Shown here: in pieces, positions 1 through 64,000 of the stretch
How positions within the stretch are numbered: the first letter of the stretch is position 1
How the letters are laid out: every line of letters begins with the position of its first letter
Assembly (NCBI RefSeq): GCF_018449545.1
Contig: NZ_JAAVUR010000003.1
Location: 1 to 64,000, forward strand
Origin: Granulicella sp. dw_53
Lineage (GTDB): Bacteria; Acidobacteriota; Terriglobia; Terriglobales; Acidobacteriaceae
DNA: 64,000 nt
Reading direction: 5' to 3'
Position numbers and translations under genes: made by a program
Notes under the pieces: model-generated
Databases searched by the model: none
What the model was told of the DNA's origin: nothing
The model's input: the letters and a program-made list of their open reading frames with translations, nothing else

Positions 1-521
1 CTAGCCCCAATACTGAACACACCCCAAGAAACCGCCGCCGCCCCATCTCACCAGAAAACTGTTCGCTCATGCCGAAATTATTGCATTGCTGGATTCAAAA
101 AAAGGAGACTGGTTAGAACTGCTATACAAATCGTTCGGATAGTGGTGGTTTTAGATGGATGAGACTACCGGCTTACGGATGTCTCGCCTTCCGCTTGCAC
201 CTCTAAATTCGTCCTTGCTGGATCGCTAAAGGATTGGGATGACGGTTGATCGATTCAGCTTTCCGTCAAACGTTTCCGCCATTGCTGGTAAATGCCTGAT
301 AGAGATTGCATTTGGAGGATTTGTACCAAGTCTTTTGGAGGAGTGAGTACCCTGCCACCTCTTGGCTGGCGACTGATGCAAGATAGCACGCAATTTGACG
401 CGTCGGTGGAAGAAGTAAATCCGTTGTGTTCGGGGCCAGAGGAGCCTACACTACTCCGGAACGCGATCTCATGTGGGATGTCCGCTTCGTTTATTGGCAT
501 TGGCCAAAGGGGGGTGCAAGC
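1..521. other. Intergenic start of window, no gene seen
   Basis: Short open frames occur on both strands, but none has a plausible ribosome binding site plus a protein-like composition. No tRNA-like fold, insertion-sequence end or strong hairpin was noticed. The region should hold the promoter for the gene starting at 522, but no clear -35/-10 pair was identified. Confidence 0.5.
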
Positions 522-1784
522 ATGTTTGCTTCGCTAGCGGCAAGATCACAGAAGACAGCATCCGTCGCTCCAATCAGTAAGCTGGCTCCGCAGCGCTCGA
601 CCTCTTTGCAACGATCTCGTTCCGACGTGCCCGTTCGAGAGGGCGTGTCGTCCGCGGCATGGAGCTTTGCCGACATGCAGGTGTTTTCTCCTGCGCGGAC
701 AAAAAGCGGAGGGGCTATTGCGGGCAGACACAGCTCCTCTCCCAATGTGGGAGGGACTGGGATTCAGCACGGCGGCGAGGGGCCAACCAAGACTTTCACC
801 GACGGAATCGATTTGAAAGCCGCCGAGCAGGACCTCACAGATCAAGGGGGTGGACCTGATGCAGGCACGAAGGCACCTGATGCGGGGACGAAAGCACCTG
901 ATGCTGGGACAAAAGCGCCCGATGCGGGCACAAAAGGACCTGACGCGGGTGCGCCGGCTCCGGCTACGGCCACGGCGGTCACATTTGCTACAGTCAATGC
1001 TTCAACTACGCCGGCCAGCATGAGTGCTCGAATCCCGCCTCGCATTGACCAATCCGTCGCCGTCACCCTCACGGGATCGAGCAGTGTCGACATCTCCGTT
1101 GACGGCGCATCAGCCACGAACGGGACAGCCACGCTGGATGGAGCGGCAACCAAGACCCTTAGCGCGAGTGGCGCCGTAGCCCTTCGCGGTACTACGCAGA
1201 CTGCAGCAGGTTCCGCCGGAATGCTTCGTCTTGTGGCCAAAGCTGGTGCGACCGTAGTTGGAACAAGCAACGCATTCACAATTTGTGCAATTCCGACGAC
1301 AGTGTCGATTGTCTTGGCCAATCTTATTACTGGGACTGAGCGTGGTATAGCTGTGACTACAAGTAATGACTCTGATAGTGGTCAAGTACCTGATCTCGAT
1401 AAGGTACAGATGTCGGAGAAGGTCCAGTATGTTAATGGCTTGGGTTGTTTCGCAGGAATTGTGAGTGGGAACAATTCGGGCTTTCTTCCGGCAAATGCTA
1501 GCCCTCATGGCGTGGATTCTCATGGCACTCCTATTGCGCTCCTTACGTCGGCTGGCTCGATCGATTCCAAGCAAGCGTTCGTATTCAACGACCTTCGTTC
1601 CGGAGCTGCTAACATCCCTGTAACTAACAGTGGCTTTAATATTCATCGAGAGGTCACCGCAGCAGCAGGTGGCGCTGGGACAGGATTCTCTATCACAACG
1701 TCGAAGGCTGGTTTGGCAACTACGGTCAACGGTTCCTCCGTTCAGGCTGGTAGTGGCAGTGCGACAGGGACTCAGGCTGTCTAA
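522..1784 (+). CDS. Repeat-containing hypothetical protein (PDAGTKA repeats, Ala/Ser/Thr-rich)
   Basis: Predicted protein of 420 residues, not recognised with certainty. The start at 522 is chosen because an AAGGGGGG stretch lies about 8 bases upstream; the frame stays open further upstream but has no such site there. Residues 1-110 are basic and Ser/Gly-rich, with no signal peptide or membrane segment. Residues 112-143 are four PDAGTKA/G copies plus a fifth PDAG, probably a flexible linker. The rest is rich in Ala, Ser, Thr, Gly and Val, like a beta-sandwich or surface protein, and ends in a Cys-poor region with several His. The plan (basic head, low-complexity linker, beta-rich tail) recalls proteins found near extracellular contractile injection systems, but no tail gene is visible, so this is only a hint. 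The next gene starts 4 bases after the stop and is probably cotranscribed. Confidence 0.6.
   Translation: MFASLAARSQKTASVAPISKLAPQRSTSLQRSRSDVPVREGVSSAAWSFADMQVFSPARTKSGGAIAGRHSSSPNVGGTGIQHGGEGPTKTFTDGIDLKAAEQDLTDQGGGPDAGTKAPDAGTKAPDAGTKAPDAGTKGPDAGAPAPATATAVTFATVNASTTPASMSARIPPRIDQSVAVTLTGSSSVDISVDGASATNGTATLDGAATKTLSASGAVALRGTTQTAAGSAGMLRLVAKAGATVVGTSNAFTICAIPTTVSIVLANLITGTERGIAVTTSNDSDSGQVPDLDKVQMSEKVQYVNGLGCFAGIVSGNNSGFLPANASPHGVDSHGTPIALLTSAGSIDSKQAFVFNDLRSGAANIPVTNSGFNIHREVTAAAGGAGTGFSITTSKAGLATTVNGSSVQAGSGSATGTQAV
855..950 (+). repeat. 21-bp tandem repeat coding PDAGTKA
   Basis: Four full 21-base copies start at 855, 876, 897 and 918, followed by a partial copy from 939. Each codes Pro-Asp-Ala-Gly-Thr-Lys-Ala, with Gly at the end of copy four. 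Third codon positions vary between copies while the peptide is kept, so selection acts on the protein. An in-frame tandem like this can change copy number by slippage. Confidence 0.9.
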
Positions 1785-1788
1785 GACA

Positions 1789-2208
1789 ATGACCGAAGCC
1801 GATCAATTCGCAGCTACACTCGCTTACGCGACGTGGCCAGACAAAGGGATGATCGTGCGTGGCCGGCGTCTCACTATTCTTACAATGCGAGAATGCGTCC
1901 GCCCCAATGAGACGACCCAGATCATCCATGTGGCCGAGGCGATAGATCCGAGCGCTGTGCTCTACACCATGGGGCCGAAAGCAGTATTAGGGGAACAAGT
2001 CGATGGCAAGCTTGTAACGGCGCCAGAGGTGGAGGACGGCGATGCTCTACTGCCACCCGGTCTCTACGACGGCCCAGTCGTTCCAGGGCCGGCGGTCGAT
2101 TACGGCTACGAGATGTCAACGTATCGGTTCGAGACACCTGGAGTGCATCGGATCGTATGGCACCTTGGGGACCTCGTGTCCAACGAGCTTCTCATTTTTG
2201 TGGAGTAA
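1789..2208 (+). CDS. Hypothetical protein, translationally close to the repeat protein
   Basis: 139 residues, start ATG at 1789, only 4 bases after the upstream stop, which suggests translational coupling; the same frame stays open upstream but that part overlaps the previous gene. Not recognised. It has no signal peptide and no membrane segment. The sequence alternates hydrophobic strands with Pro/Gly turns (for example TMGPKAVLG, LLPPGLYDGPVVPGP) and ends in a strand-like segment, LVSNELLIFVE, in the style of a small beta-sandwich or immunoglobulin-like domain. Because of the tight spacing, its product probably acts with the repeat protein, for instance as a partner or cargo adaptor; this is inference only. 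Confidence 0.55.
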   Translation: MTEADQFAATLAYATWPDKGMIVRGRRLTILTMRECVRPNETTQIIHVAEAIDPSAVLYTMGPKAVLGEQVDGKLVTAPEVEDGDALLPPGLYDGPVVPGPAVDYGYEMSTYRFETPGVHRIVWHLGDLVSNELLIFVE

Positions 2209-2416
2209 TAACGGCACCTAATCATGCATGAAAGGTCTTTGGTGCCTGTGGTACTTACTCGATAATCTGTGCGGCCAGACTTAACGAGGCTGATGTCGTG
2301 CTTGGTGGGAATGAAATGCGGTGGCGTCAGCAATTTTTCGCATCCAGCTTATTCGAGGGACATCAAACTGCTACAACGTTATTTATATAGAGAAATAGAA
2401 AGTAGGTTCGTTCACA

Positions 2417-2890
2417 ATGGAAGAACAGTTGGCCAGCGCTGCCGTTAACTCATGGAAGATTGTCATCGGCCGTATCGATCACGCTATCGCGGCGCTTGAT
2501 GACGAACAATTTCAGAGACAGATAGCACCTGGAAAGAATCGTCTTTTTTATCTCATCGGCCATCTCACTGCGATTCACGACCGCATGTTTCCCCTGCTCG
2601 GACTTGGGGAGCGACTTCACCCTGAATTGGATGAAGTCTACGTTACAAATCCAGATAGAGCGCTTCCTGATTCTATCTCGGCCTCCGACCTCAAACGAAT
2701 ATGGAGCGAGGTCAATAACCGCCTTACCACTGCTCTTGAAGCGCTGACAGCGAGAGAATGGCTGCAGAAGCACGGTGCGGTCTCCGATGAGGACTTCGCC
2801 AAAGATCCTACGCGCAATCGCATTGCAGTCTTGATGAGCCGCACCAATCACGCGTCGTTCCATGCGGGCCAGGCCGTTTTGGCAAAATAG
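2417..2890 (+). CDS. DinB-like four-helix protein
   Basis: 157 residues matching the DinB/YfiT-like superfamily in length and motif layout. These are four-helix bundles that carry a metal ion through three His and often act as thiol-dependent transferases or have unknown function. The visible likely ligands are the His residues in GHLTAIHD (near residue 49-54) and in NHASFHAGQ near the C-terminus. Start ATG at 2417; no strong ribosome site precedes it (AGAAATAGAAAG about 20 bases upstream). It is monocistronic, facing the LVIVD gene, with two hairpins in the gap. The substrate cannot be told from sequence. Confidence 0.85.
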   Translation: MEEQLASAAVNSWKIVIGRIDHAIAALDDEQFQRQIAPGKNRLFYLIGHLTAIHDRMFPLLGLGERLHPELDEVYVTNPDRALPDSISASDLKRIWSEVNNRLTTALEALTAREWLQKHGAVSDEDFAKDPTRNRIAVLMSRTNHASFHAGQAVLAK

Positions 2891-2920
2891 TTCTAAGGTT
2901 CTAACATTACTGAATTTAAG

Positions 2921-2954
2921 GACATGACCGCCACGTATCCGTGGCGGTCATGTC
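2921..2954. terminator. Perfect 15-bp hairpin, likely bidirectional terminator (first of two)
   Basis: Arms 2921-2935 and 2940-2954 are exact reverse complements with a TATC loop. It lies 31 bp after the DinB-like gene stop in a convergent gap. No T-tract follows on either strand, so it may act as a roadblock or RNA-stability element rather than a textbook intrinsic terminator. Confidence 0.65.
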
Positions 2955-2960
2955 TATTCA

Positions 2961-2995
2961 GAAGATGCCACCTGATCAGATCAGGTGGCATCTTC
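2961..2995. terminator. Perfect 17-bp hairpin, likely bidirectional terminator (second of two)
   Basis: Arms 2961-2977 and 2979-2995 are exact reverse complements around a single base, so the real loop must open a few pairs. It ends 3 bp from the stop codon of the minus-strand LVIVD gene. It is unrelated in sequence to the first hairpin, so the pair is not a duplication. Likely serves the minus-strand operon. Confidence 0.65.
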
Positions 2996-2998
2996 GGT

Positions 2999-4944
<1,946 letters not shown>

Positions 4945-4948
<4 letters not shown>

Positions 4949-5679
4949 TGTTTCTCCTTGGAAAGCATGTGCCGCATGATGTCGATCTCTGCTTGCTGCG
5001 TGTTGTCTACATCGGACGTGAAGTCAAACAAGATGGGATCCTGACAGGCTCCCGGCGTGTCAAGGAGTTGCTTCACCATTGAGAGCGCCCCGGTGTGGTG
5101 TTGAATCATTCCCACCAGAAAGAGGTGATCGAACTGTTCGCTTGTTGCCTCTTTCAACGCGTGCATCTGTTGAGGCGTCAGCATCCCAGGCATCATTGGC
5201 ATGGACTTCATATGCTCCATGCCTGCCATACCTTCCATGTGATCCATATCGGCGCTATCGGATAATGGAATGCCGCGATCCGAGAGCCAACGCTTCATGA
5301 AGCCCATCTCGTCCGTTTGCGAGATGCTGATGCGTTTGCCCAACGCCAGAAGATCCTGGTTGTGACTTCGCGAGCCCATCAGTGCTGTCATCTCAACGGC
5401 CTGCCAGTGGTGCATGATCATGCCACGCATGAACGCGATATCGGCATCGGAAGGCGTCCCCAGCGGGGGAGTCGTGTTCGTGGACGGAAGAGTCTTGTTG
5501 CTCTGTCCAGGTGCGCCCGGCTGCACCACTACTACGCCACCGGTCGCAGCCTGAGTCGATTGCCCAACAGTTGCTGTGGTGCTCAGGTAAAACAACATTA
5601 CGACGGCTGTGAGATATCTGGGTAACTTTGCAGCTTTAAGCAGTCTGAGAGCTAGGGTTGTGATGTTATGCACAAACAT
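4945..5679 (-). CDS. DUF305 family protein, Met/His-rich
   Basis: 244 residues: an N-terminal membrane or signal segment (about residues 20-40) followed by a DUF305 domain of the ferritin-like fold. Two characteristic helices are visible, FMRGMIMHHWQAVEM and FLVGMIQHHTGALSM. Each has a His-His pair, as expected for a metal-handling bundle; family members have been linked to copper. Between them lies a Met/His stretch (DMDHMEGMAGMEHMKSMPMM) that resembles copper-binding Met motifs. Start ATG at 5679 is 27 bp after the receptor stop; its stop overlaps the LVIVD start by 4 bp. Copper or other metal binding in the periplasm is a fair inference; enzymatic activity is not. Confidence 0.88.
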
Positions 5680-5706
5680 GAGATTAGTCCTTGCTATGTG
5701 CTGGGA

Positions 5707-8700
5707 TTAGAAAGAAAGTTTGAGTGCAAATTGTATATTGAACGGCTCACCATAACCCAGACCTGGTGCTCCTGAACCGTTACGTGTCTGGGTAATAAGG
5801 CCGAAGGTACTGCTAGCGATATTCGAGACGGTTGGGTTAGCAAAGTTGTTGAAGTTGAAGATATTGAAGATTTCTACGCGAAGCTCCGACATGACCTTCT
5901 CCGTGATGGGTGTGTGCTTGAACATCGAGAAGTCAATTGTTTTGAAGTTAGGGCCATAGAAAGAATCGCGTCGTACATTGCCATAGGTACCTGCGGCAGG
6001 AAGTGTGAAGTAAGCGTTATTCGCGTTGGTTAGCCAGCGATATTGGCGACCACTGGCCGTACTCGTGGCAAGCTGCAACCCTGTGTAGGGATTGGCTCCG
6101 GCCACCATGTTCGGGCGATCCTTGAGTTGGCCGGTCTTGCTGTTGTCGCCGTTAACCAGGGGACTGATCGGCAGACCAGTCGAGTAGGTGTACAAGGCGT
6201 TCAACTGCCATCCGTTGGTAAGGCGCGGAATCGCATGGAAGAGTTGTGGCACGTTGTAGTATACGAAGCCGTTCAACGTGTGGCGCGCGTCAAAGGTGCT
6301 TGGACCATAGTCTTGATGGAGGTTGTAGCTGTTCATGGGTGTGGTGTCTGAGGAGCTGTCGTCCATCGACTTCGCCCAGGTGTAGTTGAGTGTAGTTTGA
6401 ACGCCATGCCATGCGGCCTGCTTCACTGTTGCCTGAAGAGAGTTGTAGTTCGAAGAAGCCGCAAAGTTCAGTTGATTGATTCCCCCCAATGTCTTGCCGT
6501 TCAGGAAGATCTGATTCTCGTTGGGGAACAACGTCGTCTGTGAGAAGGGACGCGGACCTGTCGTGCTTGTTCCGTTGGCGACAGGCTGGTTAAGGTCGTA
6601 GAGCACGGGAAGACGTCTGCCCTCCGTGCCAACGTAACCTACAGTAACCAGGGTCGACTTGGAGAGTTGCTGCTCGATGTTAAGGCTGAAGACCTCCGCG
6701 TAGGGCATCTTGAAGTTCGGATTGATACCGAATGCGCCCACTTGTGGGGCAGCTGCTCCCGTAAATGGATTGATTCCGACTTGCCATTGCACATTGTTTG
6801 CATTGAAGATCGCAGCCGCGTCGGGACCAGCAGGATTGTTCTGCGCATAGGCGGCTCCTCCATTTGTGGTGACACCCGAGATCCAATTGTTCATAGGAGG
6901 AAAGTCATAGAAGATACCAAACGAACCTCGTAGGACGGTCCTGTTGCTATCCAACGGAGAGTAGGAGAACCCTACCCGCGGAGCAACCGCGGCATAGTAG
7001 TTGTCGTAGAGCTTATGCTGAAACCCGGGATTTGGTCCAGGGACGAAGCTATACACATCGTCTTTTTCGGCGTGTATTACGCCGGGGATGGTATATCGAA
7101 CACCGTAACTGATATTCAACTTCTTCGCAGCCTGGAAGTTGTCCTGAATCCAGAGATCTTCTGTAGTCATCGTCCACACCCGCTGTGCGTTGCCTTGGAG
7201 AAGCCTCGCGCCAGCGGAGTTGGATGGGGTGCCGTTCAGAAAATCCGCCACATAGCTAAGCGAATTGCAGGTGGCCGACGTGGTAAAGCCGAGAGTCGCA
7301 CAGTAGCCCAAGGCAGTAGAAGTAGCCGTGGACCCACCACCGAACCAGGGGCCGCGAGTTCCATCGAAGGTGAAGGTGCCGCGGGCGCTAGAAAAATAAA
7401 GTTGATTGACGTTCGAGTGCCGGTACTCGCCGCCGATCTTGAGTGCATGGCGCCCGATGGTCCAATGTAGCGAATCGGTGATGTGGCCGGTGACATCGGT
7501 GCGGCCGGAGGGCTGAGTTGCGCCGCTGATGTCGAAGCCGTTGACCGTAATAGTCGGTGCGCCGGCTGCAATAATTCCTGAAAGGCCAAGATTCAACCCC
7601 GCGTTCGCAGGGAAGAAGTTCTGGCTCGCGTCATTGAATGTCTGTAGGAAGTAATTTGTAGCCAACGTGACTTGATTCAGAAGGTGGCTATTGAAGATGT
7701 AGCTGTGCACAACGGAGAAGTTGTGAATGTGCATCGGCGCCGTCTGGAAGTACTCGGCAAAGCTCGAGTTGGTAACCGGCGCCGTCTGTCTTCCCGTTGT
7801 ACCGAGATAGCGCGCAGAAAGTGTCTGCTTCTGACTGAAGGTGTGATCGAGTTTAATAATGCCGTTGTAACTGTTATAGTTTGCGATCCCGTTCGCAAAA
7901 TAATTGCTGTTTGTAGCAGCCCCGGTTTTGGAATCAGCTGGAAAAAGAACGTTGTAAAGGTTCAGGCTGAGTTGGTTTGGCGTCAGGCCGTAATTGGCCA
8001 TGTATTGCTTTGCCGCATTAATCCATGCGTCGGAGAGAACTGTATCGGTAATTGCGGTGTTGGCTTTGGCGATCTGGATTTCACCAGCAGTAAACAGGAA
8101 GGTATGGTCTTTCCAGATTGGTCCCCCCAGAGTAAAGCCTCCCTGATGATTACGAATAAGCTGTTTGCGGCTACCCACCGGCGCAACCGGTGAGATCGCA
8201 GCGAAGTACTCGTTTCTATCGAAGTAGAAGACATCGCCGTGGATGTTGTTGGTGCCAGACTTGAGCACCATGTTGGAATTGGCACCGGCATTGCGCCCTT
8301 GATCAGCTTCGCCCGCGGACTGCATAGAGAACTGGTCGATGGCTTCAATCGGGATGAGACCGCCAGCCACATTTGCGATGCCACCCTGGTTTGACGCGAC
8401 GAGACCGAGCCATGGATCCACATTGTCGGCTCCGTCCACCTGAAAATTGATACTCGCAGTGCGTGAACCGTTGACCGAGTTTGCGAGCGCACCAACGCCA
8501 GGAGCATACTTCACCATTTGAGTGAAGTTTCTACCATTCATCGGCATCTCTTGTACTGACTTGGAATCGATGACTGCGACCAGAGCACTGGAAGTAGTAT
8601 CGGTCTGAATGGAGTTGGCAGTGACATCGACGACGGTAGTCTCAGAGCCTATGGCGAGATCTACTTTGAGGCTTGTGACCTTGGTTACGGCGACCTCGAT

Positions 8701-8976
8701 ACCATCGATCTTCTTAGTCGCGAACCCTCCCATCGAGACGGTCAATCGATAGATGCCGATGGGCAACTCCGGAAAGAGAAAGTCGCCGCCGCTACCAGAC
8801 TTGGCGTTTTGCACAAAGCCGGTAGCAGGATTCATGAGTTGTACAGAGGCGCCAGCGACAACGGCACTTTGGCTGTCGACGACTGTCCCGGCTACTGTGC
8901 CACGAAAGGTCTGTCCAAAGGCAGGAATAGTTATATACAAAGCAAGAAATAGAGCGATGATCCAGGTCTTCTGCAT
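5707..8976 (-). CDS. TonB-dependent receptor, Oar-like (receptor 1)
   Basis: 1089 residues from the ATG at 8976, chosen because CAGGAGACC lies about 7 bases upstream and the signal peptide (WIIALFLALYITIPAFGQ) begins right after it. Domain order: signal peptide, carboxypeptidase-regulatory-like beta domain (about 22-105, GTVAGTVVDSQSAVVAGASV), plug (about 115-220 with MNGRNFTQ), then a long beta-barrel ending in aromatic NIQFALKLSF. This is the Oar-like layout that acidobacteria hold in dozens of copies. It takes up bulky substrates across the outer membrane using TonB energy. First gene of an operon with DUF305 and LVIVD proteins, which may bind the same ligand. Confidence 0.93.
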   Translation of the reverse strand: MQKTWIIALFLALYITIPAFGQTFRGTVAGTVVDSQSAVVAGASVQLMNPATGFVQNAKSGSGGDFLFPELPIGIYRLTVSMGGFATKKIDGIEVAVTKVTSLKVDLAIGSETTVVDVTANSIQTDTTSSALVAVIDSKSVQEMPMNGRNFTQMVKYAPGVGALANSVNGSRTASINFQVDGADNVDPWLGLVASNQGGIANVAGGLIPIEAIDQFSMQSAGEADQGRNAGANSNMVLKSGTNNIHGDVFYFDRNEYFAAISPVAPVGSRKQLIRNHQGGFTLGGPIWKDHTFLFTAGEIQIAKANTAITDTVLSDAWINAAKQYMANYGLTPNQLSLNLYNVLFPADSKTGAATNSNYFANGIANYNSYNGIIKLDHTFSQKQTLSARYLGTTGRQTAPVTNSSFAEYFQTAPMHIHNFSVVHSYIFNSHLLNQVTLATNYFLQTFNDASQNFFPANAGLNLGLSGIIAAGAPTITVNGFDISGATQPSGRTDVTGHITDSLHWTIGRHALKIGGEYRHSNVNQLYFSSARGTFTFDGTRGPWFGGGSTATSTALGYCATLGFTTSATCNSLSYVADFLNGTPSNSAGARLLQGNAQRVWTMTTEDLWIQDNFQAAKKLNISYGVRYTIPGVIHAEKDDVYSFVPGPNPGFQHKLYDNYYAAVAPRVGFSYSPLDSNRTVLRGSFGIFYDFPPMNNWISGVTTNGGAAYAQNNPAGPDAAAIFNANNVQWQVGINPFTGAAAPQVGAFGINPNFKMPYAEVFSLNIEQQLSKSTLVTVGYVGTEGRRLPVLYDLNQPVANGTSTTGPRPFSQTTLFPNENQIFLNGKTLGGINQLNFAASSNYNSLQATVKQAAWHGVQTTLNYTWAKSMDDSSSDTTPMNSYNLHQDYGPSTFDARHTLNGFVYYNVPQLFHAIPRLTNGWQLNALYTYSTGLPISPLVNGDNSKTGQLKDRPNMVAGANPYTGLQLATSTASGRQYRWLTNANNAYFTLPAAGTYGNVRRDSFYGPNFKTIDFSMFKHTPITEKVMSELRVEIFNIFNFNNFANPTVSNIASSTFGLITQTRNGSGAPGLGYGEPFNIQFALKLSF

Positions 8977-9548
8977 TCGTGGTCTCCTGTGCCGCAACTT
9001 GGATAGCAATTTTTGAGCGCACTACTCTGTAACCCAAACGATGTGGGTTTATGGGAATCTGTTTTGGTATTACTGAGGCGGCTATCAGGTTGGTGACAGG
9101 CTCAGAGCCTGCCAGCACTGCGGATTTCGAATAGATGGAAGGAGCACCTATATCTTTGGCTCATCACCGTCGGTGAGTCTCATATCATTCGCCAAGAAAT
9201 ATAAAGTATTGCCACCATTCGTCAATCGTAGACGAGGTGAAGCTATAGAAATTACACGCCTGGGGAAGATCAAGAAAAGCAATGGAGTAGTTATCCAAGT
9301 AGTATCTTCATTGACAGATATCGTCAACAAGATTTTCTACATAATCCAACAGTAAGGTATCGCTTATCCCACACGAACCTTATAAGGCGCTGGCAATACA
9401 TACTCTCTCGAAAATCGTAGGAGATTTTACTGACTCCGCAGATCAGTAGTTCTACGGAGCATCAGTAATGAAGCAAAATCTAAGCTTCATGGCGACGTGT
9501 TTCGCCGCTGCATTTCGATCGTACAGATTCTCCACTCAAGCAAGATCG
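8977..9548. other. Intergenic region upstream of receptor 1, no gene seen
   Basis: 572 bp between two minus-strand receptor genes. Open frames of about 60 codons at 9148-9355 on both strands are AT-rich and show no family signal. A short CAGGCT/AGCCTG stem sits at 9097-9111. It should hold the promoter of the receptor-DUF305-LVIVD operon and the end of the upstream transcript, but neither could be pinned down. Confidence 0.5.
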
Positions 9549-12305
9549 TTAGAAAGCAAACCGTACTCCGAGTTCCATGCGCCGGGCCGTCTCGGCGGCG
9601 ATGGACTGGCCGAGATTCGGAGAAGAGACAACAGTCCCCACCGCACTGGCGTTCGTGTGGTTCAGGACGTTGGCGGCGCGAACGTTGAATGTCAGAGATC
9701 TAACGTGATCTGTGTCCTTCGGATTGAGCTTGAAGACGCGGCTGACATTCGCGTAGGTGTGTAGCACGGTTGGCATGGAACCAAGATTACGGGGAACATT
9801 GCCGTTGACGGTATTCGTGCTGAGCAATCCGAAGGGCGTGTTGTAGACGCCAGCGCCTGGAGCAGATGCATAGGATGGACGATCGTTGTAGGTGCCGTCT
9901 CCATTTGCGTCTGTACCCGTCGTGATGTTGTAGGGGAGACCGGTGTGCATATAAAACTCTGCCGAGACTTCGATCTTGCCGGGAAGCTTTAACTCGGTCT
10001 CTGCTAGTGCCCCGCTCGATTGCCAATCGGGCCGAGACGACTCGCCCTGGTTGCTGTAACTGGACTGTGGTTGAGCCGATGCGTATCCGCCATTGGATTT
10101 GAAGTTCACACCCCAATAGCCGAGATTGAGGGTGAAGCGTTTGTAACCCTTCTGCTCGATCCCCGCCCAGAAGACGGTTCCCCGCGTATGCGCGGAGTTT
10201 TGATATTCGAGGATATTTTGATTCGGTCCGATCGGGCGGGGGGCCAGAAGGGCAGTTATTGGATCGGGAGCGGCACCGTTGCTACTGCTTACCTGCGGCG
10301 CGTTGATATTGATCGACCGGGAATCCGCCCAACCATCCGCCCAGGTGAACCAGACCGAGGGATGCCAATGGTGGGGGAGGTCGTGATCGACGCCGATCTG
10401 AAGCTGCGCCGATGGGGCCTGTTGAAAGGCACGTTGAAACTGCCACTTTGTGCCGACCTGGATTGAACCAGCAACTGGGGTTAGTGGATTCTCGAAGTTT
10501 GGGGAGTAGACCAGGGCTTGACTTTGACGGGATCCATTCAAGCGGTAGACCTGAGTTGGGTAGCTCAGGTTCGTCGGAGAGCTGAAGAGTCCGGCTCTCA
10601 GGTGGAGCACCCAGGTTGATTTTTTGTCGGGCGCCCACGAGACGCCAACCCGTGGGGTGAAGTTGGCGAAGCTGCTAGGAGCGGTCTGAAACGCATAGCG
10701 TAGCCCAGTGGCGACTGTGAGACGAGGAGCGAGTTTGATGATGTCCTCGGCGAAGAAGGCCAGACGCCATTGCGTGAAGGGGACCAGCGGCGTACCGCTG
10801 GTTTGTTGGTAGGTGGTGGGTGCGCCGCCGGCAAGATCAAATAGGGCTCGTCTGTACTGCTCGATCGCAGTGATCGTAGTCGTTTGGCCGGTCGGGTTGT
10901 TGCTTGCGTCCAGCGTTGGAGCACTACCGCCACCGAAGACATAAGCGCCGTTGAAGGTGTCGGGATCATAGTTGTGCACGAAGAAGCCCAAAGACTGTAC
11001 ACCCACTTTGAAGGAGTGATTGCCCCGCGTCAGCATCATGTCGTCGTCGATCTCGAGATCGCGCTCGCGGTCGTTCAGGTTCTGGCTCGTGGCACCACCG
11101 CCGAGAAAGTAGCCGGCGACCTGCAGAGAGGGTGCCGTGGAGAGCGGGGTCTGCTGTGTGCGCTTCCAGCTGTAGCCGATACGGGTCTCATGCAGGAAGT
11201 TTGAGTTCAGGGTCAACACATTTGACCAACGCAGATCGTACTCGCTTACCAGACTGGAGTAGCCTGCTTCAGCCAGTGTGAGTCCGCCGATGCCCTGGTT
11301 CCCCAGATTATTGACATTGGCTGAATAGGAGAGTGTCGTGACGTCCTTCGGCGATAACTGCCAGTCACCGCGGGACGATGCGATCCAGAGGCGCTGTGGA
11401 GCCGAGACTGTCTGTTGTATCGGAGTCTGATTCCCATTCGCGGCGAGTGAGATCGCATTGACGACGTTGAATTCATCAATATCCCGCTTCTCGAGGGCGA
11501 GTGAGAATCCGCTTTTCTTTCGCAGGATCGGGCCACTCAACTCGAAACCGTAGCGCCGCCTTCCTGCTGGGGTCGCGGTGACGGAGAATGGATTGGTTGC
11601 ATTGAAGCTACCGTCGCTGTCGGTAAGGAAGAGCGCTCCATGAAATGAGTCTGCTCCGGGTTTCGTAAGAATCTCGATGCGGCCACCCTGGGATGAAGGA
11701 CGTTCATACTCAGGTGCGAAGGAATCCGGATTGACGCGTACCGAGGCGATAGAGGACTTGGGAGGCAGTGCGCTTCCATTTTGAAAGCCATCGACTACGA
11801 CCGTAGCCGACGAAGAGGCTCCTCCGCCGCTCGATGCAAGCAATTGAAGCTGCAGCAGAAGATCATCCGGATCATCGGGAAGCTGGCGTATCTCCTCCTC
11901 GGAGAGTGTTCTTGTCCCGGCGCCATTATCGGCGTCTATTGCTGTTGGGTCCGCCGTCACTTGTACGCTCGTCTCCATCTGCGTGATTGCCAGTTGGAGG
12001 TCGATGTGGGCGACTCTTCCCACTGCGCCAGCGATGTTGGCGGTATTCGAGTTGAATCCTTCGGCTTGTACTGTGATCGTCCCTACGCCGACTGGAACGC
12101 ACGGCATCACAAAGTGACCCGCTTCGTCCGTCGTTGTACTTTCGCCATCGGCAGCCTGTACCTGGGCTCCGGGGATAGCAGCCCCACTAGGGTCGGTGAT
12201 AGCGCCTTCGATGCGAACGCCGGTTGAGCAGGGCTGCTGGGCAAATGCCTGGACCGAACTCCAAAGCATCGCCAGGACGATTGCCAGTTTATATCTCATA
12301 TCCAT
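9549..12305 (-). CDS. TonB-dependent receptor with carboxypeptidase-regulatory domain (receptor 2)
   Basis: 918 residues. A signal peptide (LAIVLAMLWSSVQAFAQQ) is followed by a regulatory-like beta domain (about 28-110), a plug (about 115-215; RTLSEEEIRQLPDDPDD, then IEILTKPGADSFHG) and a barrel ending MELGVRFAF. It is shorter than receptors 1, 3 and 4 and has a different plug start, closer to the smaller subclass of acidobacterial receptors. Met3 at 12299 is an equally plausible start: AAGGCG lies upstream of both. It lies 206 bp downstream of the LytTR regulator on the same strand, so it may be controlled by that two-component pair, possibly for import of beta-glucosides handled by the neighbouring GH3 enzyme. 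Confidence 0.88.
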   Translation of the reverse strand: MDMRYKLAIVLAMLWSSVQAFAQQPCSTGVRIEGAITDPSGAAIPGAQVQAADGESTTTDEAGHFVMPCVPVGVGTITVQAEGFNSNTANIAGAVGRVAHIDLQLAITQMETSVQVTADPTAIDADNGAGTRTLSEEEIRQLPDDPDDLLLQLQLLASSGGGASSSATVVVDGFQNGSALPPKSSIASVRVNPDSFAPEYERPSSQGGRIEILTKPGADSFHGALFLTDSDGSFNATNPFSVTATPAGRRRYGFELSGPILRKKSGFSLALEKRDIDEFNVVNAISLAANGNQTPIQQTVSAPQRLWIASSRGDWQLSPKDVTTLSYSANVNNLGNQGIGGLTLAEAGYSSLVSEYDLRWSNVLTLNSNFLHETRIGYSWKRTQQTPLSTAPSLQVAGYFLGGGATSQNLNDRERDLEIDDDMMLTRGNHSFKVGVQSLGFFVHNYDPDTFNGAYVFGGGSAPTLDASNNPTGQTTTITAIEQYRRALFDLAGGAPTTYQQTSGTPLVPFTQWRLAFFAEDIIKLAPRLTVATGLRYAFQTAPSSFANFTPRVGVSWAPDKKSTWVLHLRAGLFSSPTNLSYPTQVYRLNGSRQSQALVYSPNFENPLTPVAGSIQVGTKWQFQRAFQQAPSAQLQIGVDHDLPHHWHPSVWFTWADGWADSRSININAPQVSSSNGAAPDPITALLAPRPIGPNQNILEYQNSAHTRGTVFWAGIEQKGYKRFTLNLGYWGVNFKSNGGYASAQPQSSYSNQGESSRPDWQSSGALAETELKLPGKIEVSAEFYMHTGLPYNITTGTDANGDGTYNDRPSYASAPGAGVYNTPFGLLSTNTVNGNVPRNLGSMPTVLHTYANVSRVFKLNPKDTDHVRSLTFNVRAANVLNHTNASAVGTVVSSPNLGQSIAAETARRMELGVRFAF

Positions 12306-12511
12306 CGCCTTATGTGCCTCAGCACAAGGGTCGCCGATCCATTAGAAGCAATCGAGAGGTTTGCAGGGAAATACCAGAACGATGCAGGAGGACACGATTC
12401 CTCAGCAGCGAAGCCTATGATTGTTAGGTTTTGAGTTCACGCAGGACGATTACGAACACAAGGCAATTCCGAGTCAAAAAGGGTTAGTTGATGTTGTTAT
12501 CAGGGGGAGGG

Positions 12512-13285
12512 CTATTTCTGGCTCGTGGCAAGCAGATTCTGCCATCCGACTTTGCTCATCTTCAAGCGATGTCCGTTTGACAGGACGACCCAGCCTTCGT
12601 TGCGTCCCTCGCGGAGAATTTCGCGCACATGGTTGATGTTCACGATCGCCGAACGGTGGACACGCACGAATTTGCCGGGGTCGAGAGTCTCCGCAAGCTG
12701 CTTGATGGTTTCGCGAAACATAAAATTCTTTGGTCCAACGTGCAGGCAGGAATAGTAGTCCGCTGCTTCGATCCATTCGATATCTTCAACCCCAACAAAT
12801 GAGTCCCTCGTTCCATTGTGCACAACAAGCCGCCTCGGATATTCTTTACGCTCCGTGGCTCCGTTGTTCAAGACAGCCAATACAGATTTGAGTTGTTCCT
12901 GGTTGACCAGTGCAGTTCGTGAGGCGATTCGCTCTGTCACGCGCAGCAGGGCAGCCCGTAGCCGTTCGGGCTCTACTGGTTTGGTCAGGTAATCCAATGC
13001 ATGAACCTCGAATGCCTTGACCGCATAGTGGTTGTGCGCCGTCACAAATACTGTGATGGGCATGTTCACCGATCCGACTTGCTCGATGATCTCGAACCCA
13101 TCCCTCCCCGGCATCTGGATGTCGAGAAAGAGTACGTCGTAGCGCCTTTCTTTGAGTGCAGCCACTACTTCCCTGCCGTTCCGGCACTCGCCACAGATCT
13201 CGATCTCCTCATAGGAGGATAAAAGAAACCGCAGCCGCTCACGCGCGAGTGGTTCGTCATCGGCAATCAGGACTTTCAGCTTCAT
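12512..13285 (-). CDS. LytTR-family response regulator
   Basis: 257 residues. The N-terminal receiver has the acid pair DDE (residues 9-11), phospho-acceptor Asp55 in VLFLDIQMPG and the conserved Lys in DYLTKPVEP. The C-terminal LytTR DNA-binding domain spans about 155-250 (IEAADYYSCLHV, FVRVHRSAIVNINHV). Members bind direct repeats upstream of target promoters. The start codon lies immediately next to the kinase stop with no spacer, a typical kinase-regulator pair. Likely targets are the downstream receptor 2 gene and perhaps the divergent beta-glucosidase, but no clear pair of LytTR repeats was found by eye. Confidence 0.95.
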   Translation of the reverse strand: MKLKVLIADDEPLARERLRFLLSSYEEIEICGECRNGREVVAALKERRYDVLFLDIQMPGRDGFEIIEQVGSVNMPITVFVTAHNHYAVKAFEVHALDYLTKPVEPERLRAALLRVTERIASRTALVNQEQLKSVLAVLNNGATERKEYPRRLVVHNGTRDSFVGVEDIEWIEAADYYSCLHVGPKNFMFRETIKQLAETLDPGKFVRVHRSAIVNINHVREILREGRNEGWVVLSNGHRLKMSKVGWQNLLATSQK

Positions 13286-14419
13286 TTAGCCGCGCTCATA
13301 GGGGATGATGATCGCAACCTCGAAGCCGCCCGCTTCCATAGGGCGTGCCATCATGTCGTAAGCCCCAGGATAGAAATGTGCGAGCCGATCCTTGGTGTTA
13401 CTCAATCCGATGCCATGGCCCGGTTTGGCATGGCCATTTTGACCCGGGCCGCTGTCACGTATATGCAAATGAAGGAAGTCCCCCTTTCGGCGAGCGGAGG
13501 CCTCAACCCTGCCTTCGTTCTCGCAATGTGCAATACCATGTCGAATCGCGTTCTCCACAATGGGCTGTAACAAGAAGCAAGGAACGAGCCCATCGAGTGC
13601 ACCAGGCTCCACCTTGACTTCAATTCGCAGACGATCGGCAAATCGAATCTGTTCGATGGCAAGATAGTTTTCCACGATCTCCAACTCCTGCGATAGAGGG
13701 ACCTTTTCGGGCGTCGTCCTCTTAAGTGTACTTTTAAGAATAGCGTTCAGATGCGTGAGCATCTCTGACGCTTCTTTTTGCCGGCCAAGTTCCACCAGAG
13801 TGGTGATCGCATTTAACGTGTTGAAGAGAAAATGTGGCTCCAACTGCATCTGCAGAGCCCGCAGGTGAGCCACAGAGAGCTGTCTCTCCAGTTCAAGCGC
13901 CCTCATCGCATCGCGTTGCGCTCGAATCTGAAATTGAACGATCCCCGTGATGCCAAAGACAAATCCGTAGATAAGCAGTTCCATGCCGAAGCGATTGATG
14001 TTGAGAAGACTCGTCCATATGGAAAGGGCGCTCTCATGCCTCTCCCAACCGGCTACGGTAAATCCTAAGCTTCCCAAAAGCAGAAGATGGACGACTCCCA
14101 GACCACACGCGAGGAGGAGATTAAATCCGATTGGTTTCGGCGAGAAACCCAGCGCGGTTGGCGTTCGCTGTCCAAGCTTCCAAATAACATTGGCGATACA
14201 GCCCCACCATCCCCAAAGTACGGCCCCATACATTAGAGAAGGAAGATGAGTGACAGAGTGGCATTCACTTGCAGTTGCGAGAGCGAGTGCCGTCGAAATC
14301 AAGGATATGACCACAGTGCCGTTGAGATGAATCTCCGGGCGTGAAGGCCGGGGATCTACAGATTCACGCTGAGACGGCGTCGAGACCGGATACGGGGATG
14401 TAGCTACGAGTGAGTTCAC
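13286..14419 (-). CDS. LytS/YehU-type sensor histidine kinase
   Basis: 377 residues. The start is GTG at 14419, supported by a near-perfect AGGAGGT 8 bases upstream. About four membrane helices lie between residues 34 and 165, with no recognisable extracellular sensor domain. The His_kinase domain follows with the phospho-acceptor His196 in LEPHFLFN, then the ATP-binding N box (VENAIRHG) and G box (GIGLSNTKDRL). This family autophosphorylates and passes phosphate to LytTR regulators, here the adjacent one. The signal is unknown; short-loop membrane sensors of this type often monitor envelope state or small metabolites. Confidence 0.93.
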   Translation of the reverse strand: MNSLVATSPYPVSTPSQRESVDPRPSRPEIHLNGTVVISLISTALALATASECHSVTHLPSLMYGAVLWGWWGCIANVIWKLGQRTPTALGFSPKPIGFNLLLACGLGVVHLLLLGSLGFTVAGWERHESALSIWTSLLNINRFGMELLIYGFVFGITGIVQFQIRAQRDAMRALELERQLSVAHLRALQMQLEPHFLFNTLNAITTLVELGRQKEASEMLTHLNAILKSTLKRTTPEKVPLSQELEIVENYLAIEQIRFADRLRIEVKVEPGALDGLVPCFLLQPIVENAIRHGIAHCENEGRVEASARRKGDFLHLHIRDSGPGQNGHAKPGHGIGLSNTKDRLAHFYPGAYDMMARPMEAGGFEVAIIIPYERG

Positions 14420-14893
14420 TGCAAAGTACCTCCTGTACTTCCATTTATTGGAAATTTGTTGCCCCGATTACGCAGGATTCCCGTTTTCTCGTCAGTTCAA
14501 ATCATAGCGTTTTCAGGTTTATGCTCAGATCATTCATTTGCTCCTGACTGAAATAATTGAAGCCGGAGCATAGACCCCACAGCAACCGCTTGCTGTCTTC
14601 CCTTTTATCTCTTACTGACTGAGCCATCTCGAGACCTCAACTCAAGACTGATGCCTACCATGGACAATCTCCACTTGTTTGCAGTCAAACACGTCACAGC
14701 CGCAGTGAAAGCCTGAATCTCTACAGGGAATGAAGTGGCTCTTCTTAGGGACGAAGTCTGTTGGGAAATTTCGGCGTTCCGTACGCCAGAAGGATCGCCC
14801 CGAAATCAATGGAATTCCCATCACTCGCTCCATGGACGATCGATTGTTTACAATTCTCCTTTTCACCAGCCTTTTCCAGGAGCCTCTCCGACG
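14420..14893. other. Divergent promoter region between kinase and beta-glucosidase
   Basis: 474 bp with no convincing gene. The only visible signals are the strong ribosome site of the kinase (AGGAGGT, minus strand, about 14428-14434) and AGGAG at 14878-14882 for the glucosidase. Promoters for both genes must lie here, but no clear -35/-10 box or operator was identified. Confidence 0.5.
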
Positions 14894-17170
14894 ATGTCCC
14901 ATTTTCTGCGCCGAACGACTTTGACTATGGCATTCACGATTGCAATTTGCTCCCCCTTTGCGAGCTATGCGCAGAATCGACCTTCCGATGCAGAGGTTCG
15001 TGCTTTTGCGGATAAGTTGCTCAATCGCATGACTTTGGAAGAGAAGATCGAACAGATGGAGCAGGCCGCGGGCCAATATGTCACGCCCGAGAGGGCGAAC
15101 GAACTGGCAAAGAAGGGGGTAGGGAGCTTCCTTTTTTTCACCGACCCCGTACGCATCAACGAGTTGCAGAAGATCGCCGTAACTCAGTCCCGCCTACACA
15201 TCCCGCTGCTCTTCGGTTATGACGTAATTCATGGCTTCCGTACCATCTTCCCTGTCCCGCTCGCCATGGCCTCCTCCTGGGACCCTGGGGCAGTTGCTAA
15301 AGCACAAAGCATGGCTGCTCTGGAGGCCCGCGCCGCCGGCATCCAATGGGCTTTCACTCCCATGGTCGACATCGCCCGTGATCCGCGATGGGGACGCATC
15401 ATGGAAGGGGCCGGAGAAGACCCCTACCTCGGCGAACAGATGGCAGCCGCTCAGGTTCACGGCCTCCAGGGGGACTACATCGGCAGCCCAGACCACATCC
15501 TGGCATGTGTCAAACATTTCGCCGGTTATGGTGCGGCCATCGGAGGCAGGGACTATGACAGCTCCGATATCTCCGATGAGTTGCTTCACAACGTCTATCT
15601 CCGTCCTTACCATTCCGCTGTCAAGGCTGGCGTTGCAACCGTTATGTCCGCCTATATGGATCTCAATGGTGTCCCCGCCAGCGCCAACCCCTGGCTCCTC
15701 CAGGACGTTCTTCGCAAGGACTGGGGCTTCAAGGGCTTCGTCGTCAGTGACTGGGAGACCTCCAAGAGCCTCCAGACCCACGGTTTTGCCGCCAGCCTTC
15801 AGGATGCCGCCATCCGCTCTGTCAACGCAGGCGTCAACATGGAGATGACCAGCAACCTCTACCGGGATTACCTCCCTGCTGCTACTCAGGCTGGCACCGT
15901 CACCTCCGCCACCCTCGATGACCTCGTTCGTCCCATCCTCGAGATGAAATATCGCCTGGGTCTCTTCACCAATCCATACATCGACGTAGCGCGTGCCCAA
16001 CAGATTACCCTCTCTACCCAAGAGCGTGAAGCCAGCCGTCAGACCGCCGAGAAGACTGCGGTTCTACTGCGTAACCAAGCCAATATTCTCCCGCTCCGGA
16101 AGGACATCCGCTCACTCGCCATCATCGGCCCGCTGGCCGACAGTCAGGTCGACACGCTTGGCTCCTGGTCGATTCACGCCGAGCGCCAGGACACCATCAC
16201 CATCGCCCAAGGCCTTCGCGAGAAGCTGCCAAATACAAAGATCACGGTAACCAAGGGCGTCGAGATCGAACGCCCCGCCCCGGCCTCTATCTTTGACGCA
16301 CAGGTCCCACCCACGAAGGCCGTGATGACCACTGACGAGGAGCGTAAGACAGAGTTCGACCACGCTCTTGAAGCCGCAAGGACAGCTGAAGCAACTGTAC
16401 TCGTCTTGGGCGAACTTCAGAACATGAGCGGCGAACGGGCCTCTCGCGCCACGCTCACCCTTCCCGGCAGACAGGAAGAGCTCCTCGAAGCAGTGACCGC
16501 GCTAGGCAAACCGGTCGTGCTTGTCCTCATGACCGGACGCCCACTCGACATCACATGGGCTGCGTCGCATGTACCCGCCATCCTTAACGTTTGGTATCCC
16601 GGGACCGAAGGTGGGCACGCAGTAGCGAACCTGCTTACCGGGGACGCCAACCCGAGCGGTCATCTACCTCTGACCTGGCCCCGCGAGGTCGGCCAGATTC
16701 CCCTCTTCTACAACACCAACCTTACTCAGATTCCTGACGATACCGCTCATCGCTATTGGGATACTTCGAGCTTGCCCCTCTACCCATTCGGTTTCGGTCT
16801 AAGCTATGCGGGTTTCGAAATCAGCGATCTCGCCCTGGCAAGCGCGAAGGTCAAGAGCAATAGCGTGATTCAAGCCTCGGTCAAGATAAAAAACACCTCT
16901 GCCGTAACTGGCGAGGAGGTCGTCCAACTCTATACCCACCAGAGGGCCGGTAGCGCATCGCGTCCGGTCCGCGAACTCAAGGGATTTCAGAAGTTGGCGT
17001 TAGCACCTGGAGAGACTAGAACAATCCAGTTCTCTATCCCCGCCGACGAGCTTGCCTTCTGGAGCCCTTTGCTCCGGAAGACCGTGCTTGAACCCGGAGC
17101 CTTTGATCTGTGGGTAGGAAATGACTCCTCCGCCAAACTTCACACCTCGTTCGAGGTAATCTCTCACTAA
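14894..17170 (+). CDS. bglX: Glycoside hydrolase family 3 beta-glucosidase (BglX-like)
   Basis: 758 residues, matching the usual length of periplasmic BglX. The start ATG at 14894 has AGGAG 11 bases upstream and begins a signal peptide (TLTMAFTIAICSPFASYAQ). The GH3 barrel runs to about residue 360 with RDPRWGR, KHFAGYG and catalytic nucleophile Asp286 in FVVSDWE. The alpha/beta sandwich domain follows (LAIIGPLADS, AEATVLVLGE), and a fibronectin-III-like domain ends the protein (GEEVVQLYTHQRAGSASRPVRELKGF). It cleaves terminal beta-glucose from oligosaccharides in the periplasm. It is divergent from the LytS-LytTR-receptor operon, which suggests a sugar-scavenging locus. The gene is strongly C-rich at third positions. 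Confidence 0.95.
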   Translation: MSHFLRRTTLTMAFTIAICSPFASYAQNRPSDAEVRAFADKLLNRMTLEEKIEQMEQAAGQYVTPERANELAKKGVGSFLFFTDPVRINELQKIAVTQSRLHIPLLFGYDVIHGFRTIFPVPLAMASSWDPGAVAKAQSMAALEARAAGIQWAFTPMVDIARDPRWGRIMEGAGEDPYLGEQMAAAQVHGLQGDYIGSPDHILACVKHFAGYGAAIGGRDYDSSDISDELLHNVYLRPYHSAVKAGVATVMSAYMDLNGVPASANPWLLQDVLRKDWGFKGFVVSDWETSKSLQTHGFAASLQDAAIRSVNAGVNMEMTSNLYRDYLPAATQAGTVTSATLDDLVRPILEMKYRLGLFTNPYIDVARAQQITLSTQEREASRQTAEKTAVLLRNQANILPLRKDIRSLAIIGPLADSQVDTLGSWSIHAERQDTITIAQGLREKLPNTKITVTKGVEIERPAPASIFDAQVPPTKAVMTTDEERKTEFDHALEAARTAEATVLVLGELQNMSGERASRATLTLPGRQEELLEAVTALGKPVVLVLMTGRPLDITWAASHVPAILNVWYPGTEGGHAVANLLTGDANPSGHLPLTWPREVGQIPLFYNTNLTQIPDDTAHRYWDTSSLPLYPFGFGLSYAGFEISDLALASAKVKSNSVIQASVKIKNTSAVTGEEVVQLYTHQRAGSASRPVRELKGFQKLALAPGETRTIQFSIPADELAFWSPLLRKTVLEPGAFDLWVGNDSSAKLHTSFEVISH

Positions 17171-17448
17171 ACGCGCCTGCAGCAGCCCCAGACTGGAGAG
17201 AGATGCCCGAAGCCACCACGCGCACGGAGTGCCTTCGACGTGTTGCATGTGTGTATTCGAGTTGATGCGTCCACTCGATAATGGGATCGGAGCCGACTAG
17301 CCGATGGATAGACAAAGTGCTATTTGTGCAAATAGAGAGACGCTTAGAACCTGCTCCCTGGGCACCCTGTTCGGGTACAAACCAAGTAAAACCGTTTATT
17401 CTAGGACGTACAACTCTATGCTTGCTACGACAGGGGTTAAAGTTCAGG

Positions 17449-17742
17449 CTAATCGCACGGCAGATGAACGGCCTCGCCAGATTCCATTTGCTCGGATTCT
17501 GTGTGCTTCAAGCGATAGGCCGTCATGTAAGTCAGAACTCTCTCTCGCAGATCTGGAGGAGTCTCAATACGTGGCTTCGCCCTTCTCACCGCCGCGGTGA
17601 ATGCTTTCACATCCTCTAACTGCTGCTGACAGATAGCACAGTCTTTCAAATGGGTGTTGAGATCGTCTCGTTCTTTACTTGTCAACTCCTTGTCAATCAA
17701 GAGTTGAATCATGATGTTGTAATTGTGGTGACTTTTCGGCAT
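17449..17742 (-). CDS. Small zinc-finger anti-sigma-like protein
   Basis: 97 residues from the ATG at 17742, chosen because GGGGAGG lies about 5 bases upstream; the longer open frame to 18012 has no family signal upstream of this point. An anti-sigma zinc-finger motif, His31-x3-Cys35-x2-Cys38 (THLKDCAIC), sits in a helical ELTSKERDDLNTHLKDC segment. In this family the motif binds an ECF sigma factor and holds it inactive, or senses thiol oxidation. There is no membrane segment, so it would be cytosolic (RsrA/ChrR-like in size). No sigma factor gene is adjacent, which is unusual. Confidence 0.72.
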   Translation of the reverse strand: MPKSHHNYNIMIQLLIDKELTSKERDDLNTHLKDCAICQQQLEDVKAFTAAVRRAKPRIETPPDLRERVLTYMTAYRLKHTESEQMESGEAVHLPCD

Positions 17743-18362
17743 GAATCCTCCCCTGAAGACTCCAGATTGTCTCCATCGGCGTACGCAGCATGCGACGCTT
17801 TGTGCCCACCATGAAGATCGCCGTGCTGACATGCACGCGTCTGCTAGGTGGGTTCGATGGGCGAATGGTTGAGGAAGGCATGTAGATCGTCCACGCGCCA
17901 CTGACTCGGTCCGAGGTGCTGAGCGCAACTTCAGTCCTTGCTTTTTGATGGAGCATGCTCCCGGTGCATGCGATTTCGCAAGCCGGATGCGTTTTTTCAC
18001 ATGGTCGAACATCCACTAAAGAAGCCTCCGCAGTACGTCAAAGGATGAGGATAGATCTCTTGTCAAGGAAAGGTTTACAGAAAAATCATTTTTTTTCGAA
18101 ATTGTCGTATCCGAACTCGCCCGTGGACCAATCTGTCCGAAATGCAAATTCATTACCTAGCCAACAGTGTAAGAAGCAGTAGACGCGCGCAGCACAAGAC
18201 TAAGAACTGCTTGAGAAGAGGGCACTCAAGTAATGCTGGCCGCAGACGAATCTATTGCCTCGTGGTTCAGCCGGACGGGAGCTAAGATGATTGGCTAGCG
18301 CACAGATCTCAAAATTCAATAGGAGTCCGCGATCTTCCGGCCGAGTTTAAATTTAAGCTCGG
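17743..18362. other. Gene-free region upstream of the anti-sigma gene
   Basis: 620 bp. Open frames of up to about 100 codons exist on the minus strand, but their translations are Arg/Ser/His-rich with no motif, as expected from chance. No sigma factor signature was seen. It may hold the remains of a lost partner gene, but nothing in the sequence proves this. Confidence 0.45.
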
Positions 18363-19310
18363 TTACGTCAATCGCAAGGAAGTCCTGGCAAATTCCCGAT
18401 CTGCGCCACGGTCGCTGGATTTGAATCGCCGATATTCCCCCGGAGATACTCCAGTTTGCGCCCGGAACACTTGCGTCATGTGGGATTGGCTGGAGAAACC
18501 ACAAGTCATCGCAATATCGATCAGACTTTTGTCCTTCTTTTCGAGGAGACTCTTTACTCGCGCAATGCGACGTTTAACCAGATATTGATGTGGAGTGAGA
18601 TTTGTGGCAGCACGAAACATGCTGATAAAGTGTCCTCGACTGTACCCTGTCTCTTCTGCAAGTGATTGCAGAGTGAGATTCGAGGACAGACCCTCTTCAA
18701 TTCGCTCCATAACTCTCTTCAACGCGGGGCGAGGGAGCGCCGTAGTCAAGGCGCTATTTGGCGAGACTGGAGACCGCAGATTCAGGGTAAGATAGCGGAC
18801 CGCGATTGTGTGAGCAAGGGATTCCACGTAGAGCGAGCTTGAGGGCGTACCCAGCTCGAACTCCTCTCTCAGGAGAGCCATAAGTCTCCGAATGGCAGAG
18901 TCTTGAAACCCGGTTCTTAGATAGAGTTCTGGGATTGGTCGATCTAGTTCCTGGCCGACATTCGCCATAAAGTTGTTGTCGAATCCCAGCAACATGAATT
19001 CCAGGTTGTCAGGAGATCGCCACGTTGGAAAGTGACCAATTGGAGTTACCGTAAGCGATCCCGACGGTTTGGTAAAAGGAACAACACGGCCCCCGTCACC
19101 GGCGTATTCACCTTTGTTGAGTTTTGTGCTCACCCACAGGACATGACAACCCAAAATAAAATGCTCCCGTTCTCCGGGCGGCACGCGATGCCGCTCGAGA
19201 AGGAACTTGCCCCATGAAAGTGAATTGCTCGAAGAAACGACCGAGGACTCCGGACCTGTCAAGGCTTTAAGCGAAGCGGGTATGTCACAGGAAGTAGAAG
19301 TAATAGCCAT
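18363..19310 (-). CDS. AraC-family transcriptional regulator
   Basis: 315 residues. The C-terminal 100 residues hold the two helix-turn-helix motifs of AraC proteins (LTLQSLAEETGYSRGHFISMFRAATNLTPHQYLVKRRI and then IDIAMTCGFSS, shown here in pieces below 20 residues: SLAEETGYSRGHFISMF, DIAMTCGFSSQSHMTQVF). The N-terminal 190 residues are a cupin-like sensing region without a recognisable ligand signature, of the type typical for short AraC regulators found as singletons. Start ATG at 19310; no strong ribosome site. It has no adjacent target operon on its strand, so the regulon is unknown. Confidence 0.9.
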   Translation of the reverse strand: MAITSTSCDIPASLKALTGPESSVVSSSNSLSWGKFLLERHRVPPGEREHFILGCHVLWVSTKLNKGEYAGDGGRVVPFTKPSGSLTVTPIGHFPTWRSPDNLEFMLLGFDNNFMANVGQELDRPIPELYLRTGFQDSAIRRLMALLREEFELGTPSSSLYVESLAHTIAVRYLTLNLRSPVSPNSALTTALPRPALKRVMERIEEGLSSNLTLQSLAEETGYSRGHFISMFRAATNLTPHQYLVKRRIARVKSLLEKKDKSLIDIAMTCGFSSQSHMTQVFRAQTGVSPGEYRRFKSSDRGADREFARTSLRLT

Positions 19311-20076
19311 AAGTTCGTCTTTACCAGGGGAGATGATTCTGCGAAATGGGAGAACCGAACGAGGAATTAGTTCGCTGCGGCACTGAGTAGGTTGAAATGA
19401 ACTGCGGAAAAACGGTCAGATTGTCCAAATACAGAGCGTGAGCTTTTCTTGTCTTTCCGGGTATGTCATTGATCCCATTGATATTAAGCGGCAACATATT
19501 CCTATTCATACCAAATTCTCCGTAAACTCGACGCTATCGCTCTTCGCGGCCCTGAAGCATGTCGTGCTTCAAAAGTGTCCAACCTTTGTTTCTGCTTCCG
19601 GACATATCATGGGAGTTCTATGCAACAGATAAGACACACGCGAGATTTGCTTATTCCCCTTGCAGCAGGACTTCCCGTCTTTATTTACATAGGCTCCACA
19701 CGAATCACGTTGGAATGATTCGTAAGCCACCAAGATAGAGTCACTTACCCTAGAAACAGCCGGTATCACTGATTGCTCTCAAGCAGGAATATCTATGCAC
19801 GCCGTCAGGAGCGTGGACGTGGCCTAAATGGAATATCGAGAAGAAATCAAAGATAGCGCCGAATGAGAGCCTGAAATGTTTATCCCCGCCGGGCTTCCGT
19901 CCCAAGCCAGGGTCTCGAGGCGATTACAAGTGAGAGGAAATCTGGAACTGAACCGAATTCTCTGAATCTTGAGAGTCGTCGGCGTTAAGTTAAATTGAGG
20001 AGAAACGGGCCCCGTTTGTTCAACCGTAAAAGGATATTTGGCAATAACGAGATGGGAACTCGCTCATAGACCAAAG
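19311..20076. other. Gene-free region, 766 bp
   Basis: Both flanking genes are on the minus strand. Short frames near 19321-19632 and 19569-19769 have no ribosome site or motif. No tRNA, repeat array or strong terminator was recognised. Confidence 0.5.
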
Positions 20077-20514
20077 TCAGGAGGGGTCTATCATCCCCTG
20101 CGGGGAGCTTGCTCTCGTCAACCAAAAATCATTGATGCTTCTCACAATGCTTTCGAATTCCTCTAACTGCGATGGCTTGCTGATGTAAGAATTGGCATGA
20201 AGCTGATAACTCTTCAAGATGTCGCCTTCATCTCTTGAGGTCGTCAGGATAATGGTGGGGATTGTTTTGAGATTCTCATCCTGTTTGATTTGCGCCAGGA
20301 CTTCACGCCCATTCATTTTGGGGAGGTTAAGATCCAGCAAGATGAAATCCGGCCGAGGAACGTGGACATATGCACCTGTCTGCCTCAAAAAATCCATCGC
20401 CTCAACGCCATCCACAGCTACATGCAAGAGGATAGAGCTATTAATGTCTCGGAATACTTCCTTGGCAAGCCGTACATCGCCGACATTATCTTCAACCAAA
20501 AGTACGTTCGTCAT
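20077..20514 (-). CDS. Single-domain response regulator, Rcp1-like
   Basis: 145 residues, only a receiver domain. Visible residues are the acid pair (VEDN, residues 8-10), phospho-acceptor Asp61 in FILLDLNLPKMNG, Thr in IILTTSRDE and Lys in YISKPSQ. The N-VGDVRLAKE start and LNLPKMNGREVL block are typical of Rcp1-type partners of phytochrome-like or other hybrid kinases. AAGGGG lies 5 bases before the start. No kinase lies nearby, so its partner is elsewhere. It is divergent from an HTH-receiver-GAF gene 299 bp away. Confidence 0.93.
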   Translation of the reverse strand: MTNVLLVEDNVGDVRLAKEVFRDINSSILLHVAVDGVEAMDFLRQTGAYVHVPRPDFILLDLNLPKMNGREVLAQIKQDENLKTIPTIILTTSRDEGDILKSYQLHANSYISKPSQLEEFESIVRSINDFWLTRASSPQGMIDPS

Positions 20515-20813
20515 GGTTTAACCCCTTGCTAATACTGATCTCACGAATCTCGCTCCATCAATAGGAGCTGGATACTTCAGTTCCCATCAAGAACCGTTGT
20601 TCTGCATCCATATCAACAGGCTTTACAGATCAGACTAAGTCTTTAGCGATGTACCAATGGAACGACTTTACTTTGTCGACTGATTTCATCTACCATTTGC
20701 TTATCAAATATATCTAATTTATCAAATATAACAATTATAAAATCTAGATGACGTTCAACCAGTGACCAGTAAGTTAGCTCCAAATTCATGAGGCTCAGAA
20801 ACTAATTTCGTTT
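20515..20813. other. AT-rich divergent promoter region between two signalling genes
   Basis: 299 bp with no gene. The part from 20690 to 20755 is strikingly AT-rich compared with the rest of the window and holds the direct repeat listed separately. It should carry promoters for both the Rcp1-like regulator and the HTH-GAF gene. Confidence 0.55.
20701..20730. promoter_or_regulatory. 12-bp direct repeat TTATCAAATATA, possible operator
   Basis: The 12-mer TTATCAAATATA occurs at 20701-20712 and again at 20719-20730, an 18-bp period, about 85-113 bp upstream of the HTH-GAF start codon. The first copy continues as TCTAA and the second as ACAAT. A repeat of this kind within an AT-rich promoter could bind the helix-turn-helix protein encoded next to it; that link is inference. 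Confidence 0.45.
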
Positions 20814-21908
20814 ATGGATAAAACTATTCTGACAACTTCGGAGGCAGCGAAATTGCTGGGGGTCTCAGTACGTACTGCGCAACTGTTCATTGAAGGGGGC
20901 TCGCTAACATCATGGAAGACTCCTGGTGGTCATCGCCGAGTCTATCGTACTGATGTCTTGGCACTAATAGCGAATCACACTCCGACTTTCTCCTCTGCTC
21001 GCGTGATTATCGTCGCCTCTTTAGAGCGTTTACACCGTTTCGAAGAGCTTGTTTCAGAAGTCAGTGGATGCTCCATAGGCTCCTATAGTGACGTTCATTC
21101 GGCATCGTTTGCGATCGGTCTACGTCTTCCCGCGGTCGTAGTCTTCGATTTGGAGGAGAGAAACAAGGAACGACAAGCACTTTTGCAAAATCTTGCCTCA
21201 AACGTTGCACTCGCGCCGGTGCGAATCATTTTGGTCGGGCGAAGGCTGCCAGCTATGGAACAAGCGAGCTCCGATCGATTCATTCACGTTGAAACAGCGA
21301 AAAAGCTGCCCGAAGCTGTTCGCGTAGTGCTTCACGCCTCCTCCAAGTCAAGGTCTTTGATCGCAGGAGGCTCATCTTTTCCGATTGCCCTGAATGAAAA
21401 TCAACGCCTTACAGCATTGGAGAGATCCGGATTGGTTGATACAGAACCCGAGGAGCCCTTCGACAGGCTTACGTGGCTGGCTAGTCGCAGCTTGAAGATG
21501 CCCGTTGCTCTATTCACCATGCTCACAGCAACTCGCCAGTGGTTCAAGTCGCACCAGGGATTGGACTTGAAAGAGAGTCCTAGGGATTGGGCTTTCTGCA
21601 ATCAAACTATCTTACAGAGAGACGTATTTATGGTTGAGAATCTGGCGCGAAGCGAGGAATTTGCAGCTAACCCAGCGGTCGTTGGTGGCCCCAAATTTCG
21701 CTTTTATGCCGGTGCACCGGTCATCGACGCGGATGGATTTGCGTTAGGATCACTTTGCGTCATCGATTACAAACCACGCACGCTAGATCAAGATCAGGTA
21801 CGAACGCTTCTTGCCCTCGCGAGTTTTACTTCCGAGGCAGTTCAGTTGCGCGGTGCAAATCAACAATTACGCCAGGCTAAGGATGCCTTGCGCAATCAAC
21901 GTAATTAA
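20814..21908 (+). CDS. Excisionase-type HTH / receiver-like / GAF fusion protein
   Basis: 364 residues in three parts. Residues 1-52 form a MerR/excisionase-type DNA-binding helix-turn-helix (LTTSEAAKLLGVSVRTAQLF, then WKTPGGHRRVYRTD). Residues about 60-175 look like a degenerate receiver (RVIIVAS; VVVFDLEE at the usual Asp strand) lacking the acid pair. Residues about 190-350 are a GAF domain of the kind found before diguanylate cyclases (WFKSHQGLDL, FYAGAPVIDADGFALGSLCVID), but there is no output enzyme; the protein ends in a short coiled coil. So it is a possible one-component regulator that binds DNA and senses a small ligand or redox state. It is divergent from an Rcp1-like receiver. Confidence 0.85.
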   Translation: MDKTILTTSEAAKLLGVSVRTAQLFIEGGSLTSWKTPGGHRRVYRTDVLALIANHTPTFSSARVIIVASLERLHRFEELVSEVSGCSIGSYSDVHSASFAIGLRLPAVVVFDLEERNKERQALLQNLASNVALAPVRIILVGRRLPAMEQASSDRFIHVETAKKLPEAVRVVLHASSKSRSLIAGGSSFPIALNENQRLTALERSGLVDTEPEEPFDRLTWLASRSLKMPVALFTMLTATRQWFKSHQGLDLKESPRDWAFCNQTILQRDVFMVENLARSEEFAANPAVVGGPKFRFYAGAPVIDADGFALGSLCVIDYKPRTLDQDQVRTLLALASFTSEAVQLRGANQQLRQAKDALRNQRN

Positions 21909-22089
21909 ACGTATCCGGTTGCAGTTTGGATCATTACAATTTTGGACACATAGCATCTGATTTTTTTGGAAATTGCCAATTCTTGATCAGTTCTCAAGAA
22001 GCACTGATACTTTCCGTAACTGCATCCATTCATTCGTTCGTGGATCAAATAGATAGTTTTGGTTTCATCGAAAAAGACGAGGTAGGTGC

Positions 22090-22539
22090 ATGTCGAAGTA
22101 CATCAAGGACCCTGAAGCTATATCCCGCCTTTCTCCTGAGCAATTTCAAGTTACACAGCAAAATGCAACAGAACGCCCATTTAGCAACGCATATTGGGAA
22201 CACGATGAGCCAGGTCTATATGTTGATATCGTCTCAGGGGAGCCACTTTTTTCCTCTCTCGACAAGTTTGACAGCAACTGCGGTTGGCCGAGTTTCACCA
22301 AACCGGTCGATGCCGAAAATGTAGAGGAGCGGCCTGACAACACTCTCGGCATGAACCGGACGGAAGTACGGTCAAGCCACGGCGACAGTCATCTGGGGCA
22401 CATATTTGACGATGGGCCTCAAGATGCCGGCGGCCTGCGATATTGCATCAACTCCGCATCATTACGCTTCATTCCGGTGGAAGAACTTGAAAGCGAAGGC
22501 TACGGAGATTATTTGAAACTTTTTGAGAAGGAGAAATAG
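22090..22539 (+). CDS. msrB: Peptide-methionine (R)-S-oxide reductase MsrB
   Basis: 149 residues. It reduces the R form of methionine sulfoxide in proteins using thioredoxin. The catalytic Cys119 sits in [13 protein letters not shown], and the likely resolving Cys is in DSNCGWPSF. The two CxxC zinc sites of E. coli MsrB are absent, placing it in the zinc-free class. GAGGTAGG lies just upstream of the ATG. It is coupled to msrA, which starts 4 bp after its stop. There is no signal peptide, so it repairs cytosolic proteins. Confidence 0.97.
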
Positions 22540-22543
22540 CGAT

Positions 22544-23053
22544 ATGAGTTCATTACAGGAAACCGCAGTACTCGCCGGCGGGTGCTTCTGGGGTATGCAG
22601 GATCTGTTACGCCGCTATCCTGGCGTGATCTCAACACGCGTTGGATATACCGGCGGAGATGTCCCAAATGCGACCTATCGCAACCATGGAAGTCATGCAG
22701 AAGCCCTCGAGATAGTCTTCGATCCTCAGAGACTGAGCTATCGGAAGCTATTGGAGTTCTTCTTCCAGATTCATGATCCGACGACGCTGAACCGGCAAGG
22801 AAACGATCTCGGAGCTAGCTATCGCTCGGCGATATTTTATTCGACTGATGAGCAAAAGCGCACTGCGGAAGACACAATCGCTGACGTTGACGCCTCGGAG
22901 ATTTGGCCAGGCAAAGTAGTGACTGAGGTGCAATCTGCTGGCCTTTTTTGGGAGGCGGAACCCGAGCATCAGGACTATCTAGAACGCTACCCGAATGGTT
23001 ACACTTGCCATTTCATCCGGCCGAACTGGACTCTTCCGCATCGGGCAGCCTGA
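22544..23053 (+). CDS. msrA: Peptide-methionine (S)-S-oxide reductase MsrA
   Basis: 169 residues from the ATG at 22544, which has AAGGAG 10 bases upstream; an alternative start 7 codons earlier would overlap msrB. The active-site motif GGCFWG contains catalytic Cys14, followed by GYTGG and the conserved [11 protein letters not shown]. It reduces the S form of methionine sulfoxide and complements MsrB, so the pair repairs both isomers. MsrA usually resolves with C-terminal Cys residues; here one Cys (NGYTCHF) lies near the end. Cytosolic. Confidence 0.97.
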
Positions 23054-23130
23054 GTGTAGACATCTAGGTTGAAGAACCCTGTTGTCTTGGTTCTCTGCTT
23101 AAAGGCTAAATCGCCTTGTAAATAAGATTC

Positions 23131-24675
23131 TCAAATTTCTTCTATTTGACGATCTGCGTCTCGCAGCAATGTGAGTTCGTTCCAATCCAGTTGCTCCTGT
23201 AAGCCGAGGTAATTAGCCGGACCGATCTTATCTTCGCCACGAAGATCTTCCAATGCAGTGCGCTCTGCCTTTATGGCTGTCAACCCGAACTCGCGAAGTC
23301 GGTCCAGCGGCACAACATTCGTTTTTTCGACGCATCTCTGCAATTTCACGGAAAGACGGTACCTCAGATTCTCTGCTTCTGGCCCATGCTGGTCTGCGAT
23401 GCTCGCAAGCCCGACATTGGCCATAACGACGCGGGCAGATGCGAGCTCACGCGTCTCTTCAATGCTTCGATCCAGCTTCAAAAGCCTTACTAAGGGAGCA
23501 AGAGTAAGCCCTTGGAAAACGAGCGTTGCAAGGACAACCGAAAAGGCTGTCAATACAACAGTGTCACGATGAGGAAATGAGACGGGTAAAGCAAAAGCGG
23601 TCGTCATCGTTACGAAGCCCCTCATGCCGCACCAGCCTACGAAAAATGCTTGATCGACCGTAGCTGTTATGTTCCCGCCATTGGCGGATTCCCACCTGGA
23701 TTCCAGGTAAGTAAAGCCGAGAACGACGATCAGACGTGTGCATACAACCGCCAAGATAACCAGGCCAGCAAACCCTAAGGCTTCTCGCAGATGAGTTCCC
23801 TGCATCCTCATAACGATCGATCTCGCTTGCATACCCATCAATAAAAACGCGAACACATTTAGAGTAAAGACCACAGAACTCCATACAGCATAGGACTGAA
23901 CTCGCATTCGAGCATCAAAATCCGCCGGATCAGTTTTCCGAGCCAATGTCATGGCGAATCCGATCACGCATAGCACTGCGGAAAGACGGAGATGGACTGC
24001 GGCAATCCATATAAGATAGGCAAGCACAAATTGAAGCACATTGCCTCCCAGTGTGTCCTTCACCAGGCGATTCACATAGCGGACGACATAGGCCCAGAGG
24101 ATTCCCAGCAATAAACCTCCAGGGGCCGCGAGCACAATGCGTAAACCTACGGGCAAAGAGAGTCCTCCATCTCCAAGGACAGTCAGTGCACCGCTAAACA
24201 GAAGCAAAGCCGTCGCATCATTGAAGAGACTCTCCCCTTTCAGGACCGCATCTGTCCTCCGAGGGAGGCGGAATTTCCTCAACACTGCAGATGCGGCGGC
24301 AGCATCAGGCGGAGCCACAATGGCTCCCAATGCAATGCCGGCAGCGAGAGGCAGGCCTAAAAGAGCCCAAGCGATCCAAGCCACAACGCCAGTCGTTAGC
24401 ACGACGGCAAACACGGCATATGTCACGAGGGGGGCCAAAAAGCGTCGGGTAGCACCAGGGGGGAAATCATATGCAGCATCTACAAGGGCCGGAACGATAA
24501 AAAGTGCCAAATAAGTAGAGGGCTCGATCGAAATCGCTGGTGCACCAGGAATGAGTGCAACCAAGGCACCTGCTCCGGCAAGCATCGCAGGATATGGCAG
24601 TGACAGACGCCGGGCCACCTGCAGCAGCGCAATCGCGACGAGAAGAAGTACAAGGAGGCTCTCAAAGAAAGTCAT
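23131..24675 (-). CDS. CPA1-family Na+(K+)/H+ antiporter
   Basis: 514 residues with about 12 membrane helices in the first 400, then a hydrophilic helical tail. Family marks are GAIVAPPDAAAASAVL and GESLFNDATALLLF, where the Asp in the latter block is the ion-binding residue of this family. It exchanges Na+ or K+ for H+ in the inner membrane for pH and salt control. The tail (RVVMANVGLASIADQHG onward) resembles the C-terminal domain of bacterial NhaP/YjcE-type proteins. AAGGAG lies 5 bases before the ATG. Monocistronic and convergent with msrBA, 77 bp apart. Confidence 0.93.
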   Translation of the reverse strand: MTFFESLLVLLLVAIALLQVARRLSLPYPAMLAGAGALVALIPGAPAISIEPSTYLALFIVPALVDAAYDFPPGATRRFLAPLVTYAVFAVVLTTGVVAWIAWALLGLPLAAGIALGAIVAPPDAAAASAVLRKFRLPRRTDAVLKGESLFNDATALLLFSGALTVLGDGGLSLPVGLRIVLAAPGGLLLGILWAYVVRYVNRLVKDTLGGNVLQFVLAYLIWIAAVHLRLSAVLCVIGFAMTLARKTDPADFDARMRVQSYAVWSSVVFTLNVFAFLLMGMQARSIVMRMQGTHLREALGFAGLVILAVVCTRLIVVLGFTYLESRWESANGGNITATVDQAFFVGWCGMRGFVTMTTAFALPVSFPHRDTVVLTAFSVVLATLVFQGLTLAPLVRLLKLDRSIEETRELASARVVMANVGLASIADQHGPEAENLRYRLSVKLQRCVEKTNVVPLDRLREFGLTAIKAERTALEDLRGEDKIGPANYLGLQEQLDWNELTLLRDADRQIEEI

Positions 24676-25143
24676 TTAACTCCTTCATATTACTGGTTCT
24701 CGAAGATGATATTTCGTCCTTGTGAGGTAACTCAAGTCGATTCGCGGATATAAATTCGCTGGCGTTGTAATAGTTGGTCACCTTGGGAAAGAAGGAGAGG
24801 GAGCAACCATCACCCGATCAACCATTGCACTGGGCGCTATGACTCGAAGTAATTGCAGAAGGAATTGATAATGAAGACAAATTAAAAAATTCCGAGAGAT
24901 GCGGGTTGTCTCTTCAGTCAGGGATATCTTTTCTCCAAGCCACTTCCGACCGCCGGAATCGTGGATCTTTTGTCCAGGGGTAGAAATCAAACTTCCATAC
25001 CCTCTATGAGCAGTCTAGTTAAAAACTAGCCCACTTATTTCCCAAGTAACAGGTAATAAGTGGGCCAAAGGTTTCACAACGTCTACGTAAGAGCTAAAGA
25101 GAAAATATTCGGATGCCCGCAGATCGAGCCCCGGTCTACATTG
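24676..25143. other. Intergenic region between antiporter and SDR genes
   Basis: 468 bp without a recognisable gene; a 70-codon minus-strand frame at 24778-24990 has no motif and no ribosome site. The region contains the terminator of the SDR gene (25023-25065). Confidence 0.55.
25023..25065 (-). terminator. Intrinsic terminator of the SDR gene
   Basis: Perfect 11-bp stem GCCCACTTATT / AATAAGTGGGC (25029-25039 and 25055-25065, 15-base loop). Read on the minus strand it is followed by TAGTTTTTAAC, a T-run. It lies about 80 bp after the stop of the SDR gene ending at 25144. Confidence 0.75.
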
Positions 25144-25980
25144 TTAGTTGTCATACTCTGTAGATTCGGCCAAGCCCTTCCACTTCTCCAACTCGATGGC
25201 AACAAGCTTCAACTTATCCTGCACTTGTTGAACGCACTCCACACCGAGTTGCAGCCGTAGTGGAGGCGCAGGAGTAGTTGCAATCTCAAGAATCGCCGCC
25301 GCTCCCTTCACCGGATCTCCCGGCTGAGAAAGATGCGAATCCTCTGCCCACCGGCGAGCCGCACCTCCCGTTGCGCTGTAGTCTTCGATGACTTGCTGAG
25401 AACGTCCCAAAGAGCTTTCGCTAAGGAAATCGGTACGGAAAGGACCGGGCTCGATGACTGTCACATGGATGCCCAAGGGCAGCAACTCTGCATGCATTGC
25501 TTCACTGAGACCTTCCACAGCAAACTTCGTAGCGGAGTACACGCCCCATCCGGACCATGCTGAAAATCCACCCACCGAACTTAGATTAAGTACTCGGCCC
25601 GACCGCCGTTTTCTCATGGAGGGCAGCACCGCGCGAGAGACTGCAAGAAGACCTTCGACATTTACAGCAAAAGCAGAACGGACTTCCTCAGCCGATGCCT
25701 CTTCGACTGCGCCTACAAGGCCACGGCCAGCATTGTTGACCAGAATATCGATCTGACCGAAGCGGGAGAGCGCCAAAGCCACAGACTCGTCTATCTGCTT
25801 TTGGCTCGTAACGTCCAGTTCCACAGAGAGTAGTTGCTCGTGCGTACCCAACGCTTGTTCGACAATCTTTGGATCGCGGGCGGCCGCGACAACACTATCC
25901 CCGCGTTGCAAAGCAGCGCGCGCAATCTCAAGTCCCAACCCTCGTGATGCTCCTGTGATGAACCAAATCGGTGAGCTCAT
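25144..25980 (-). CDS. Short-chain dehydrogenase/reductase (SDR)
   Basis: 278 residues, classical SDR with all key motifs: cofactor loop TGASRGLG (9-16), NNAG (82-85), catalytic Ser (LNLSS, 134-135) and Tyr148-x3-Lys152 (YSATK). Acidic or basic residue choice after beta-strand 2 (ARDP) suggests NADP(H), which is tentative. The layout with a helical C-terminal tail (VQQVQDKLKLVAIELEKWKGL) is common in oxidoreductases annotated only as SDR. CAGGAGAAGG lies before the ATG. Substrate unknown. Monocistronic with its own terminator. Confidence 0.93.
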   Translation of the reverse strand: MSSPIWFITGASRGLGLEIARAALQRGDSVVAAARDPKIVEQALGTHEQLLSVELDVTSQKQIDESVALALSRFGQIDILVNNAGRGLVGAVEEASAEEVRSAFAVNVEGLLAVSRAVLPSMRKRRSGRVLNLSSVGGFSAWSGWGVYSATKFAVEGLSEAMHAELLPLGIHVTVIEPGPFRTDFLSESSLGRSQQVIEDYSATGGAARRWAEDSHLSQPGDPVKGAAAILEIATTPAPPLRLQLGVECVQQVQDKLKLVAIELEKWKGLAESTEYDN

Positions 25981-26308
25981 GACCTTCTCCTGTATATAAA
26001 TTGACGTGATTCGATAGGCATAAATCAGCTTGGGTTTACAAGAATCAATTCGGCCTATTTGTACATTCGATACTCGAGGGATCGTATAGGATTCATGAAT
26101 GCGAGATTAAAGTATTCGATGGCTCTGGCCCGACGCTACGAGTCAGATCGGCGCTCCCTTTTTATGGCTGCTTCAGCCTAACTTTGAAAATGATAGGAAG
26201 CTTAGACGACACCAGCGCTACCGGATTGTAAAGCTTGTCAACGCGCGACTGGTTATTTTTGGCGACTTTTCTGCCCATGGTTCCAGTTGTTCTGCTACCC
26301 TTGTCCGC
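25981..26308. other. Divergent intergenic region, SDR / DUF885
   Basis: 328 bp. It contains one 28-codon plus-strand frame (26095-26181) that is too short and featureless to call. A weak sigma-54-like word, TGGCGACTTTTCTGCC, occurs at 26260-26275 but its -12 box is poor. No other signal seen. Confidence 0.45.
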
Positions 26309-28087
26309 ATGCGTCCCAACTTGCTCGCTTCCTCCGTTCTCTTCTTGGCAGCCGTGTCTCAATTCGTGTCTGGCCAAGCTCCCTTCTCCGTAGACACTCG
26401 CTTGGCCGCCCAGAACGCCCTCTTTGATGACTCGTGGCAAGCCAACCTCAAGATGAATCCCACCTTGGCAACAGCCGTCGGCGACTATCGCTATAACGGT
26501 CAACTCGGCGACTACTCCCTCGCTGCCTCCGCCGCCAGACACCAGCGCGAAGTCGCCGACCTGGCCCGTATCAAGGCCATCGATCCTACCGGCTTCCCCG
26601 AGCAAGACCTGATCTCCCACGACCTCTTCCTCCGCCAATTCCAACAGCGCGTCGAGGACTACGACCTCAAAGAGTTCGAAATGCCCCTCAGCGCATCGGG
26701 AGGCGGGGGCGGCATCCACGCCAACCTCGCTGACCTTCCGCTTTCCATGCCATTCGACTCCGTGAAGCACTACGAGGACTACATTTCTCGCCTCCACCAA
26801 ATACCCAGGGCCTTCCTCCAGACCGAGGACGTCCTACGCGCTGGAGTGAACGATCACCTCGTCCCTGTCCGCTTCATCGCTGAGAAGATTCCCGGCCAGG
26901 CCGACGGCGTAATCGCCGCCAATCCTTTTCTTCTCCCACTTAAAAAGTTCCCAGCCAGCTTTTCAGACGCCGATAAGAAACGTCTCACGGAAGAGATCAC
27001 CTCCACCGTTACCAATGAGGTCTTCCCTGCTTACAAGCAGTTTGCTGCCTTCGTTACCAAAAACTACATCCCCTACACACGCACTACGCTCTCCATCAAC
27101 TCCCTGGGCGGTGGCAAGCGTCGCTACCAGGCCACTCTCCGCCGCTTTACCACTACTGACCTTACTGCCGCCCAGATCCACAATATCGGCCTCAAGGAGG
27201 TCGACCGAATCACCGGAGAGATGGCCGCACTCGCCAAGGCCAACGGCTACAACGACCTCACGAGCTTCCGCGATCACATCGAAAAGGACCCCAAGTATCA
27301 AGCCGGCTCCGCTGAGGCCATCGTCGAAGACTTCCGCAAGTACATCGCCCAGATGCAGCCGCGCTTACCTGAACTCTTCAACCTCCTGCCCAAGACCGCC
27401 GTCACAGTCGAGCCTATCCCACCTTTCCAGGCCTCCGCCGCTACCCATTACCAGGGTGGAACGCCGGACGGTAGACGTCCTGGCCGCGTCTCGGTCGCTG
27501 TCTCCGATCCCACCCACCGCAGCTACATCAATGACGAAGCCGTTGCCTACCATGAGGGCGTTCCCGGCCATCATCTCCAAATCAGCATCCAACAGTCCCT
27601 CACCGGCTTGCCTGAGTTTCGCAAGCATGGCGGAAACTCCGCGTACACCGAAGGCTGGGGTCTCTACGCCGAGGAGCTAGGCAAGGAGATCGGCTTTTAT
27701 CAGGACCCAGGCTCCGACTACGGCCGTCTCCGCTCGGAACTCTTCCGGGCCGTACGCTTGGTGGTAGATACTGGCATTCACGACATGGGCTGGAGCCGCG
27801 ATCAGGTCGTGGAGTACATGCGTAACTCCCATGCCATCGACGAACCCACAATCCAGGCCGAGACCGACCGCTACATCTCCGGCCCTGGCCAGGCTTGCAG
27901 CTACAAGCTAGGCCAGCTCAAGATCCGTGATCTGAGGGAACGCTCCAAGCGGCAGCTAGGTTCCAAATTCGACCTCAAGACGTTCCATGACGAGATCCTC
28001 TCCGGAGGCGCCCTCCCACTTGACGTCCTTGACGCCCGCATCAACCGCTGGATTAAAGCTCAATTACCCGCCGTCGCAAGCAACTAG
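26309..28087 (+). CDS. DUF885 family secreted protein (metallopeptidase-like)
   Basis: 592 residues with a signal peptide (LLASSVLFLAAVSQFVSGQ). The DUF885 domain covers almost the whole protein. The key block YHEGVPGHHLQISIQQ carries a HExxH-like arrangement (HEGVPGHH), and ACSYKLGQLKIRDLRE near the C-terminus is also conserved; the family is distantly like M2/M3-type zinc peptidases with long helices. A role in periplasmic peptide breakdown is plausible but unproven. No clear ribosome site precedes the ATG. Strong C bias in third codon positions, as in the GH3 gene. Confidence 0.9.
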   Translation: MRPNLLASSVLFLAAVSQFVSGQAPFSVDTRLAAQNALFDDSWQANLKMNPTLATAVGDYRYNGQLGDYSLAASAARHQREVADLARIKAIDPTGFPEQDLISHDLFLRQFQQRVEDYDLKEFEMPLSASGGGGGIHANLADLPLSMPFDSVKHYEDYISRLHQIPRAFLQTEDVLRAGVNDHLVPVRFIAEKIPGQADGVIAANPFLLPLKKFPASFSDADKKRLTEEITSTVTNEVFPAYKQFAAFVTKNYIPYTRTTLSINSLGGGKRRYQATLRRFTTTDLTAAQIHNIGLKEVDRITGEMAALAKANGYNDLTSFRDHIEKDPKYQAGSAEAIVEDFRKYIAQMQPRLPELFNLLPKTAVTVEPIPPFQASAATHYQGGTPDGRRPGRVSVAVSDPTHRSYINDEAVAYHEGVPGHHLQISIQQSLTGLPEFRKHGGNSAYTEGWGLYAEELGKEIGFYQDPGSDYGRLRSELFRAVRLVVDTGIHDMGWSRDQVVEYMRNSHAIDEPTIQAETDRYISGPGQACSYKLGQLKIRDLRERSKRQLGSKFDLKTFHDEILSGGALPLDVLDARINRWIKAQLPAVASN

Positions 28088-28099
28088 CGTCAGCCACTG

Positions 28100-28130
28100 G
28101 TCCCCATGTCTTGCTCGGAGACGCGGGGAC
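28100..28130. terminator. Possible terminator hairpin between DUF885 and aquaporin genes
   Basis: GTCCCC (28100-28105) pairs with GGGGAC (28125-28130); an inner TCT/AGA pair adds support. Only a weak T-rich stretch follows on the plus strand (TGATCTTCTT). Located 13 bp after the DUF885 stop, in a convergent gap. Confidence 0.4.
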
Positions 28131-28173
28131 TGATCTTCTTGCTTCGCGCCTCTCTTCGAGCAATCCCAGACTC

Positions 28174-29040
28174 TCAAATCCGATCACACAAGTGCTCATC
28201 TATAGGATCTTGATCGATCAGATGCATGAACTCGCAGCGAAATGGACAAGGCGAACTCATATCATGCAAGACCTTCGCACAGTAGATCTGACGTTTGCCT
28301 TTGACTCGGACATAAATGAGAGCGGCTGTGAGCATGCCTGAGCTAGGCGCAAGGAAGTAAATCCAAATTCCCTCCCAAGCTGATGCGAAGAAGGCTGAAG
28401 AGAAAGAGCGCGCCGGGTTTACGCTGAAGCCTGATAGCGATGAGCAGAAACCATAATAGAAAACAGTTATTAGAGCCACGAAGAACGGAGTCGAGTTGAT
28501 AAGGTGCACTCTGTTTGTCGTGAATAATATGAGCCACATTAGTACTCCAGACAAAATAAATTCTGCAAGGAATGCGACTGCGTTCCCATACCTTCCCGGA
28601 ATAGTTATGACATAAGAGACGGGAGGTGCTGATAAATGTACTCCGAGAACTTCATGCGCCGTGAATACCCCTACCATGGCGCCCACGAATTGGGACAAGA
28701 TGTAGAAGATGGTGTCCAACGGGTGAATGCGACCGAGAAAGAAATAGGTGAGAGTGAGGGCAGGGTTGAAGTGTGCCCCGGTTCGACGTCCAAATGGAGA
28801 ACGAATGATGAGTACTGTTGTGCCACCTACGGCAGTTCCCATCAGCAAGGCCTTACCCAAATCAGACAATGTCGATAGAGGCAATACATCACTGTAGATA
28901 AGCGTTCCAGAGAGACAGATGGAGACCATGAGTACGCACAGTTCAACGGCCTCCATCAAGTACTCCTTCCAGTGGGTAGCTAAGGCCTCGGCTGGAGTCG
29001 CCGAGAAAGGAAGAGTGGTGACGGAGACACAACGCTGCAT
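28174..29040 (-). CDS. Aquaporin / MIP-family channel
   Basis: 288 residues from the ATG at 29040, which has an AGGTG ribosome site; a further in-frame ATG at 29073 lacks one. It has six membrane helices and both Asn-Pro-Ala pore motifs, GAHFNPALT and GFSVNPARS. This conducts water or small neutral solutes across the inner membrane. The long cytosolic C-terminus (about 45 residues, with four Cys) is unusual and has no motif. It is separated from the upstream MOSC fusion gene by about 190 bp. Confidence 0.92.
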   Translation of the reverse strand: MQRCVSVTTLPFSATPAEALATHWKEYLMEAVELCVLMVSICLSGTLIYSDVLPLSTLSDLGKALLMGTAVGGTTVLIIRSPFGRRTGAHFNPALTLTYFFLGRIHPLDTIFYILSQFVGAMVGVFTAHEVLGVHLSAPPVSYVITIPGRYGNAVAFLAEFILSGVLMWLILFTTNRVHLINSTPFFVALITVFYYGFCSSLSGFSVNPARSFSSAFFASAWEGIWIYFLAPSSGMLTAALIYVRVKGKRQIYCAKVLHDMSSPCPFRCEFMHLIDQDPIDEHLCDRI

Positions 29041-29231
29041 ATTACACCTGGGCAAATGGGGGCTTTGAGGCATTGAGCTAAAGCCGCCCCATCCACGTTC
29101 AAGGAACCTTCTTTGGGAGGGCTAAGTTTGATTAGGACGAATAACCCGCCCTCGTTAGCTCCGTGGCTTACGCGTCGAGTAGATTATCCAGTTGCGAAAC
29201 TAATCCTTTATTAGACTTACAAAGCTATCGA

Positions 29232-30977
29232 TTACAGATCTAAATCAACCACGGATTCCGGCGTCGAGCAACAGATGAGGGCTTGGCCCATGCCGGGCGG
29301 TTCCAAAGGGTCCGGTGCGTAGCGAAGACTGCCTTGCAAGATTCCGCATTCGCACAAATGGCAAACTCCTGTACGACAAGACCATTTCACTGGAACGTCG
29401 CACGCCTCGGCCAGCTCCAACAAACTCTTAAACTTGTTGTCCCATGGCACAACCAAACCGCTGCGAGTGAATGATACGAGTGGTCCACTTCCGGGGGCGC
29501 TATCTGGAGGGTGTGGAGGCTTGGACATCGTATTCGTTATCCCAGGCCCGAAGACCTCCAGATGTACCTTATCCTGGGGAACGCCCAGAGAAGTCAAACA
29601 GCGAACCATATCCTCTAGAAATCCCGTAGGTCCGCAAACATAGAAGTCGGCATCTACGGGAACGCCAAGCTCTCTTATGCGTGCTAGGTCCAGGTGTCCC
29701 AGGATGTCGAAGTCTGTGCCGAGTCGCTCAGTCGGATGTGGTTGGCTGTACGCTATTACCGAGCGACTTCCTGGGATCTCGCCAAGAAGTTGCCGGGCTT
29801 CTTCTGCAAAGACATGCTCCTCGGTGCAGCGCGCACCGTGAATCCACCATACTTTCCGAGGAAATTCGGAGCTACTAGATGCAAGAGCATTCAGCATCGA
29901 AAGAACTGGAGTGACGCCAATTCCAGCGCTCAACAGTACGACCGGTCCCGCGCCAGTTCGCAATACGAAGTTTCCGCGTGGAGCGCTACTCTCGAACACG
30001 TCGCCGATCTTCGATGTGTCCGCAAGAAACCGGCTACCCGGGCCACTCTCACGCTTTACGCTGATGCGATAGGTGCCAGCGCTAGAAGCCCCCGAAATAG
30101 AATAATTGCGCAGGATAGGTCTAGAAGCTTCGTCAGGGGAGATCTGCAGCACCAGATACTGGCCAGGAAGCGCAGGCGGAAGCGGAGACTTGTCCGCAAG
30201 CTCGAATACGAGTGAAGTCACCTCGCCTGTCTCCCGATGTACCTCCGCGACCCTCAGAGCCCGGAAACCAGCCCATGCAGGTGGAGATGAAATAGACGAT
30301 GTGAGTCCGGCATTTCCGTTGTGCTCTCCCCTCTCATCCGCCTTGAGCAACTCTTCCAATGAGTCTTTCCATCCTGGACTCAGCGCAGGAATGCGCACTG
30401 CGATCGCGATGCGGTCAGGATTGTGGTTCGGGAGGTATAGTAGAGAATCCATTTCCGCAACCGTGATCTTTCCTGGTCCATCCTCGATCTTAAGAATTTC
30501 GTCTCCTGCGCCAACCTCCCCCTCCTCAATCACACGGAAGTAAAAACCTGGCCTTCGGTGCGAGACAACCAAAGCCGGCATCTGCGGATTATTCATTCGG
30601 ATTCCGAGTCGATAGCAGGTTACACGGGGCTGCGTGACCTCGAAGACTGAGCCGCCGATTCTGTATCGGTCTCCAATACAAACTTCGTCATCCGCGAGAC
30701 CTTCGACGGTGAAGTTCTCTCCAAACTGTCCGTACTCAAAATCAGATCGGCCAAGTTGGTGTGCCCAGTAGCGATAGGCTTCTAACTGATAGACCATCAC
30801 GGCACGTTGTTCACCACCATGACCCTGAAGATCCGCCTGCCCATCACCATCCAGGTTCAATCGGCGCGCGACAACTCGGTGAGGTACGGAGTACTTCCAA
30901 ATTGCGGTACGTACCCGCTTTCCTTGCCATTCAACTTCGCGTGGAAGACCTACATTGACGGACATCAGTTTTGGCAT
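29232..30977 (-). CDS. MOSC / ferredoxin-reductase / [2Fe-2S] ferredoxin fusion
   Basis: 581 residues with three domains in order: an N-terminal MOSC domain (about 1-210), with the sulfur-carrying Cys121 in FEVTQPRVTCYRLG; an FAD/NAD-binding ferredoxin-reductase module (about 235-475: LRNYSISG for FAD, GIGVTPVLSML and FYVCGPTGFLEDM for NAD); and a C-terminal plant-type [2Fe-2S] ferredoxin (about 490-581: CRTGVCHLCECG plus a fourth Cys in LICCS). MOSC proteins such as YiiM reduce N-hydroxylated bases with molybdenum cofactor, so this looks like a self-sufficient version with its own electron chain. No other molybdenum gene is nearby. Confidence 0.92.
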   Translation of the reverse strand: MPKLMSVNVGLPREVEWQGKRVRTAIWKYSVPHRVVARRLNLDGDGQADLQGHGGEQRAVMVYQLEAYRYWAHQLGRSDFEYGQFGENFTVEGLADDEVCIGDRYRIGGSVFEVTQPRVTCYRLGIRMNNPQMPALVVSHRRPGFYFRVIEEGEVGAGDEILKIEDGPGKITVAEMDSLLYLPNHNPDRIAIAVRIPALSPGWKDSLEELLKADERGEHNGNAGLTSSISSPPAWAGFRALRVAEVHRETGEVTSLVFELADKSPLPPALPGQYLVLQISPDEASRPILRNYSISGASSAGTYRISVKRESGPGSRFLADTSKIGDVFESSAPRGNFVLRTGAGPVVLLSAGIGVTPVLSMLNALASSSSEFPRKVWWIHGARCTEEHVFAEEARQLLGEIPGSRSVIAYSQPHPTERLGTDFDILGHLDLARIRELGVPVDADFYVCGPTGFLEDMVRCLTSLGVPQDKVHLEVFGPGITNTMSKPPHPPDSAPGSGPLVSFTRSGLVVPWDNKFKSLLELAEACDVPVKWSCRTGVCHLCECGILQGSLRYAPDPLEPPGMGQALICCSTPESVVDLDL

Positions 30978-31074
30978 AGGCGCCTCGGCTTGGAGGTTCG
31001 AGGGAAATATTAACTATTTTCAGTATAAGTACCTTTGCGATGCATTCACGAGAGTATAAAGTCTTGGCGACTTG

Positions 31075-32532
31075 TTAAGATGCGGCACTCGAGAATAGAG
31101 AGATAAGTCCCTCAGGAATCGTAGGATGTGCGAGGACCGCCTCTCGGAGCGCGGTGTAGGGCATTCCGCCAAGCATGGCGATCTGCACACACGCCATAAT
31201 CTCACCCGCACCAACCCCGAATGCCGCGAAGCCGAGGATGTTGTCGCTGTCACGCTCCACCAGACACTTTATGAACCCGCGCGTCTCCATAAGGCTGCGC
31301 GCCCGTAGCACGGCCTCCATCGGGACCTTGAATAGGCGATAGGCAATACCCTTATCCTTCGCCTCCTTCTCACTCATTCCGACGCGCGCAAATTCGGGAT
31401 CCGTGAAAAGGCAGAAGGGTACCTGTCTGCCGGTAGTCACCCGGTCTCCGCCGAGTATGTTGTCACGAACCACACGGAAGTCATCCTCGCTGATGTGCGT
31501 GAATTGTGGACTACCTGCAACCTCTCCCACTGCCCACACTCCCGGAGCGGTGGTCTCTAGCCGTTCATTTACTTTGATATATCCCTTCTCCGTCAGTTCC
31601 ACTCCGGCGAGTTCCAACCCAATATCTTTCGTGTTCGGCACACGTCCAGATGCGACCAAGAGGTGTGTCCCCTCCAGCGAACTCTCCACTCCGCCCTGCT
31701 CGAAAGCGACGCGCACCGACTGTCCCGATACTCCGGAGATATTTCTAATCCTCGCATTCAGAATCAGTTCGATGCCTTCCTCTTCGAAGAGGCTCTGCAA
31801 GCCTTCGGTGATATCATCATCCTCGCCGTGAATGACGCGATAATTGCGGTCTAGAATCGTGACTTTGCTACCGAATCGGCGCATCGCCTGTGCGAACTCC
31901 AACCCGACATAGCCGGCTCCGAGAACGATCAGGTGTTCAGGTATGACGTCGAGTTCCAGAGCCTCGACGTGAGTCAACGGCTGTGCCGATGCAAGGCCAG
32001 GGATATCTTCGATGAAAGCGTGCGTTCCTGTACCAATCACTACATTCTTACCAGTAAGCAATCGCTTCGTTCCGTCCGGCAGTGCTGCCTCAAGCATCTT
32101 TGGTCCCACAAAGCTGCCCGATGCCATGATCAGTTCCGCTCCGCTTTGCTTGTAGAGAGCAAGATGTGTGTCTACCAAGCCCTGCACCATTCCGCGTTTG
32201 CGATCTCTCACAGCAGACATACTTATGCGGAAGTTGTCGATACTAACTCCGAACTCCTCACTATGCCGAACAAAGTGCGCGATTTGGGCCGTATGAATGA
32301 CATTCTTACTGGGAAGACATGCGATATTTGGGCAGGCCCCGCCGATATACTTGCGTTCCACCACTGCAACGCGCTGGCCTCTCCCTGCGAAGGTCCAAGC
32401 CAACAGTTTCGAGCCTGCACCGCTACCGAGGATGAGGAGGTCGTAAACCTCCGGTTGCTCTTGAAGATCCATATCTGTGTTCTCCGTTGTAGGCTCTGTG
32501 CCAAAATTTATCTTGCTCTTGGGTAACTTCAT
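31075..32532 (-). CDS. Class I flavoprotein disulfide reductase (mercuric-reductase-like)
   Basis: 485 residues: FAD-binding GSGAGSKLLAWTFAGRG, the redox disulfide in GGACPNIACLPSK, a central NAD(P) motif (LGAGYVGLEFAQAM), a second FAD block (GVWAVGEVAGSP), and a C-terminal dimerisation domain with the catalytic His-Pro pair (LAHPTIPE). It belongs to the family of dihydrolipoamide dehydrogenase, mercuric reductase and RclA. It lacks an N-terminal heavy-metal domain and the C-terminal Cys pair of true MerA, so a Hg(II) role is unsupported. Start is uncertain: Met1 at 32532 or Met21 at 32472. Monocistronic on this strand. Confidence 0.9.
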   Translation of the reverse strand: MKLPKSKINFGTEPTTENTDMDLQEQPEVYDLLILGSGAGSKLLAWTFAGRGQRVAVVERKYIGGACPNIACLPSKNVIHTAQIAHFVRHSEEFGVSIDNFRISMSAVRDRKRGMVQGLVDTHLALYKQSGAELIMASGSFVGPKMLEAALPDGTKRLLTGKNVVIGTGTHAFIEDIPGLASAQPLTHVEALELDVIPEHLIVLGAGYVGLEFAQAMRRFGSKVTILDRNYRVIHGEDDDITEGLQSLFEEEGIELILNARIRNISGVSGQSVRVAFEQGGVESSLEGTHLLVASGRVPNTKDIGLELAGVELTEKGYIKVNERLETTAPGVWAVGEVAGSPQFTHISEDDFRVVRDNILGGDRVTTGRQVPFCLFTDPEFARVGMSEKEAKDKGIAYRLFKVPMEAVLRARSLMETRGFIKCLVERDSDNILGFAAFGVGAGEIMACVQIAMLGGMPYTALREAVLAHPTIPEGLISLFSSAAS

Positions 32533-32815
32533 TCGTATCCCACCGTCCGGACCTAGGAGGTTCCGGTTGCAAATAGAGGAGTACCGTGCAACACCACTAA
32601 ACCAAAGCCCAACCGAGGCAACTCGAACGATAGGAGCATCGCAGTGAAAAACAGTCCGGATGCAATGAGGGAACGCATTCTTGCGACCCGTCGGGTTCGG
32701 TGCAATGACTCGTCAACTGCAGCCTGAGTCAGAGTATCGCATTCGAACTGAAGGTAGGCCAATTCCACTAGACGAAAACTGTTGCATATACAAAGACAGG
32801 GACTGTAGATTTCAA

Positions 32816-33589
32816 TCAGACGGCTTTGACCTCGCCGCCATCCATGCGAACAGATGTTCCTGTCATCCACTTCGCCGCTGGCGACACCATGTAGGCCATG
32901 AGGTCAGCAATCTCTTCTGCCTTGCCAAAACGAGCGATGCCGGTCTCTTCAGGGAACTTCTTCATTGCCTCTTCCACCGTGAGATTGTGTGCAGGCGCCC
33001 ATTTTTCAAAGAAAGATTTTCTCCGTCCGGTCATCACAGCACCCGGCACCACGCTGTTGACCTGCACTCCATCCTTGATGCCTTGCTCCGCGAACGCCTT
33101 TGCCAGCGCGATGATTGCCGCATTAATGGAGGCCACCGCCGCAAAGCCGGGTTTCGGATCGAGAGCGGCACTCCCCGAGATCAAAACTACAGATCCGTTC
33201 GAAGCCTTCAATGCATCCCAAGCTCGGACGGTTAAGCGACGCGCACCGTGAAGCTTGAGCGCCAGACCATCTTCCCACTGCACATCCGTCATCTCGAACA
33301 AATCAATTTGGGGAACTGCCCCGGCAATATTGAGGAGAGCGTCGATTCTGCCGAAACGCTCAAGCGTCCCCGTGACGACGGTCTCTGTCGACGCAGGCTC
33401 GCGCAGGTCAAGTGCATAGATCAATGATTCAGCACCCGCGGCAGTCACGGATTCTGAAGTCTTTTGCAATTCATCCTTATTTCTGGCCACGAGTACAACG
33501 GCTGAAAAATCGCGCGCCAGTCGCGATGCGGTGGCGCGACCGATTCCCTGGCTTGCGCCAGTGACGATGGCAACAGAGTTGAGGCTCAT
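32816..33589 (-). CDS. SDR-fold protein lacking catalytic Tyr and Lys
   Basis: 257 residues. The Rossmann cofactor loop is intact (TGASQGIG, 10-17) and the NIAG motif and a Ser (ISGSAA) are present, but the usual Tyr-x3-Lys is absent: the aligned positions are Val152 and Asn156 (FAAVASINAAII). The family consensus there is YxxxK, so classical SDR catalysis looks unlikely; it may bind NAD(P)H as a regulator or be a decayed enzyme. AAGGATC lies 5 bases before the ATG. It is third in the operon with two alpha/beta hydrolases, 88 bp after the previous stop. Confidence 0.85.
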   Translation of the reverse strand: MSLNSVAIVTGASQGIGRATASRLARDFSAVVLVARNKDELQKTSESVTAAGAESLIYALDLREPASTETVVTGTLERFGRIDALLNIAGAVPQIDLFEMTDVQWEDGLALKLHGARRLTVRAWDALKASNGSVVLISGSAALDPKPGFAAVASINAAIIALAKAFAEQGIKDGVQVNSVVPGAVMTGRRKSFFEKWAPAHNLTVEEAMKKFPEETGIARFGKAEEIADLMAYMVSPAAKWMTGTSVRMDGGEVKAV

Positions 33590-33677
33590 GAGATCCTTTC
33601 AAACTACCGAAGTAAATATTCATCGAGCATGTCGCAATTGTTGCGAAAAGAAACCATGTCCCTCTCCACACGCGCCC

Positions 33678-34376
33678 TCAATCACCAAGTGTTTGATGTG
33701 CAGCTTCTAAAATTACTTCAACCACAAGATCTGGTGCGGTGAGCATTGGAGAATGGTCTACTTGATGCGAGCGAACAGTAGCGCCCATACGATTGGCCAT
33801 GTAAAGCTGTGTCTCTGGACTAATCATGCGATCCTCTTCCGCGAGAAGATACCACGACGGTTTCGTACCCCATGTGGGTCTAGGGGCTTTCTCTTGGATA
33901 CATTTCACTGCGATCGGCCGCTGAACCGCAAACATGATCGTTGCTTGCTCTTGCGAAACCCTATGAGCCACCGCCTTACTGAAACCTTCTTCTGGCATCC
34001 AGATAAAACCGTGCTCATCAGGCGCCAGGCGCGGAGCGTCCGGATGCGGCTCGGCGCGATAAAACACATCCGCGACCGTCTCTCCCTCATCAGGCGCCAA
34101 CGCCGCCACATAGACCAGTGACTTTACCCGGCTGTCATGAGACCCGGCAATCACAGCACCGCCGTAAGCATGGCCGGCTAGTATTACCGGACCAGTCGTT
34201 CTCTCTAGCACGCGTTGGAGAGCGGCTATGTCATCCGTGAGCGATGTAAGGGGAATTGGAGCGCACGTTACCTTGAACCCCTGGTGCCTCAGAGGCAGAA
34301 TGACATTCTGCCAGCAGGTTCCGTCAGCCCATGCTCCGTGAACCAGTACGACTGTTGTGTCTTGCAGAGAATTCAT
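33678..34376 (-). CDS. Alpha/beta-hydrolase protein with Ser-to-Ala nucleophile
   Basis: 232 residues of the alpha/beta-hydrolase fold: oxyanion start LVHGAWADG, nucleophile elbow GHAYGG and a late His in SHQVDHSPML. The elbow normally reads GHSYGG; codon GCT at residue 70 gives Ala instead of Ser, so ordinary hydrolysis should be blocked. The catalytic Asp and His seem to remain. Such Ser-less relatives exist, some acting as binding proteins or lyases. Its start overlaps the upstream hydrolase stop by 4 bp (ATGA), so the two are translationally coupled. Confidence 0.88.
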   Translation of the reverse strand: MNSLQDTTVVLVHGAWADGTCWQNVILPLRHQGFKVTCAPIPLTSLTDDIAALQRVLERTTGPVILAGHAYGGAVIAGSHDSRVKSLVYVAALAPDEGETVADVFYRAEPHPDAPRLAPDEHGFIWMPEEGFSKAVAHRVSQEQATIMFAVQRPIAVKCIQEKAPRPTWGTKPSWYLLAEEDRMISPETQLYMANRMGATVRSHQVDHSPMLTAPDLVVEVILEAAHQTLGD

Positions 34377-35323
34377 ACACCGCTACCTTTCCGGAGAGAT
34401 ATGCCGTTCGCCTCTAAGAACTCTTTTATCGCAGTGGCAATTTCTGCGGAGTGCGTCTCTGTTGCAAAATGTCCCGTATCGAGGAACTGAATGCGAGCCT
34501 TCGGCAAATCCTTTCGATAGCCCTCGGCACCCGCAGGGATAAAGAACGAATCGTTCCTGCCCCAGATCGCTAGCAAAGGGGGCTTTGACTTTCGAAAATA
34601 TTCCTGAAAGGCGGGATAAAGCTTAAGGTTCGATTCATAATCGAGGAACAGGTCAAGCTGAATCTCTTTGTTCCCTGGCCGCTCTAGCAAAGCCGTATCT
34701 AACGTGTAAGACTCCGGAGCCACACTGTCAGGATTCGCAACACCGTGCGTGTACTGCCAGCGAGTTCCTTCCAAAGTCAAGATATTCTTCCGGATCACAT
34801 CCCGGTTTTCGGCCGTGGGCGAAGCCCAATAAGTCCTGATCGGTCCCCAAGCATCGCCGAGCCCCTCTTCGTAGGCATTACCATTCTGCGAAATAATTGC
34901 TGTAACCCGTTCCGGGTGATGCATTGCCAAACGGAAGCCCGTCGGCGCTCCGTAGTCGAACACATAAATCGCATATCGCTCGAGGCCGAGCGCGCCAGTA
35001 AAGGCCTCCAGCGTTCCAGCCAGTGCGTCGAAAGAATACGTGTACTTTCGTTTTTCCGGAACTTCCGTAAATCCAAATCCAGGAAGATCCGGCGCGATCA
35101 CCCTGTAGCTGTCGGCGAGGCGGAGCATAAGGTCGCGGAACATGAAGGACGATGTGGGGAACCCATGAAGCAAGAGCAGCACAGGTGCGGCTTCGTCTCC
35201 GGCCGATCGGTAGAAGATCTTGATGCCGTCTGCCTCGACCCTGTGTACGGATGCAACAGGAATGACGGACTGGAAACTGGTTGGAGAGGTGTACTCTGCC
35301 AACGTTGAAACTATCTGACTCAT
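34373..35323 (-). CDS. Alpha/beta hydrolase with Asp nucleophile (epoxide-hydrolase/dehalogenase-like)
   Basis: 316 residues from the ATG at 35323, chosen because AGGGGAG lies about 7 bases upstream; the frame extends further upstream without a ribosome site. The nucleophile elbow reads YVFDYGAP, with Asp123 in place of Ser, as in haloalkane dehalogenases and epoxide hydrolases. The dehalogenase Trp after the Asp is Tyr here, so dehalogenation is less likely. Other marks are oxyanion HGFPTSS, PDLPGFGFT and the terminal His in LDTGHFATE. Likely opens an epoxide or ester in the cytosol. It is the first gene after a sigma-54 promoter at 35438-35453. Confidence 0.9.
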   Translation of the reverse strand: MSQIVSTLAEYTSPTSFQSVIPVASVHRVEADGIKIFYRSAGDEAAPVLLLLHGFPTSSFMFRDLMLRLADSYRVIAPDLPGFGFTEVPEKRKYTYSFDALAGTLEAFTGALGLERYAIYVFDYGAPTGFRLAMHHPERVTAIISQNGNAYEEGLGDAWGPIRTYWASPTAENRDVIRKNILTLEGTRWQYTHGVANPDSVAPESYTLDTALLERPGNKEIQLDLFLDYESNLKLYPAFQEYFRKSKPPLLAIWGRNDSFFIPAGAEGYRKDLPKARIQFLDTGHFATETHSAEIATAIKEFLEANGISLRKGSGV

Positions 35324-35437
35324 AAAGGCTCCCCTTGATCTGTTGGTGTTGATGATCCGCTGATAGGCGCCCTGCCAATCCAACAGCGACTCCATCACAC
35401 GAAGCCGAATGGCCCTACCTAGCCGATGGCTAAGCAG

Positions 35438-35453
35438 TGCAACCAACACGCCA
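35438..35453 (-). promoter_or_regulatory. Sigma-54 promoter (-24/-12) of the hydrolase operon
   Basis: On the minus strand the sequence is TGGCGTGTTGGTTGCA, matching consensus TGGCAC-N5-TTGCW with GG and GC in the correct phase (GG-N10-GC). It lies 115 bp upstream of the first start codon (35323). No competing gene overlaps it. It is one of three such promoters near a sigma-54 activator gene. Confidence 0.78.
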
Positions 35454-35537
35454 ACCCCGATTCAAGTGGGCAAAAAAAATAAGTCGTTTGCGCACAGCAA
35501 TATACCTTCGAGAGGAGAGCATAAAACCAAGCTCCGA

Positions 35538-35572
35538 CTGACAAATTCGCGACGGACGACCAACACTGTCAG
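35538..35572. promoter_or_regulatory. Candidate enhancer site for sigma-54 activator (hydrolase operon)
   Basis: CTGACA (35538-35543) and TGTCAG (35567-35572) form an inverted repeat 85-120 bp upstream of the -24 box, a usual enhancer distance. The same half-site appears upstream of the egtB promoter (39215-39240). Confidence 0.5.
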
Positions 35573-35857
35573 AATCTAGTCGTATCGTTGGGCACCGCAG
35601 TTGGCTTTTCGAATCCCAATTAGAAAAATTCCGTAAAGGGCATCATCAACAGTTTCGGCCCACGGTACTTCGACACTTAGCGTCAGACCCATTGAATCAG
35701 AATGCATGGTTGAGCAGAATGCCCCGCACCTCGCAAGAAGGGTCACAGCGAGCTAGCTTGTCGCGTGCGGCCGCTCGTCATAGACAACATTTGCGGTATA
35801 CCACCCGAGATAGGATTCACTCAACTCCGATTCGGAGCGCCCTTACTGGGATATCGA

Positions 35858-36727
35858 TTAACCTCGCACTTGGTTGAATAGTCGCAATCGCGCGAGAACC
35901 ACCTGCTTGACCGATTCTTCTGCTATAGGCAACAGCTTATAGGGAACAATCTCTCGCGGCTGCTTGGCGAAGGCGTCTTCCAGACCGTGTCGCCATGCAA
36001 CACGCAGTTCAGTATTGATGTGAACGATATTTATTCCCGCCGCAACAGCTTCCAGGAGATCGTGGTCTTCTGTTCCGGAACCGCCGTGCAAGGTCAGTAA
36101 GCTTCCAGACACACTCTTAATTTCCCGGATCCTTTTTATGTCAAGGCGTTTCTTTGCGTCCCCTTGCACCATGGCTTGCAGCATCCCGTGCGAATTGCCG
36201 ACCGCTGGAGCAAGGATATCAACTCCGGTGCTTTCTACGTACTGCTTCGCTTCTTCTGGAGCAGTAAGCACCTTCGAGAGCTCAGGCATCGATTCGTGAA
36301 TCTCAGACCCTGTTCCGATGTTTCCGATCTCTCCTTCTACAAGGATCATCGGATTAATCGACTTCAGTACCTCTACTGCCTGCTTGGTTTGCTTGACGTT
36401 CTCCTCAAATGGCAGTGCGGATAAGTCAAACACAATAGAATCGAATCCAGCTTTGGCTGCCGCAATTGCGCTATCCAAGGAATGTGTATGGTCGGCATTG
36501 AGAAAGATAGGAACGTCATGCTCCTCACGCAGGCTCTTTACCAAAACCGCGATTTGCGCAACACCTAAAAATGCCCGCTCACCTTCCGATGCACCGACGA
36601 TTACCGGCACCTTCAACTCTCGAGCTGACGCAAATACAGCTTTCAGCAGAATCCAATCAGAGATATTGAAGTGGCCGATGGCCTTCCGGTTCTTTTGCGC
36701 TTCTTCTAATAGACTTCGTAAGTTCAT
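35858..36727 (-). CDS. Class II fructose-bisphosphate/tagatose-type aldolase
   Basis: 289 residues. Class II zinc aldolase: metal ligands Asp79-His80 in LNADHTHS, VEGEIGNIG, GNSHGM (second His) and LHGGSG. It is close to the KbaY/GatY branch in length and motifs. It cleaves a ketose bisphosphate into dihydroxyacetone phosphate plus an aldehyde; the exact sugar is unclear, and a glycolytic role is not implied by its context. GGAGG lies 7 bases before the ATG. It follows the DUF417 gene by 60 bp, probably in one transcript driven by a sigma-54 promoter. Confidence 0.93.
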   Translation of the reverse strand: MNLRSLLEEAQKNRKAIGHFNISDWILLKAVFASARELKVPVIVGASEGERAFLGVAQIAVLVKSLREEHDVPIFLNADHTHSLDSAIAAAKAGFDSIVFDLSALPFEENVKQTKQAVEVLKSINPMILVEGEIGNIGTGSEIHESMPELSKVLTAPEEAKQYVESTGVDILAPAVGNSHGMLQAMVQGDAKKRLDIKRIREIKSVSGSLLTLHGGSGTEDHDLLEAVAAGINIVHINTELRVAWRHGLEDAFAKQPREIVPYKLLPIAEESVKQVVLARLRLFNQVRG

Positions 36728-36787
36728 TATTTTCCTCCGGCGATCTGCCCATTATTTGCTGGCAGAATGTATCCCTATCGCCCGCGT

Positions 36788-37336
36788 TTACTGAGAACTC
36801 GCCCCTTGGGGTCGCGCATCATGTTCTGCGTCCTCGATGACGCTTTGGTCGACCCAGCCGAGCAAAGCCCTCAATGCGTCTTGCTTCAAAAGATAGAAAG
36901 ACACGGCTAAGAGAACCACGTCCTTCATAAGAAAAGCCACATTTCCAACCATAGCGGGAAAACCACCAGCCGACGCTGCCCAGCCATCCGGCATGAAAGG
37001 GATGATCGTAATCGTTGTGATGAAGGTAAGTACCGACCCGAGAGCACCCAATACTCCCAATATTTTATTCCAGAAACCGGCGAGTAGTAGCAATCCAAAC
37101 AACCATTCCGATACACCCAAAAAATAGGCGGATCCTTTGATCCCGAAGACCGGATACATCCAAAAGATGAGGGGTCCATGAGTAAAAAATGGGATCAACC
37201 CCTGTGCCTCATAGTTGAACCACTTCTGGTATCCGAAAAAGAAGTAGATGATTACCATCGATGCCCGAATGAGATGGTAGTCGAGTTCACCCTTAAAGAG
37301 TCCCATCTTCGCCAAAGCTTTTAAAAGGAAGCTCAT
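36788..37336 (-). CDS. DUF417 (YkgB/RclC-like) inner-membrane protein
   Basis: 182 residues with four membrane helices, including FFGYQKWFNYEAQGLIPFF and a C-terminal LLAVSFYLL. This is the DUF417 family; E. coli RclC of the reactive-chlorine resistance operon belongs here. Function at the molecular level is unknown; a stress or thiol-handling role is inferred from family. AAGGAAC lies 6 bases before the ATG. A sigma-54 promoter at 37472-37487 lies 136 bp upstream, with the aldolase downstream. Confidence 0.9.
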   Translation of the reverse strand: MSFLLKALAKMGLFKGELDYHLIRASMVIIYFFFGYQKWFNYEAQGLIPFFTHGPLIFWMYPVFGIKGSAYFLGVSEWLFGLLLLAGFWNKILGVLGALGSVLTFITTITIIPFMPDGWAASAGGFPAMVGNVAFLMKDVVLLAVSFYLLKQDALRALLGWVDQSVIEDAEHDARPQGASSQ

Positions 37337-37471
37337 TTTTTGTTCCTTTCGTTCAACGTTCTTATGTTGAAGACAATCAGTGGTTTATGCATCAACAAGC
37401 GCAGATGTGACTTGGCTTGCCGGGTTGAAGGAGTACTCGCTCCCATGTATGGAGCATGCCCACAGCAAGAG

Positions 37472-37487
37472 TGCAACCTGGGGGCCA
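37472..37487 (-). promoter_or_regulatory. Sigma-54 promoter (-24/-12) of DUF417-aldolase
   Basis: Minus-strand sequence TGGCCCCCAGGTTGCA matches TGGC-N7-TTGCA with GG-N10-GC spacing. It lies 136 bp upstream of the DUF417 start. Second of the three promoters. Confidence 0.8.
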
Positions 37488-37522
37488 TTGCAAAAGAGAT
37501 TTATTGACCATCGAACTCTTTG

Positions 37523-37554
37523 ACCTAAGTGACTCTCCCACCGAATACTTAGGT
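37523..37554. promoter_or_regulatory. Perfect inverted repeat ACCTAAGT/ACTTAGGT, possible operator
   Basis: Arms 37523-37530 and 37547-37554 are exact reverse complements with a 16-bp spacer, centred about 50-60 bp upstream of the -24 element. It does not resemble the CTGAC repeats at the other two promoters, so it could be bound by another protein. Confidence 0.45.
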
Positions 37555-37565
37555 TGCGGCCGCAG

Positions 37566-37620
37566 GTCAGTGAAGCTTAATATTTGCATGACGAACCCGC
37601 GACCAAAATCCGACACTGAC
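37566..37620. promoter_or_regulatory. CTGAC-type inverted pair, candidate enhancer (DUF417-aldolase)
   Basis: GTCAGTG (37566-37572) and CACTGAC (37614-37620) are exact reverse complements 79-133 bp upstream of the -24 box. CACTGACG also appears near the egtB promoter at 39202. Weaker than the other two candidate sites because it shares only CTGAC, not CTGACA. Confidence 0.35.
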
Positions 37621-37731
37621 GGGATTCAGATGTAGCGACCGTCGTAGAGCACACTGGCTGACCAAGTAAACATATGTGAGTGAAGCGCTCGATGTGTTAG
37701 TCCAGGTTGAACTACTCCGTTTTTAGTTCTT

Positions 37732-38988
37732 TCAAATTGCCAAACGTATTCCTGTGACCTGCCAGCGCGTTTCCGGATTATGGAAATTGCGGTAAGTCGC
37801 CCGCACATGATCCGCAGGCGTAAGGCACGATCCTCCCCGCAAAGTCATCTGACTAGACATGAATTTACCGTTGTATTCCCCCAGTGCACCGGGGAGAGAT
37901 TTATATCCTGGATAACCCACATAAGGACTGGCGGTCCATTCCCAGCAGTCTCCAAAAAGTTGCTTAACGCCTAGACCATTCGCGGTCGTGGGGTGTAACC
38001 GTCCTGTATCAAGCAGATTCCCGTGCCGGCGCTCCTTGCTCGCGACCGATTCCCACTCCGCCTCTGTCGGAAGCCGACAGCCACGCCAGCGCGCGAAGGC
38101 TTCCGCCTCGAAGAAGCTAATGTGGCATACCGGAGTGTCGATCAGCTCCGAGAGGCCATGCCATCCTTTGAGCGTGAAGACGCGCCATCCCGTTGCATCG
38201 CCAGAATGTCGTTCCCAGTAAAGCGGTGCTTCCCAGCCTGCTTGCTCTACCGACTCCCAGCCTTCAGAAAGCCAGAGTGCCGGCCGCGTATATGCGTCAT
38301 CAGACATAAACTCCAAATACTCACCGCAGGTGACTTGGCGGCTCGCAAACTGAAACGGTTCTAAATAGACCTTGTGGCGCGGAGTCTCGTTGTCAAAGCA
38401 AAAGTCCAAAGGCTTCTCGACGTTCATACCGATTTCGATAAGTCCACCCTTAAAGTTGAGCCATTCAAGTTGAGGGATTGAACGGGTGGAGTCCTTCGGC
38501 AAAGCTGTAGTTCCGTAGGAGGGGCGCAACGGATTTAAAAAAAATGCGTGCTTGATATCAGTCAGTGCCAGTTCCTGGTGCTGTTGTTCGTGGTGTAGAC
38601 CCAGCAAGATGCGCCGCGATGCCTCTTCGTCGATGGAGCGGGAAAACAACCTTTCCATCTCTTGATCGACATACGCGCGGAAAGCCAAGATCTCGTCGAG
38701 CGATGGTCGCGAGAAGGATGACCGCAGCTTCTTCGCAGGAATCTCCTCACCCAGCGAGATGTAATAGCTATTAAAGAGCCGATGAAACTCTTCTCGAAAG
38801 GGACGGTAGTCGGTCAGATAGGGTCGTAACACAAAGGTCTCGAAGAACCATGTGGTGTGTGCCTGATGCCATTTGACTGGACTGGCCTCTGGACACGACT
38901 GCACCATTTGATCCTCGGCGGACAAAGTAGAGACAAGAGAACGCGTCATTGACCGTACAGCTTGATATTTCGGCTCAAGAAGACACAT
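37732..38988 (-). CDS. egtB: EgtB-like sulfoxide synthase
   Basis: 418 residues with the EgtB plan: N-terminal DinB-like domain with metal His in KWHQAHTTWFFE (His41/44) and in LHHEQQHQEL (His133, His137), then a formylglycine-generating-type C-type-lectin domain (RGCRLPTEAEWE, GDCWEWTASPY, VTGIRLA). In mycobacteria EgtB uses iron and O2 to join hercynine to a thiol on the way to ergothioneine. No egtD methyltransferase, egtC, egtA or egtE gene is seen here, so the acceptor may differ (an OvoA/SenA-type role cannot be excluded). No clear ribosome site at 38988; Met14 is an alternative start. A sigma-54 promoter is 104 bp upstream. Confidence 0.9.
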   Translation of the reverse strand: MCLLEPKYQAVRSMTRSLVSTLSAEDQMVQSCPEASPVKWHQAHTTWFFETFVLRPYLTDYRPFREEFHRLFNSYYISLGEEIPAKKLRSSFSRPSLDEILAFRAYVDQEMERLFSRSIDEEASRRILLGLHHEQQHQELALTDIKHAFFLNPLRPSYGTTALPKDSTRSIPQLEWLNFKGGLIEIGMNVEKPLDFCFDNETPRHKVYLEPFQFASRQVTCGEYLEFMSDDAYTRPALWLSEGWESVEQAGWEAPLYWERHSGDATGWRVFTLKGWHGLSELIDTPVCHISFFEAEAFARWRGCRLPTEAEWESVASKERRHGNLLDTGRLHPTTANGLGVKQLFGDCWEWTASPYVGYPGYKSLPGALGEYNGKFMSSQMTLRGGSCLTPADHVRATYRNFHNPETRWQVTGIRLAI

Positions 38989-39091
38989 GGAGACAACTCA
39001 TATATTGAGATTTCGACGTAGGTCTGTACGTGCAGGCGAGGGAGTTAATCGTCACACGGCAATAGGTTTCGAAGTCGGCACGACTTTATAG

Positions 39092-39107
39092 AGCAAGTAA
39101 TGCGCCA
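39092..39107 (-). promoter_or_regulatory. Sigma-54 promoter (-24/-12) of egtB
   Basis: Minus-strand TGGCGCATTACTTGCT fits TGGCRC-N5-TTGCW almost perfectly with GG-N10-GC spacing. It lies 104 bp upstream of the egtB start. Third of the three sigma-54 promoters; the one nearest to the activator gene. Confidence 0.82.
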
Positions 39108-39201
39108 AAGAACAACACCGTCTCATCGGCAATCTGACACTATAAATTTCTTATTTTTGGGTGGCTTGGTGGTACAGGCAGCCGAACACAATGCGCACGA
39201 T

Positions 39202-39240
39202 CACTGACGGAAACGCTGACAGATCCCCGCCACTGTCAGC
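39202..39240. promoter_or_regulatory. Inverted repeat GCTGACAG/CTGTCAGC, candidate enhancer for egtB
   Basis: Perfect 8-bp arms at 39215-39222 and 39233-39240 with a 10-bp spacer; a further CACTGAC half-site at 39202-39208. About 95-133 bp upstream of the egtB -24 box. The half-site matches the repeat at 35538-35572. It could instead act as a terminator for the activator gene (46 bp after its stop), but no T-run follows. Confidence 0.5.
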
Positions 39241-39285
39241 TCTCCGTCGCATAAGACGTCGTGGCATATCGTGTAAAAGCGAGGA

Positions 39286-41445
39286 TCATTCAGAACGCAA
39301 TCGACTGTCGACCATCTTTTGTTGTACCGATACGGAACGGTTTATTCCGAGCTTCTGCATTTTGTAAACCAAGGAAGTACGTTTCATCCCCAACCGCTCC
39401 GCAGCACCGTGACGCCCACCGACGACCCAGTTGCTCGCATCGAGTACCCGGAGTATATGGTCTCGTTCCACATCCTCAAGACCCGTCAACGGCGCGTTTG
39501 ATCCCTTGTAGCTACTGAACGGTTCCAATTCAGAGGTCGGAGCACGTAATACTGTATGTGGAGAAAGAATCACTGCTCGTTCGATAAAGTTTTGCAACTC
39601 CCGAACGTTTCCAGGCCAACGATACCGTACCAATGCATCCATTGTCTCAGCAGGAATTTCATCGATCTTTTTATTCATCCGCCGTCCATAGAGTTCTACA
39701 AAATGGCGGACCAGCTTCGGGATATCCTCAGTTCGCTGGCGCAAGGCCGGAACGTGAATCGGAAATACTTTCAGTCGATAATAAAGATCTTCGCGGAAAG
39801 TAGTCTGCTTCACCATTGCAGTCAAGTCGCGATGGGTGGCTGCGATCAGACGGACATCAACTTTATGCGTGTAATTGCTGCCGAGTCTCTCGAACTCTTG
39901 CTCTTGGAGGACACGTAACAACTTCGCCTGAAGTTCCAGTGGGATGTCACCCACCTCGTCAAGAAAGAGGGTGCCTTTGTCCGCGAGTTCAAAGCGCCCT
40001 GTCTTCTGTGCAACCGCTCCGGTGAAAGCTCCTCTTTCGTGCCCGAACAACTCGCTTTCAAGGAGACCAAGTGGTATCGCTGCACAGTTCAGTTTGACGA
40101 AAGGCCGTTCCCGGCGGCCACTTAAATTATGGATACCGCGCGCGATCAGCTCCTTGCCTGTTCCCGTTTCGCCGAGGATCAGAACGCTCGAATCTGTAGG
40201 AGCCACGATGGACACCAGATCCAACGCGGTCTTCAACGCTGGACTATCTCCAATAATGTTTCCAAACTCAGCACGAATTTCCGCTTCGAGATAGAGTCTC
40301 TGTTTGGTCTCTTTGTCTCGATCCCTTATCGCCTTTTCGTAGTCCAACGCGTTTTCAACAGCTATGGCTACTTGACGCGCGACCTGTTCAAGAAAGTCGA
40401 TATCATCGCGACCAAACTCCCTCTCAGACCGCGTCAGGGCAGCTAATACGCCTACTACGCCGCTTCTGCTTAGAAGCGGCAGGTCGCATCCCGATACCAG
40501 GCCCTCATCCATTACCCGTTGATAGAAACGCTGACCGACGTTGCTACCAAAACTTTCCGGATCGTAGCGAAGTTCTTCGAAGCTTTTAAAGTGTTGAGTC
40601 TTCCCGGTTCGGAAGGCCTTGCCGCAGATAGAACCATGGGTGGGGATGATAGTCCCATCACGCAGGGAGCCCCGCGCCTCTGGATTATATAGAGTGGTTA
40701 CGCGCAACTCCCCACTGTCCACATCGGGCAGGATCAAGGCGCAAAAATCACATCGCGTCACCCTCAAGAGATCCGTAGACAAGGTCTCTACCAGACGACG
40801 CATATCTAACTTCGATGCCATGCTGTTGGTAGTCTCCAGTAACAGGCGCAACCGATCGCGTTCAAGCCGCAACTTTTCTTCATTCAGGTTGCGCTCAATC
40901 GCAATTCCGGCGATGTGGCTCGAGTTCTCGATCAACTGCAAGTCGGCGGCGTCAGGGCTGCGCGCCTCACGATAATGAATGGCGAAAGTCCCGAGGACTT
41001 GACCTTCGCTCGTAAACAAGGGACGCGACCATACCGCACGAATTCCATAAGGCAGTAACAGATGACGATAATGATCCCAGACCGGGTCCTGGAGGATATC
41101 GGTCACATAAACTGGCTCTCTTCGATAAACGGCTGTCCCACAGGATCCACCTTTAGGGCCAATGAGCATGGACCCTAGGTCTGTGATGAATCCGGGAAGG
41201 CTAGGCGCCGCAGCGCAATAAAGTTGCTTTCCGTCATCGTCTGGAAGCCAGATGGTGCACAATGTGCCGTCATCTCGAGATTCGACCAATTGGGCAATGA
41301 TCGCGAGCACCTCAGACAATGGGGATCCTGCAAGAATCAACTTTAAAAGATTGAGCACCGACTCGCCGGAGAACAGACCTGAGCCGGTCTGCACCCGCTC
41401 ACTGCTCGATTCGGGAGATGCGGGAGATTGCGCCGTTGTCTCCAT
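39286..41445 (-). CDS. Sigma-54-dependent activator with two GAF domains (NorR/FhlA-like)
   Basis: 719 residues. Two GAF sensor domains lie at about 45-200 and 215-380. The AAA+ domain (about 415-640) has Walker A GETGTGKE, the sigma-54 contact loop GAFTGA, Walker B LFLDEVGD and the R-finger region. A Fis-type helix-turn-helix ends the protein (NWVVGGRHGAAERLGMKRTSLVYKMQKLGI, positions about 655-690). It binds an enhancer and uses ATP to open sigma-54 promoters when its GAF domains sense a signal, which is unknown here. Three sigma-54 promoters lie within 6 kb downstream. No sigma-54 promoter was found upstream of its own gene. Confidence 0.96.
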   Translation of the reverse strand: METTAQSPASPESSSERVQTGSGLFSGESVLNLLKLILAGSPLSEVLAIIAQLVESRDDGTLCTIWLPDDDGKQLYCAAAPSLPGFITDLGSMLIGPKGGSCGTAVYRREPVYVTDILQDPVWDHYRHLLLPYGIRAVWSRPLFTSEGQVLGTFAIHYREARSPDAADLQLIENSSHIAGIAIERNLNEEKLRLERDRLRLLLETTNSMASKLDMRRLVETLSTDLLRVTRCDFCALILPDVDSGELRVTTLYNPEARGSLRDGTIIPTHGSICGKAFRTGKTQHFKSFEELRYDPESFGSNVGQRFYQRVMDEGLVSGCDLPLLSRSGVVGVLAALTRSEREFGRDDIDFLEQVARQVAIAVENALDYEKAIRDRDKETKQRLYLEAEIRAEFGNIIGDSPALKTALDLVSIVAPTDSSVLILGETGTGKELIARGIHNLSGRRERPFVKLNCAAIPLGLLESELFGHERGAFTGAVAQKTGRFELADKGTLFLDEVGDIPLELQAKLLRVLQEQEFERLGSNYTHKVDVRLIAATHRDLTAMVKQTTFREDLYYRLKVFPIHVPALRQRTEDIPKLVRHFVELYGRRMNKKIDEIPAETMDALVRYRWPGNVRELQNFIERAVILSPHTVLRAPTSELEPFSSYKGSNAPLTGLEDVERDHILRVLDASNWVVGGRHGAAERLGMKRTSLVYKMQKLGINRSVSVQQKMVDSRLRSE

Positions 41446-42205
41446 GAATTACTCTTTCTTCGCGCCACGCCGCGACAAAGGCCCCGACCATGTGGCAACT
41501 TAACATTACGTATGGATTATAAAAAGGAAGGGTGTTGGCCATCGACCGGGTCGCCGGCAACTCGTCGCCTTCTCCGGATTAGACCTCTCGATCGTGGGGA
41601 GCGGATCTTCGCTCGACGATCACCGCAGCGTCTCATCACCTTATCTTATGCGTTGCGGAAACAGCTCACTTCAAAACTAACTAACTTCCATTTAAATCAT
41701 AAAAGCTCGGCACTTGTCAACGCTACCTTCACAGGTTACAGTTCATTAGAACTCAGTCCGAAGCACACACCATCAGAATCAATATCAGCCGGAGACATAA
41801 CTCACTGGATCAATTTTGGCGCTCGTCACAGAAGCTGCCATCGTGTTGCTCACAACCGACAATTTCGAACTCGTGCCGTCCTGGTGGGGCTCGAAGCGTC
41901 GCTTTAACAACTGCAACCGACAGCTCCAATTAATCTCTTGCATTTCTGGCTTTCTTCGAAGTAGACTCGGCATGCTTTCCAGATGCAACGACGTCCTTCA
42001 TTTGGTCTACGTCTACCAGAGCTTCACAGGGCCTAGCCTCACTGTTTCTATTGCGTCGTTACTCTCAGTTTGTCTCAACAAACTTGCTTAGCGTCTTGGG
42101 ACACGCGTTGATTTAAGAACGTGACGCCAAGAGGATCAATTGTGAAATTGATAAGCCCCCCGCTCCAATAGATCCCCGTCCTTTAAATCAAATACGAGAG
42201 AGAAC
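41446..42205. other. Divergent gene-free region, 760 bp
   Basis: Plus-strand frames at 41428-42091 are short and lack ribosome sites or motifs. The only clear element is the palindrome at 42135-42152. The promoter of the sigma-54 activator should be here, but was not identified. Confidence 0.5.
42135..42152. promoter_or_regulatory. Palindrome ATCAATTGTGAAATTGAT, possible operator
   Basis: Exact 7-bp arms ATCAATT/AATTGAT around GTGA, 54-71 bp upstream of the next start codon (42206). Position and symmetry fit a repressor or activator site. Confidence 0.5.
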
Positions 42206-42661
42206 ATGTCGATCGAACAATCAGGACCACAAGGTACCTTCGTAGGCCCCGAGCCGAATAGCACCAGCACTCCTAGCTTTCAGATTCAGGTCACGAACGC
42301 TTCCTTCTTTGGAACCGGACCTGGCACTGCCTACGTAGGCATTAATTCCGGCGGGTGGTGTTATCTGACATCGGACCCCGGTCAGGCGGCATCCTTTACC
42401 GCCGCAAAAGATAGTAAGGGCAGGAAGTTCATCACCACGCCGAACGGTTGGCTATCCTATCAAGGCTCGACTCCATACTATTTGGGGAGTTGGAAAAACA
42501 TAACGAACGAGTACCAGACCTGGATTGAGAAAGGCATCCTCTATCTTCATGGCGGGGCCATGTCTTTTTACTCCGACGGAGCGAATACCTGGCTGTATAA
42601 CCAATCCGACGATGCCGTGGGTTATACAAAGTGCACAGTGATTCCCACAGATGTGCCATAG
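42206..42661 (+). CDS. Small hypothetical protein, aromatic and Gly/Ser-rich
   Basis: 151 residues, not recognised. Start ATG at 42206 with a weak GAGAGA site upstream. No signal peptide or membrane segment. It is rich in Trp, Tyr, Gly, Ser and Thr with repeated turn-like blocks (AYVGINSGGWCYL, TTPNGWLSYQGSTPYYL, GAMSFYSDGANTWLYNQ), typical of a small beta-rich, possibly lectin-like fold, which is inference. Two Cys may pair. It precedes the phosphoesterase gene by about 200 bp with a hairpin between them, so cotranscription is uncertain. Confidence 0.65.
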   Translation: MSIEQSGPQGTFVGPEPNSTSTPSFQIQVTNASFFGTGPGTAYVGINSGGWCYLTSDPGQAASFTAAKDSKGRKFITTPNGWLSYQGSTPYYLGSWKNITNEYQTWIEKGILYLHGGAMSFYSDGANTWLYNQSDDAVGYTKCTVIPTDVP

Positions 42662-42713
42662 CAGAACAAGAGTCCAGGCAGAATCGCCTCACACGCAAAT
42701 GTTTTTTTAACCG

Positions 42714-42745
42714 CGGCTCAGCAAATCCAATCCGGATCTGAGCCG
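42714..42745 (+). promoter_or_regulatory. Stem-loop in the leader of the phosphoesterase gene
   Basis: CGGCTCAG (42714-42721) pairs with CTGAGCCG (42738-42745), and inner ATCC/GGAT adds four pairs. The only T-run (about 42702-42708) lies before the hairpin, so it is not an intrinsic terminator for the plus strand; an attenuation or stability role is possible. Confidence 0.35.
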
Positions 42746-42869
42746 CTCGGACCATCACGACAGAACCAAATCTCATGTGCAAAGCACAAGTCGATTCATC
42801 CAGTCGACAAGCGGTGATTTGCCATGGGATGGTTCTGCGCGCAACGACATACCGAAGAGGGAGATCCAT

Positions 42870-44420
42870 GTGGCTGAAATTAAACACATCGTGTATCTAA
42901 TGCTGGAAAACCGGTCTTTGGATAATGTCTTGGGCTGGTTGCACGACGGCTCCGAGCCGCCACAGCACCTCAATTTTATTCCGAAGACCACTCCAGCGGT
43001 TCCCTACAATGGCCTGAAGCCTGACACATACTGGAACAAAAATAACCAGGGCGCCAAGGTCTACGTGTCGAAGATCAGCCCTGCTGACGGTCAACATATT
43101 CCGGACGTCGATCCGAACGAAGACTATGAGCACGTCCAGATACAGATCGCGGATGGCATGGGCGGGTTCTTGGCGGACTACCAGACAACATCGAGCAAAA
43201 AGCCGAACTGCATCTTGCAGGCCTACACGCCGGAGTCCTTGCCTGTCATCAACACCCTCGCGAAGCAGTTCGCAGTCTCTGATGCTTACTTCTGTTCCGT
43301 GCCGTCCAACACCGACGCCAACAGAGCGTTTTCGCTGACCGGCAATTCGATTGGCACGTACGACAGGCAGGCAGACACCGCTATGGTCGATACGGCAGTC
43401 TATTACTCGCTCGGCATCCCGCCTTATCCATTCTCGCGCCGCTGTCTATGGGATGTACTTTGGGAATCCGGACTAAGGCTCACGACAGATTGGTCAATCT
43501 TCTATCATCAAACCTGGCCTGGTCCGAACATCCCAACCGGGCCTGGTACACAATGCTTCACGCAGTTGATGATCGATAGCCTTCAGAAGTACGACGATAA
43601 GTTCTTTCGCAAGATCGATGAGTTCTACCGTATTCTGAACGGTGCTCCGAATACTCAGCTACCCACCTTCAGTTACATCGAGCCCTGCTGGAACCTCGAT
43701 TACAGTGGAACCACTTATCAGAATGGCAATGACTATCACCCCCCGGCGAACCTTGCGTGCGGAGAGGCTTTCCTCCATACCCTCGTCACCAAGTTGCAGG
43801 CGTCCCCATACTGGGACAATACCCTGTTGATCATCACATTCGACGAACATGGCGGAACCTACGATCATGTCGAGCCCCCGACAGGTGTCAAAGCGCCTTG
43901 GGCGGACCAGTCTGATGGCACGGCCCCCCCCACACACTACGCCGTACCATTCGACTTTACCCGCCTGGGCGTTCGCGTGCCTCTACTCCTCATCTCCTCC
44001 CTGATCGAACCGGGAACTGTCATTCGATCCAACACCGACGTACCTTTCGATCACACGTCGATCATCGCCACCATACTCAATCACCTGAAGATCGATCCCC
44101 ACAAATGGCAACTCGGCTCACGCACGGCAAACGCTCCTACCTTCGAGAACGTAATCACCCGGCAGACGCCAAGGTCGCCAGTCGAACTGCCACCAGCGAA
44201 ACACTGCAGCCCTGGCACAACTGCTATGTCAGATGAGCCCGCACACGACCTACCGGTAAGTATCATGGCGCGGGCCCTCGCACACAGGGCTAAAAAGCAG
44301 AACCTTCCAGACGAAAAATTGCGGAATCTATTCAAGGAGCACTTCGTCGACATTAAGACGACCGCGCAATTACATGAAAAGGCCAAGATAATCGATGATC
44401 GAATCTCATCCGGTGGCTGA
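42870..44420 (+). CDS. Phospholipase C / acid phosphatase family phosphoesterase
   Basis: 516 residues from a GTG at 42870, chosen because GAAGAGGGAG lies about 7 bases upstream and the family's IKHIVYLMLENRSLDN motif begins right after it; the frame is open from 42777 (also GTG) without a ribosome site. PF04185-type motifs: LMLENRS (metal and nucleophile region), SVPSNTDANRAFSLTG and TFDEHGGTYDHV (metal ligands). These enzymes cleave phosphoester bonds of phospholipids or related substrates. No signal peptide is visible, whereas family members are usually exported. The C-terminus (from about 450) is an added helical, Lys-rich segment. Confidence 0.88.
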   Translation: MAEIKHIVYLMLENRSLDNVLGWLHDGSEPPQHLNFIPKTTPAVPYNGLKPDTYWNKNNQGAKVYVSKISPADGQHIPDVDPNEDYEHVQIQIADGMGGFLADYQTTSSKKPNCILQAYTPESLPVINTLAKQFAVSDAYFCSVPSNTDANRAFSLTGNSIGTYDRQADTAMVDTAVYYSLGIPPYPFSRRCLWDVLWESGLRLTTDWSIFYHQTWPGPNIPTGPGTQCFTQLMIDSLQKYDDKFFRKIDEFYRILNGAPNTQLPTFSYIEPCWNLDYSGTTYQNGNDYHPPANLACGEAFLHTLVTKLQASPYWDNTLLIITFDEHGGTYDHVEPPTGVKAPWADQSDGTAPPTHYAVPFDFTRLGVRVPLLLISSLIEPGTVIRSNTDVPFDHTSIIATILNHLKIDPHKWQLGSRTANAPTFENVITRQTPRSPVELPPAKHCSPGTTAMSDEPAHDLPVSIMARALAHRAKKQNLPDEKLRNLFKEHFVDIKTTAQLHEKAKIIDDRISSGG

Positions 44421-44456
44421 AGTTCGGGCGACGACGCAAATATCCGCCTGGACGTG

Positions 44457-45122
44457 TTATCGACGGTAGAACCGCTTGGCAAAATAGTTGCCGCCGAATT
44501 GAATGACCTGAACTAGAACGATCAGAATCAACACTGTTCCCGCCAAAACATCGATACGGAAACGCTGATACCCATAGCGGATAGCCAGATCTCCAAGCCC
44601 TCCACCACCAACCGCCCCCGCCATCGCGGAAAAGTTGATCATCGTGATGGACAGTACCGTGAAGGCGCGAAGCAGTCCGGAGAGCGCCTCAGGCAAATAG
44701 ACCTTTAACAGGATCTCTGGTGCGGAGGCACCCATAACAACAACAGCCTGAATGAGCCCAGGCTCAACTTCGAGTAGCGCCGCCTCCGCAAGGCGAGCCG
44801 CATAAGGCATTCCCCCAAGCACAAGTGGCACGATAGCCGCCCACGTTCCGATCGACGTCCCCACCAGCAACCGTGTAACCGGTAGCAGCAGAACGATAAG
44901 GATAAGGAACGGTACAGACCGAGAGATGTTGGTAAACGCAGAAAGCGCTTGATAGAACACCCGAGACGGTGCAACTCCTTGCGGCTGCGTCGCGGTTAGA
45001 AGCAGTCCAAGAAAAAGACCGGAGATTGCACAACCGGGCGCGGCTATGCCAACCATTAGTAGCGTTTCGAGCGTGCCTTTTTGCAACAGCGGGAGCAAGT
45101 TACTGGTAGCTTGATAGTCCAT
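44457..45122 (-). CDS. metI: MetI-type ABC permease
   Basis: 221 residues with five membrane helices and the permease signature of the methionine-import family (YLPEALSGLLRAFTVLSI, GGGGLGDLAIRYGYQRF). The ATG at 45122 overlaps the ATPase stop by one base (TGATG); a GTG one codon earlier is also possible. It forms the inner-membrane channel of a D/L-methionine-type importer. Last gene of the seven-gene operon; 36 bp after it the convergent phosphoesterase gene ends. Confidence 0.94.
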   Translation of the reverse strand: MDYQATSNLLPLLQKGTLETLLMVGIAAPGCAISGLFLGLLLTATQPQGVAPSRVFYQALSAFTNISRSVPFLILIVLLLPVTRLLVGTSIGTWAAIVPLVLGGMPYAARLAEAALLEVEPGLIQAVVVMGASAPEILLKVYLPEALSGLLRAFTVLSITMINFSAMAGAVGGGGLGDLAIRYGYQRFRIDVLAGTVLILIVLVQVIQFGGNYFAKRFYRR

Positions 45123-46012
45123 CACAGATCGCCTCTAAGCGACGCCTTAGCAGACCGCTCTTCGGGTGAGCTACTTGGAGCGAATAACCGACGCGCCTCG
45201 TCGGTTTGCGGGCTATCAATTACTTCGGCAGTCGGTCCAGACTCTACAATCCGCCCAGAAGATAAAATTGACAGAGTATCGCAGACATACTCAGCCGCCT
45301 GCAGATCATGCGTGATGATCAGGACTGTAACCCCAAACTCATCGCGAATCCTTCGCAGCACATTGAGCACGGAGAGCTTCGTCTCTGTGTCCAGAGCGGA
45401 GGTCGGTTCATCAGCCAAAAGGATTGCGGGAGCCGTCGCAAGCGCTCTCGCCAAGGCGACGCGCTGACGCTGTCCGCCGGAGAGTTTAGCAGGGTATTCG
45501 CTCCCTTTATCTGATATGCCGAACCACTCCAGAAGCTCAGCGACACGAGCCTCTCGGTCACGTTTTCGAATGCCGGCGATCTCCAGAGGCAGCGAGATAT
45601 TCTCTGCCGCAGTTCGCGAAGCTAAAAGATGAAGGTGCTGAAAGATCACGCCAACCCGATGACGCTCCCGTCGAAGTTGCATATCGGAGAGCGTGTTCCA
45701 GTTACAGCCTTCGATCAATACCTCACCGGCATCGGCTCGCTCCAGACGCAGGAGGCATCGCAACAAGGTTGTCTTACCCGCACCACTCGCGCCCAGAATA
45801 CCGTGAATAGCACCCTTCTCAAGCGAGAGATTTACACCGTCAAGTGCATGGTGGATCCCCATTCCGTCACGATAGGATTTACTTAACCCACGAAGCGATA
45901 TGGCAAATGGTCGCGATGTCTGAATATCAGGCGCCGAAAGGGTAGCCGCAGGTGTCTCAGCGCCTTCGTCTTCGAACACTTGAAACTGACTCACGCTGGT
46001 CGCCTTCCTCAT
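45122..46012 (-). CDS. metN: MetN-type ABC ATPase lacking the NIL domain
   Basis: 296 residues. Walker A GASGAGKTT, signature LSGGQRQ, Walker B ILLADEPTSALD and the D-loop are all intact, and the sequence is closest to MetN in style (GIHHALDGVNLSLEKG). E. coli MetN has about 343 residues with a C-terminal NIL domain that binds methionine and shuts the transporter; here that part is missing, and there is instead a roughly 40-residue N-terminal extension. So transport would lack this trans-inhibition. The start overlaps the metQ stop by 4 bp. Confidence 0.94.
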   Translation of the reverse strand: MRKATSVSQFQVFEDEGAETPAATLSAPDIQTSRPFAISLRGLSKSYRDGMGIHHALDGVNLSLEKGAIHGILGASGAGKTTLLRCLLRLERADAGEVLIEGCNWNTLSDMQLRRERHRVGVIFQHLHLLASRTAAENISLPLEIAGIRKRDREARVAELLEWFGISDKGSEYPAKLSGGQRQRVALARALATAPAILLADEPTSALDTETKLSVLNVLRRIRDEFGVTVLIITHDLQAAEYVCDTLSILSSGRIVESGPTAEVIDSPQTDEARRLFAPSSSPEERSAKASLRGDL

Positions 46013-46800
46013 GTCGCCGGCACAATCGCACCGTTATAATGCCCAGCGATAAAGGACTTTGCCGTCGTTGAGCGCAGAGACTCCCCCAACTTCACGATGC
46101 GTGGGTCCGATTGCTGTGAGCTATTGGTTACGAGCACGTTTACGTAGACAGAATCCAAACTCTCATGCAGAACAGCGTCCCTGTTCGGGTTCAGTCCGGC
46201 ATCGAGAGCGAAGTTGGCATTGATGACCGCCAGATCCACATCCTGCCGGCTCCTTGGCAACTGGGAGGCATCGAGTTCAACAAGCTTCAAAGGATGTGGC
46301 CCATAGATAACATCTGCCAACGTCGCCTGGTTTCCTAAACCCTTGCGCAGCGATATCAATCCAGCGGTCTGCAACAAATAGAGAGCCCGCGACTGGTTTA
46401 CCGGGTCATTGGGCAAGGATACCTGTGCTCCGTCGTGCAGCCCAGCGAGCGACTTCGTTCGGCCCGGATAAATACCCATCAGTGGGACATAAACCTTCGC
46501 TACCGGGACGAAATTTGTGGAGTGATCCCGGTTGAACTGGCTAAGAAAAGGAATGTTCTGATAGAGGTTCGCATCGAGGTCTTTGCCAGCCAATGCTAGA
46601 TTTGGCTGCACATAGTCCGTGAACGGCACAATCTGTAACTCAACTCCGTCGCGCGCAAGCTCCGGGGCGATGGAGGCCAATATCTCTTCAGCCGGTCCCG
46701 GAGTGACGCCAATACGCAACCGCGAACTGTGATTCCGGCAGCCACTGAGCACGGCAACAACAAGAGTGAGAGCTATGGCCGTAAATTTACGATACAACAT
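46009..46800 (-). CDS. metQ: MetQ/NlpA-type substrate-binding lipoprotein
   Basis: 263 residues. The lipobox VLSGC puts the lipid-anchored Cys at 21. The binding fold is of the NlpA family (RIGVTPGPAEEILASIAP, DLDANLYQNIPFLSQFN, SLPNDPVNQSRALYLLQTAGLI). Such proteins bind L- or D-methionine and related organosulfur compounds at the inner membrane and hand them to MetNI. Substrate here is unproven; sulfur compounds are suggested by the neighbouring LLM monooxygenase. It starts 20 bp after that gene. Confidence 0.94.
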   Translation of the reverse strand: MLYRKFTAIALTLVVAVLSGCRNHSSRLRIGVTPGPAEEILASIAPELARDGVELQIVPFTDYVQPNLALAGKDLDANLYQNIPFLSQFNRDHSTNFVPVAKVYVPLMGIYPGRTKSLAGLHDGAQVSLPNDPVNQSRALYLLQTAGLISLRKGLGNQATLADVIYGPHPLKLVELDASQLPRSRQDVDLAVINANFALDAGLNPNRDAVLHESLDSVYVNVLVTNSSQQSDPRIVKLGESLRSTTAKSFIAGHYNGAIVPAT

Positions 46801-46820
46801 AGGTAAGTCTCCGAAGTAGA

Positions 46821-47867
46821 TCAGGCAACGGCAACAGATTGCATTACATCTGCGCTGAAGCGCTCCATCTCTTCTAACTGTGGGCTGAATTGAAGCAGCA
46901 AAAGGTTCACTCCGGCCCGCTCGAACTCGCCGATACGATCCTGTACCTGCTGCGGAGTACCGGTTAGCCCAGAGCGAAGCCCCCGATTCGATACGGAGTA
47001 CTCTTCGATCGACATGCGCCGCTCAAGCTGTGTGCCGCTGAGCCACTGTTCATAGTTGGCGAATCCCTTCGCGTTCTGCTTCACATCGGTGATGCGTGCT
47101 AACTCTTGGCCTACCTCTTCTTCTGTGTTTCTGGTAAAGGCATAACCAGCGACGCCGAACTGCATGGCTCCGAGGCCGAACTTTTCTCGGCGCTCGCGCA
47201 TATCGGCGATCTTCGCACTCACATGATCAGGCGAGTCGCCGTGCATCACATACGCATCGCATTTGAGTGCGATTAGGTTCTTGGCCGCTTCGCTCTCGCC
47301 ACCCGCATAGATCGGCGGACGCGGCGAGCGTACGGGCTTGGGCTCCAGCACCGTCGCTTCCGTCTTATAAAACTTACCCGTATAAGAGAAATTTGACTGT
47401 GACCAGGCGCCATTCACCACATCAAGCCACTCGGAGGTACGCGCGTAGCGATCGTCGTGCTGCTCAAAGTGGACGCCGTACATCCGGGCCTCCTGCTCCC
47501 ACCACGAGCTGACAACGTTGAGCGCCAGTCTCCCGTTCGAGATGTGGTCGATATTTGCGGCCTGCTTTGCTAGCAACGCCGGCGAGTGGAACGTAGGCCT
47601 CACCGCCACCATGAGCTCCAAGGTCTCCGTGACCGCAGCTAGTGCCGCCGCCGTCGACCACGCGTCCAGGCTCGGAGCGTCGACTCCCTTAATATCATTC
47701 AGGTTCAACTCAGCAATCAGCGAAAGATCGAAGCCTAACTCCTCGCTGCGTCTTGCAAGCCGACTGGTGTAAGCCCAGGACGCCTCCATGCCCTCATCTT
47801 CGACATTGCGCAACCACCCTCCGAAGACCGGCATCCAGTAGCCAAAACGTAAGCCATTAGACGGCAT
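46821..47867 (-). CDS. LLM-class FMN-dependent monooxygenase (SfnG/SsuD-like)
   Basis: 348 residues of the bacterial-luciferase fold (FGYWMPVFGG start, SNGRLALNVVSSWWEQEARMYG, PPIYAGGESEAAKNLI). Closest in layout to dimethylsulfone (SfnG) and alkanesulfonate (SsuD) monooxygenases, which use FMNH2 and O2 to release sulfite from organosulfur compounds. No flavin reductase gene is adjacent. It starts within the end of the ATP-grasp gene (11-bp overlap), with GGGAGGTGG as a strong ribosome site inside that gene. Confidence 0.9.
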   Translation of the reverse strand: MPSNGLRFGYWMPVFGGWLRNVEDEGMEASWAYTSRLARRSEELGFDLSLIAELNLNDIKGVDAPSLDAWSTAAALAAVTETLELMVAVRPTFHSPALLAKQAANIDHISNGRLALNVVSSWWEQEARMYGVHFEQHDDRYARTSEWLDVVNGAWSQSNFSYTGKFYKTEATVLEPKPVRSPRPPIYAGGESEAAKNLIALKCDAYVMHGDSPDHVSAKIADMRERREKFGLGAMQFGVAGYAFTRNTEEEVGQELARITDVKQNAKGFANYEQWLSGTQLERRMSIEEYSVSNRGLRSGLTGTPQQVQDRIGEFERAGVNLLLLQFSPQLEEMERFSADVMQSVAVA

Positions 47868-48864
47868 TGGCCACCTCCCGCTCTAGGAAATCAGCCAATC
47901 TTTCAAATGGATTGAACCCGATGACACGAAGTGGGTCAGCAACAAAGTTCGAAAGCGCATTCACGTCGTAGAAATAGATCTCGCCATCGCGGTCATCCAC
48001 AATATACTCAACGCCACCTACATCGATACCCGCAGACTGCACGATTAACTCGATTGCGCGGATCACCTCCGCAGATGGGGTAAAGCCCTCAACACGCAAG
48101 CCCGCTTTAGAGGCTTCAAGCACGCAGGCGTTATCGAGGGCCTCGCCGCGGGCCGTCTGGCAGATGTCCGCTGGGCATAGGTCGAAGGTCTGCCCTGTTA
48201 GATGGACTTGAATCCCGTAAAGATACTTGCCACCAATTGTCTCTACGCGCGAGATGAATCCGCCGCGTGCCGGAATAAACTCCTGGACAAGCGCTACATG
48301 GTCAAGGCCGAACTCGATCGCGTCCTGAATCACCGCGCGCGACAGTTGCTCTGGAGTGTCGAATCTCTGGATGCCTTTGCCGCTCCCGCCGACGTTCGGC
48401 TTGATCACAATCGGATACCGTAATCCCTCGGCCGCGTCAATCGCTTGACTCGCCTGATGAATTACGCGCGAAGATGGATAACGCAAACCAAGCGACTGAA
48501 GGAGTGAGTGTTGCAGCGCCTTCGATATCTCATATTGAAAGGCCTTTGCGCCATTTAGGACGCGCACACCCTGAAGCTCAAGGTGGCCCAGCCAGGAGAG
48601 TGTGTGAAAGACGCCAGAGCCATGATCGCGGCTATCGGCGGAAGGACTCATGCGATTGAAAAGTACCTTGAAAGGCGGAAGAGAAGATCCGTCCACCGAA
48701 TAGAAGTGATCCGGAGCGAAGAGCCGCTGAAACTTCACATTGCGCCGTTCGAGTTCCGCGAAGATAGGTGCGAACCATTGGGGATGCTCGTAAAGAAAGG
48801 CGATCGGCGCTCGCGCACTGCTCGGATCTATGTGCTCTGCTTCGACTGCAAACGATGTCGACAT
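47857..48864 (-). CDS. ATP-grasp ligase
   Basis: 335 residues. The ATP-grasp core is seen in YPIVIKPNVGGSGKGIQRF (P-loop-like, about 150-170), the VALVQEFIPARGG region and the metal-binding YFYDVNALSNF near the C-terminus. It resembles RimK/D-Ala-D-Ala-type amino acid or peptide ligases, which join a carboxylate to an amine with ATP. Substrate unknown; in this operon it may tag or activate an imported compound. AAGGAGCC lies 9 bases before the ATG. Cytosolic. Downstream of the creatininase gene by 79 bp. Confidence 0.92.
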   Translation of the reverse strand: MSTSFAVEAEHIDPSSARAPIAFLYEHPQWFAPIFAELERRNVKFQRLFAPDHFYSVDGSSLPPFKVLFNRMSPSADSRDHGSGVFHTLSWLGHLELQGVRVLNGAKAFQYEISKALQHSLLQSLGLRYPSSRVIHQASQAIDAAEGLRYPIVIKPNVGGSGKGIQRFDTPEQLSRAVIQDAIEFGLDHVALVQEFIPARGGFISRVETIGGKYLYGIQVHLTGQTFDLCPADICQTARGEALDNACVLEASKAGLRVEGFTPSAEVIRAIELIVQSAGIDVGGVEYIVDDRDGEIYFYDVNALSNFVADPLRVIGFNPFERLADFLEREVANAV

Positions 48865-48943
48865 GTGTTAAGGCTCCTTTGGATTGTCACAAAGTAAAAA
48901 GAAGTTCGGGCCACGCTTCAGTGACTCCATCTAGAGTAAACCT

Positions 48944-49867
48944 TTACTGCGAACCACTGGCAGTAACTTTGGACGACTTAGCCTGTAGAAGCGTCTGAAT
49001 CTGATCGGCTCCCAACTGTATCTTCAAATCGATGAAGCGTTTCCCAAGAGCGGCCGAGGAGCGGCGGGCATCGCCAACGATGCCCGTATCGGAGTGCTTC
49101 TCCACCGGGGAACGCGGCTCGCCGGGCTTGCGTGGAGCATCGCCAACGGCAGTAGGCAAGAGGTCGGATCGCACCCAGTTATTTTTGCCTTCCAGGTAGA
49201 GCAGTTCGGACGTATCCGGGATACCTCCGTGGGAGCTTGGAGGATAGCCGTTCTTCTCAAGCCAGGCGTCAAACTCATCGTTCGCTTTGGTATAAGGACC
49301 GTCTGAGTAGACGACGCGAACTCCCGCCGACTCATACTTTGCGTCAAGCTTCTGCGCGAGCTCTCGCAACTCTTTCTGGCCGCCCCCATGATCGCCAAGC
49401 AGGATGACGTTCTTGAAGCCATCCACAATCAACTGCTCCGCGACTTCTTCGTTAAGTTGGGTAAAGACCGCGCTGGATACCCCGATAGTCCCAGGCTGGC
49501 TAGGATTCGCTCGATTGAGAGAGAACGGATTGACCGGTGCAACAATCGCATTTCCAAGCTTGCGTGCAATTCCTTCAGCAGTCGCCCGGGCAATAAAAGT
49601 GTGTCCCCCAATGGCATTTTGAGGACCTCGTTGCTCCGTGCCTCCATTAAAGATGAGGACAGTCGTCTTTCCTTCATCGTGAATCGCGTGATACAGTTCT
49701 GGCCAGGTCAGATCCTCAAGGAATACAGACGTAGGAACATGAGCGGAGATCTTGCCTGTGATGGAAGGCGAATCCGCGGCAAGCAACGTCCTCACGCCGA
49801 GTGCCATAGCTGCAGTTAAAACAAGCGCAGCCCTTGAGTACTTGTTGCTCTTGATGAAGTGGTTCAT
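48944..49867 (-). CDS. Exported creatininase-family protein with altered metal site
   Basis: 307 residues from the ATG at 49867 (AAGGAGC 5 bases upstream). A hydrophobic segment near 11-31 (ALVLTAAMALGVRTLLA) suggests export or membrane anchoring. The creatininase fold is seen in LIFNGGTEQRGPQNAIGGHT and ILLGDHGGGQKEL. Creatininase uses Glu34, His36, Asp45, His120 and Glu122 as metal ligands (family knowledge); here Glu78 and His160 fit, but the His is Arg80 and the Asp is His89, so the metal site is changed. Related acidobacterial proteins with STEQNGPH-type motifs share such changes. It may cleave a cyclic or linear amide outside the cytosol. Confidence 0.88.
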   Translation of the reverse strand: MNHFIKSNKYSRAALVLTAAMALGVRTLLAADSPSITGKISAHVPTSVFLEDLTWPELYHAIHDEGKTTVLIFNGGTEQRGPQNAIGGHTFIARATAEGIARKLGNAIVAPVNPFSLNRANPSQPGTIGVSSAVFTQLNEEVAEQLIVDGFKNVILLGDHGGGQKELRELAQKLDAKYESAGVRVVYSDGPYTKANDEFDAWLEKNGYPPSSHGGIPDTSELLYLEGKNNWVRSDLLPTAVGDAPRKPGEPRSPVEKHSDTGIVGDARRSSAALGKRFIDLKIQLGADQIQTLLQAKSSKVTASGSQ

Positions 49868-49950
49868 AAAGCTCCTTATCGGTCTGACGGCTGATACGAC
49901 TGATGAAAGTGATCGCTGACCCAAAGTTCAAGACCAGCTTTAGGGCGCAT

Positions 49951-52900
49951 TTAGTAATTGATCCGTAGTGCGAACTGGAGCTGACGATTAGAACCCGTCG
50001 CCGTGGCTACATTACTGCCCACCGTCGTCGAGATCGTACCGAGCGTCGCCAAACTGCCATAGCTGGAAGCAGGATTGCCAAAGTTCGGATGGTTAAGAAT
50101 ATTGAAAGCATCGACACGCAGCTCCAGATTGGTGCGTTCGTGCCACAGGGGTATGTGGCGATCCAATCCGAAGTCGACGTTCTGAAGCCCCGGCCCGCGC
50201 AGGTTGTTGCGTCTCGTCGTACCGTAGTTGAATACGGTGCTCGTCGTTGTATTTGCATTGGCAGGATCGTTTGCTCGGAACGCCCCTGTATTAAACCAGT
50301 TGGTGACCGTGTGAGTCCTGGCTCCGGTGCGCGAGTCCACTGCAGCATTCGGATCCTGGCCGGCCACCACAAACGCCCGATCGGACGCACCCGTATTGGA
50401 GGCAATACTATCCGTAGTTGAGACGGTGAAGGGACGTCCACCCTGCAAAGTCAGCACAGTAGACGCCTGCCATCCCCCCGCAAGCACACTACCGATCGAC
50501 CGCGAGCCATTCAACCATCTGCGGCCATGACCAAAGGGCAGATCGTAGAAGCCAGAGGTAACAAAACGCAGCTTCTGATCGTAATCCGAAAGACCCCACT
50601 CCTGTTGAGGATGGGCTGGATCCTGCGCGGTATTGTTGTTGTCCAAAGACTTCGCATAGACGAGATGGGAAAGAAAGTTCAACCCGTTGCTATACCGCTT
50701 TTCAACTCGCACCAACAAGCTGTTGTAGTTACTGGAAACACCAGAGTTGATGATCGAGATAGCTCCCCATTGGGAGTTACTCCCTACGTTATTGAAGGGA
50801 CGAAGCGACTGAATCGTTGCAGTCGGATTAGCAACTCGCGTAGCTAGACTTGGGTTGTTAGCGGCATAGCTCCCCGTCGAATGCGTTCCCTTCGATCCCT
50901 GGTAGGACACCTCCAGCAGCGTCGTAGCACCAAACTGATGCTGAATACCCAAACTGTACTGCGTCACATAAGGACGAGGCATAACAGGATTGATCGATGT
51001 CACCCCAACGCCGCCAACAGGCTGCGTCGAACCAAAGGGACGTGACCACTGCAATGGAGCTGCCCTGGTGCCCGTAAACGACTTGCTCAAGAGAAAAGGT
51101 GCACCCAACGCAGTAGCGCTGTTCCAGGTTTGTACAGCGACAAGATTGTAGTAGATACCGGCTCCGCCACGAATCACCGTCTTATCGCTTCCCTTCACCC
51201 GATACGCGAAGCCAAGACGCGGTGCAAAGTCGCTTGGCGTCTTGTCATAGAGCGTCGTAAAGATAGGATTAGCTCCCGAAACCTCGAGTAGACCTGTCGT
51301 GCTATTTACCGTATAGGTCTGTCCCGCGCCCGTCAGCACGGCGTTCTGAGCCGGATCGAACTTGGAGATGCGGTTGTATCCCTCTGTGTGAGGCGCGGCA
51401 TACTCGTAGCGCAGGCCGTAGTTGAGCGTGAGAGACCTGGTCGCCTTCCACTCATCCTGCACATAAAGCGAGAATGCCCGCTGCCTCGGAAACTGTTGCT
51501 CGTTGCCGGTGCCGTACGAGTCGCTCGAGATATAGCCCAGGAGGAAGTCTGCCCAGGCGTTGCCAGTATAAGTCGTGTTGGTAAAGCTGAACGAGCCACG
51601 TCCAGTACTCACGAAGAAGGAGTGCTTGAAGAAGTTGAAGTAGTCTCCGCCAATCTTAATGCTGTGACTTCCCTTCACCCAGGTAAGTCCGTCGACAAGG
51701 TGAACGGTATTATCGCCGCGCCACTGAGGATCATTGTTAAGCCCAATAGAACTAAAGCCAGCGATACTGACATACGGAACACCGATGTTTCCCGAGTCCG
51801 AAGACTGTAACCCGCTACCGCCTCGCGGCAGACCCAGGGCACCCACCACATCTCCGTATTTTTGGTCTTCATTCTGATAACCCGCATCCATGCGATTGAA
51901 GCCGCCGCGAAACTCGTTGATGACGTTAGGAGTAAAAACATAATCATCCACGAACGAAGCATGTTGATAGGTGTGCGGCCCAATAACCCCAAAGTTTGGT
52001 GTCGTAGAAGCGCCTGTAAAGTCGCCGGAAGTGCCAGTATCTTTGCCGGTAAGGACGGTGTACTCCCCTGCAATATTCTGCTTATTCGAGAGGCGCTGAT
52101 CGACCCGGAAGGTGACCTGATGGTTATTGGAGACATTTGAGACGTTATTGGTGAAGTTGTTGCTGGCCAAAGCTTGATTTTGCGCCTGCGGAAAATACTT
52201 CAACAGGGCAAGACTGACTGACGAAAAGCGAGACGGGGAAAAGCTTGTCGTCTTTAGGCCAGAGACAGGGTCAGTAAGTTGTGTACCGAGAAAACCAAAA
52301 TCGCCCGAGCTCGCGGCCGATAGATATTGACTATTCGGAACGGACAGTTGAACCCCAGGAGAAAAGGACGTAAAGGTTCCTTCATACGACGCGAAGAAGA
52401 AACTTTTGTCCTTCCAGATAGGGCCGCCAATGGAACCACCCAACTGCTTGCTGTTGTAAGGAGGGTTTGCTGTGTTAGTAAAGTACGGACGTGCATTCAC
52501 CTTGCCAGTCCGGTAGAAGCCGAAGACCGAACCATGCACGCTATTAGTGCCTGACTTCGTGCTGAGCAGCACCTGCCCTCCAGAGTGGCGACCATACTCC
52601 GCAGGGGCGATGCTACTGATGATACGAAACTCGCGGATCGCATCCAACGACGGCCGCACCGTGGGCTGATTGGTCGTCCAGTCATTATCGTCGGCGCCAT
52701 CTAGTAAATAGTTGTTCGTAGTGTCCGGCATGCCAGCGACCACAAAACCTCCCCTCGTCTGCAGGCTCGAACTTGCCGTCGTCGCACTCACGTTAGGATC
52801 AAGCTGGGCGAGCTGCCAGAAGTTACGCGAGTTGCTTGGAAGCTGCTTGATCTTCGCCTCGTCGATCACAGCGCCATTGAGTGAATCCTCCGTCTGGATA

Positions 52901-53268
52901 AGAGGAGCTCCTGTCGTAACTTCGACTTTCTCCGACACATCACCGATCAAAAGAACGGCGTCATAGCGTGCCTCCTGGTTTACCTGGAGGACGAAGTGTG
53001 CGTTCACAACCGTCCTAAACTTGGGAGCCGTGACCGTAATCGAGTACTCTTGCGGCTGTAACTGCGTCACAAGATAATCGCCCGACTCATTGACAACAAC
53101 GGTCCGCGTCTCACCCTTCTCGGTATTCGTTACGATCACGGTCGCACCAGTGATGGCCGCACCGGAAGAATCGTGCACGCTACCGCGCAGAGTGGCAGTT
53201 ACACTCTGCGCGAAACCCGGAATGGAGAGAGGAAGCAAGAGAGAGATATATAACGCACGTCGAAACAC
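49951..53268 (-). CDS. TonB-dependent receptor, Oar-like (receptor 3)
   Basis: 1105 residues with a GTG start at 53268 (AAGGAG 7 bases upstream). Signal peptide (ALYISLLLPLSIPGFAQ), carboxypeptidase-regulatory-like domain (about 20-105: VTATLRGSVHDSSGAAITGA), plug (about 115-220: LPSNSRNFWQLAQLDP, NNYLLDGADDNDW) and a long barrel ending LQFALRINY. First gene of the seven-gene operon, so the outer-membrane import step for its substrate. Spaced 83 bp from the creatininase-family gene. Confidence 0.93.
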   Translation of the reverse strand: MFRRALYISLLLPLSIPGFAQSVTATLRGSVHDSSGAAITGATVIVTNTEKGETRTVVVNESGDYLVTQLQPQEYSITVTAPKFRTVVNAHFVLQVNQEARYDAVLLIGDVSEKVEVTTGAPLIQTEDSLNGAVIDEAKIKQLPSNSRNFWQLAQLDPNVSATTASSSLQTRGGFVVAGMPDTTNNYLLDGADDNDWTTNQPTVRPSLDAIREFRIISSIAPAEYGRHSGGQVLLSTKSGTNSVHGSVFGFYRTGKVNARPYFTNTANPPYNSKQLGGSIGGPIWKDKSFFFASYEGTFTSFSPGVQLSVPNSQYLSAASSGDFGFLGTQLTDPVSGLKTTSFSPSRFSSVSLALLKYFPQAQNQALASNNFTNNVSNVSNNHQVTFRVDQRLSNKQNIAGEYTVLTGKDTGTSGDFTGASTTPNFGVIGPHTYQHASFVDDYVFTPNVINEFRGGFNRMDAGYQNEDQKYGDVVGALGLPRGGSGLQSSDSGNIGVPYVSIAGFSSIGLNNDPQWRGDNTVHLVDGLTWVKGSHSIKIGGDYFNFFKHSFFVSTGRGSFSFTNTTYTGNAWADFLLGYISSDSYGTGNEQQFPRQRAFSLYVQDEWKATRSLTLNYGLRYEYAAPHTEGYNRISKFDPAQNAVLTGAGQTYTVNSTTGLLEVSGANPIFTTLYDKTPSDFAPRLGFAYRVKGSDKTVIRGGAGIYYNLVAVQTWNSATALGAPFLLSKSFTGTRAAPLQWSRPFGSTQPVGGVGVTSINPVMPRPYVTQYSLGIQHQFGATTLLEVSYQGSKGTHSTGSYAANNPSLATRVANPTATIQSLRPFNNVGSNSQWGAISIINSGVSSNYNSLLVRVEKRYSNGLNFLSHLVYAKSLDNNNTAQDPAHPQQEWGLSDYDQKLRFVTSGFYDLPFGHGRRWLNGSRSIGSVLAGGWQASTVLTLQGGRPFTVSTTDSIASNTGASDRAFVVAGQDPNAAVDSRTGARTHTVTNWFNTGAFRANDPANANTTTSTVFNYGTTRRNNLRGPGLQNVDFGLDRHIPLWHERTNLELRVDAFNILNHPNFGNPASSYGSLATLGTISTTVGSNVATATGSNRQLQFALRINY

Positions 53269-53550
53269 TTGGTTTCTCCTTCAAGGCTGTCCAGCATTCC
53301 TGCACGCACATGGGTTTGCTCCCAATGGCTTGGAGTCAATGCGCGAGGGCTCTATAGCTAGGTTCAGGGTGGCATGGTCGTCATCGCGCTAGGCCCCTTC
53401 GGGCAGAACGTGACAATAGAAGAGAACTCTATCGACAACGACAACAACGGCGCCAGCAAGGGTGCATTCGCATTCGCTCAACGACACATCTTGAAAAGGA
53501 ACGAGCTGCCGAAACTTCAATCCGAGCTTGAGAGCAGAGTTTATGCATGG
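53269..53550. other. Leader region of the seven-gene operon
   Basis: 282 bp between two minus-strand genes. It should hold the promoter of the receptor-creatininase-ATP-grasp-LLM-MetQNI operon. A SAM riboswitch-like leader was looked for by eye, given the sulfur theme, but no convincing match was seen. Confidence 0.45.
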
Positions 53551-55458
53551 CTACTTCTTCTCCCCGGCCGGTTTCGTATCGGATATGCTCTCGCTCTTAG
53601 TTGACTCAGCCTTAGCAGTGTTCACCGGCTTATCCTCTTTGGTCGGCACAAGGCATTCATTGGAGCGGCAATTATTGCTGCTTTTGGAACCAAGCCGCTC
53701 AAGCAGAGCAACTGTCTCGGGATGGACCACTGCATGCTCAAAGAGGCCGTTTGCCGAATCGGCAACCGTGTCCCCGAGCTTTGTCTTCGCGCCGAGGTCC
53801 GCGCCATGCGCCAACAAATACGTAATCAGGGCATCGTCTCCGCGAAAAGCAGCACCATGAAGCGCCGTATAGCCTTTGACATCCGCCTTATTAAGGTCGG
53901 CGCCATGCTCCAGGCAGAACTTCACGGCATCGATGCGAGCGGAAGGTGCGTTGGAGGTCCAGTAAGCAGCCCAGCCGACACCGGCGGCGGCCATGAGGGC
54001 CGTGTCCGCGCTCTTCGTGGCGACGTTTGTATCCGCACCATGCGCAGCGAGCAACTCCATCACTTGAAGATCGCTTGCCAACGCCGCCCGCCAGAAGGGT
54101 GTTGCCCCCGTCACATCAACCCATGTCTCATCGTTTGCGAAGACGCGAAACCATAATTTTCTTGTGAGCGCGGTATTTGGATCAGCCTTGCGATCCAGCA
54201 TTAGTCTCAGCAGATCAAGATATGTGGTGTCTTCCTGCGCTGTAATAGGTTGCGGATACCAGGTATGTGGCGCCCACTGCACATCGATCACCGCATAAAG
54301 CGCACTAAGTCCATCAGAAGACGTGAGCGTTACATCTGCGTTGTGTTCAATCAGAACCTTTGCCGTGTCATAGTGGCCGTTGATGAGAGCAAGCAGCAGA
54401 GGAGTGGCCTTGTCGGTCTCGCTGCGTGCGTTGATATCGGCATGAGCAGACAGGAGTGCCTTCACAGCCGAAGTCTGCCCGTCGCGAGCCGCAACATGCA
54501 GCGCCGTCAAACCACCAATGGAGAGGCTACCGTAGACACGGTTGCGGCGGTCTTCCGCAGTGAATCCATAGGCATCCGGAGTGTCTTTCTTACCCCCCGG
54601 CGTTGGCTTTTCATTCTTCACGGAGTGCTCTTGATGTTCCGCCTCTTGGCTTGGCGACGACGTCTTTCTAGCAGCCTCTGCAGTGACGGTCTTTGCATCA
54701 GGTTCAGCTTTTACTACATTGTCCGACCCTTCAGATTTAGCTTCAGAGACTATTGCCTTTGCTGCAACGCCACCTCGCAAGCCAGGATCTTTTTGCGCAC
54801 CGGCAGCAAGTTCTTCACCATTCACGCCCACAGTGACTCGCTCCAACTTCTGCACGCTGGTCTTGTAGGTCGTATCGGCGCCATGTTGCGTCAGCACACG
54901 GATAGCGCCAATTCGGTCTCTCGCCGCGGCGAAAAAGAGAGCACTCTGGCCAAAGGTCTTCTCCCGAGTGTTAATATTCGCTCCGTGATTCAGGAGGACA
55001 AGCAGCGCATCGGACGTTCCCGCTGCGGCAGCCTGCATCAGCGGCGTTGTGCCATTCTCGTTGGCTGTGTCGACCTTCGCTCCAGCCGCCAACAGTGCTT
55101 CAATGGACGCGGCATCCCCGTTGCCTGCGGCGAGCATCAGTGGCGTCACTCCCTCTAGACGTGTGCGGGCCTCCGGAGCCGCTCTCGCCTTCAGCAGCAA
55201 CTGCACGAGCTCGACATCGTCATTGTAGGCAGCCCAGTGCAAGGCGGAGAAGCCATCGCCCTGCGTAGCATTGACATCGGCATGACGAGCGATGAGCCTC
55301 CGTACAAGCTCGCGATCATCCTCCTTTGAGGCCCGAATCAACTCGCTCGGCTTCGGAATTGAATTCACACCCCTCGCCTTCGATCCCTCTGCCACAGAGA
55401 GAGGAAGCGCGCCCAGAAATGTTGCAAACAAGAAAAGTACCGGTTTCGCAAGCTGCAT
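53551..55458 (-). CDS. Secreted ankyrin-repeat protein
   Basis: 635 residues with a signal peptide (VLFLFATFLGALPLSVA). Ankyrin repeats are clear on both sides of a charged linker: DGFSALHWAAYNDDVELVQL, NGTTPLMQAAAAGTSDALL, GGLTALHVAARDGQTSAVKA, KGYTALHGAAFRGDDALITYL and others, around ten in total. The linker (about 210-310) is rich in Glu, Lys and Ser. Ankyrin repeats bind proteins or other ligands; here in the periplasm or outside. GAGGAG lies 7 bases before the ATG. It starts 15 bp after the DUF1552 stop, so both are likely in one operon with DUF1592. Confidence 0.9.
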   Translation of the reverse strand: MQLAKPVLFLFATFLGALPLSVAEGSKARGVNSIPKPSELIRASKEDDRELVRRLIARHADVNATQGDGFSALHWAAYNDDVELVQLLLKARAAPEARTRLEGVTPLMLAAGNGDAASIEALLAAGAKVDTANENGTTPLMQAAAAGTSDALLVLLNHGANINTREKTFGQSALFFAAARDRIGAIRVLTQHGADTTYKTSVQKLERVTVGVNGEELAAGAQKDPGLRGGVAAKAIVSEAKSEGSDNVVKAEPDAKTVTAEAARKTSSPSQEAEHQEHSVKNEKPTPGGKKDTPDAYGFTAEDRRNRVYGSLSIGGLTALHVAARDGQTSAVKALLSAHADINARSETDKATPLLLALINGHYDTAKVLIEHNADVTLTSSDGLSALYAVIDVQWAPHTWYPQPITAQEDTTYLDLLRLMLDRKADPNTALTRKLWFRVFANDETWVDVTGATPFWRAALASDLQVMELLAAHGADTNVATKSADTALMAAAGVGWAAYWTSNAPSARIDAVKFCLEHGADLNKADVKGYTALHGAAFRGDDALITYLLAHGADLGAKTKLGDTVADSANGLFEHAVVHPETVALLERLGSKSSNNCRSNECLVPTKEDKPVNTAKAESTKSESISDTKPAGEKK

Positions 55459-55473
55459 CGCGTTCTCCTCTCC

Positions 55474-56847
55474 CTAGATGGACAACTGACCTGTACTGTC
55501 GCCGATAGACTGAGCATTCACTCCCAGCCGATGCAGGATGGTCTGGTAGGCATTCGCTGTAGGCGTACCTTCAGGCGTCCTCAGATGGTAGTTGCCTTGG
55601 ATCGTCCCATTCGCATGGCCCGCGAGCAGCATGGGAACACGCTTATGGTTATGCACATTGGAGTCGCCCATCGGGCTTCCGTACACCACCAGGGAGTGGT
55701 CAAGCAGAGTACCATCTCCATCGGGTGTCGCGGCAAGCTTGTCTAGAAAATAACCAAGCAGAGAGACGTGATAGCAGTTGATCTTCGCAAACTCCGCGAT
55801 ACGCGTCGGGCTTTCTCCGTGGTGCGAGCAGGAGTGAAAGGGCGTCGTTACACCGCTGCCAGGAAAGACCCGCTGGCTGACGTCGCGGCTCATCTTGAAC
55901 GATGAGACGCGGGTCGTATCCGTCATGAACGCGAGCACCTGTAGATCGAACATCAACTTCACATGCTCTTCGTAGGACTCCGGTACACCCAGAGGAGCTT
56001 TTGGCAAAGCCGCGCTCTCCTTCGCGGTCTGGTTGTATCGCTCGATGTTCTGGATGCGGCGCTCAATCTCCCGCAAGTCAGTAAGGTAAGCATCCAATCT
56101 CAATCGATCTGCGCCGCCTAAGTCCCCGCGCAGACGAGGCATCTGCTGGACAATCCCATCAAGGATGCTGCGATCAAGCGCACGGCGTTCAGCCCGATCC
56201 TTCGCCGTGGATCCATCGCCAAATAAGTTCTCAAACGCAACCCTCGGATCGAGCGTCATCGGAAGTGGCTGCGTTGGAGAAGCCCAGCTAATCGTGTCCG
56301 AATAGACGCAAGCATAGCCATAGGCGCAGGCCCCAGTGGCGTCTACGTCCTCGATGCAAAGCTGAATAGAAGGCAACGGAGTATCCTGACCCGCTTTCGA
56401 GGCATAGATCTGATCGAGGGACGTTCCGGCGTAGATGTCCGTGCTCTCCGTCATCTTGGGATGGGCAGCCGTCAGGTACGCCGCACTCGAACGGAAGTGA
56501 TCGCCCCCCTGCTCCGAGGGTGCATACGCTCCCGCAGGATTCAAATCCGTGTTCGAGACGATCGTCAGATAATCGCGATGCTTCTCCAGAGGACTGAGAG
56601 TCTGTGTGAACTCAAAGTCCCTGCCCTCGCGGACGGGAGACCAATAGTGCTTGCTGCTGCCATCCATCGTGCTCCCCGCCGCGCCGTGAACCATCTCGAT
56701 GCAGGCGAGCCGTGTCTTATGCAGGTTGGCAGACTGCGCAAGTGCAGTCGCTGCCGGAATCATCGCATCCAGCAAAGGCAGACCGAGAGAGGCTCCGAGG
56801 CCCCGAAGAATGGTGCGGCGCGATAGGTGTCGTTGTGTCAGGTACAT
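55474..56847 (-). CDS. DUF1552 family Tat-exported protein
   Basis: 457 residues from the ATG at 56847, where the Tat-like signal SRRTILRGLGASLGLPLL begins three residues later; the open frame upstream has no ribosome site. The rest is a DUF1552 domain, distantly like the DUF1501/alkaline-phosphatase superfamily (HFRSSAAYLTAAHP, SSFKMSRDVSQRVFPGSG, PFHSCSHHGESPTRI, LVVYGSPMGDSNVHNHKR). Role unknown; usually next to DUF1592 cytochromes in planctomycetes and acidobacteria. It lies 322 bp after the DUF1592 stop. Confidence 0.88.
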   Translation of the reverse strand: MYLTQRHLSRRTILRGLGASLGLPLLDAMIPAATALAQSANLHKTRLACIEMVHGAAGSTMDGSSKHYWSPVREGRDFEFTQTLSPLEKHRDYLTIVSNTDLNPAGAYAPSEQGGDHFRSSAAYLTAAHPKMTESTDIYAGTSLDQIYASKAGQDTPLPSIQLCIEDVDATGACAYGYACVYSDTISWASPTQPLPMTLDPRVAFENLFGDGSTAKDRAERRALDRSILDGIVQQMPRLRGDLGGADRLRLDAYLTDLREIERRIQNIERYNQTAKESAALPKAPLGVPESYEEHVKLMFDLQVLAFMTDTTRVSSFKMSRDVSQRVFPGSGVTTPFHSCSHHGESPTRIAEFAKINCYHVSLLGYFLDKLAATPDGDGTLLDHSLVVYGSPMGDSNVHNHKRVPMLLAGHANGTIQGNYHLRTPEGTPTANAYQTILHRLGVNAQSIGDSTGQLSI

Positions 56848-57169
56848 AGCGTATCCAGGGAGATCATGTGTATGCGGCGAACGAATTGGCCTGTGCGAAA
56901 AGCACATACGTCGCCGGAGTTCGAGGCTTAATGTGCGAAACCCGCACGATTGCCTCAAAGCAATCTCATTTCAGTTGTATAAGGGGGAGCTTAGGAGTGC
57001 GGTACTAGCAACAACGACAGACGATGCTAGCCCGCATACGCATGGTGCGCATGATCATCAAGGCCGGCATGGAAAAAAGCGTCATCACAGTGTCTGGGGT
57101 TCCTGAGTTACTTTGAACATATCGCCAATTGTTCACAACGTCAATACCTTTGCAGTCAAAAGCCCTCAT
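56848..57169. other. Intergenic region between DUF1592 and DUF1552 genes
   Basis: 322 bp, no gene, repeat or terminator recognised. Large for an operon, so DUF1552 may have its own promoter. Confidence 0.45.
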
Positions 57170-59707
57170 CTAAAAGCTCCCATCGCGCAAAACCACCCGA
57201 GTACCGCCACTAACGGAACCAACAGACGCTGAGTTTACGCGCACTGCTGGTTGCCGCTTAGGAGCAGGAGGATTCGTATTCTCATCACGTTCCTGAAAGG
57301 CGCTGCTCTCTACGATTCCACTCACAATGTCAGAGAAACGATAGTTGTTCTTACGAGAACGATCAATGATAGAGCGCACCAGCGGTTGATCTCGATAATC
57401 CGGAACACGCCCAAGCCCATAGACAAGCAGATTCTCCGTGAAGGTACGCAAGAAGGCATCGGAGTGGCTAAGCAGCGCCCGGCGAAGCGCCACGGGTCCA
57501 TCAAGCTTGGAACCGTCGAACATCGTTCCCGTGCTATCAATCGGCTTTCCATTGTCCAACTTCCGCCACGCTCCCGTTGCGTCAAAGTTCTCCAGCGCAA
57601 ATCCCTGCGCGTCGATCCTGTTGTGGCATGAGGCGCAGAAAGGATTCTTGCGATGCTCTTCCAGCCGTTGCCTCACGGTGCGCGGTGTCGCATCCTCACC
57701 AGCCTCCACCAGCGTCGGAACGTTCGGAGGCGGCGGAGGTGGAGGAGCTCCAAGCAACACTTGAAGAATCCACTTGCCGCGCGTCACCGGCGAGGTACGG
57801 TTAGCAGCAGAAGTAAGCGTAAGAATACTAGCCTGCCCTAACAGCCCACGCCGTGTCTCATCGCGCACATCGATCCTTCGGAAGCGGTTGCCGAGAACGT
57901 TGGGGATACCATAGTGCTTCGCCAACGCCTCATCGACGAACGTATAGTCCGCATCCAGAAGGTCCAGCACGTTATGGTCTTCTCGCACAATACTGCCAAA
58001 GAACAGCTCAGTCTCACGCAACATCGAGTGAGCCAGATTATTATCGAAGTTCGGATAGAGGTAAGGATCCGGCAACACATCCTTCAGATTATTCAGATTC
58101 AGCCACTGTACGGCAAAGTTGGTTGCTAGCGCACTCGAACGCTTATCCGCAAGCATCCGTTTAACCTGCTGCTTCAGTACGACTGGTTGATGCAGTTGAT
58201 TTCGCACCGCCACACGAACCAACGTGTCATCTGGCGGCGCACTCCAAAGAAAGTAGGAGAGCCTCGAAGCAAGTTCCAAATCGTTCAAACGGACCGGCAG
58301 TCCATCACGCCTCGGTCGAGGCCCATGCTCGAACCGGAAGACGAACTGAGGATTCGCCAAAATGGACTGTAACGCCGCACGGATGCCCTCATCGAAGCTC
58401 CGCCCCGCCAATCTCTGGCGCGTATAAAACTGCAACGCCAATGCAACATTCTCTCGAGTTGCAGGCCCGCGATACGCCTCCCGCACAAGTCGTGTCACAA
58501 TTCTTTTCGCACACGCATCCTGCTTCGCACGTACCTCTGGATGGCACACAAAGACCCGTTCGCGACTCGGCGTGTCAGAGACGGCGCTCACCTTCGTCGG
58601 ACCCACAATCGTCAATCCGTAAAGGTGTGGCAACGTGGTAAGCCCCGGAAGATTCGCCACATTGACATCGATCAGGCTCTGGACATACGGCTGCACCTCA
58701 TCCTGAATGGGACCGTCGAACTTCTTAATAAACGCTGCCGAAATCTCCTGCGGTCCTGCCTTCACCGCGATCGGCGGCGTCTTTAGATCCTGACCCACCT
58801 TCCACTTTGGATCGATATCGAACACAGCCACTCGCGCGCCATTCACCGATACCTCAATCTGCTGCCCCTTGCCTTGGTTCTGACCGAAGAGATATCCCTG
58901 CTGATGCGTATAGAAGGCAAGCTTGAAGATATACTCCCCATCGGCAGGAAACAGATGCACCACCGCAACACCGCCCCGAGATCCATAAGGCGTCCCATCA
59001 ATCTGCCGAGTCTGAGAGATCACTCGCGGAATCCGGTAAGTCGATTCAGTAGAGACGGCCTCAGAGTCACCGATAGCCTGTCGACTGATCTTACCGGCCG
59101 CATCCACATAAGCCTTTAGTAGAGACGGCGAGATCGTCAACGCATCTGCAATGTTATTGAATCCATGGCTCAGGTCGTCCGCAGGCAACAAAGACGTGAC
59201 ATCCACATCCATGTTCAGAAGAGCCCGTACCGAGTTCGCATACTCCACACGATTGAGGCGATGCAGTCCAACAAAACCAACATAGGGATGACGAGCGGCA
59301 TCGCGATCCACAGACGCCTCCAGCCAGGTCAGCAGCGGATTCACCTCTGACGCCGCTGGTCGCGGCATCGGCAACGGAGGCATCATGCCCAACCGAAGCT
59401 TCTCGATGACCTTCTCCGCCCACTCGCGGCTCTGCTCTGGATGCGCCAGATTCAACTGCGTCGTGCTGAATCCACCACGTCGCAAATCGTCGTTATGGCA
59501 GCCGGAGCAGTTCTGCTTAAAAAACACTTGCCGTTGCGCAAGAGCGCCTTGCACGTCAACCGCTTGGGCAGCAATGGTAGGCTGCGAAGCCTTAATAACC
59601 GAGGTCTGCGAATACGAAAATGCGGACGTCAACAAAAATACAATTCCCGCAAAAAGCTTACGTTCGCGACGATTTTGCCAGAGTGCAAGTAGGGCAGATT
59701 GTTCCAT
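57170..59707 (-). CDS. DUF1592/DUF1588/DUF1585-type c-type cytochrome protein
   Basis: 845 residues from the ATG at 59707, preceded by AAGGAA; signal segment LFAGIVFLLTSAFSYSQ. Two CxxCH haem motifs: CSGCH in FFKQNCSGCHND near the N-terminus and CASCH in NPFCASCHNRIDAQGFALENFDATG near the C-terminus. Between them are the DUF1587, DUF1595, DUF1592 and DUF1588 blocks common to large planctomycetal and acidobacterial secreted cytochromes (YRGPATRENVALALQF; LSYFLWSAPPDDTLV; LLDADYTFVDEALAKHYG; NRTSPVTRGKWILQVLL), ending in DUF1585. Thought to act in the periplasm in electron transfer or polymer breakdown; unproven. Confidence 0.9.
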   Translation of the reverse strand: MEQSALLALWQNRRERKLFAGIVFLLTSAFSYSQTSVIKASQPTIAAQAVDVQGALAQRQVFFKQNCSGCHNDDLRRGGFSTTQLNLAHPEQSREWAEKVIEKLRLGMMPPLPMPRPAASEVNPLLTWLEASVDRDAARHPYVGFVGLHRLNRVEYANSVRALLNMDVDVTSLLPADDLSHGFNNIADALTISPSLLKAYVDAAGKISRQAIGDSEAVSTESTYRIPRVISQTRQIDGTPYGSRGGVAVVHLFPADGEYIFKLAFYTHQQGYLFGQNQGKGQQIEVSVNGARVAVFDIDPKWKVGQDLKTPPIAVKAGPQEISAAFIKKFDGPIQDEVQPYVQSLIDVNVANLPGLTTLPHLYGLTIVGPTKVSAVSDTPSRERVFVCHPEVRAKQDACAKRIVTRLVREAYRGPATRENVALALQFYTRQRLAGRSFDEGIRAALQSILANPQFVFRFEHGPRPRRDGLPVRLNDLELASRLSYFLWSAPPDDTLVRVAVRNQLHQPVVLKQQVKRMLADKRSSALATNFAVQWLNLNNLKDVLPDPYLYPNFDNNLAHSMLRETELFFGSIVREDHNVLDLLDADYTFVDEALAKHYGIPNVLGNRFRRIDVRDETRRGLLGQASILTLTSAANRTSPVTRGKWILQVLLGAPPPPPPPNVPTLVEAGEDATPRTVRQRLEEHRKNPFCASCHNRIDAQGFALENFDATGAWRKLDNGKPIDSTGTMFDGSKLDGPVALRRALLSHSDAFLRTFTENLLVYGLGRVPDYRDQPLVRSIIDRSRKNNYRFSDIVSGIVESSAFQERDENTNPPAPKRQPAVRVNSASVGSVSGGTRVVLRDGSF

Positions 59708-60188
59708 CGTTCCATTCCTTGATCGAACACATACGAAGAGAAGAACTTCGCCCACGGATGAGCCCTGCAGCCGAGAACTCGCTCACGGCGAATCCAACGT
59801 GCATGCACGAACCAATCAGGTCAGAGATTTTCTCGGAGGCAGGACTTGCGAGTGTTTTCTAGCAACAACAACCAGCGCTGAAGATGCGCTGATCCTGTCG
59901 GGGACACACTCTTTGCGAGATGTGGAGAAGATTATTCATCGCGATAACTTAATAATCCAGAAAGTATCAGCAGAGAAGTTATTTGTCAAAGGAGACGCTA
60001 CATCACCACTCCGCGCCAACTCGGATAATGGCCAAAGAATGTACCTGCCTGACTTACAAAACACTTTTCAGGCGCGGAGAACGGCGTTGAGGAAAATCCG
60101 AGACCGAATCATTCCCGCATCAAGTGCCTTAAAGAAAAAGTGGAGACCGAAGTCTCCACTCTAGTCTTACCGGTCTGCAGATCCTACA
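59708..60188. other. Intergenic region between receptor 4 and the DUF1592 gene
   Basis: 481 bp with no recognised gene. It contains the intrinsic terminator of receptor 4 (60132-60160). The rest should hold a promoter for the DUF1592-DUF1552-ankyrin unit. Confidence 0.55.
60132..60160 (-). terminator. Intrinsic terminator of receptor 4 with UUCG loop
   Basis: 9-bp perfect stem (60139-60147 and 60152-60160) that on the minus strand reads AGTGGAGAC-TTCG-GTCTCCACT, followed by TTTTTCTTT. The TTCG tetraloop and T-run are textbook features. It lies 29 bp after the stop of receptor 4, which separates that gene from the DUF1592 unit. Confidence 0.9.
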
Positions 60189-63100
60189 TTAGAAGCTGAT
60201 CTTCGTAGCAAGCTGCATACCTCTGGCGTTGGCTTTGAACTCCTTCTCCGGATGATTGAACGAGGGGTTACTTACGGTTTGGAACTGCGTCGATAGAAAT
60301 TGAGCGGACAGATCGGTCTCGACTCCATTCAACGATCCCGGCAGATACTGCGGATGGTTCAAAGCATTGAACGCCATCGCCTGAAATTCAAAGGTTACGC
60401 CCTCAGTGATGTTGAGCCTCTTGCTTAACGTCAGATCAACGTTATCGATCGGACGGATCGGCAGCGTATTGCGACCTGCGGTCGGAAGGGTTCCTGCTCC
60501 TGCCTCAATGTAATAAGCGTTCGGGTTAGTCGCCACATATCCAACCAGATTCGCGTCACATTGTGTTATACCGCTGCCACATTTACTTGCGAGAGTCGTG
60601 CTGTAGACACCGGCCACGCCCGACCCCGTTCCCTTCACGCCATTGGGATTGATGATCGGACGATCGATCGTTGAAGAATCGCCATTTAGGTTTGAGTTCA
60701 CCCCAGAGAGCGCTGTTGCATACGCCGGGGACTCATAAGTATAGATCGGTGAAACCACCCAATTGCCGACTGCATTCTTCATCAGCCAATTCGAATGCTT
60801 GAAATAAGGCAATTCGTATACCGCAGCAATCGTCAACCGATGGGTACGATCTAACGCCGATCGACTATAGTCGTTCGCCAGATTCTGCGAGTCCTGCGGA
60901 CGCCGTGGAGTAAGAGTGGTTGAGAACACTTCAGCCGTCGCATCATCCATCGTCTTGCTCCACGTATAAGCGGCATTCAGCAAAAATCCATGCTGAAACC
61001 GCCGCTGCAGCGACAATGAAAGCGCATTATAGTTTGATTCAGACGAAGGCAGGTAGGCAGTGATCCTACTAGTAAAGCCCTGAAGTGTGCCGTCGGGTGC
61101 CGGAAGTTGATACGCCGGAACGATCTCCGATAGAGCTTCCAGGTTGGCAAGGGTGTTGGCTGTCGGACTGGTTGCAATACTGGTACTTCCTGTCAGGCTG
61201 GTAGGCAATTGATTCGCGGCCGTGACCTTAGCCTGGATATTCGGGTTCGTCTGAGTTGGCAAGTGTATTCCACGCGTTCCCAGATACCGGATCTCACCCG
61301 TGTAGTTCGCACCGAAGACCCGCTGAATACCCAGTGACCACGTCTCCGCATAAGGCAGTCGTTGATCCGGAAGAAAGCCTGCTGTCGCCGCACGTTGGGC
61401 TACGAGATCACCGTCAAAGTTTTTGATCCCAGTTCCTACTCCTCCTGCAAGTCCTCCTTTCGCGAGAAAGTTCGGATCGCCCGGTTGAGGCTGTCCTACG
61501 TTGCCAACATCATTGGTCGCAGATAACTGCGGGGGAGCGCTCAGCGTGCCTAGATTATCGAATAGAACATCATAAGACATACCGAAGGCCGCGCGAATAG
61601 ACGTCTTCTCGTCAGGAGCAAAGTTCACTCCAATTCGAGGTGCGAAGTTTTTGTATTGAGGCTGAGGTGCGTGAAAATCAATGAGACCTGGCACACTCGC
61701 GGCAGCGTTTAGCTGCTGCTGTCGTTCGCCTACCGGAACTGAGGTGAACTCATACCGAAGGCCATAGTTGAATGTCACTTTGGCAGTAGCCCGCCAGATA
61801 TCGTTCGCGTAACCATAGAACGAAGTTTGGTCTCCATAATAAGTGAAATTGCCCGTGGAGCGCTCTCCAAGGCTGGTTGGTGCCAGATCATGCAGGAACT
61901 CCGTCAGATAGTTGTACTCGTAATCTCCACGCTGACGCTGAGTAAATTGCTGGGGCGAAATCGCCTTGCGACCATCGAAGCCAATCGTGAACGTATGCTT
62001 TCCCTTGGTCCAGGAAATATTGTCCGTAAACTGATATAGATTTTCGATCGTCGAAGCGGGGGTATTGGTATCAGGCCCGTAATTGATCTGACCTTGATCG
62101 ATAAACAACAGATTAGGAAATGCAGTTAAACCCGGGTAGGTGAAAGAACCCGCAGGATTGGGATTTAGAAAGCGATGAACTCCGAGGCGGACTTCATTGG
62201 TCAAATTCGCCGTAAACGTGTGAAATTCGCTGAGCGTAGCGAGATGACTAATGAAAGGCTGCGGAGTATAGAAGGCTGGGAGTGATGCGAACGTGTCGGG
62301 TCTCGGATTATCGCTATAAAGATATCGTACACGGAGACTGTCCTTAGGGGAGATCGTCCAATCCGCACTGGTCGTCAGAACCTTCGTAAGATTTTTTGAG
62401 GGTCCGTTAATATTGAAGTTACCTACAGGAATATCCAGTCGGTTCTGCGAGCCGAACACTGGCTGAGTGCTTACACCAGCATATGGAAGTATCCCTTGCT
62501 TAGCCGTATCGCTATAGATAGCTATCGTCTGCGGACCCGTTGGCTGGTTGAAGCAAGCACCATCGTTCGCTGCGTCGACCTGGTTCGTCACCGCTGGAGT
62601 GTACTTGGCAAGCTGGGAAAGATTATTCGCGTTCAGGTTATAGGCTCCGGCAACCGCGTTGAGCTGTGCAAAACCCGCCACGGTCGGGACGCAAACAACA
62701 TTTTGAATGACGCTATTGGTCGTATGTCGCTCGAAATTGACGAAGAAGAACAACTTATCATTCAGGATTGGTCCCCCTAGTTGGGCACCATATCGATTGT
62801 CGTCTAATCCTGGATTCGGTATCTTCTGCCCAGCCGAAGCATTCTCCGCATTTAGATTGCGGTTTTGAAAATACTCGTAGACCTTTCCGTGAAACTTGTT
62901 GGTTCCATGGATGACGTTCACATTGAACTGACCTCCGGACGAATGTCCGAACTCAGGCGAAAATTGATTCGTAATTAGCGAAAACTCGCCCACCGCGTCG
63001 TTGGGAACATTGATAAGCGGCCCGGTCAGCGATTTATCGTTGTTATCAATACCTTCTAGAGTGAAGTTATTGTTACGTGGACGCTGGCCTCCAACTGATG

Positions 63101-63632
63101 GTCCCGCCCCGATTCCAATACCACCCGTCGATGCCACATTGGGACTCAAAAGGGAGACGTTCAGAACACCGTTGAGGCCGGTAGTCGCACTCGGCAAGGT
63201 AGACAATTCTTGAGTCCCGAAGGTCTGCGTCAGGTTCGTCGAAGTCGTATCAAGGTTGGCCGCCGCCTCCGCTGATACATCGACACTTGAATTCGAGCCG
63301 CTCGGAGCGAGGGTAAGGGTCACATTGGATCTCTTGTTCAAATCGATGCGGACGTTCTTCAGCGTGTAGACCGCAAATCCCTGCGCCGATGCGCTCACGT
63401 TGTAGTTGCCCGGCAGCAGGTTCGAGATACGGATGTCACCTGCGGACGATCCCGTAATCGTTGTCGTAACGCCGGTATCGACGTTGGTCACTTCGACCGT
63501 CGCGCCTGCAATGACTGCTCCAGTCTCGTCCACGATCTTGCCCGTCAAGTCGCCGCTGGTAGCCTGCCCCAGTGCCATCCCCGCGGTTAGCAATAAAACT
63601 CCAAACATACCTGGTAGGTATATGCGTCTCAT
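60189..63632 (-). CDS. TonB-dependent receptor, Oar-like (receptor 4)
   Basis: 1147 residues from the ATG at 63632 (GGGAGAG about 7 bases upstream); the open frame to 63803 lacks a ribosome site and would mask the signal peptide (YLPGMFGVLLLTAGMALGQ). Carboxypeptidase-regulatory-like domain (about 25-110: GDLTGKIVDETGAVIAGATV), plug (about 120-240: LPSATTGLNGVLNVSLL, GQRPRNNNFTLEGIDNNDKS) and a long barrel ending RGMQLATKISF. The plug type is different from receptors 1 and 3. Its own terminator follows, so it is a single-gene unit. Ligand unknown; it may feed the DUF1592/DUF1552 system. Confidence 0.92.
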   Translation of the reverse strand: MRRIYLPGMFGVLLLTAGMALGQATSGDLTGKIVDETGAVIAGATVEVTNVDTGVTTTITGSSAGDIRISNLLPGNYNVSASAQGFAVYTLKNVRIDLNKRSNVTLTLAPSGSNSSVDVSAEAAANLDTTSTNLTQTFGTQELSTLPSATTGLNGVLNVSLLSPNVASTGGIGIGAGPSVGGQRPRNNNFTLEGIDNNDKSLTGPLINVPNDAVGEFSLITNQFSPEFGHSSGGQFNVNVIHGTNKFHGKVYEYFQNRNLNAENASAGQKIPNPGLDDNRYGAQLGGPILNDKLFFFVNFERHTTNSVIQNVVCVPTVAGFAQLNAVAGAYNLNANNLSQLAKYTPAVTNQVDAANDGACFNQPTGPQTIAIYSDTAKQGILPYAGVSTQPVFGSQNRLDIPVGNFNINGPSKNLTKVLTTSADWTISPKDSLRVRYLYSDNPRPDTFASLPAFYTPQPFISHLATLSEFHTFTANLTNEVRLGVHRFLNPNPAGSFTYPGLTAFPNLLFIDQGQINYGPDTNTPASTIENLYQFTDNISWTKGKHTFTIGFDGRKAISPQQFTQRQRGDYEYNYLTEFLHDLAPTSLGERSTGNFTYYGDQTSFYGYANDIWRATAKVTFNYGLRYEFTSVPVGERQQQLNAAASVPGLIDFHAPQPQYKNFAPRIGVNFAPDEKTSIRAAFGMSYDVLFDNLGTLSAPPQLSATNDVGNVGQPQPGDPNFLAKGGLAGGVGTGIKNFDGDLVAQRAATAGFLPDQRLPYAETWSLGIQRVFGANYTGEIRYLGTRGIHLPTQTNPNIQAKVTAANQLPTSLTGSTSIATSPTANTLANLEALSEIVPAYQLPAPDGTLQGFTSRITAYLPSSESNYNALSLSLQRRFQHGFLLNAAYTWSKTMDDATAEVFSTTLTPRRPQDSQNLANDYSRSALDRTHRLTIAAVYELPYFKHSNWLMKNAVGNWVVSPIYTYESPAYATALSGVNSNLNGDSSTIDRPIINPNGVKGTGSGVAGVYSTTLASKCGSGITQCDANLVGYVATNPNAYYIEAGAGTLPTAGRNTLPIRPIDNVDLTLSKRLNITEGVTFEFQAMAFNALNHPQYLPGSLNGVETDLSAQFLSTQFQTVSNPSFNHPEKEFKANARGMQLATKISF

Positions 63633-64000
63633 TAAATGCTCTCCCTTAAAAAAGACTTCTATCGATATATCTCCGTTCGGCGCAAAATGCCCTCTCAAAA
63701 GCGGGCGGCAACTGCAGTGCTTGCTCGACTGCACCGACGGCATAAGATCGGATGATTGAACTGCACCCATCAGGACACATCTCTGATGACGGCAACCATC
63801 CAAAAACAGACGTGTAGCGTTATCGCTTCACGAACATGTAGCTCTGTAATAATCTTAAAAACATCTAAATAGGATTTATTCCCGTTTGCAAATTTCGCCA
63901 ATCCCTGGACCCGGAGCGTCGCTCCAACTCTGCGACGATCGCTTAAGAGCGCCCATCGCGAGTTCGATAAGGCCTATCTAAAAGCAACCATAGAGATTAA
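63633..64000. other. Intergenic end of window, no gene seen
   Basis: 368 bp upstream of receptor 4. Frames reading into its 5' end are in-frame extensions without a ribosome site. A sigma-54-like word at about 63884-63897 has the wrong spacing. No tRNA or repeat recognised. Confidence 0.5.

Follow-up and report, generated by a model that had tools for sequence, protein, structure and literature searches.

A probable sigma-54 regulon and its FhlA-like activator in Granulicella sp. dw_53

The question raised by this locus is whether an encoded sigma-54 activator and three neighbouring transcription units, each preceded by a -24/-12-like sequence, belong to a single control circuit. The window (the whole stretch of DNA analysed, 64,000 nucleotides) comprises positions 1-64,000 of the forward strand of contig NZ_JAAVUR010000003.1 (assembly GCF_018449545.1) from Granulicella sp. 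dw_53, which has a genome of 6.15 Mb. Its sequence indicates that it very likely contains the core of a sigma-54 regulon run by an enhancer-binding protein that resembles FhlA but is not FhlA. The regulon and its activator, taken together, are proposed with high confidence, and the complete explanation, in which the activator acts at a shared upstream block and the trigger is perhaps an electrophile or oxidant, is considered quite probable.

The proposed regulator (39286..41445, minus strand, 719 amino acids) had been assigned a GAF-GAF-AAA+-Fis structure in a preliminary description of this DNA, and Pfam bears this out: GAF is matched in two stretches, alongside Sigma54_activat (244.6 bits), an AAA lid and a Fis-type HTH. 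The GAFTGA loop is intact; it does not vary among the 16 orthologs and occurs in all 120 listed homologs. An AAA+ domain carrying this loop, together with a C-terminal Fis-type HTH, is characteristic of sigma-54 enhancer-binding proteins, and the protein is predicted to be one; rpoN is encoded elsewhere in the genome. The best NCBIfam match is the FhlA model, which is the enterobacterial formate hydrogenlyase activator and has the same GAF-GAF-AAA+-Fis HTH type of architecture. The score is however 507.4 bits, below the cut-off of 830, and no formate hydrogenlyase family was found among the target proteins scanned, and identity with FhlA was rejected. Many of the 120 listed homologs are named after FhlA by JGI, in what looks like misannotation of a large family.

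Three cysteines of the first GAF domain (GAF1), Cys63, Cys77 and Cys102, are invariant in the 16 orthologs. They are also kept in all 120 listed homologs, a set chosen by GAF1 similarity and therefore biased upward in identity, and are untypical of 66 more distant homologs, to which the alignment of GAF1 may be poor. Since other sensor families also have GAF motifs of the GSCG type, Cys102 may be generic.

Three minus-strand sequences with GG-N10-GC spacing had been proposed as promoters lying 104-136 bp before start codons. They are TGGCGTGTTGGTTGCA (35438..35453), upstream of the hydrolase-hydrolase-SDR unit, TGGCCCCCAGGTTGCA (37472..37487), upstream of the DUF417-aldolase unit, and TGGCGCATTACTTGCT (39092..39107), upstream of egtB, and, counted from the last base of each box, the start codons are 115, 136 and 104 bp away respectively. 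All three match TGGC-N7-TTGCW exactly and are the sole exact matches in the window. With this consensus and spacing, and their position upstream of genes, they are predicted to be sigma-54 (-24/-12) promoters. For exact boxes on one strand of the three intergenic gaps (1226 bp) the expectation is 0.015, and P for all three is about 6e-7, uncorrected for the choice of place; when up to one mismatch is allowed, the window contains 41 matches against 31.4 expected. The weight-matrix scan that had been suggested was run using approximate weights, and ranks the three boxes 2nd to 4th in the window, the first being at 52507, within an ORF of 1105 amino acids. The box upstream of EgtB is conserved in four aligned relatives. 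A high background of equal sites inside coding regions had been named as a point against the promoters. There is no other exact match in the window, but the 6.15-Mb genome has 154, against 100 for a control pattern read backward, and many of these are thus probably chance. Because equal-scoring boxes occur elsewhere in the genome, the box alone is insufficient proof.

Boxes alone prove little, and what decides the question is a conserved block at a set distance from them. This block, of approximately 57 bp with the core CCGTCAGTGnCGG, is common to the three window promoters, and in it a GTCA half-site is repeated in both inverted and direct orientation (core CCGTCA-N-TGnCGG). A model of it, R1, was built without any promoter sequence. 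The R1 matches in the window are all on the minus strand: the block of the hydrolase unit (35531..35583; core CTGACAGTGTTGG, first base 35572; 43.3 bits, genome E 1.6e-10), which is the top match in the genome, that of the DUF417-aldolase unit (37584..37630; core CCGTCAGTGTCGG, first base 37622; 39.6 bits, E 2.3e-9), and that of egtB (39197..39251; core CTGACAGTGGCGG, first base 39239; 37.0 bits, E 1.5e-8). The distances from core start to -24 box are 119, 135 and 132 bp in the same order. In the whole genome R1 finds five strong matches, of which three are those in the window and two lie on other contigs; the next is at E 0.02. The two outside the window are also paired with an exact -24/-12 box, at distances of 128 and 136 bp. 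Conservation and fixed spacing to a box are the properties of an upstream activator sequence, and the block is predicted to function as one. The weaker candidate promoter at 26260 (TGGCGACTTTTCTGCC) has no upstream block, and falls outside the regulon.

Of the 51 blocks from this genome and its relatives, 45 are followed by a -24/-12-like box, at 117-136 bp from the core; six lack a full box in the tested interval. In none of 37 other 20-bp bins do more than 4/51 blocks have such a box; the 103-122 bin (8/51) contains the short-spacing class. The distances form two classes, 117-122 bp (7/47) and 128-136 bp (40/47), with none of the 47 at 123-127 bp. In both classes a middle element, RYTTR, lies in most cases between +87 and +92 relative to the start of the core, although it is missing at the tested position in nine of the 51 blocks. 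In the window it is represented on the minus strand by ATTTA in the egtB promoter (39143..39147, +92), and by ACTTA in the DUF417 (37526..37530, +92) and hydrolase promoters (35480..35484, +88). RA-N4-TTR occurs at the middle element in 30 of 47 cases, compared with 44 of 282 control boxes. The IHF bend-site consensus is WATCAANNNNTTR, and the genome has three genes of the HU/IHF family. The shared block, the middle element and the two sites on other contigs were all absent from the preliminary description.

Among 299 genomes of the class, block and activator are both present in 15, the activator alone in one and the block alone in three; the Fisher test of this co-occurrence counts related genomes as independent. 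Regulator and DNA switches thus recur jointly in relatives, which points to one control circuit. The single genome with the activator in which the block was not found (G278) was searched with stricter filters. Conservation in relatives had been called for. It was observed, with exceptions: no block at E <= 1 was found for the DUF417 gene of locus L034, and the one before the aldolase gene in L177 is a weak match (16.5 bits). That the three -24/-12 matches arose by chance might be argued from the genome-wide counts given above, in which the box by itself is weak, but this is contradicted by the shared block, the fixed spacing and the conservation before the same genes, and chance can practically be dismissed. 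The boxes could also be genuine sigma-54 promoters at which some other enhancer-binding protein binds the block, the neighbouring activator being a bystander. The genome contains 14 full-strength matches to Sigma54_activat (>200 bits), which provide other candidates, and three of the 18 block-positive genomes have no ortholog at the threshold used. Each of these three is however exceptional: in G153 the activator gene is cut by a contig end, in G102 a fragmented activator relative lies beside the block, and in G294 the match is only 27 bp. Moreover, 15 of the 16 activator-positive genomes have the block, in most ortholog loci directly after the activator gene, and no block was found below E 1e-3 in 62 genome_contigs loci around more distant homologs, nor in four loci around weaker matches in this and related genomes. 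A bystander role is considered very unlikely. The earlier proposal that one activator acts on all three units via sigma-54 is strongly supported by the shared block, its fixed spacing, its restriction to orthologs and its co-occurrence with the activator. The description of the regulon as local is too narrow, given the two sites on other contigs and the further genes with blocks in relatives.

The gene content proposed for the three units was confirmed using Pfam and NCBIfam; all the genes are on the minus strand. EgtB, the sulfoxide synthase of ergothioneine biosynthesis (37732..38988), scores 522.8 bits against TIGR03440 (cut-off 360), and its translation carries the His motif HHEQQHQE, which we take to be the iron-ligand motif; score and motif together identify the protein. 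It matches PDB 8qf6 (E 3e-128). The other ergothioneine gene looked for, egtD, is elsewhere in the genome, without a block, so that control of egtB need not extend to the complete pathway. The second unit encodes an RclC-like DUF417 membrane protein (36788..37336; Pfam DUF417, 92.9 bits), which is below the cut-off of the RclC NCBIfam model (62.8 against 275 bits), and a class II aldolase (35858..36727; PF01116, 238.9 bits). The third encodes an alpha/beta hydrolase, ABH1 (34373..35323; Pfam), a small alpha/beta hydrolase, ABH2 (33678..34376; Abhydrolase_6, 77.9 bits) and an SDR oxidoreductase (32816..33589; adh_short_C2, 131.8 bits). ABH1 is probably of the Asp-nucleophile type (haloalkane dehalogenase/epoxide hydrolase), since its FDYGAP aligns with HDWGSA in a haloalkane dehalogenase, a stretch that presumably holds the Asp nucleophile found after strand 5 in this type of enzyme.

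Further members are suggested by the relatives, in which the same block precedes genes for RclA-like, aquaporin and aldolase proteins. An RclA/MerA-like flavin disulfide reductase (31075..32532, minus strand; NCBIfam) has no block of its own in the window, but is a probable member because the gene in L178 is preceded by its own block and box. It scores 336.8 bits against the RclA model (cut-off 740), and has a redox-active CxxxxC dithiol, CPNIAC (in GGACPNIAC), of a kind common to flavin disulfide reductases in general. Possible members, also on the minus strand, are a YiiM-type MOSC protein fused to a ferredoxin-reductase module (29232..30977; Pfam), a block being present upstream of glyoxalase-DUF427-MOSC genes in L037, and a MIP-family aquaporin (28174..29073; Pfam), with block and box upstream of the MIP gene in L034 and L177. 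The targets overall, read as detoxification and antioxidant genes, include EgtB, the hydrolase-SDR unit, DUF417, aldolase, RclA-like reductase, aquaporin and DM13 proteins.

In the mechanism that we propose, activator dimers would attach to the block by the Fis-type HTH, and the AAA+ ring would assemble there, while a bend in the DNA at the middle element, possibly introduced by an HU/IHF protein, would let the ring meet sigma-54 polymerase at the box. ATP hydrolysis via the GAFTGA loop would then open the promoter. GAF1 may restrain the AAA+ domain and release it on being modified or occupied by a reactive electrophile or oxidant, whereupon the induced EgtB, hydrolases, SDR, DUF417 and RclA-like proteins and aquaporin would clear the compound and its damage. 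A small molecule, perhaps a reactive one, had been proposed earlier as the trigger; gene content and the conserved GAF1 cysteines tentatively suggest an electrophile or oxidant as the signal, and sensing by these cysteines themselves is more doubtful. Similarly speculative is the idea of a thiol-sensing activator that detects electrophiles or reactive chlorine/thiocyanate species and controls a dedicated, enhancer-looped defence regulon with a three-part promoter in soil Acidobacteriota; here an architectural protein would bend the DNA at a set place, and promoters would gain or lose one helical turn, with nothing between.

Two known systems are comparable in part. In the MhqR quinone regulon of Firmicutes, a DoxX-type membrane protein, a glyoxalase-type enzyme and an alpha/beta hydrolase are under one electrophile-responsive regulator, and comparable genes are predicted to be co-regulated here, although MhqR is a MarR-type repressor rather than an enhancer-binding activator working with sigma-54. 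In E. coli RclR-RclABC, which defends against HOCl/HOSCN, an RclA-like reductase and a DUF417 membrane protein likewise share a regulon, and RclC is a DUF417 protein reported to be required for HOSCN resistance (PMC12096828); the present regulator is however an enhancer-binding protein and not RclR, there are many further genes, and both proteins are below the RclA and RclC cut-offs. The same regulon could instead respond to nitric oxide, some other gas or a metal-bound ligand. The model would be NorR, the nitric-oxide-sensing enhancer-binding protein, which is also a GAF-controlled AAA+ activator, and whose norVW target is reported to have three enhancer sites clustered upstream of a sigma-54 promoter (PMC2941729), comparable to the half-sites here. 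There is also a likeness between the MOSC-reductase module and the reductase portion of NO-inducible flavohemoprotein, with a score of 217 bits for a cut-off of 432. But the activator reaches only 353.2 bits with the NorR model (cut-off 476) and has two GAF domains, not one. Its targets are also different: those scanned include no protein of an NO reductase, NO dioxygenase or flavodiiron family. We regard this signal as unlikely. A catabolic role, in which the activator would respond to an organic compound used for growth, and the hydrolases, SDR, aldolase and luciferase-like oxygenase would make up a pathway for degradation, is rated somewhat higher, though still below an electrophile or oxidant. 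ABH1 is the most constant neighbour (16/20 loci), and L035 adds a luciferase-like monooxygenase with a flavin reductase, and L034 a zinc dehydrogenase. However EgtB, DUF417/DoxX, the RclA-like reductase, aquaporin and DM13 are not obviously catabolic, and the units are promoted separately and variably present, as in stress regulons.

No description of this activator's regulon was found among the papers listed in a mainly open-access literature, and little in print there on sigma-54 in Acidobacteriota beyond a mud-volcano study; a word search of the regulon survey PMC12316311 finds "acidobacteri" nowhere in the text. The result provides a precise, searchable promoter grammar and a target list for proteins often annotated as formate hydrogenlyase transcriptional activator. 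Should the signal indeed be an electrophile or oxidant, one sensor would govern the synthesis of ergothioneine together with an Rcl-like pair and proteins of the DUF417/DoxX kind, and the function of the last would be open to direct test. The two spacing classes, roughly one turn apart, allow DNA looping at sigma-54 promoters to be studied as a natural experiment. One of the two block sites on other contigs precedes a response-regulator gene that is 72% identical to the gene after egtB in L177, and a degraded egtB fragment lies between this site and the response-regulator gene.

The activator gene (39286-41445, minus strand) encodes a protein of 719 amino acids, in which a pair of GAF domains accompanies a Sigma54_activat AAA+ domain and a Fis-type helix-turn-helix; rpoN is found in the same genome. 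The exact pattern TGGC-N7-TTGCW has three matches in the 64-kb window, all on the minus strand and located in the gaps 5′ of egtB, DUF417 and the first hydrolase gene. The three boxes listed in the preliminary description are therefore borne out, being the only exact matches in the 64 kb and lying at the places named. In the 1226 bp that lie upstream of these genes, three boxes on a common strand have an expectation of 0.015, a figure uncorrected for the place having been picked beforehand. Equally good boxes are abundant genome-wide (154 exact matches in 6.15 Mb on 56 contigs, vs 100 with the pattern reversed), so that a single match carries little weight and the box was dropped as evidence by itself. 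What does discriminate is a conserved upstream block, together with its spacing from the box.

The block, of about 57 bp, was found in an alignment of egtB upstream regions from the window and four relatives, all of which have the same −24/−12 box with a strongly conserved block about 130 bp further upstream. The same block also lies 5′ of DUF417 and of ABH1 in the window (ABH1 and ABH2 are alpha/beta hydrolases, in an ABH1-ABH2-SDR unit). A palindrome scan with CCGTCANTGACGG, allowing up to three mismatches, gave 46 minus-strand matches in the window vs 30 expected. This was too loose on its own and was replaced by a 57-position model, built from 22 blocks with promoter sequence excluded. These blocks were gathered by sequence with the box disregarded, and have the consensus GCGACGGAAAn-CCGTCAGTGnCGG-AnATCCGTCAC-AAATTTGTCAG. 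Measured from the core start, the reference point for distances, 21 of the 22 carry a GG-N10-GC box with at least three of the five other consensus positions 117-135 bp further downstream. The weaker candidate at 26260 was set aside, having a weak box and no block.

The spacing was analysed in a set of 51 blocks, which leaves out matches overlapped by another one on the opposite strand, duplicate loci (L134 and L151 duplicate L041, L138 duplicates L040, L139 duplicates L036 and L156 duplicates L053), matches below about 16 bits, a 17.4-bit match in L072, and own-genome matches with E ≥ 0.02. In 45/51, a box of the same definition starts at a distance of 117-136 bp; of 37 other 20-bp bins, none holds more than 4/51. 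The 103-122 bin holds 8, mostly of a short spacing class. The box is present in 24/29 blocks outside model building and in 21/22 of those used in building. Six blocks lack it (L179, L148, L039, L147, L149 and L150); at 131 bp, the first two have a weaker GG-N10-GC. With a different choice of control boxes, an earlier count found a box at 100-150 bp in 29/30 blocks vs 7% of controls of the same size. When any GG-N10-GC at 110-142 bp is accepted (47 blocks), the spacing is either 117-122 bp (7) or 128-136 bp (40), with none at 123-127 bp, giving two classes that differ by about one helical turn. In 42/51 blocks there is a third element, RYTTR, frequently ACTTA or ATTTG, whose first base is at +87 to +92 relative to the core start. 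It keeps its place in most of the short-spacing promoters, which puts the lost turn between RYTTR and the box; the exceptions in the short class are L038, L043 and L045. The IHF-like core RA-N4-TTR occurs at +70 to +110 in 30/47 blocks vs 44/282 control boxes. There are three HU/IHF-family genes in the genome, and IHF may bind at this middle element.

In its own genome, the block model finds the three window sites (E 1.6e-10, 2.3e-9 and 1.5e-8) and two remote sites, at C8:126697-126745 (E 3.0e-6) and C54:242780-242827 (E 9.0e-5) on two other contigs. The next match is the reverse of a known site (E 0.025), followed by one at 0.07. Each remote site has an exact box, respectively TGGCGCGTTGCTTGCT (128 bp) and TGGCCAATCGGTTGCA (136 bp); given how often exact boxes occur in this genome, the probability that both sites would have one within a 20-bp interval is about 6e-8. 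The regulon had been described as local, which fits the three window sites; with these two it is wider. The C54 block is followed by a gene for a DUF2306 membrane protein. The C8 block is followed by a short stretch resembling the EgtB C-terminal part (70 residues at 51%, E 8e-17), and then by a response-regulator gene 72% identical to one that follows egtB in the related locus L177. On these two similarities, the C8 site appears to be what remains of a second egtB-response-regulator unit, with its promoter kept. The stretch L131:7741-8746 (G000:C8:125740-126745) comprises the block with its exact box, the degraded egtB fragment and the response regulator, which is single-domain.

A search of genome_contigs with the activator confirmed 574 relatives and retained the 80 best of them, among which 17 loci have 64-80% identity and L056 has 58%; these are from Acidobacteriota/Terriglobia. 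Twenty of the 80 were compared for gene content, including two more distant homologs (L044 and L066) and two contigs shorter than 6 kb. ABH1 is downstream of the activator in 16/20 (at least 72% identity, best match), SDR is present in 11/20 (at least 72%), an RclA-like gene in 6/20 (two partial), and EgtB immediately follows the activator in 4/20. The distribution of the activator is patchy: a full-length match (E ≤ 1e-150) is found in 2/25 genomes of the genus, own included. Specificity was assessed in 69 loci, or 1.05 Mb in all: 62 genome_contigs loci surrounding more distant homologs, four with weaker matches in the own and related genomes, and three own-genome stretches. No block was found in them below E 1e-3 except two known sites.

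Among 299 genomes of the class, the activator (E ≤ 1e-200) is present in 16, the block (E ≤ 0.001) in 18 and both in 15 (Fisher P 1.8e-21, ignoring relatedness of the genomes). G278 has the activator and no block. There are three genomes with a block and no activator: in G153 a contig end truncates the activator gene, in G102 a fragmented activator relative adjoins the block and an aldolase gene, and in G294 the match is 27 bp long with no relatives of window proteins nearby. A block is on another contig than the activator in the own genome (C8 and C54), G223, G217 and G153. As an argument for independence from linkage, this stands for the first two, and was withdrawn for the others because the sites are close to contig ends. 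In G217 both are about 110 bp or less from an end, so that an assembly break is the probable cause of the separation; G153, whose second block likewise sits close to an end, may be a similar case. The shared block, its spacing from the box and the co-occurrence all support the original proposal that one activator switches on three units. In L175:6105-8796, the aldolase gene keeps block and box beside a fragmented activator relative, with no intact activator there, an apparent decay of the regulon. A short core match at L176:7355-7381 has an exact TGGC-N7-TTGCA box at a distance of 124 bp, on the opposite strand, and no relatives of window proteins nearby.

Candidate targets were listed from assigned blocks; several blocks, for example in L137, L144 and L152, have no target assigned. 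Besides EgtB, ABH1(-ABH2-SDR), DUF417 and the C54 DUF2306 gene, a block precedes aldolase (L175, and weakly in L177, 16.5 bits), an RclA-like gene (L178, where the gene match is in two frames), aquaporin (L034 and L177), glyoxalase-DUF427-MOSC (L037), DM13 proteins (L036, L041, L045, L046 and L054, with DoxX also in L036), and a luciferase-like oxygenase with flavin reductase (L035). At L177:13155-14568, SDR is separated from the DUF417 block by two genes, one for a TMEM175-type potassium channel and one for an ECF-like protein with sigma-70 region 2/4. The RclA-like, MOSC and aquaporin genes of the window lack a block of their own; their transcription may start at the ABH1 promoter or be independent of it. 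We rejected egtD as a member, as the gene is elsewhere in the genome and has no block. Autoregulation was likewise rejected, as no block lies upstream of the activator within the window; the L177 block between activator and aquaporin gene is oriented towards aquaporin. The 760 bp 5′ of the activator (41446-42205) has no clear gene and no block.

Against TIGR03440, whose cut-off is 360, EgtB of the window scores 522.8 bits. DUF417 and the reductase at 31075-32532 are similar to RclC and RclA, yet score far below their cut-offs; the RclA-like protein carries a CPNIAC dithiol. By sequence, the nearest PDB relatives of ABH1 are haloalkane dehalogenases, with FDYGAP aligned to their HDWGSA stretch, presumably the site of the Asp nucleophile. 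The minus-strand gene run extends via a MOSC-reductase fusion to aquaporin (28174-30977). The fusion (29232-30977) is a single protein in which a YiiM-type MOSC domain is joined to a reductase module of the FAD/NAD/2Fe-2S type; with its own reductase, it may be a self-sufficient N-hydroxyl reductase.

The gene set, the three-part promoters, their conservation and their co-occurrence with the activator are established at the level of sequence. From general knowledge of sigma-54 activators, the activator would bind the block, DNA looping would bring it to the sigma-54 promoter, and ATP would drive promoter opening, with the GAF region repressing the activator as in the NorR model (PMC2941729). 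As for the signal, which the preliminary description took to be a small molecule and perhaps a reactive one, gene content would point to a reactive electrophile or oxidant. The gene set is reminiscent of the MhqR regulon of Firmicutes, and also of the Rcl system (PMC12096828). In the first GAF domain, Cys63, Cys77 and Cys102 are invariant in 16/16 orthologs and in 120/120 listed homologs, a list selected by GAF1 similarity. In 66 more distant homologs, where the GAF1 alignment may be poor, the first two positions are mostly Ile/Leu/Val and the third is Cys in two (counting the six commonest residues per position, which cover 64, 63 and 60 of the 66 respectively). The AlphaFold model is good for both GAF domains and poor for AAA+ (mean pLDDT 63.9). 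It places Cys63 on one strand, Cys77 on the next, and Cys102 close to where a helix starts (pLDDT 79-93, by block, for residues 31-200). The three may serve as a thiol switch, bind a metal or have a structural role. A search of the PDB with GAF1 gave weak matches (best E 0.003) and no hint of a ligand.

Sigma-54 regulons in general are of a known kind. The literature searched, as far as its text was available, gave no description of this activator family, block or target set, nor of any sigma-54 electrophile or ergothioneine regulon, and a word search for 'acidobacteri' in a regulon survey (PMC12316311) found nothing. Among the matches listed, many homologs are named FhlA in JGI annotation; the window protein scores under the FhlA cut-off.
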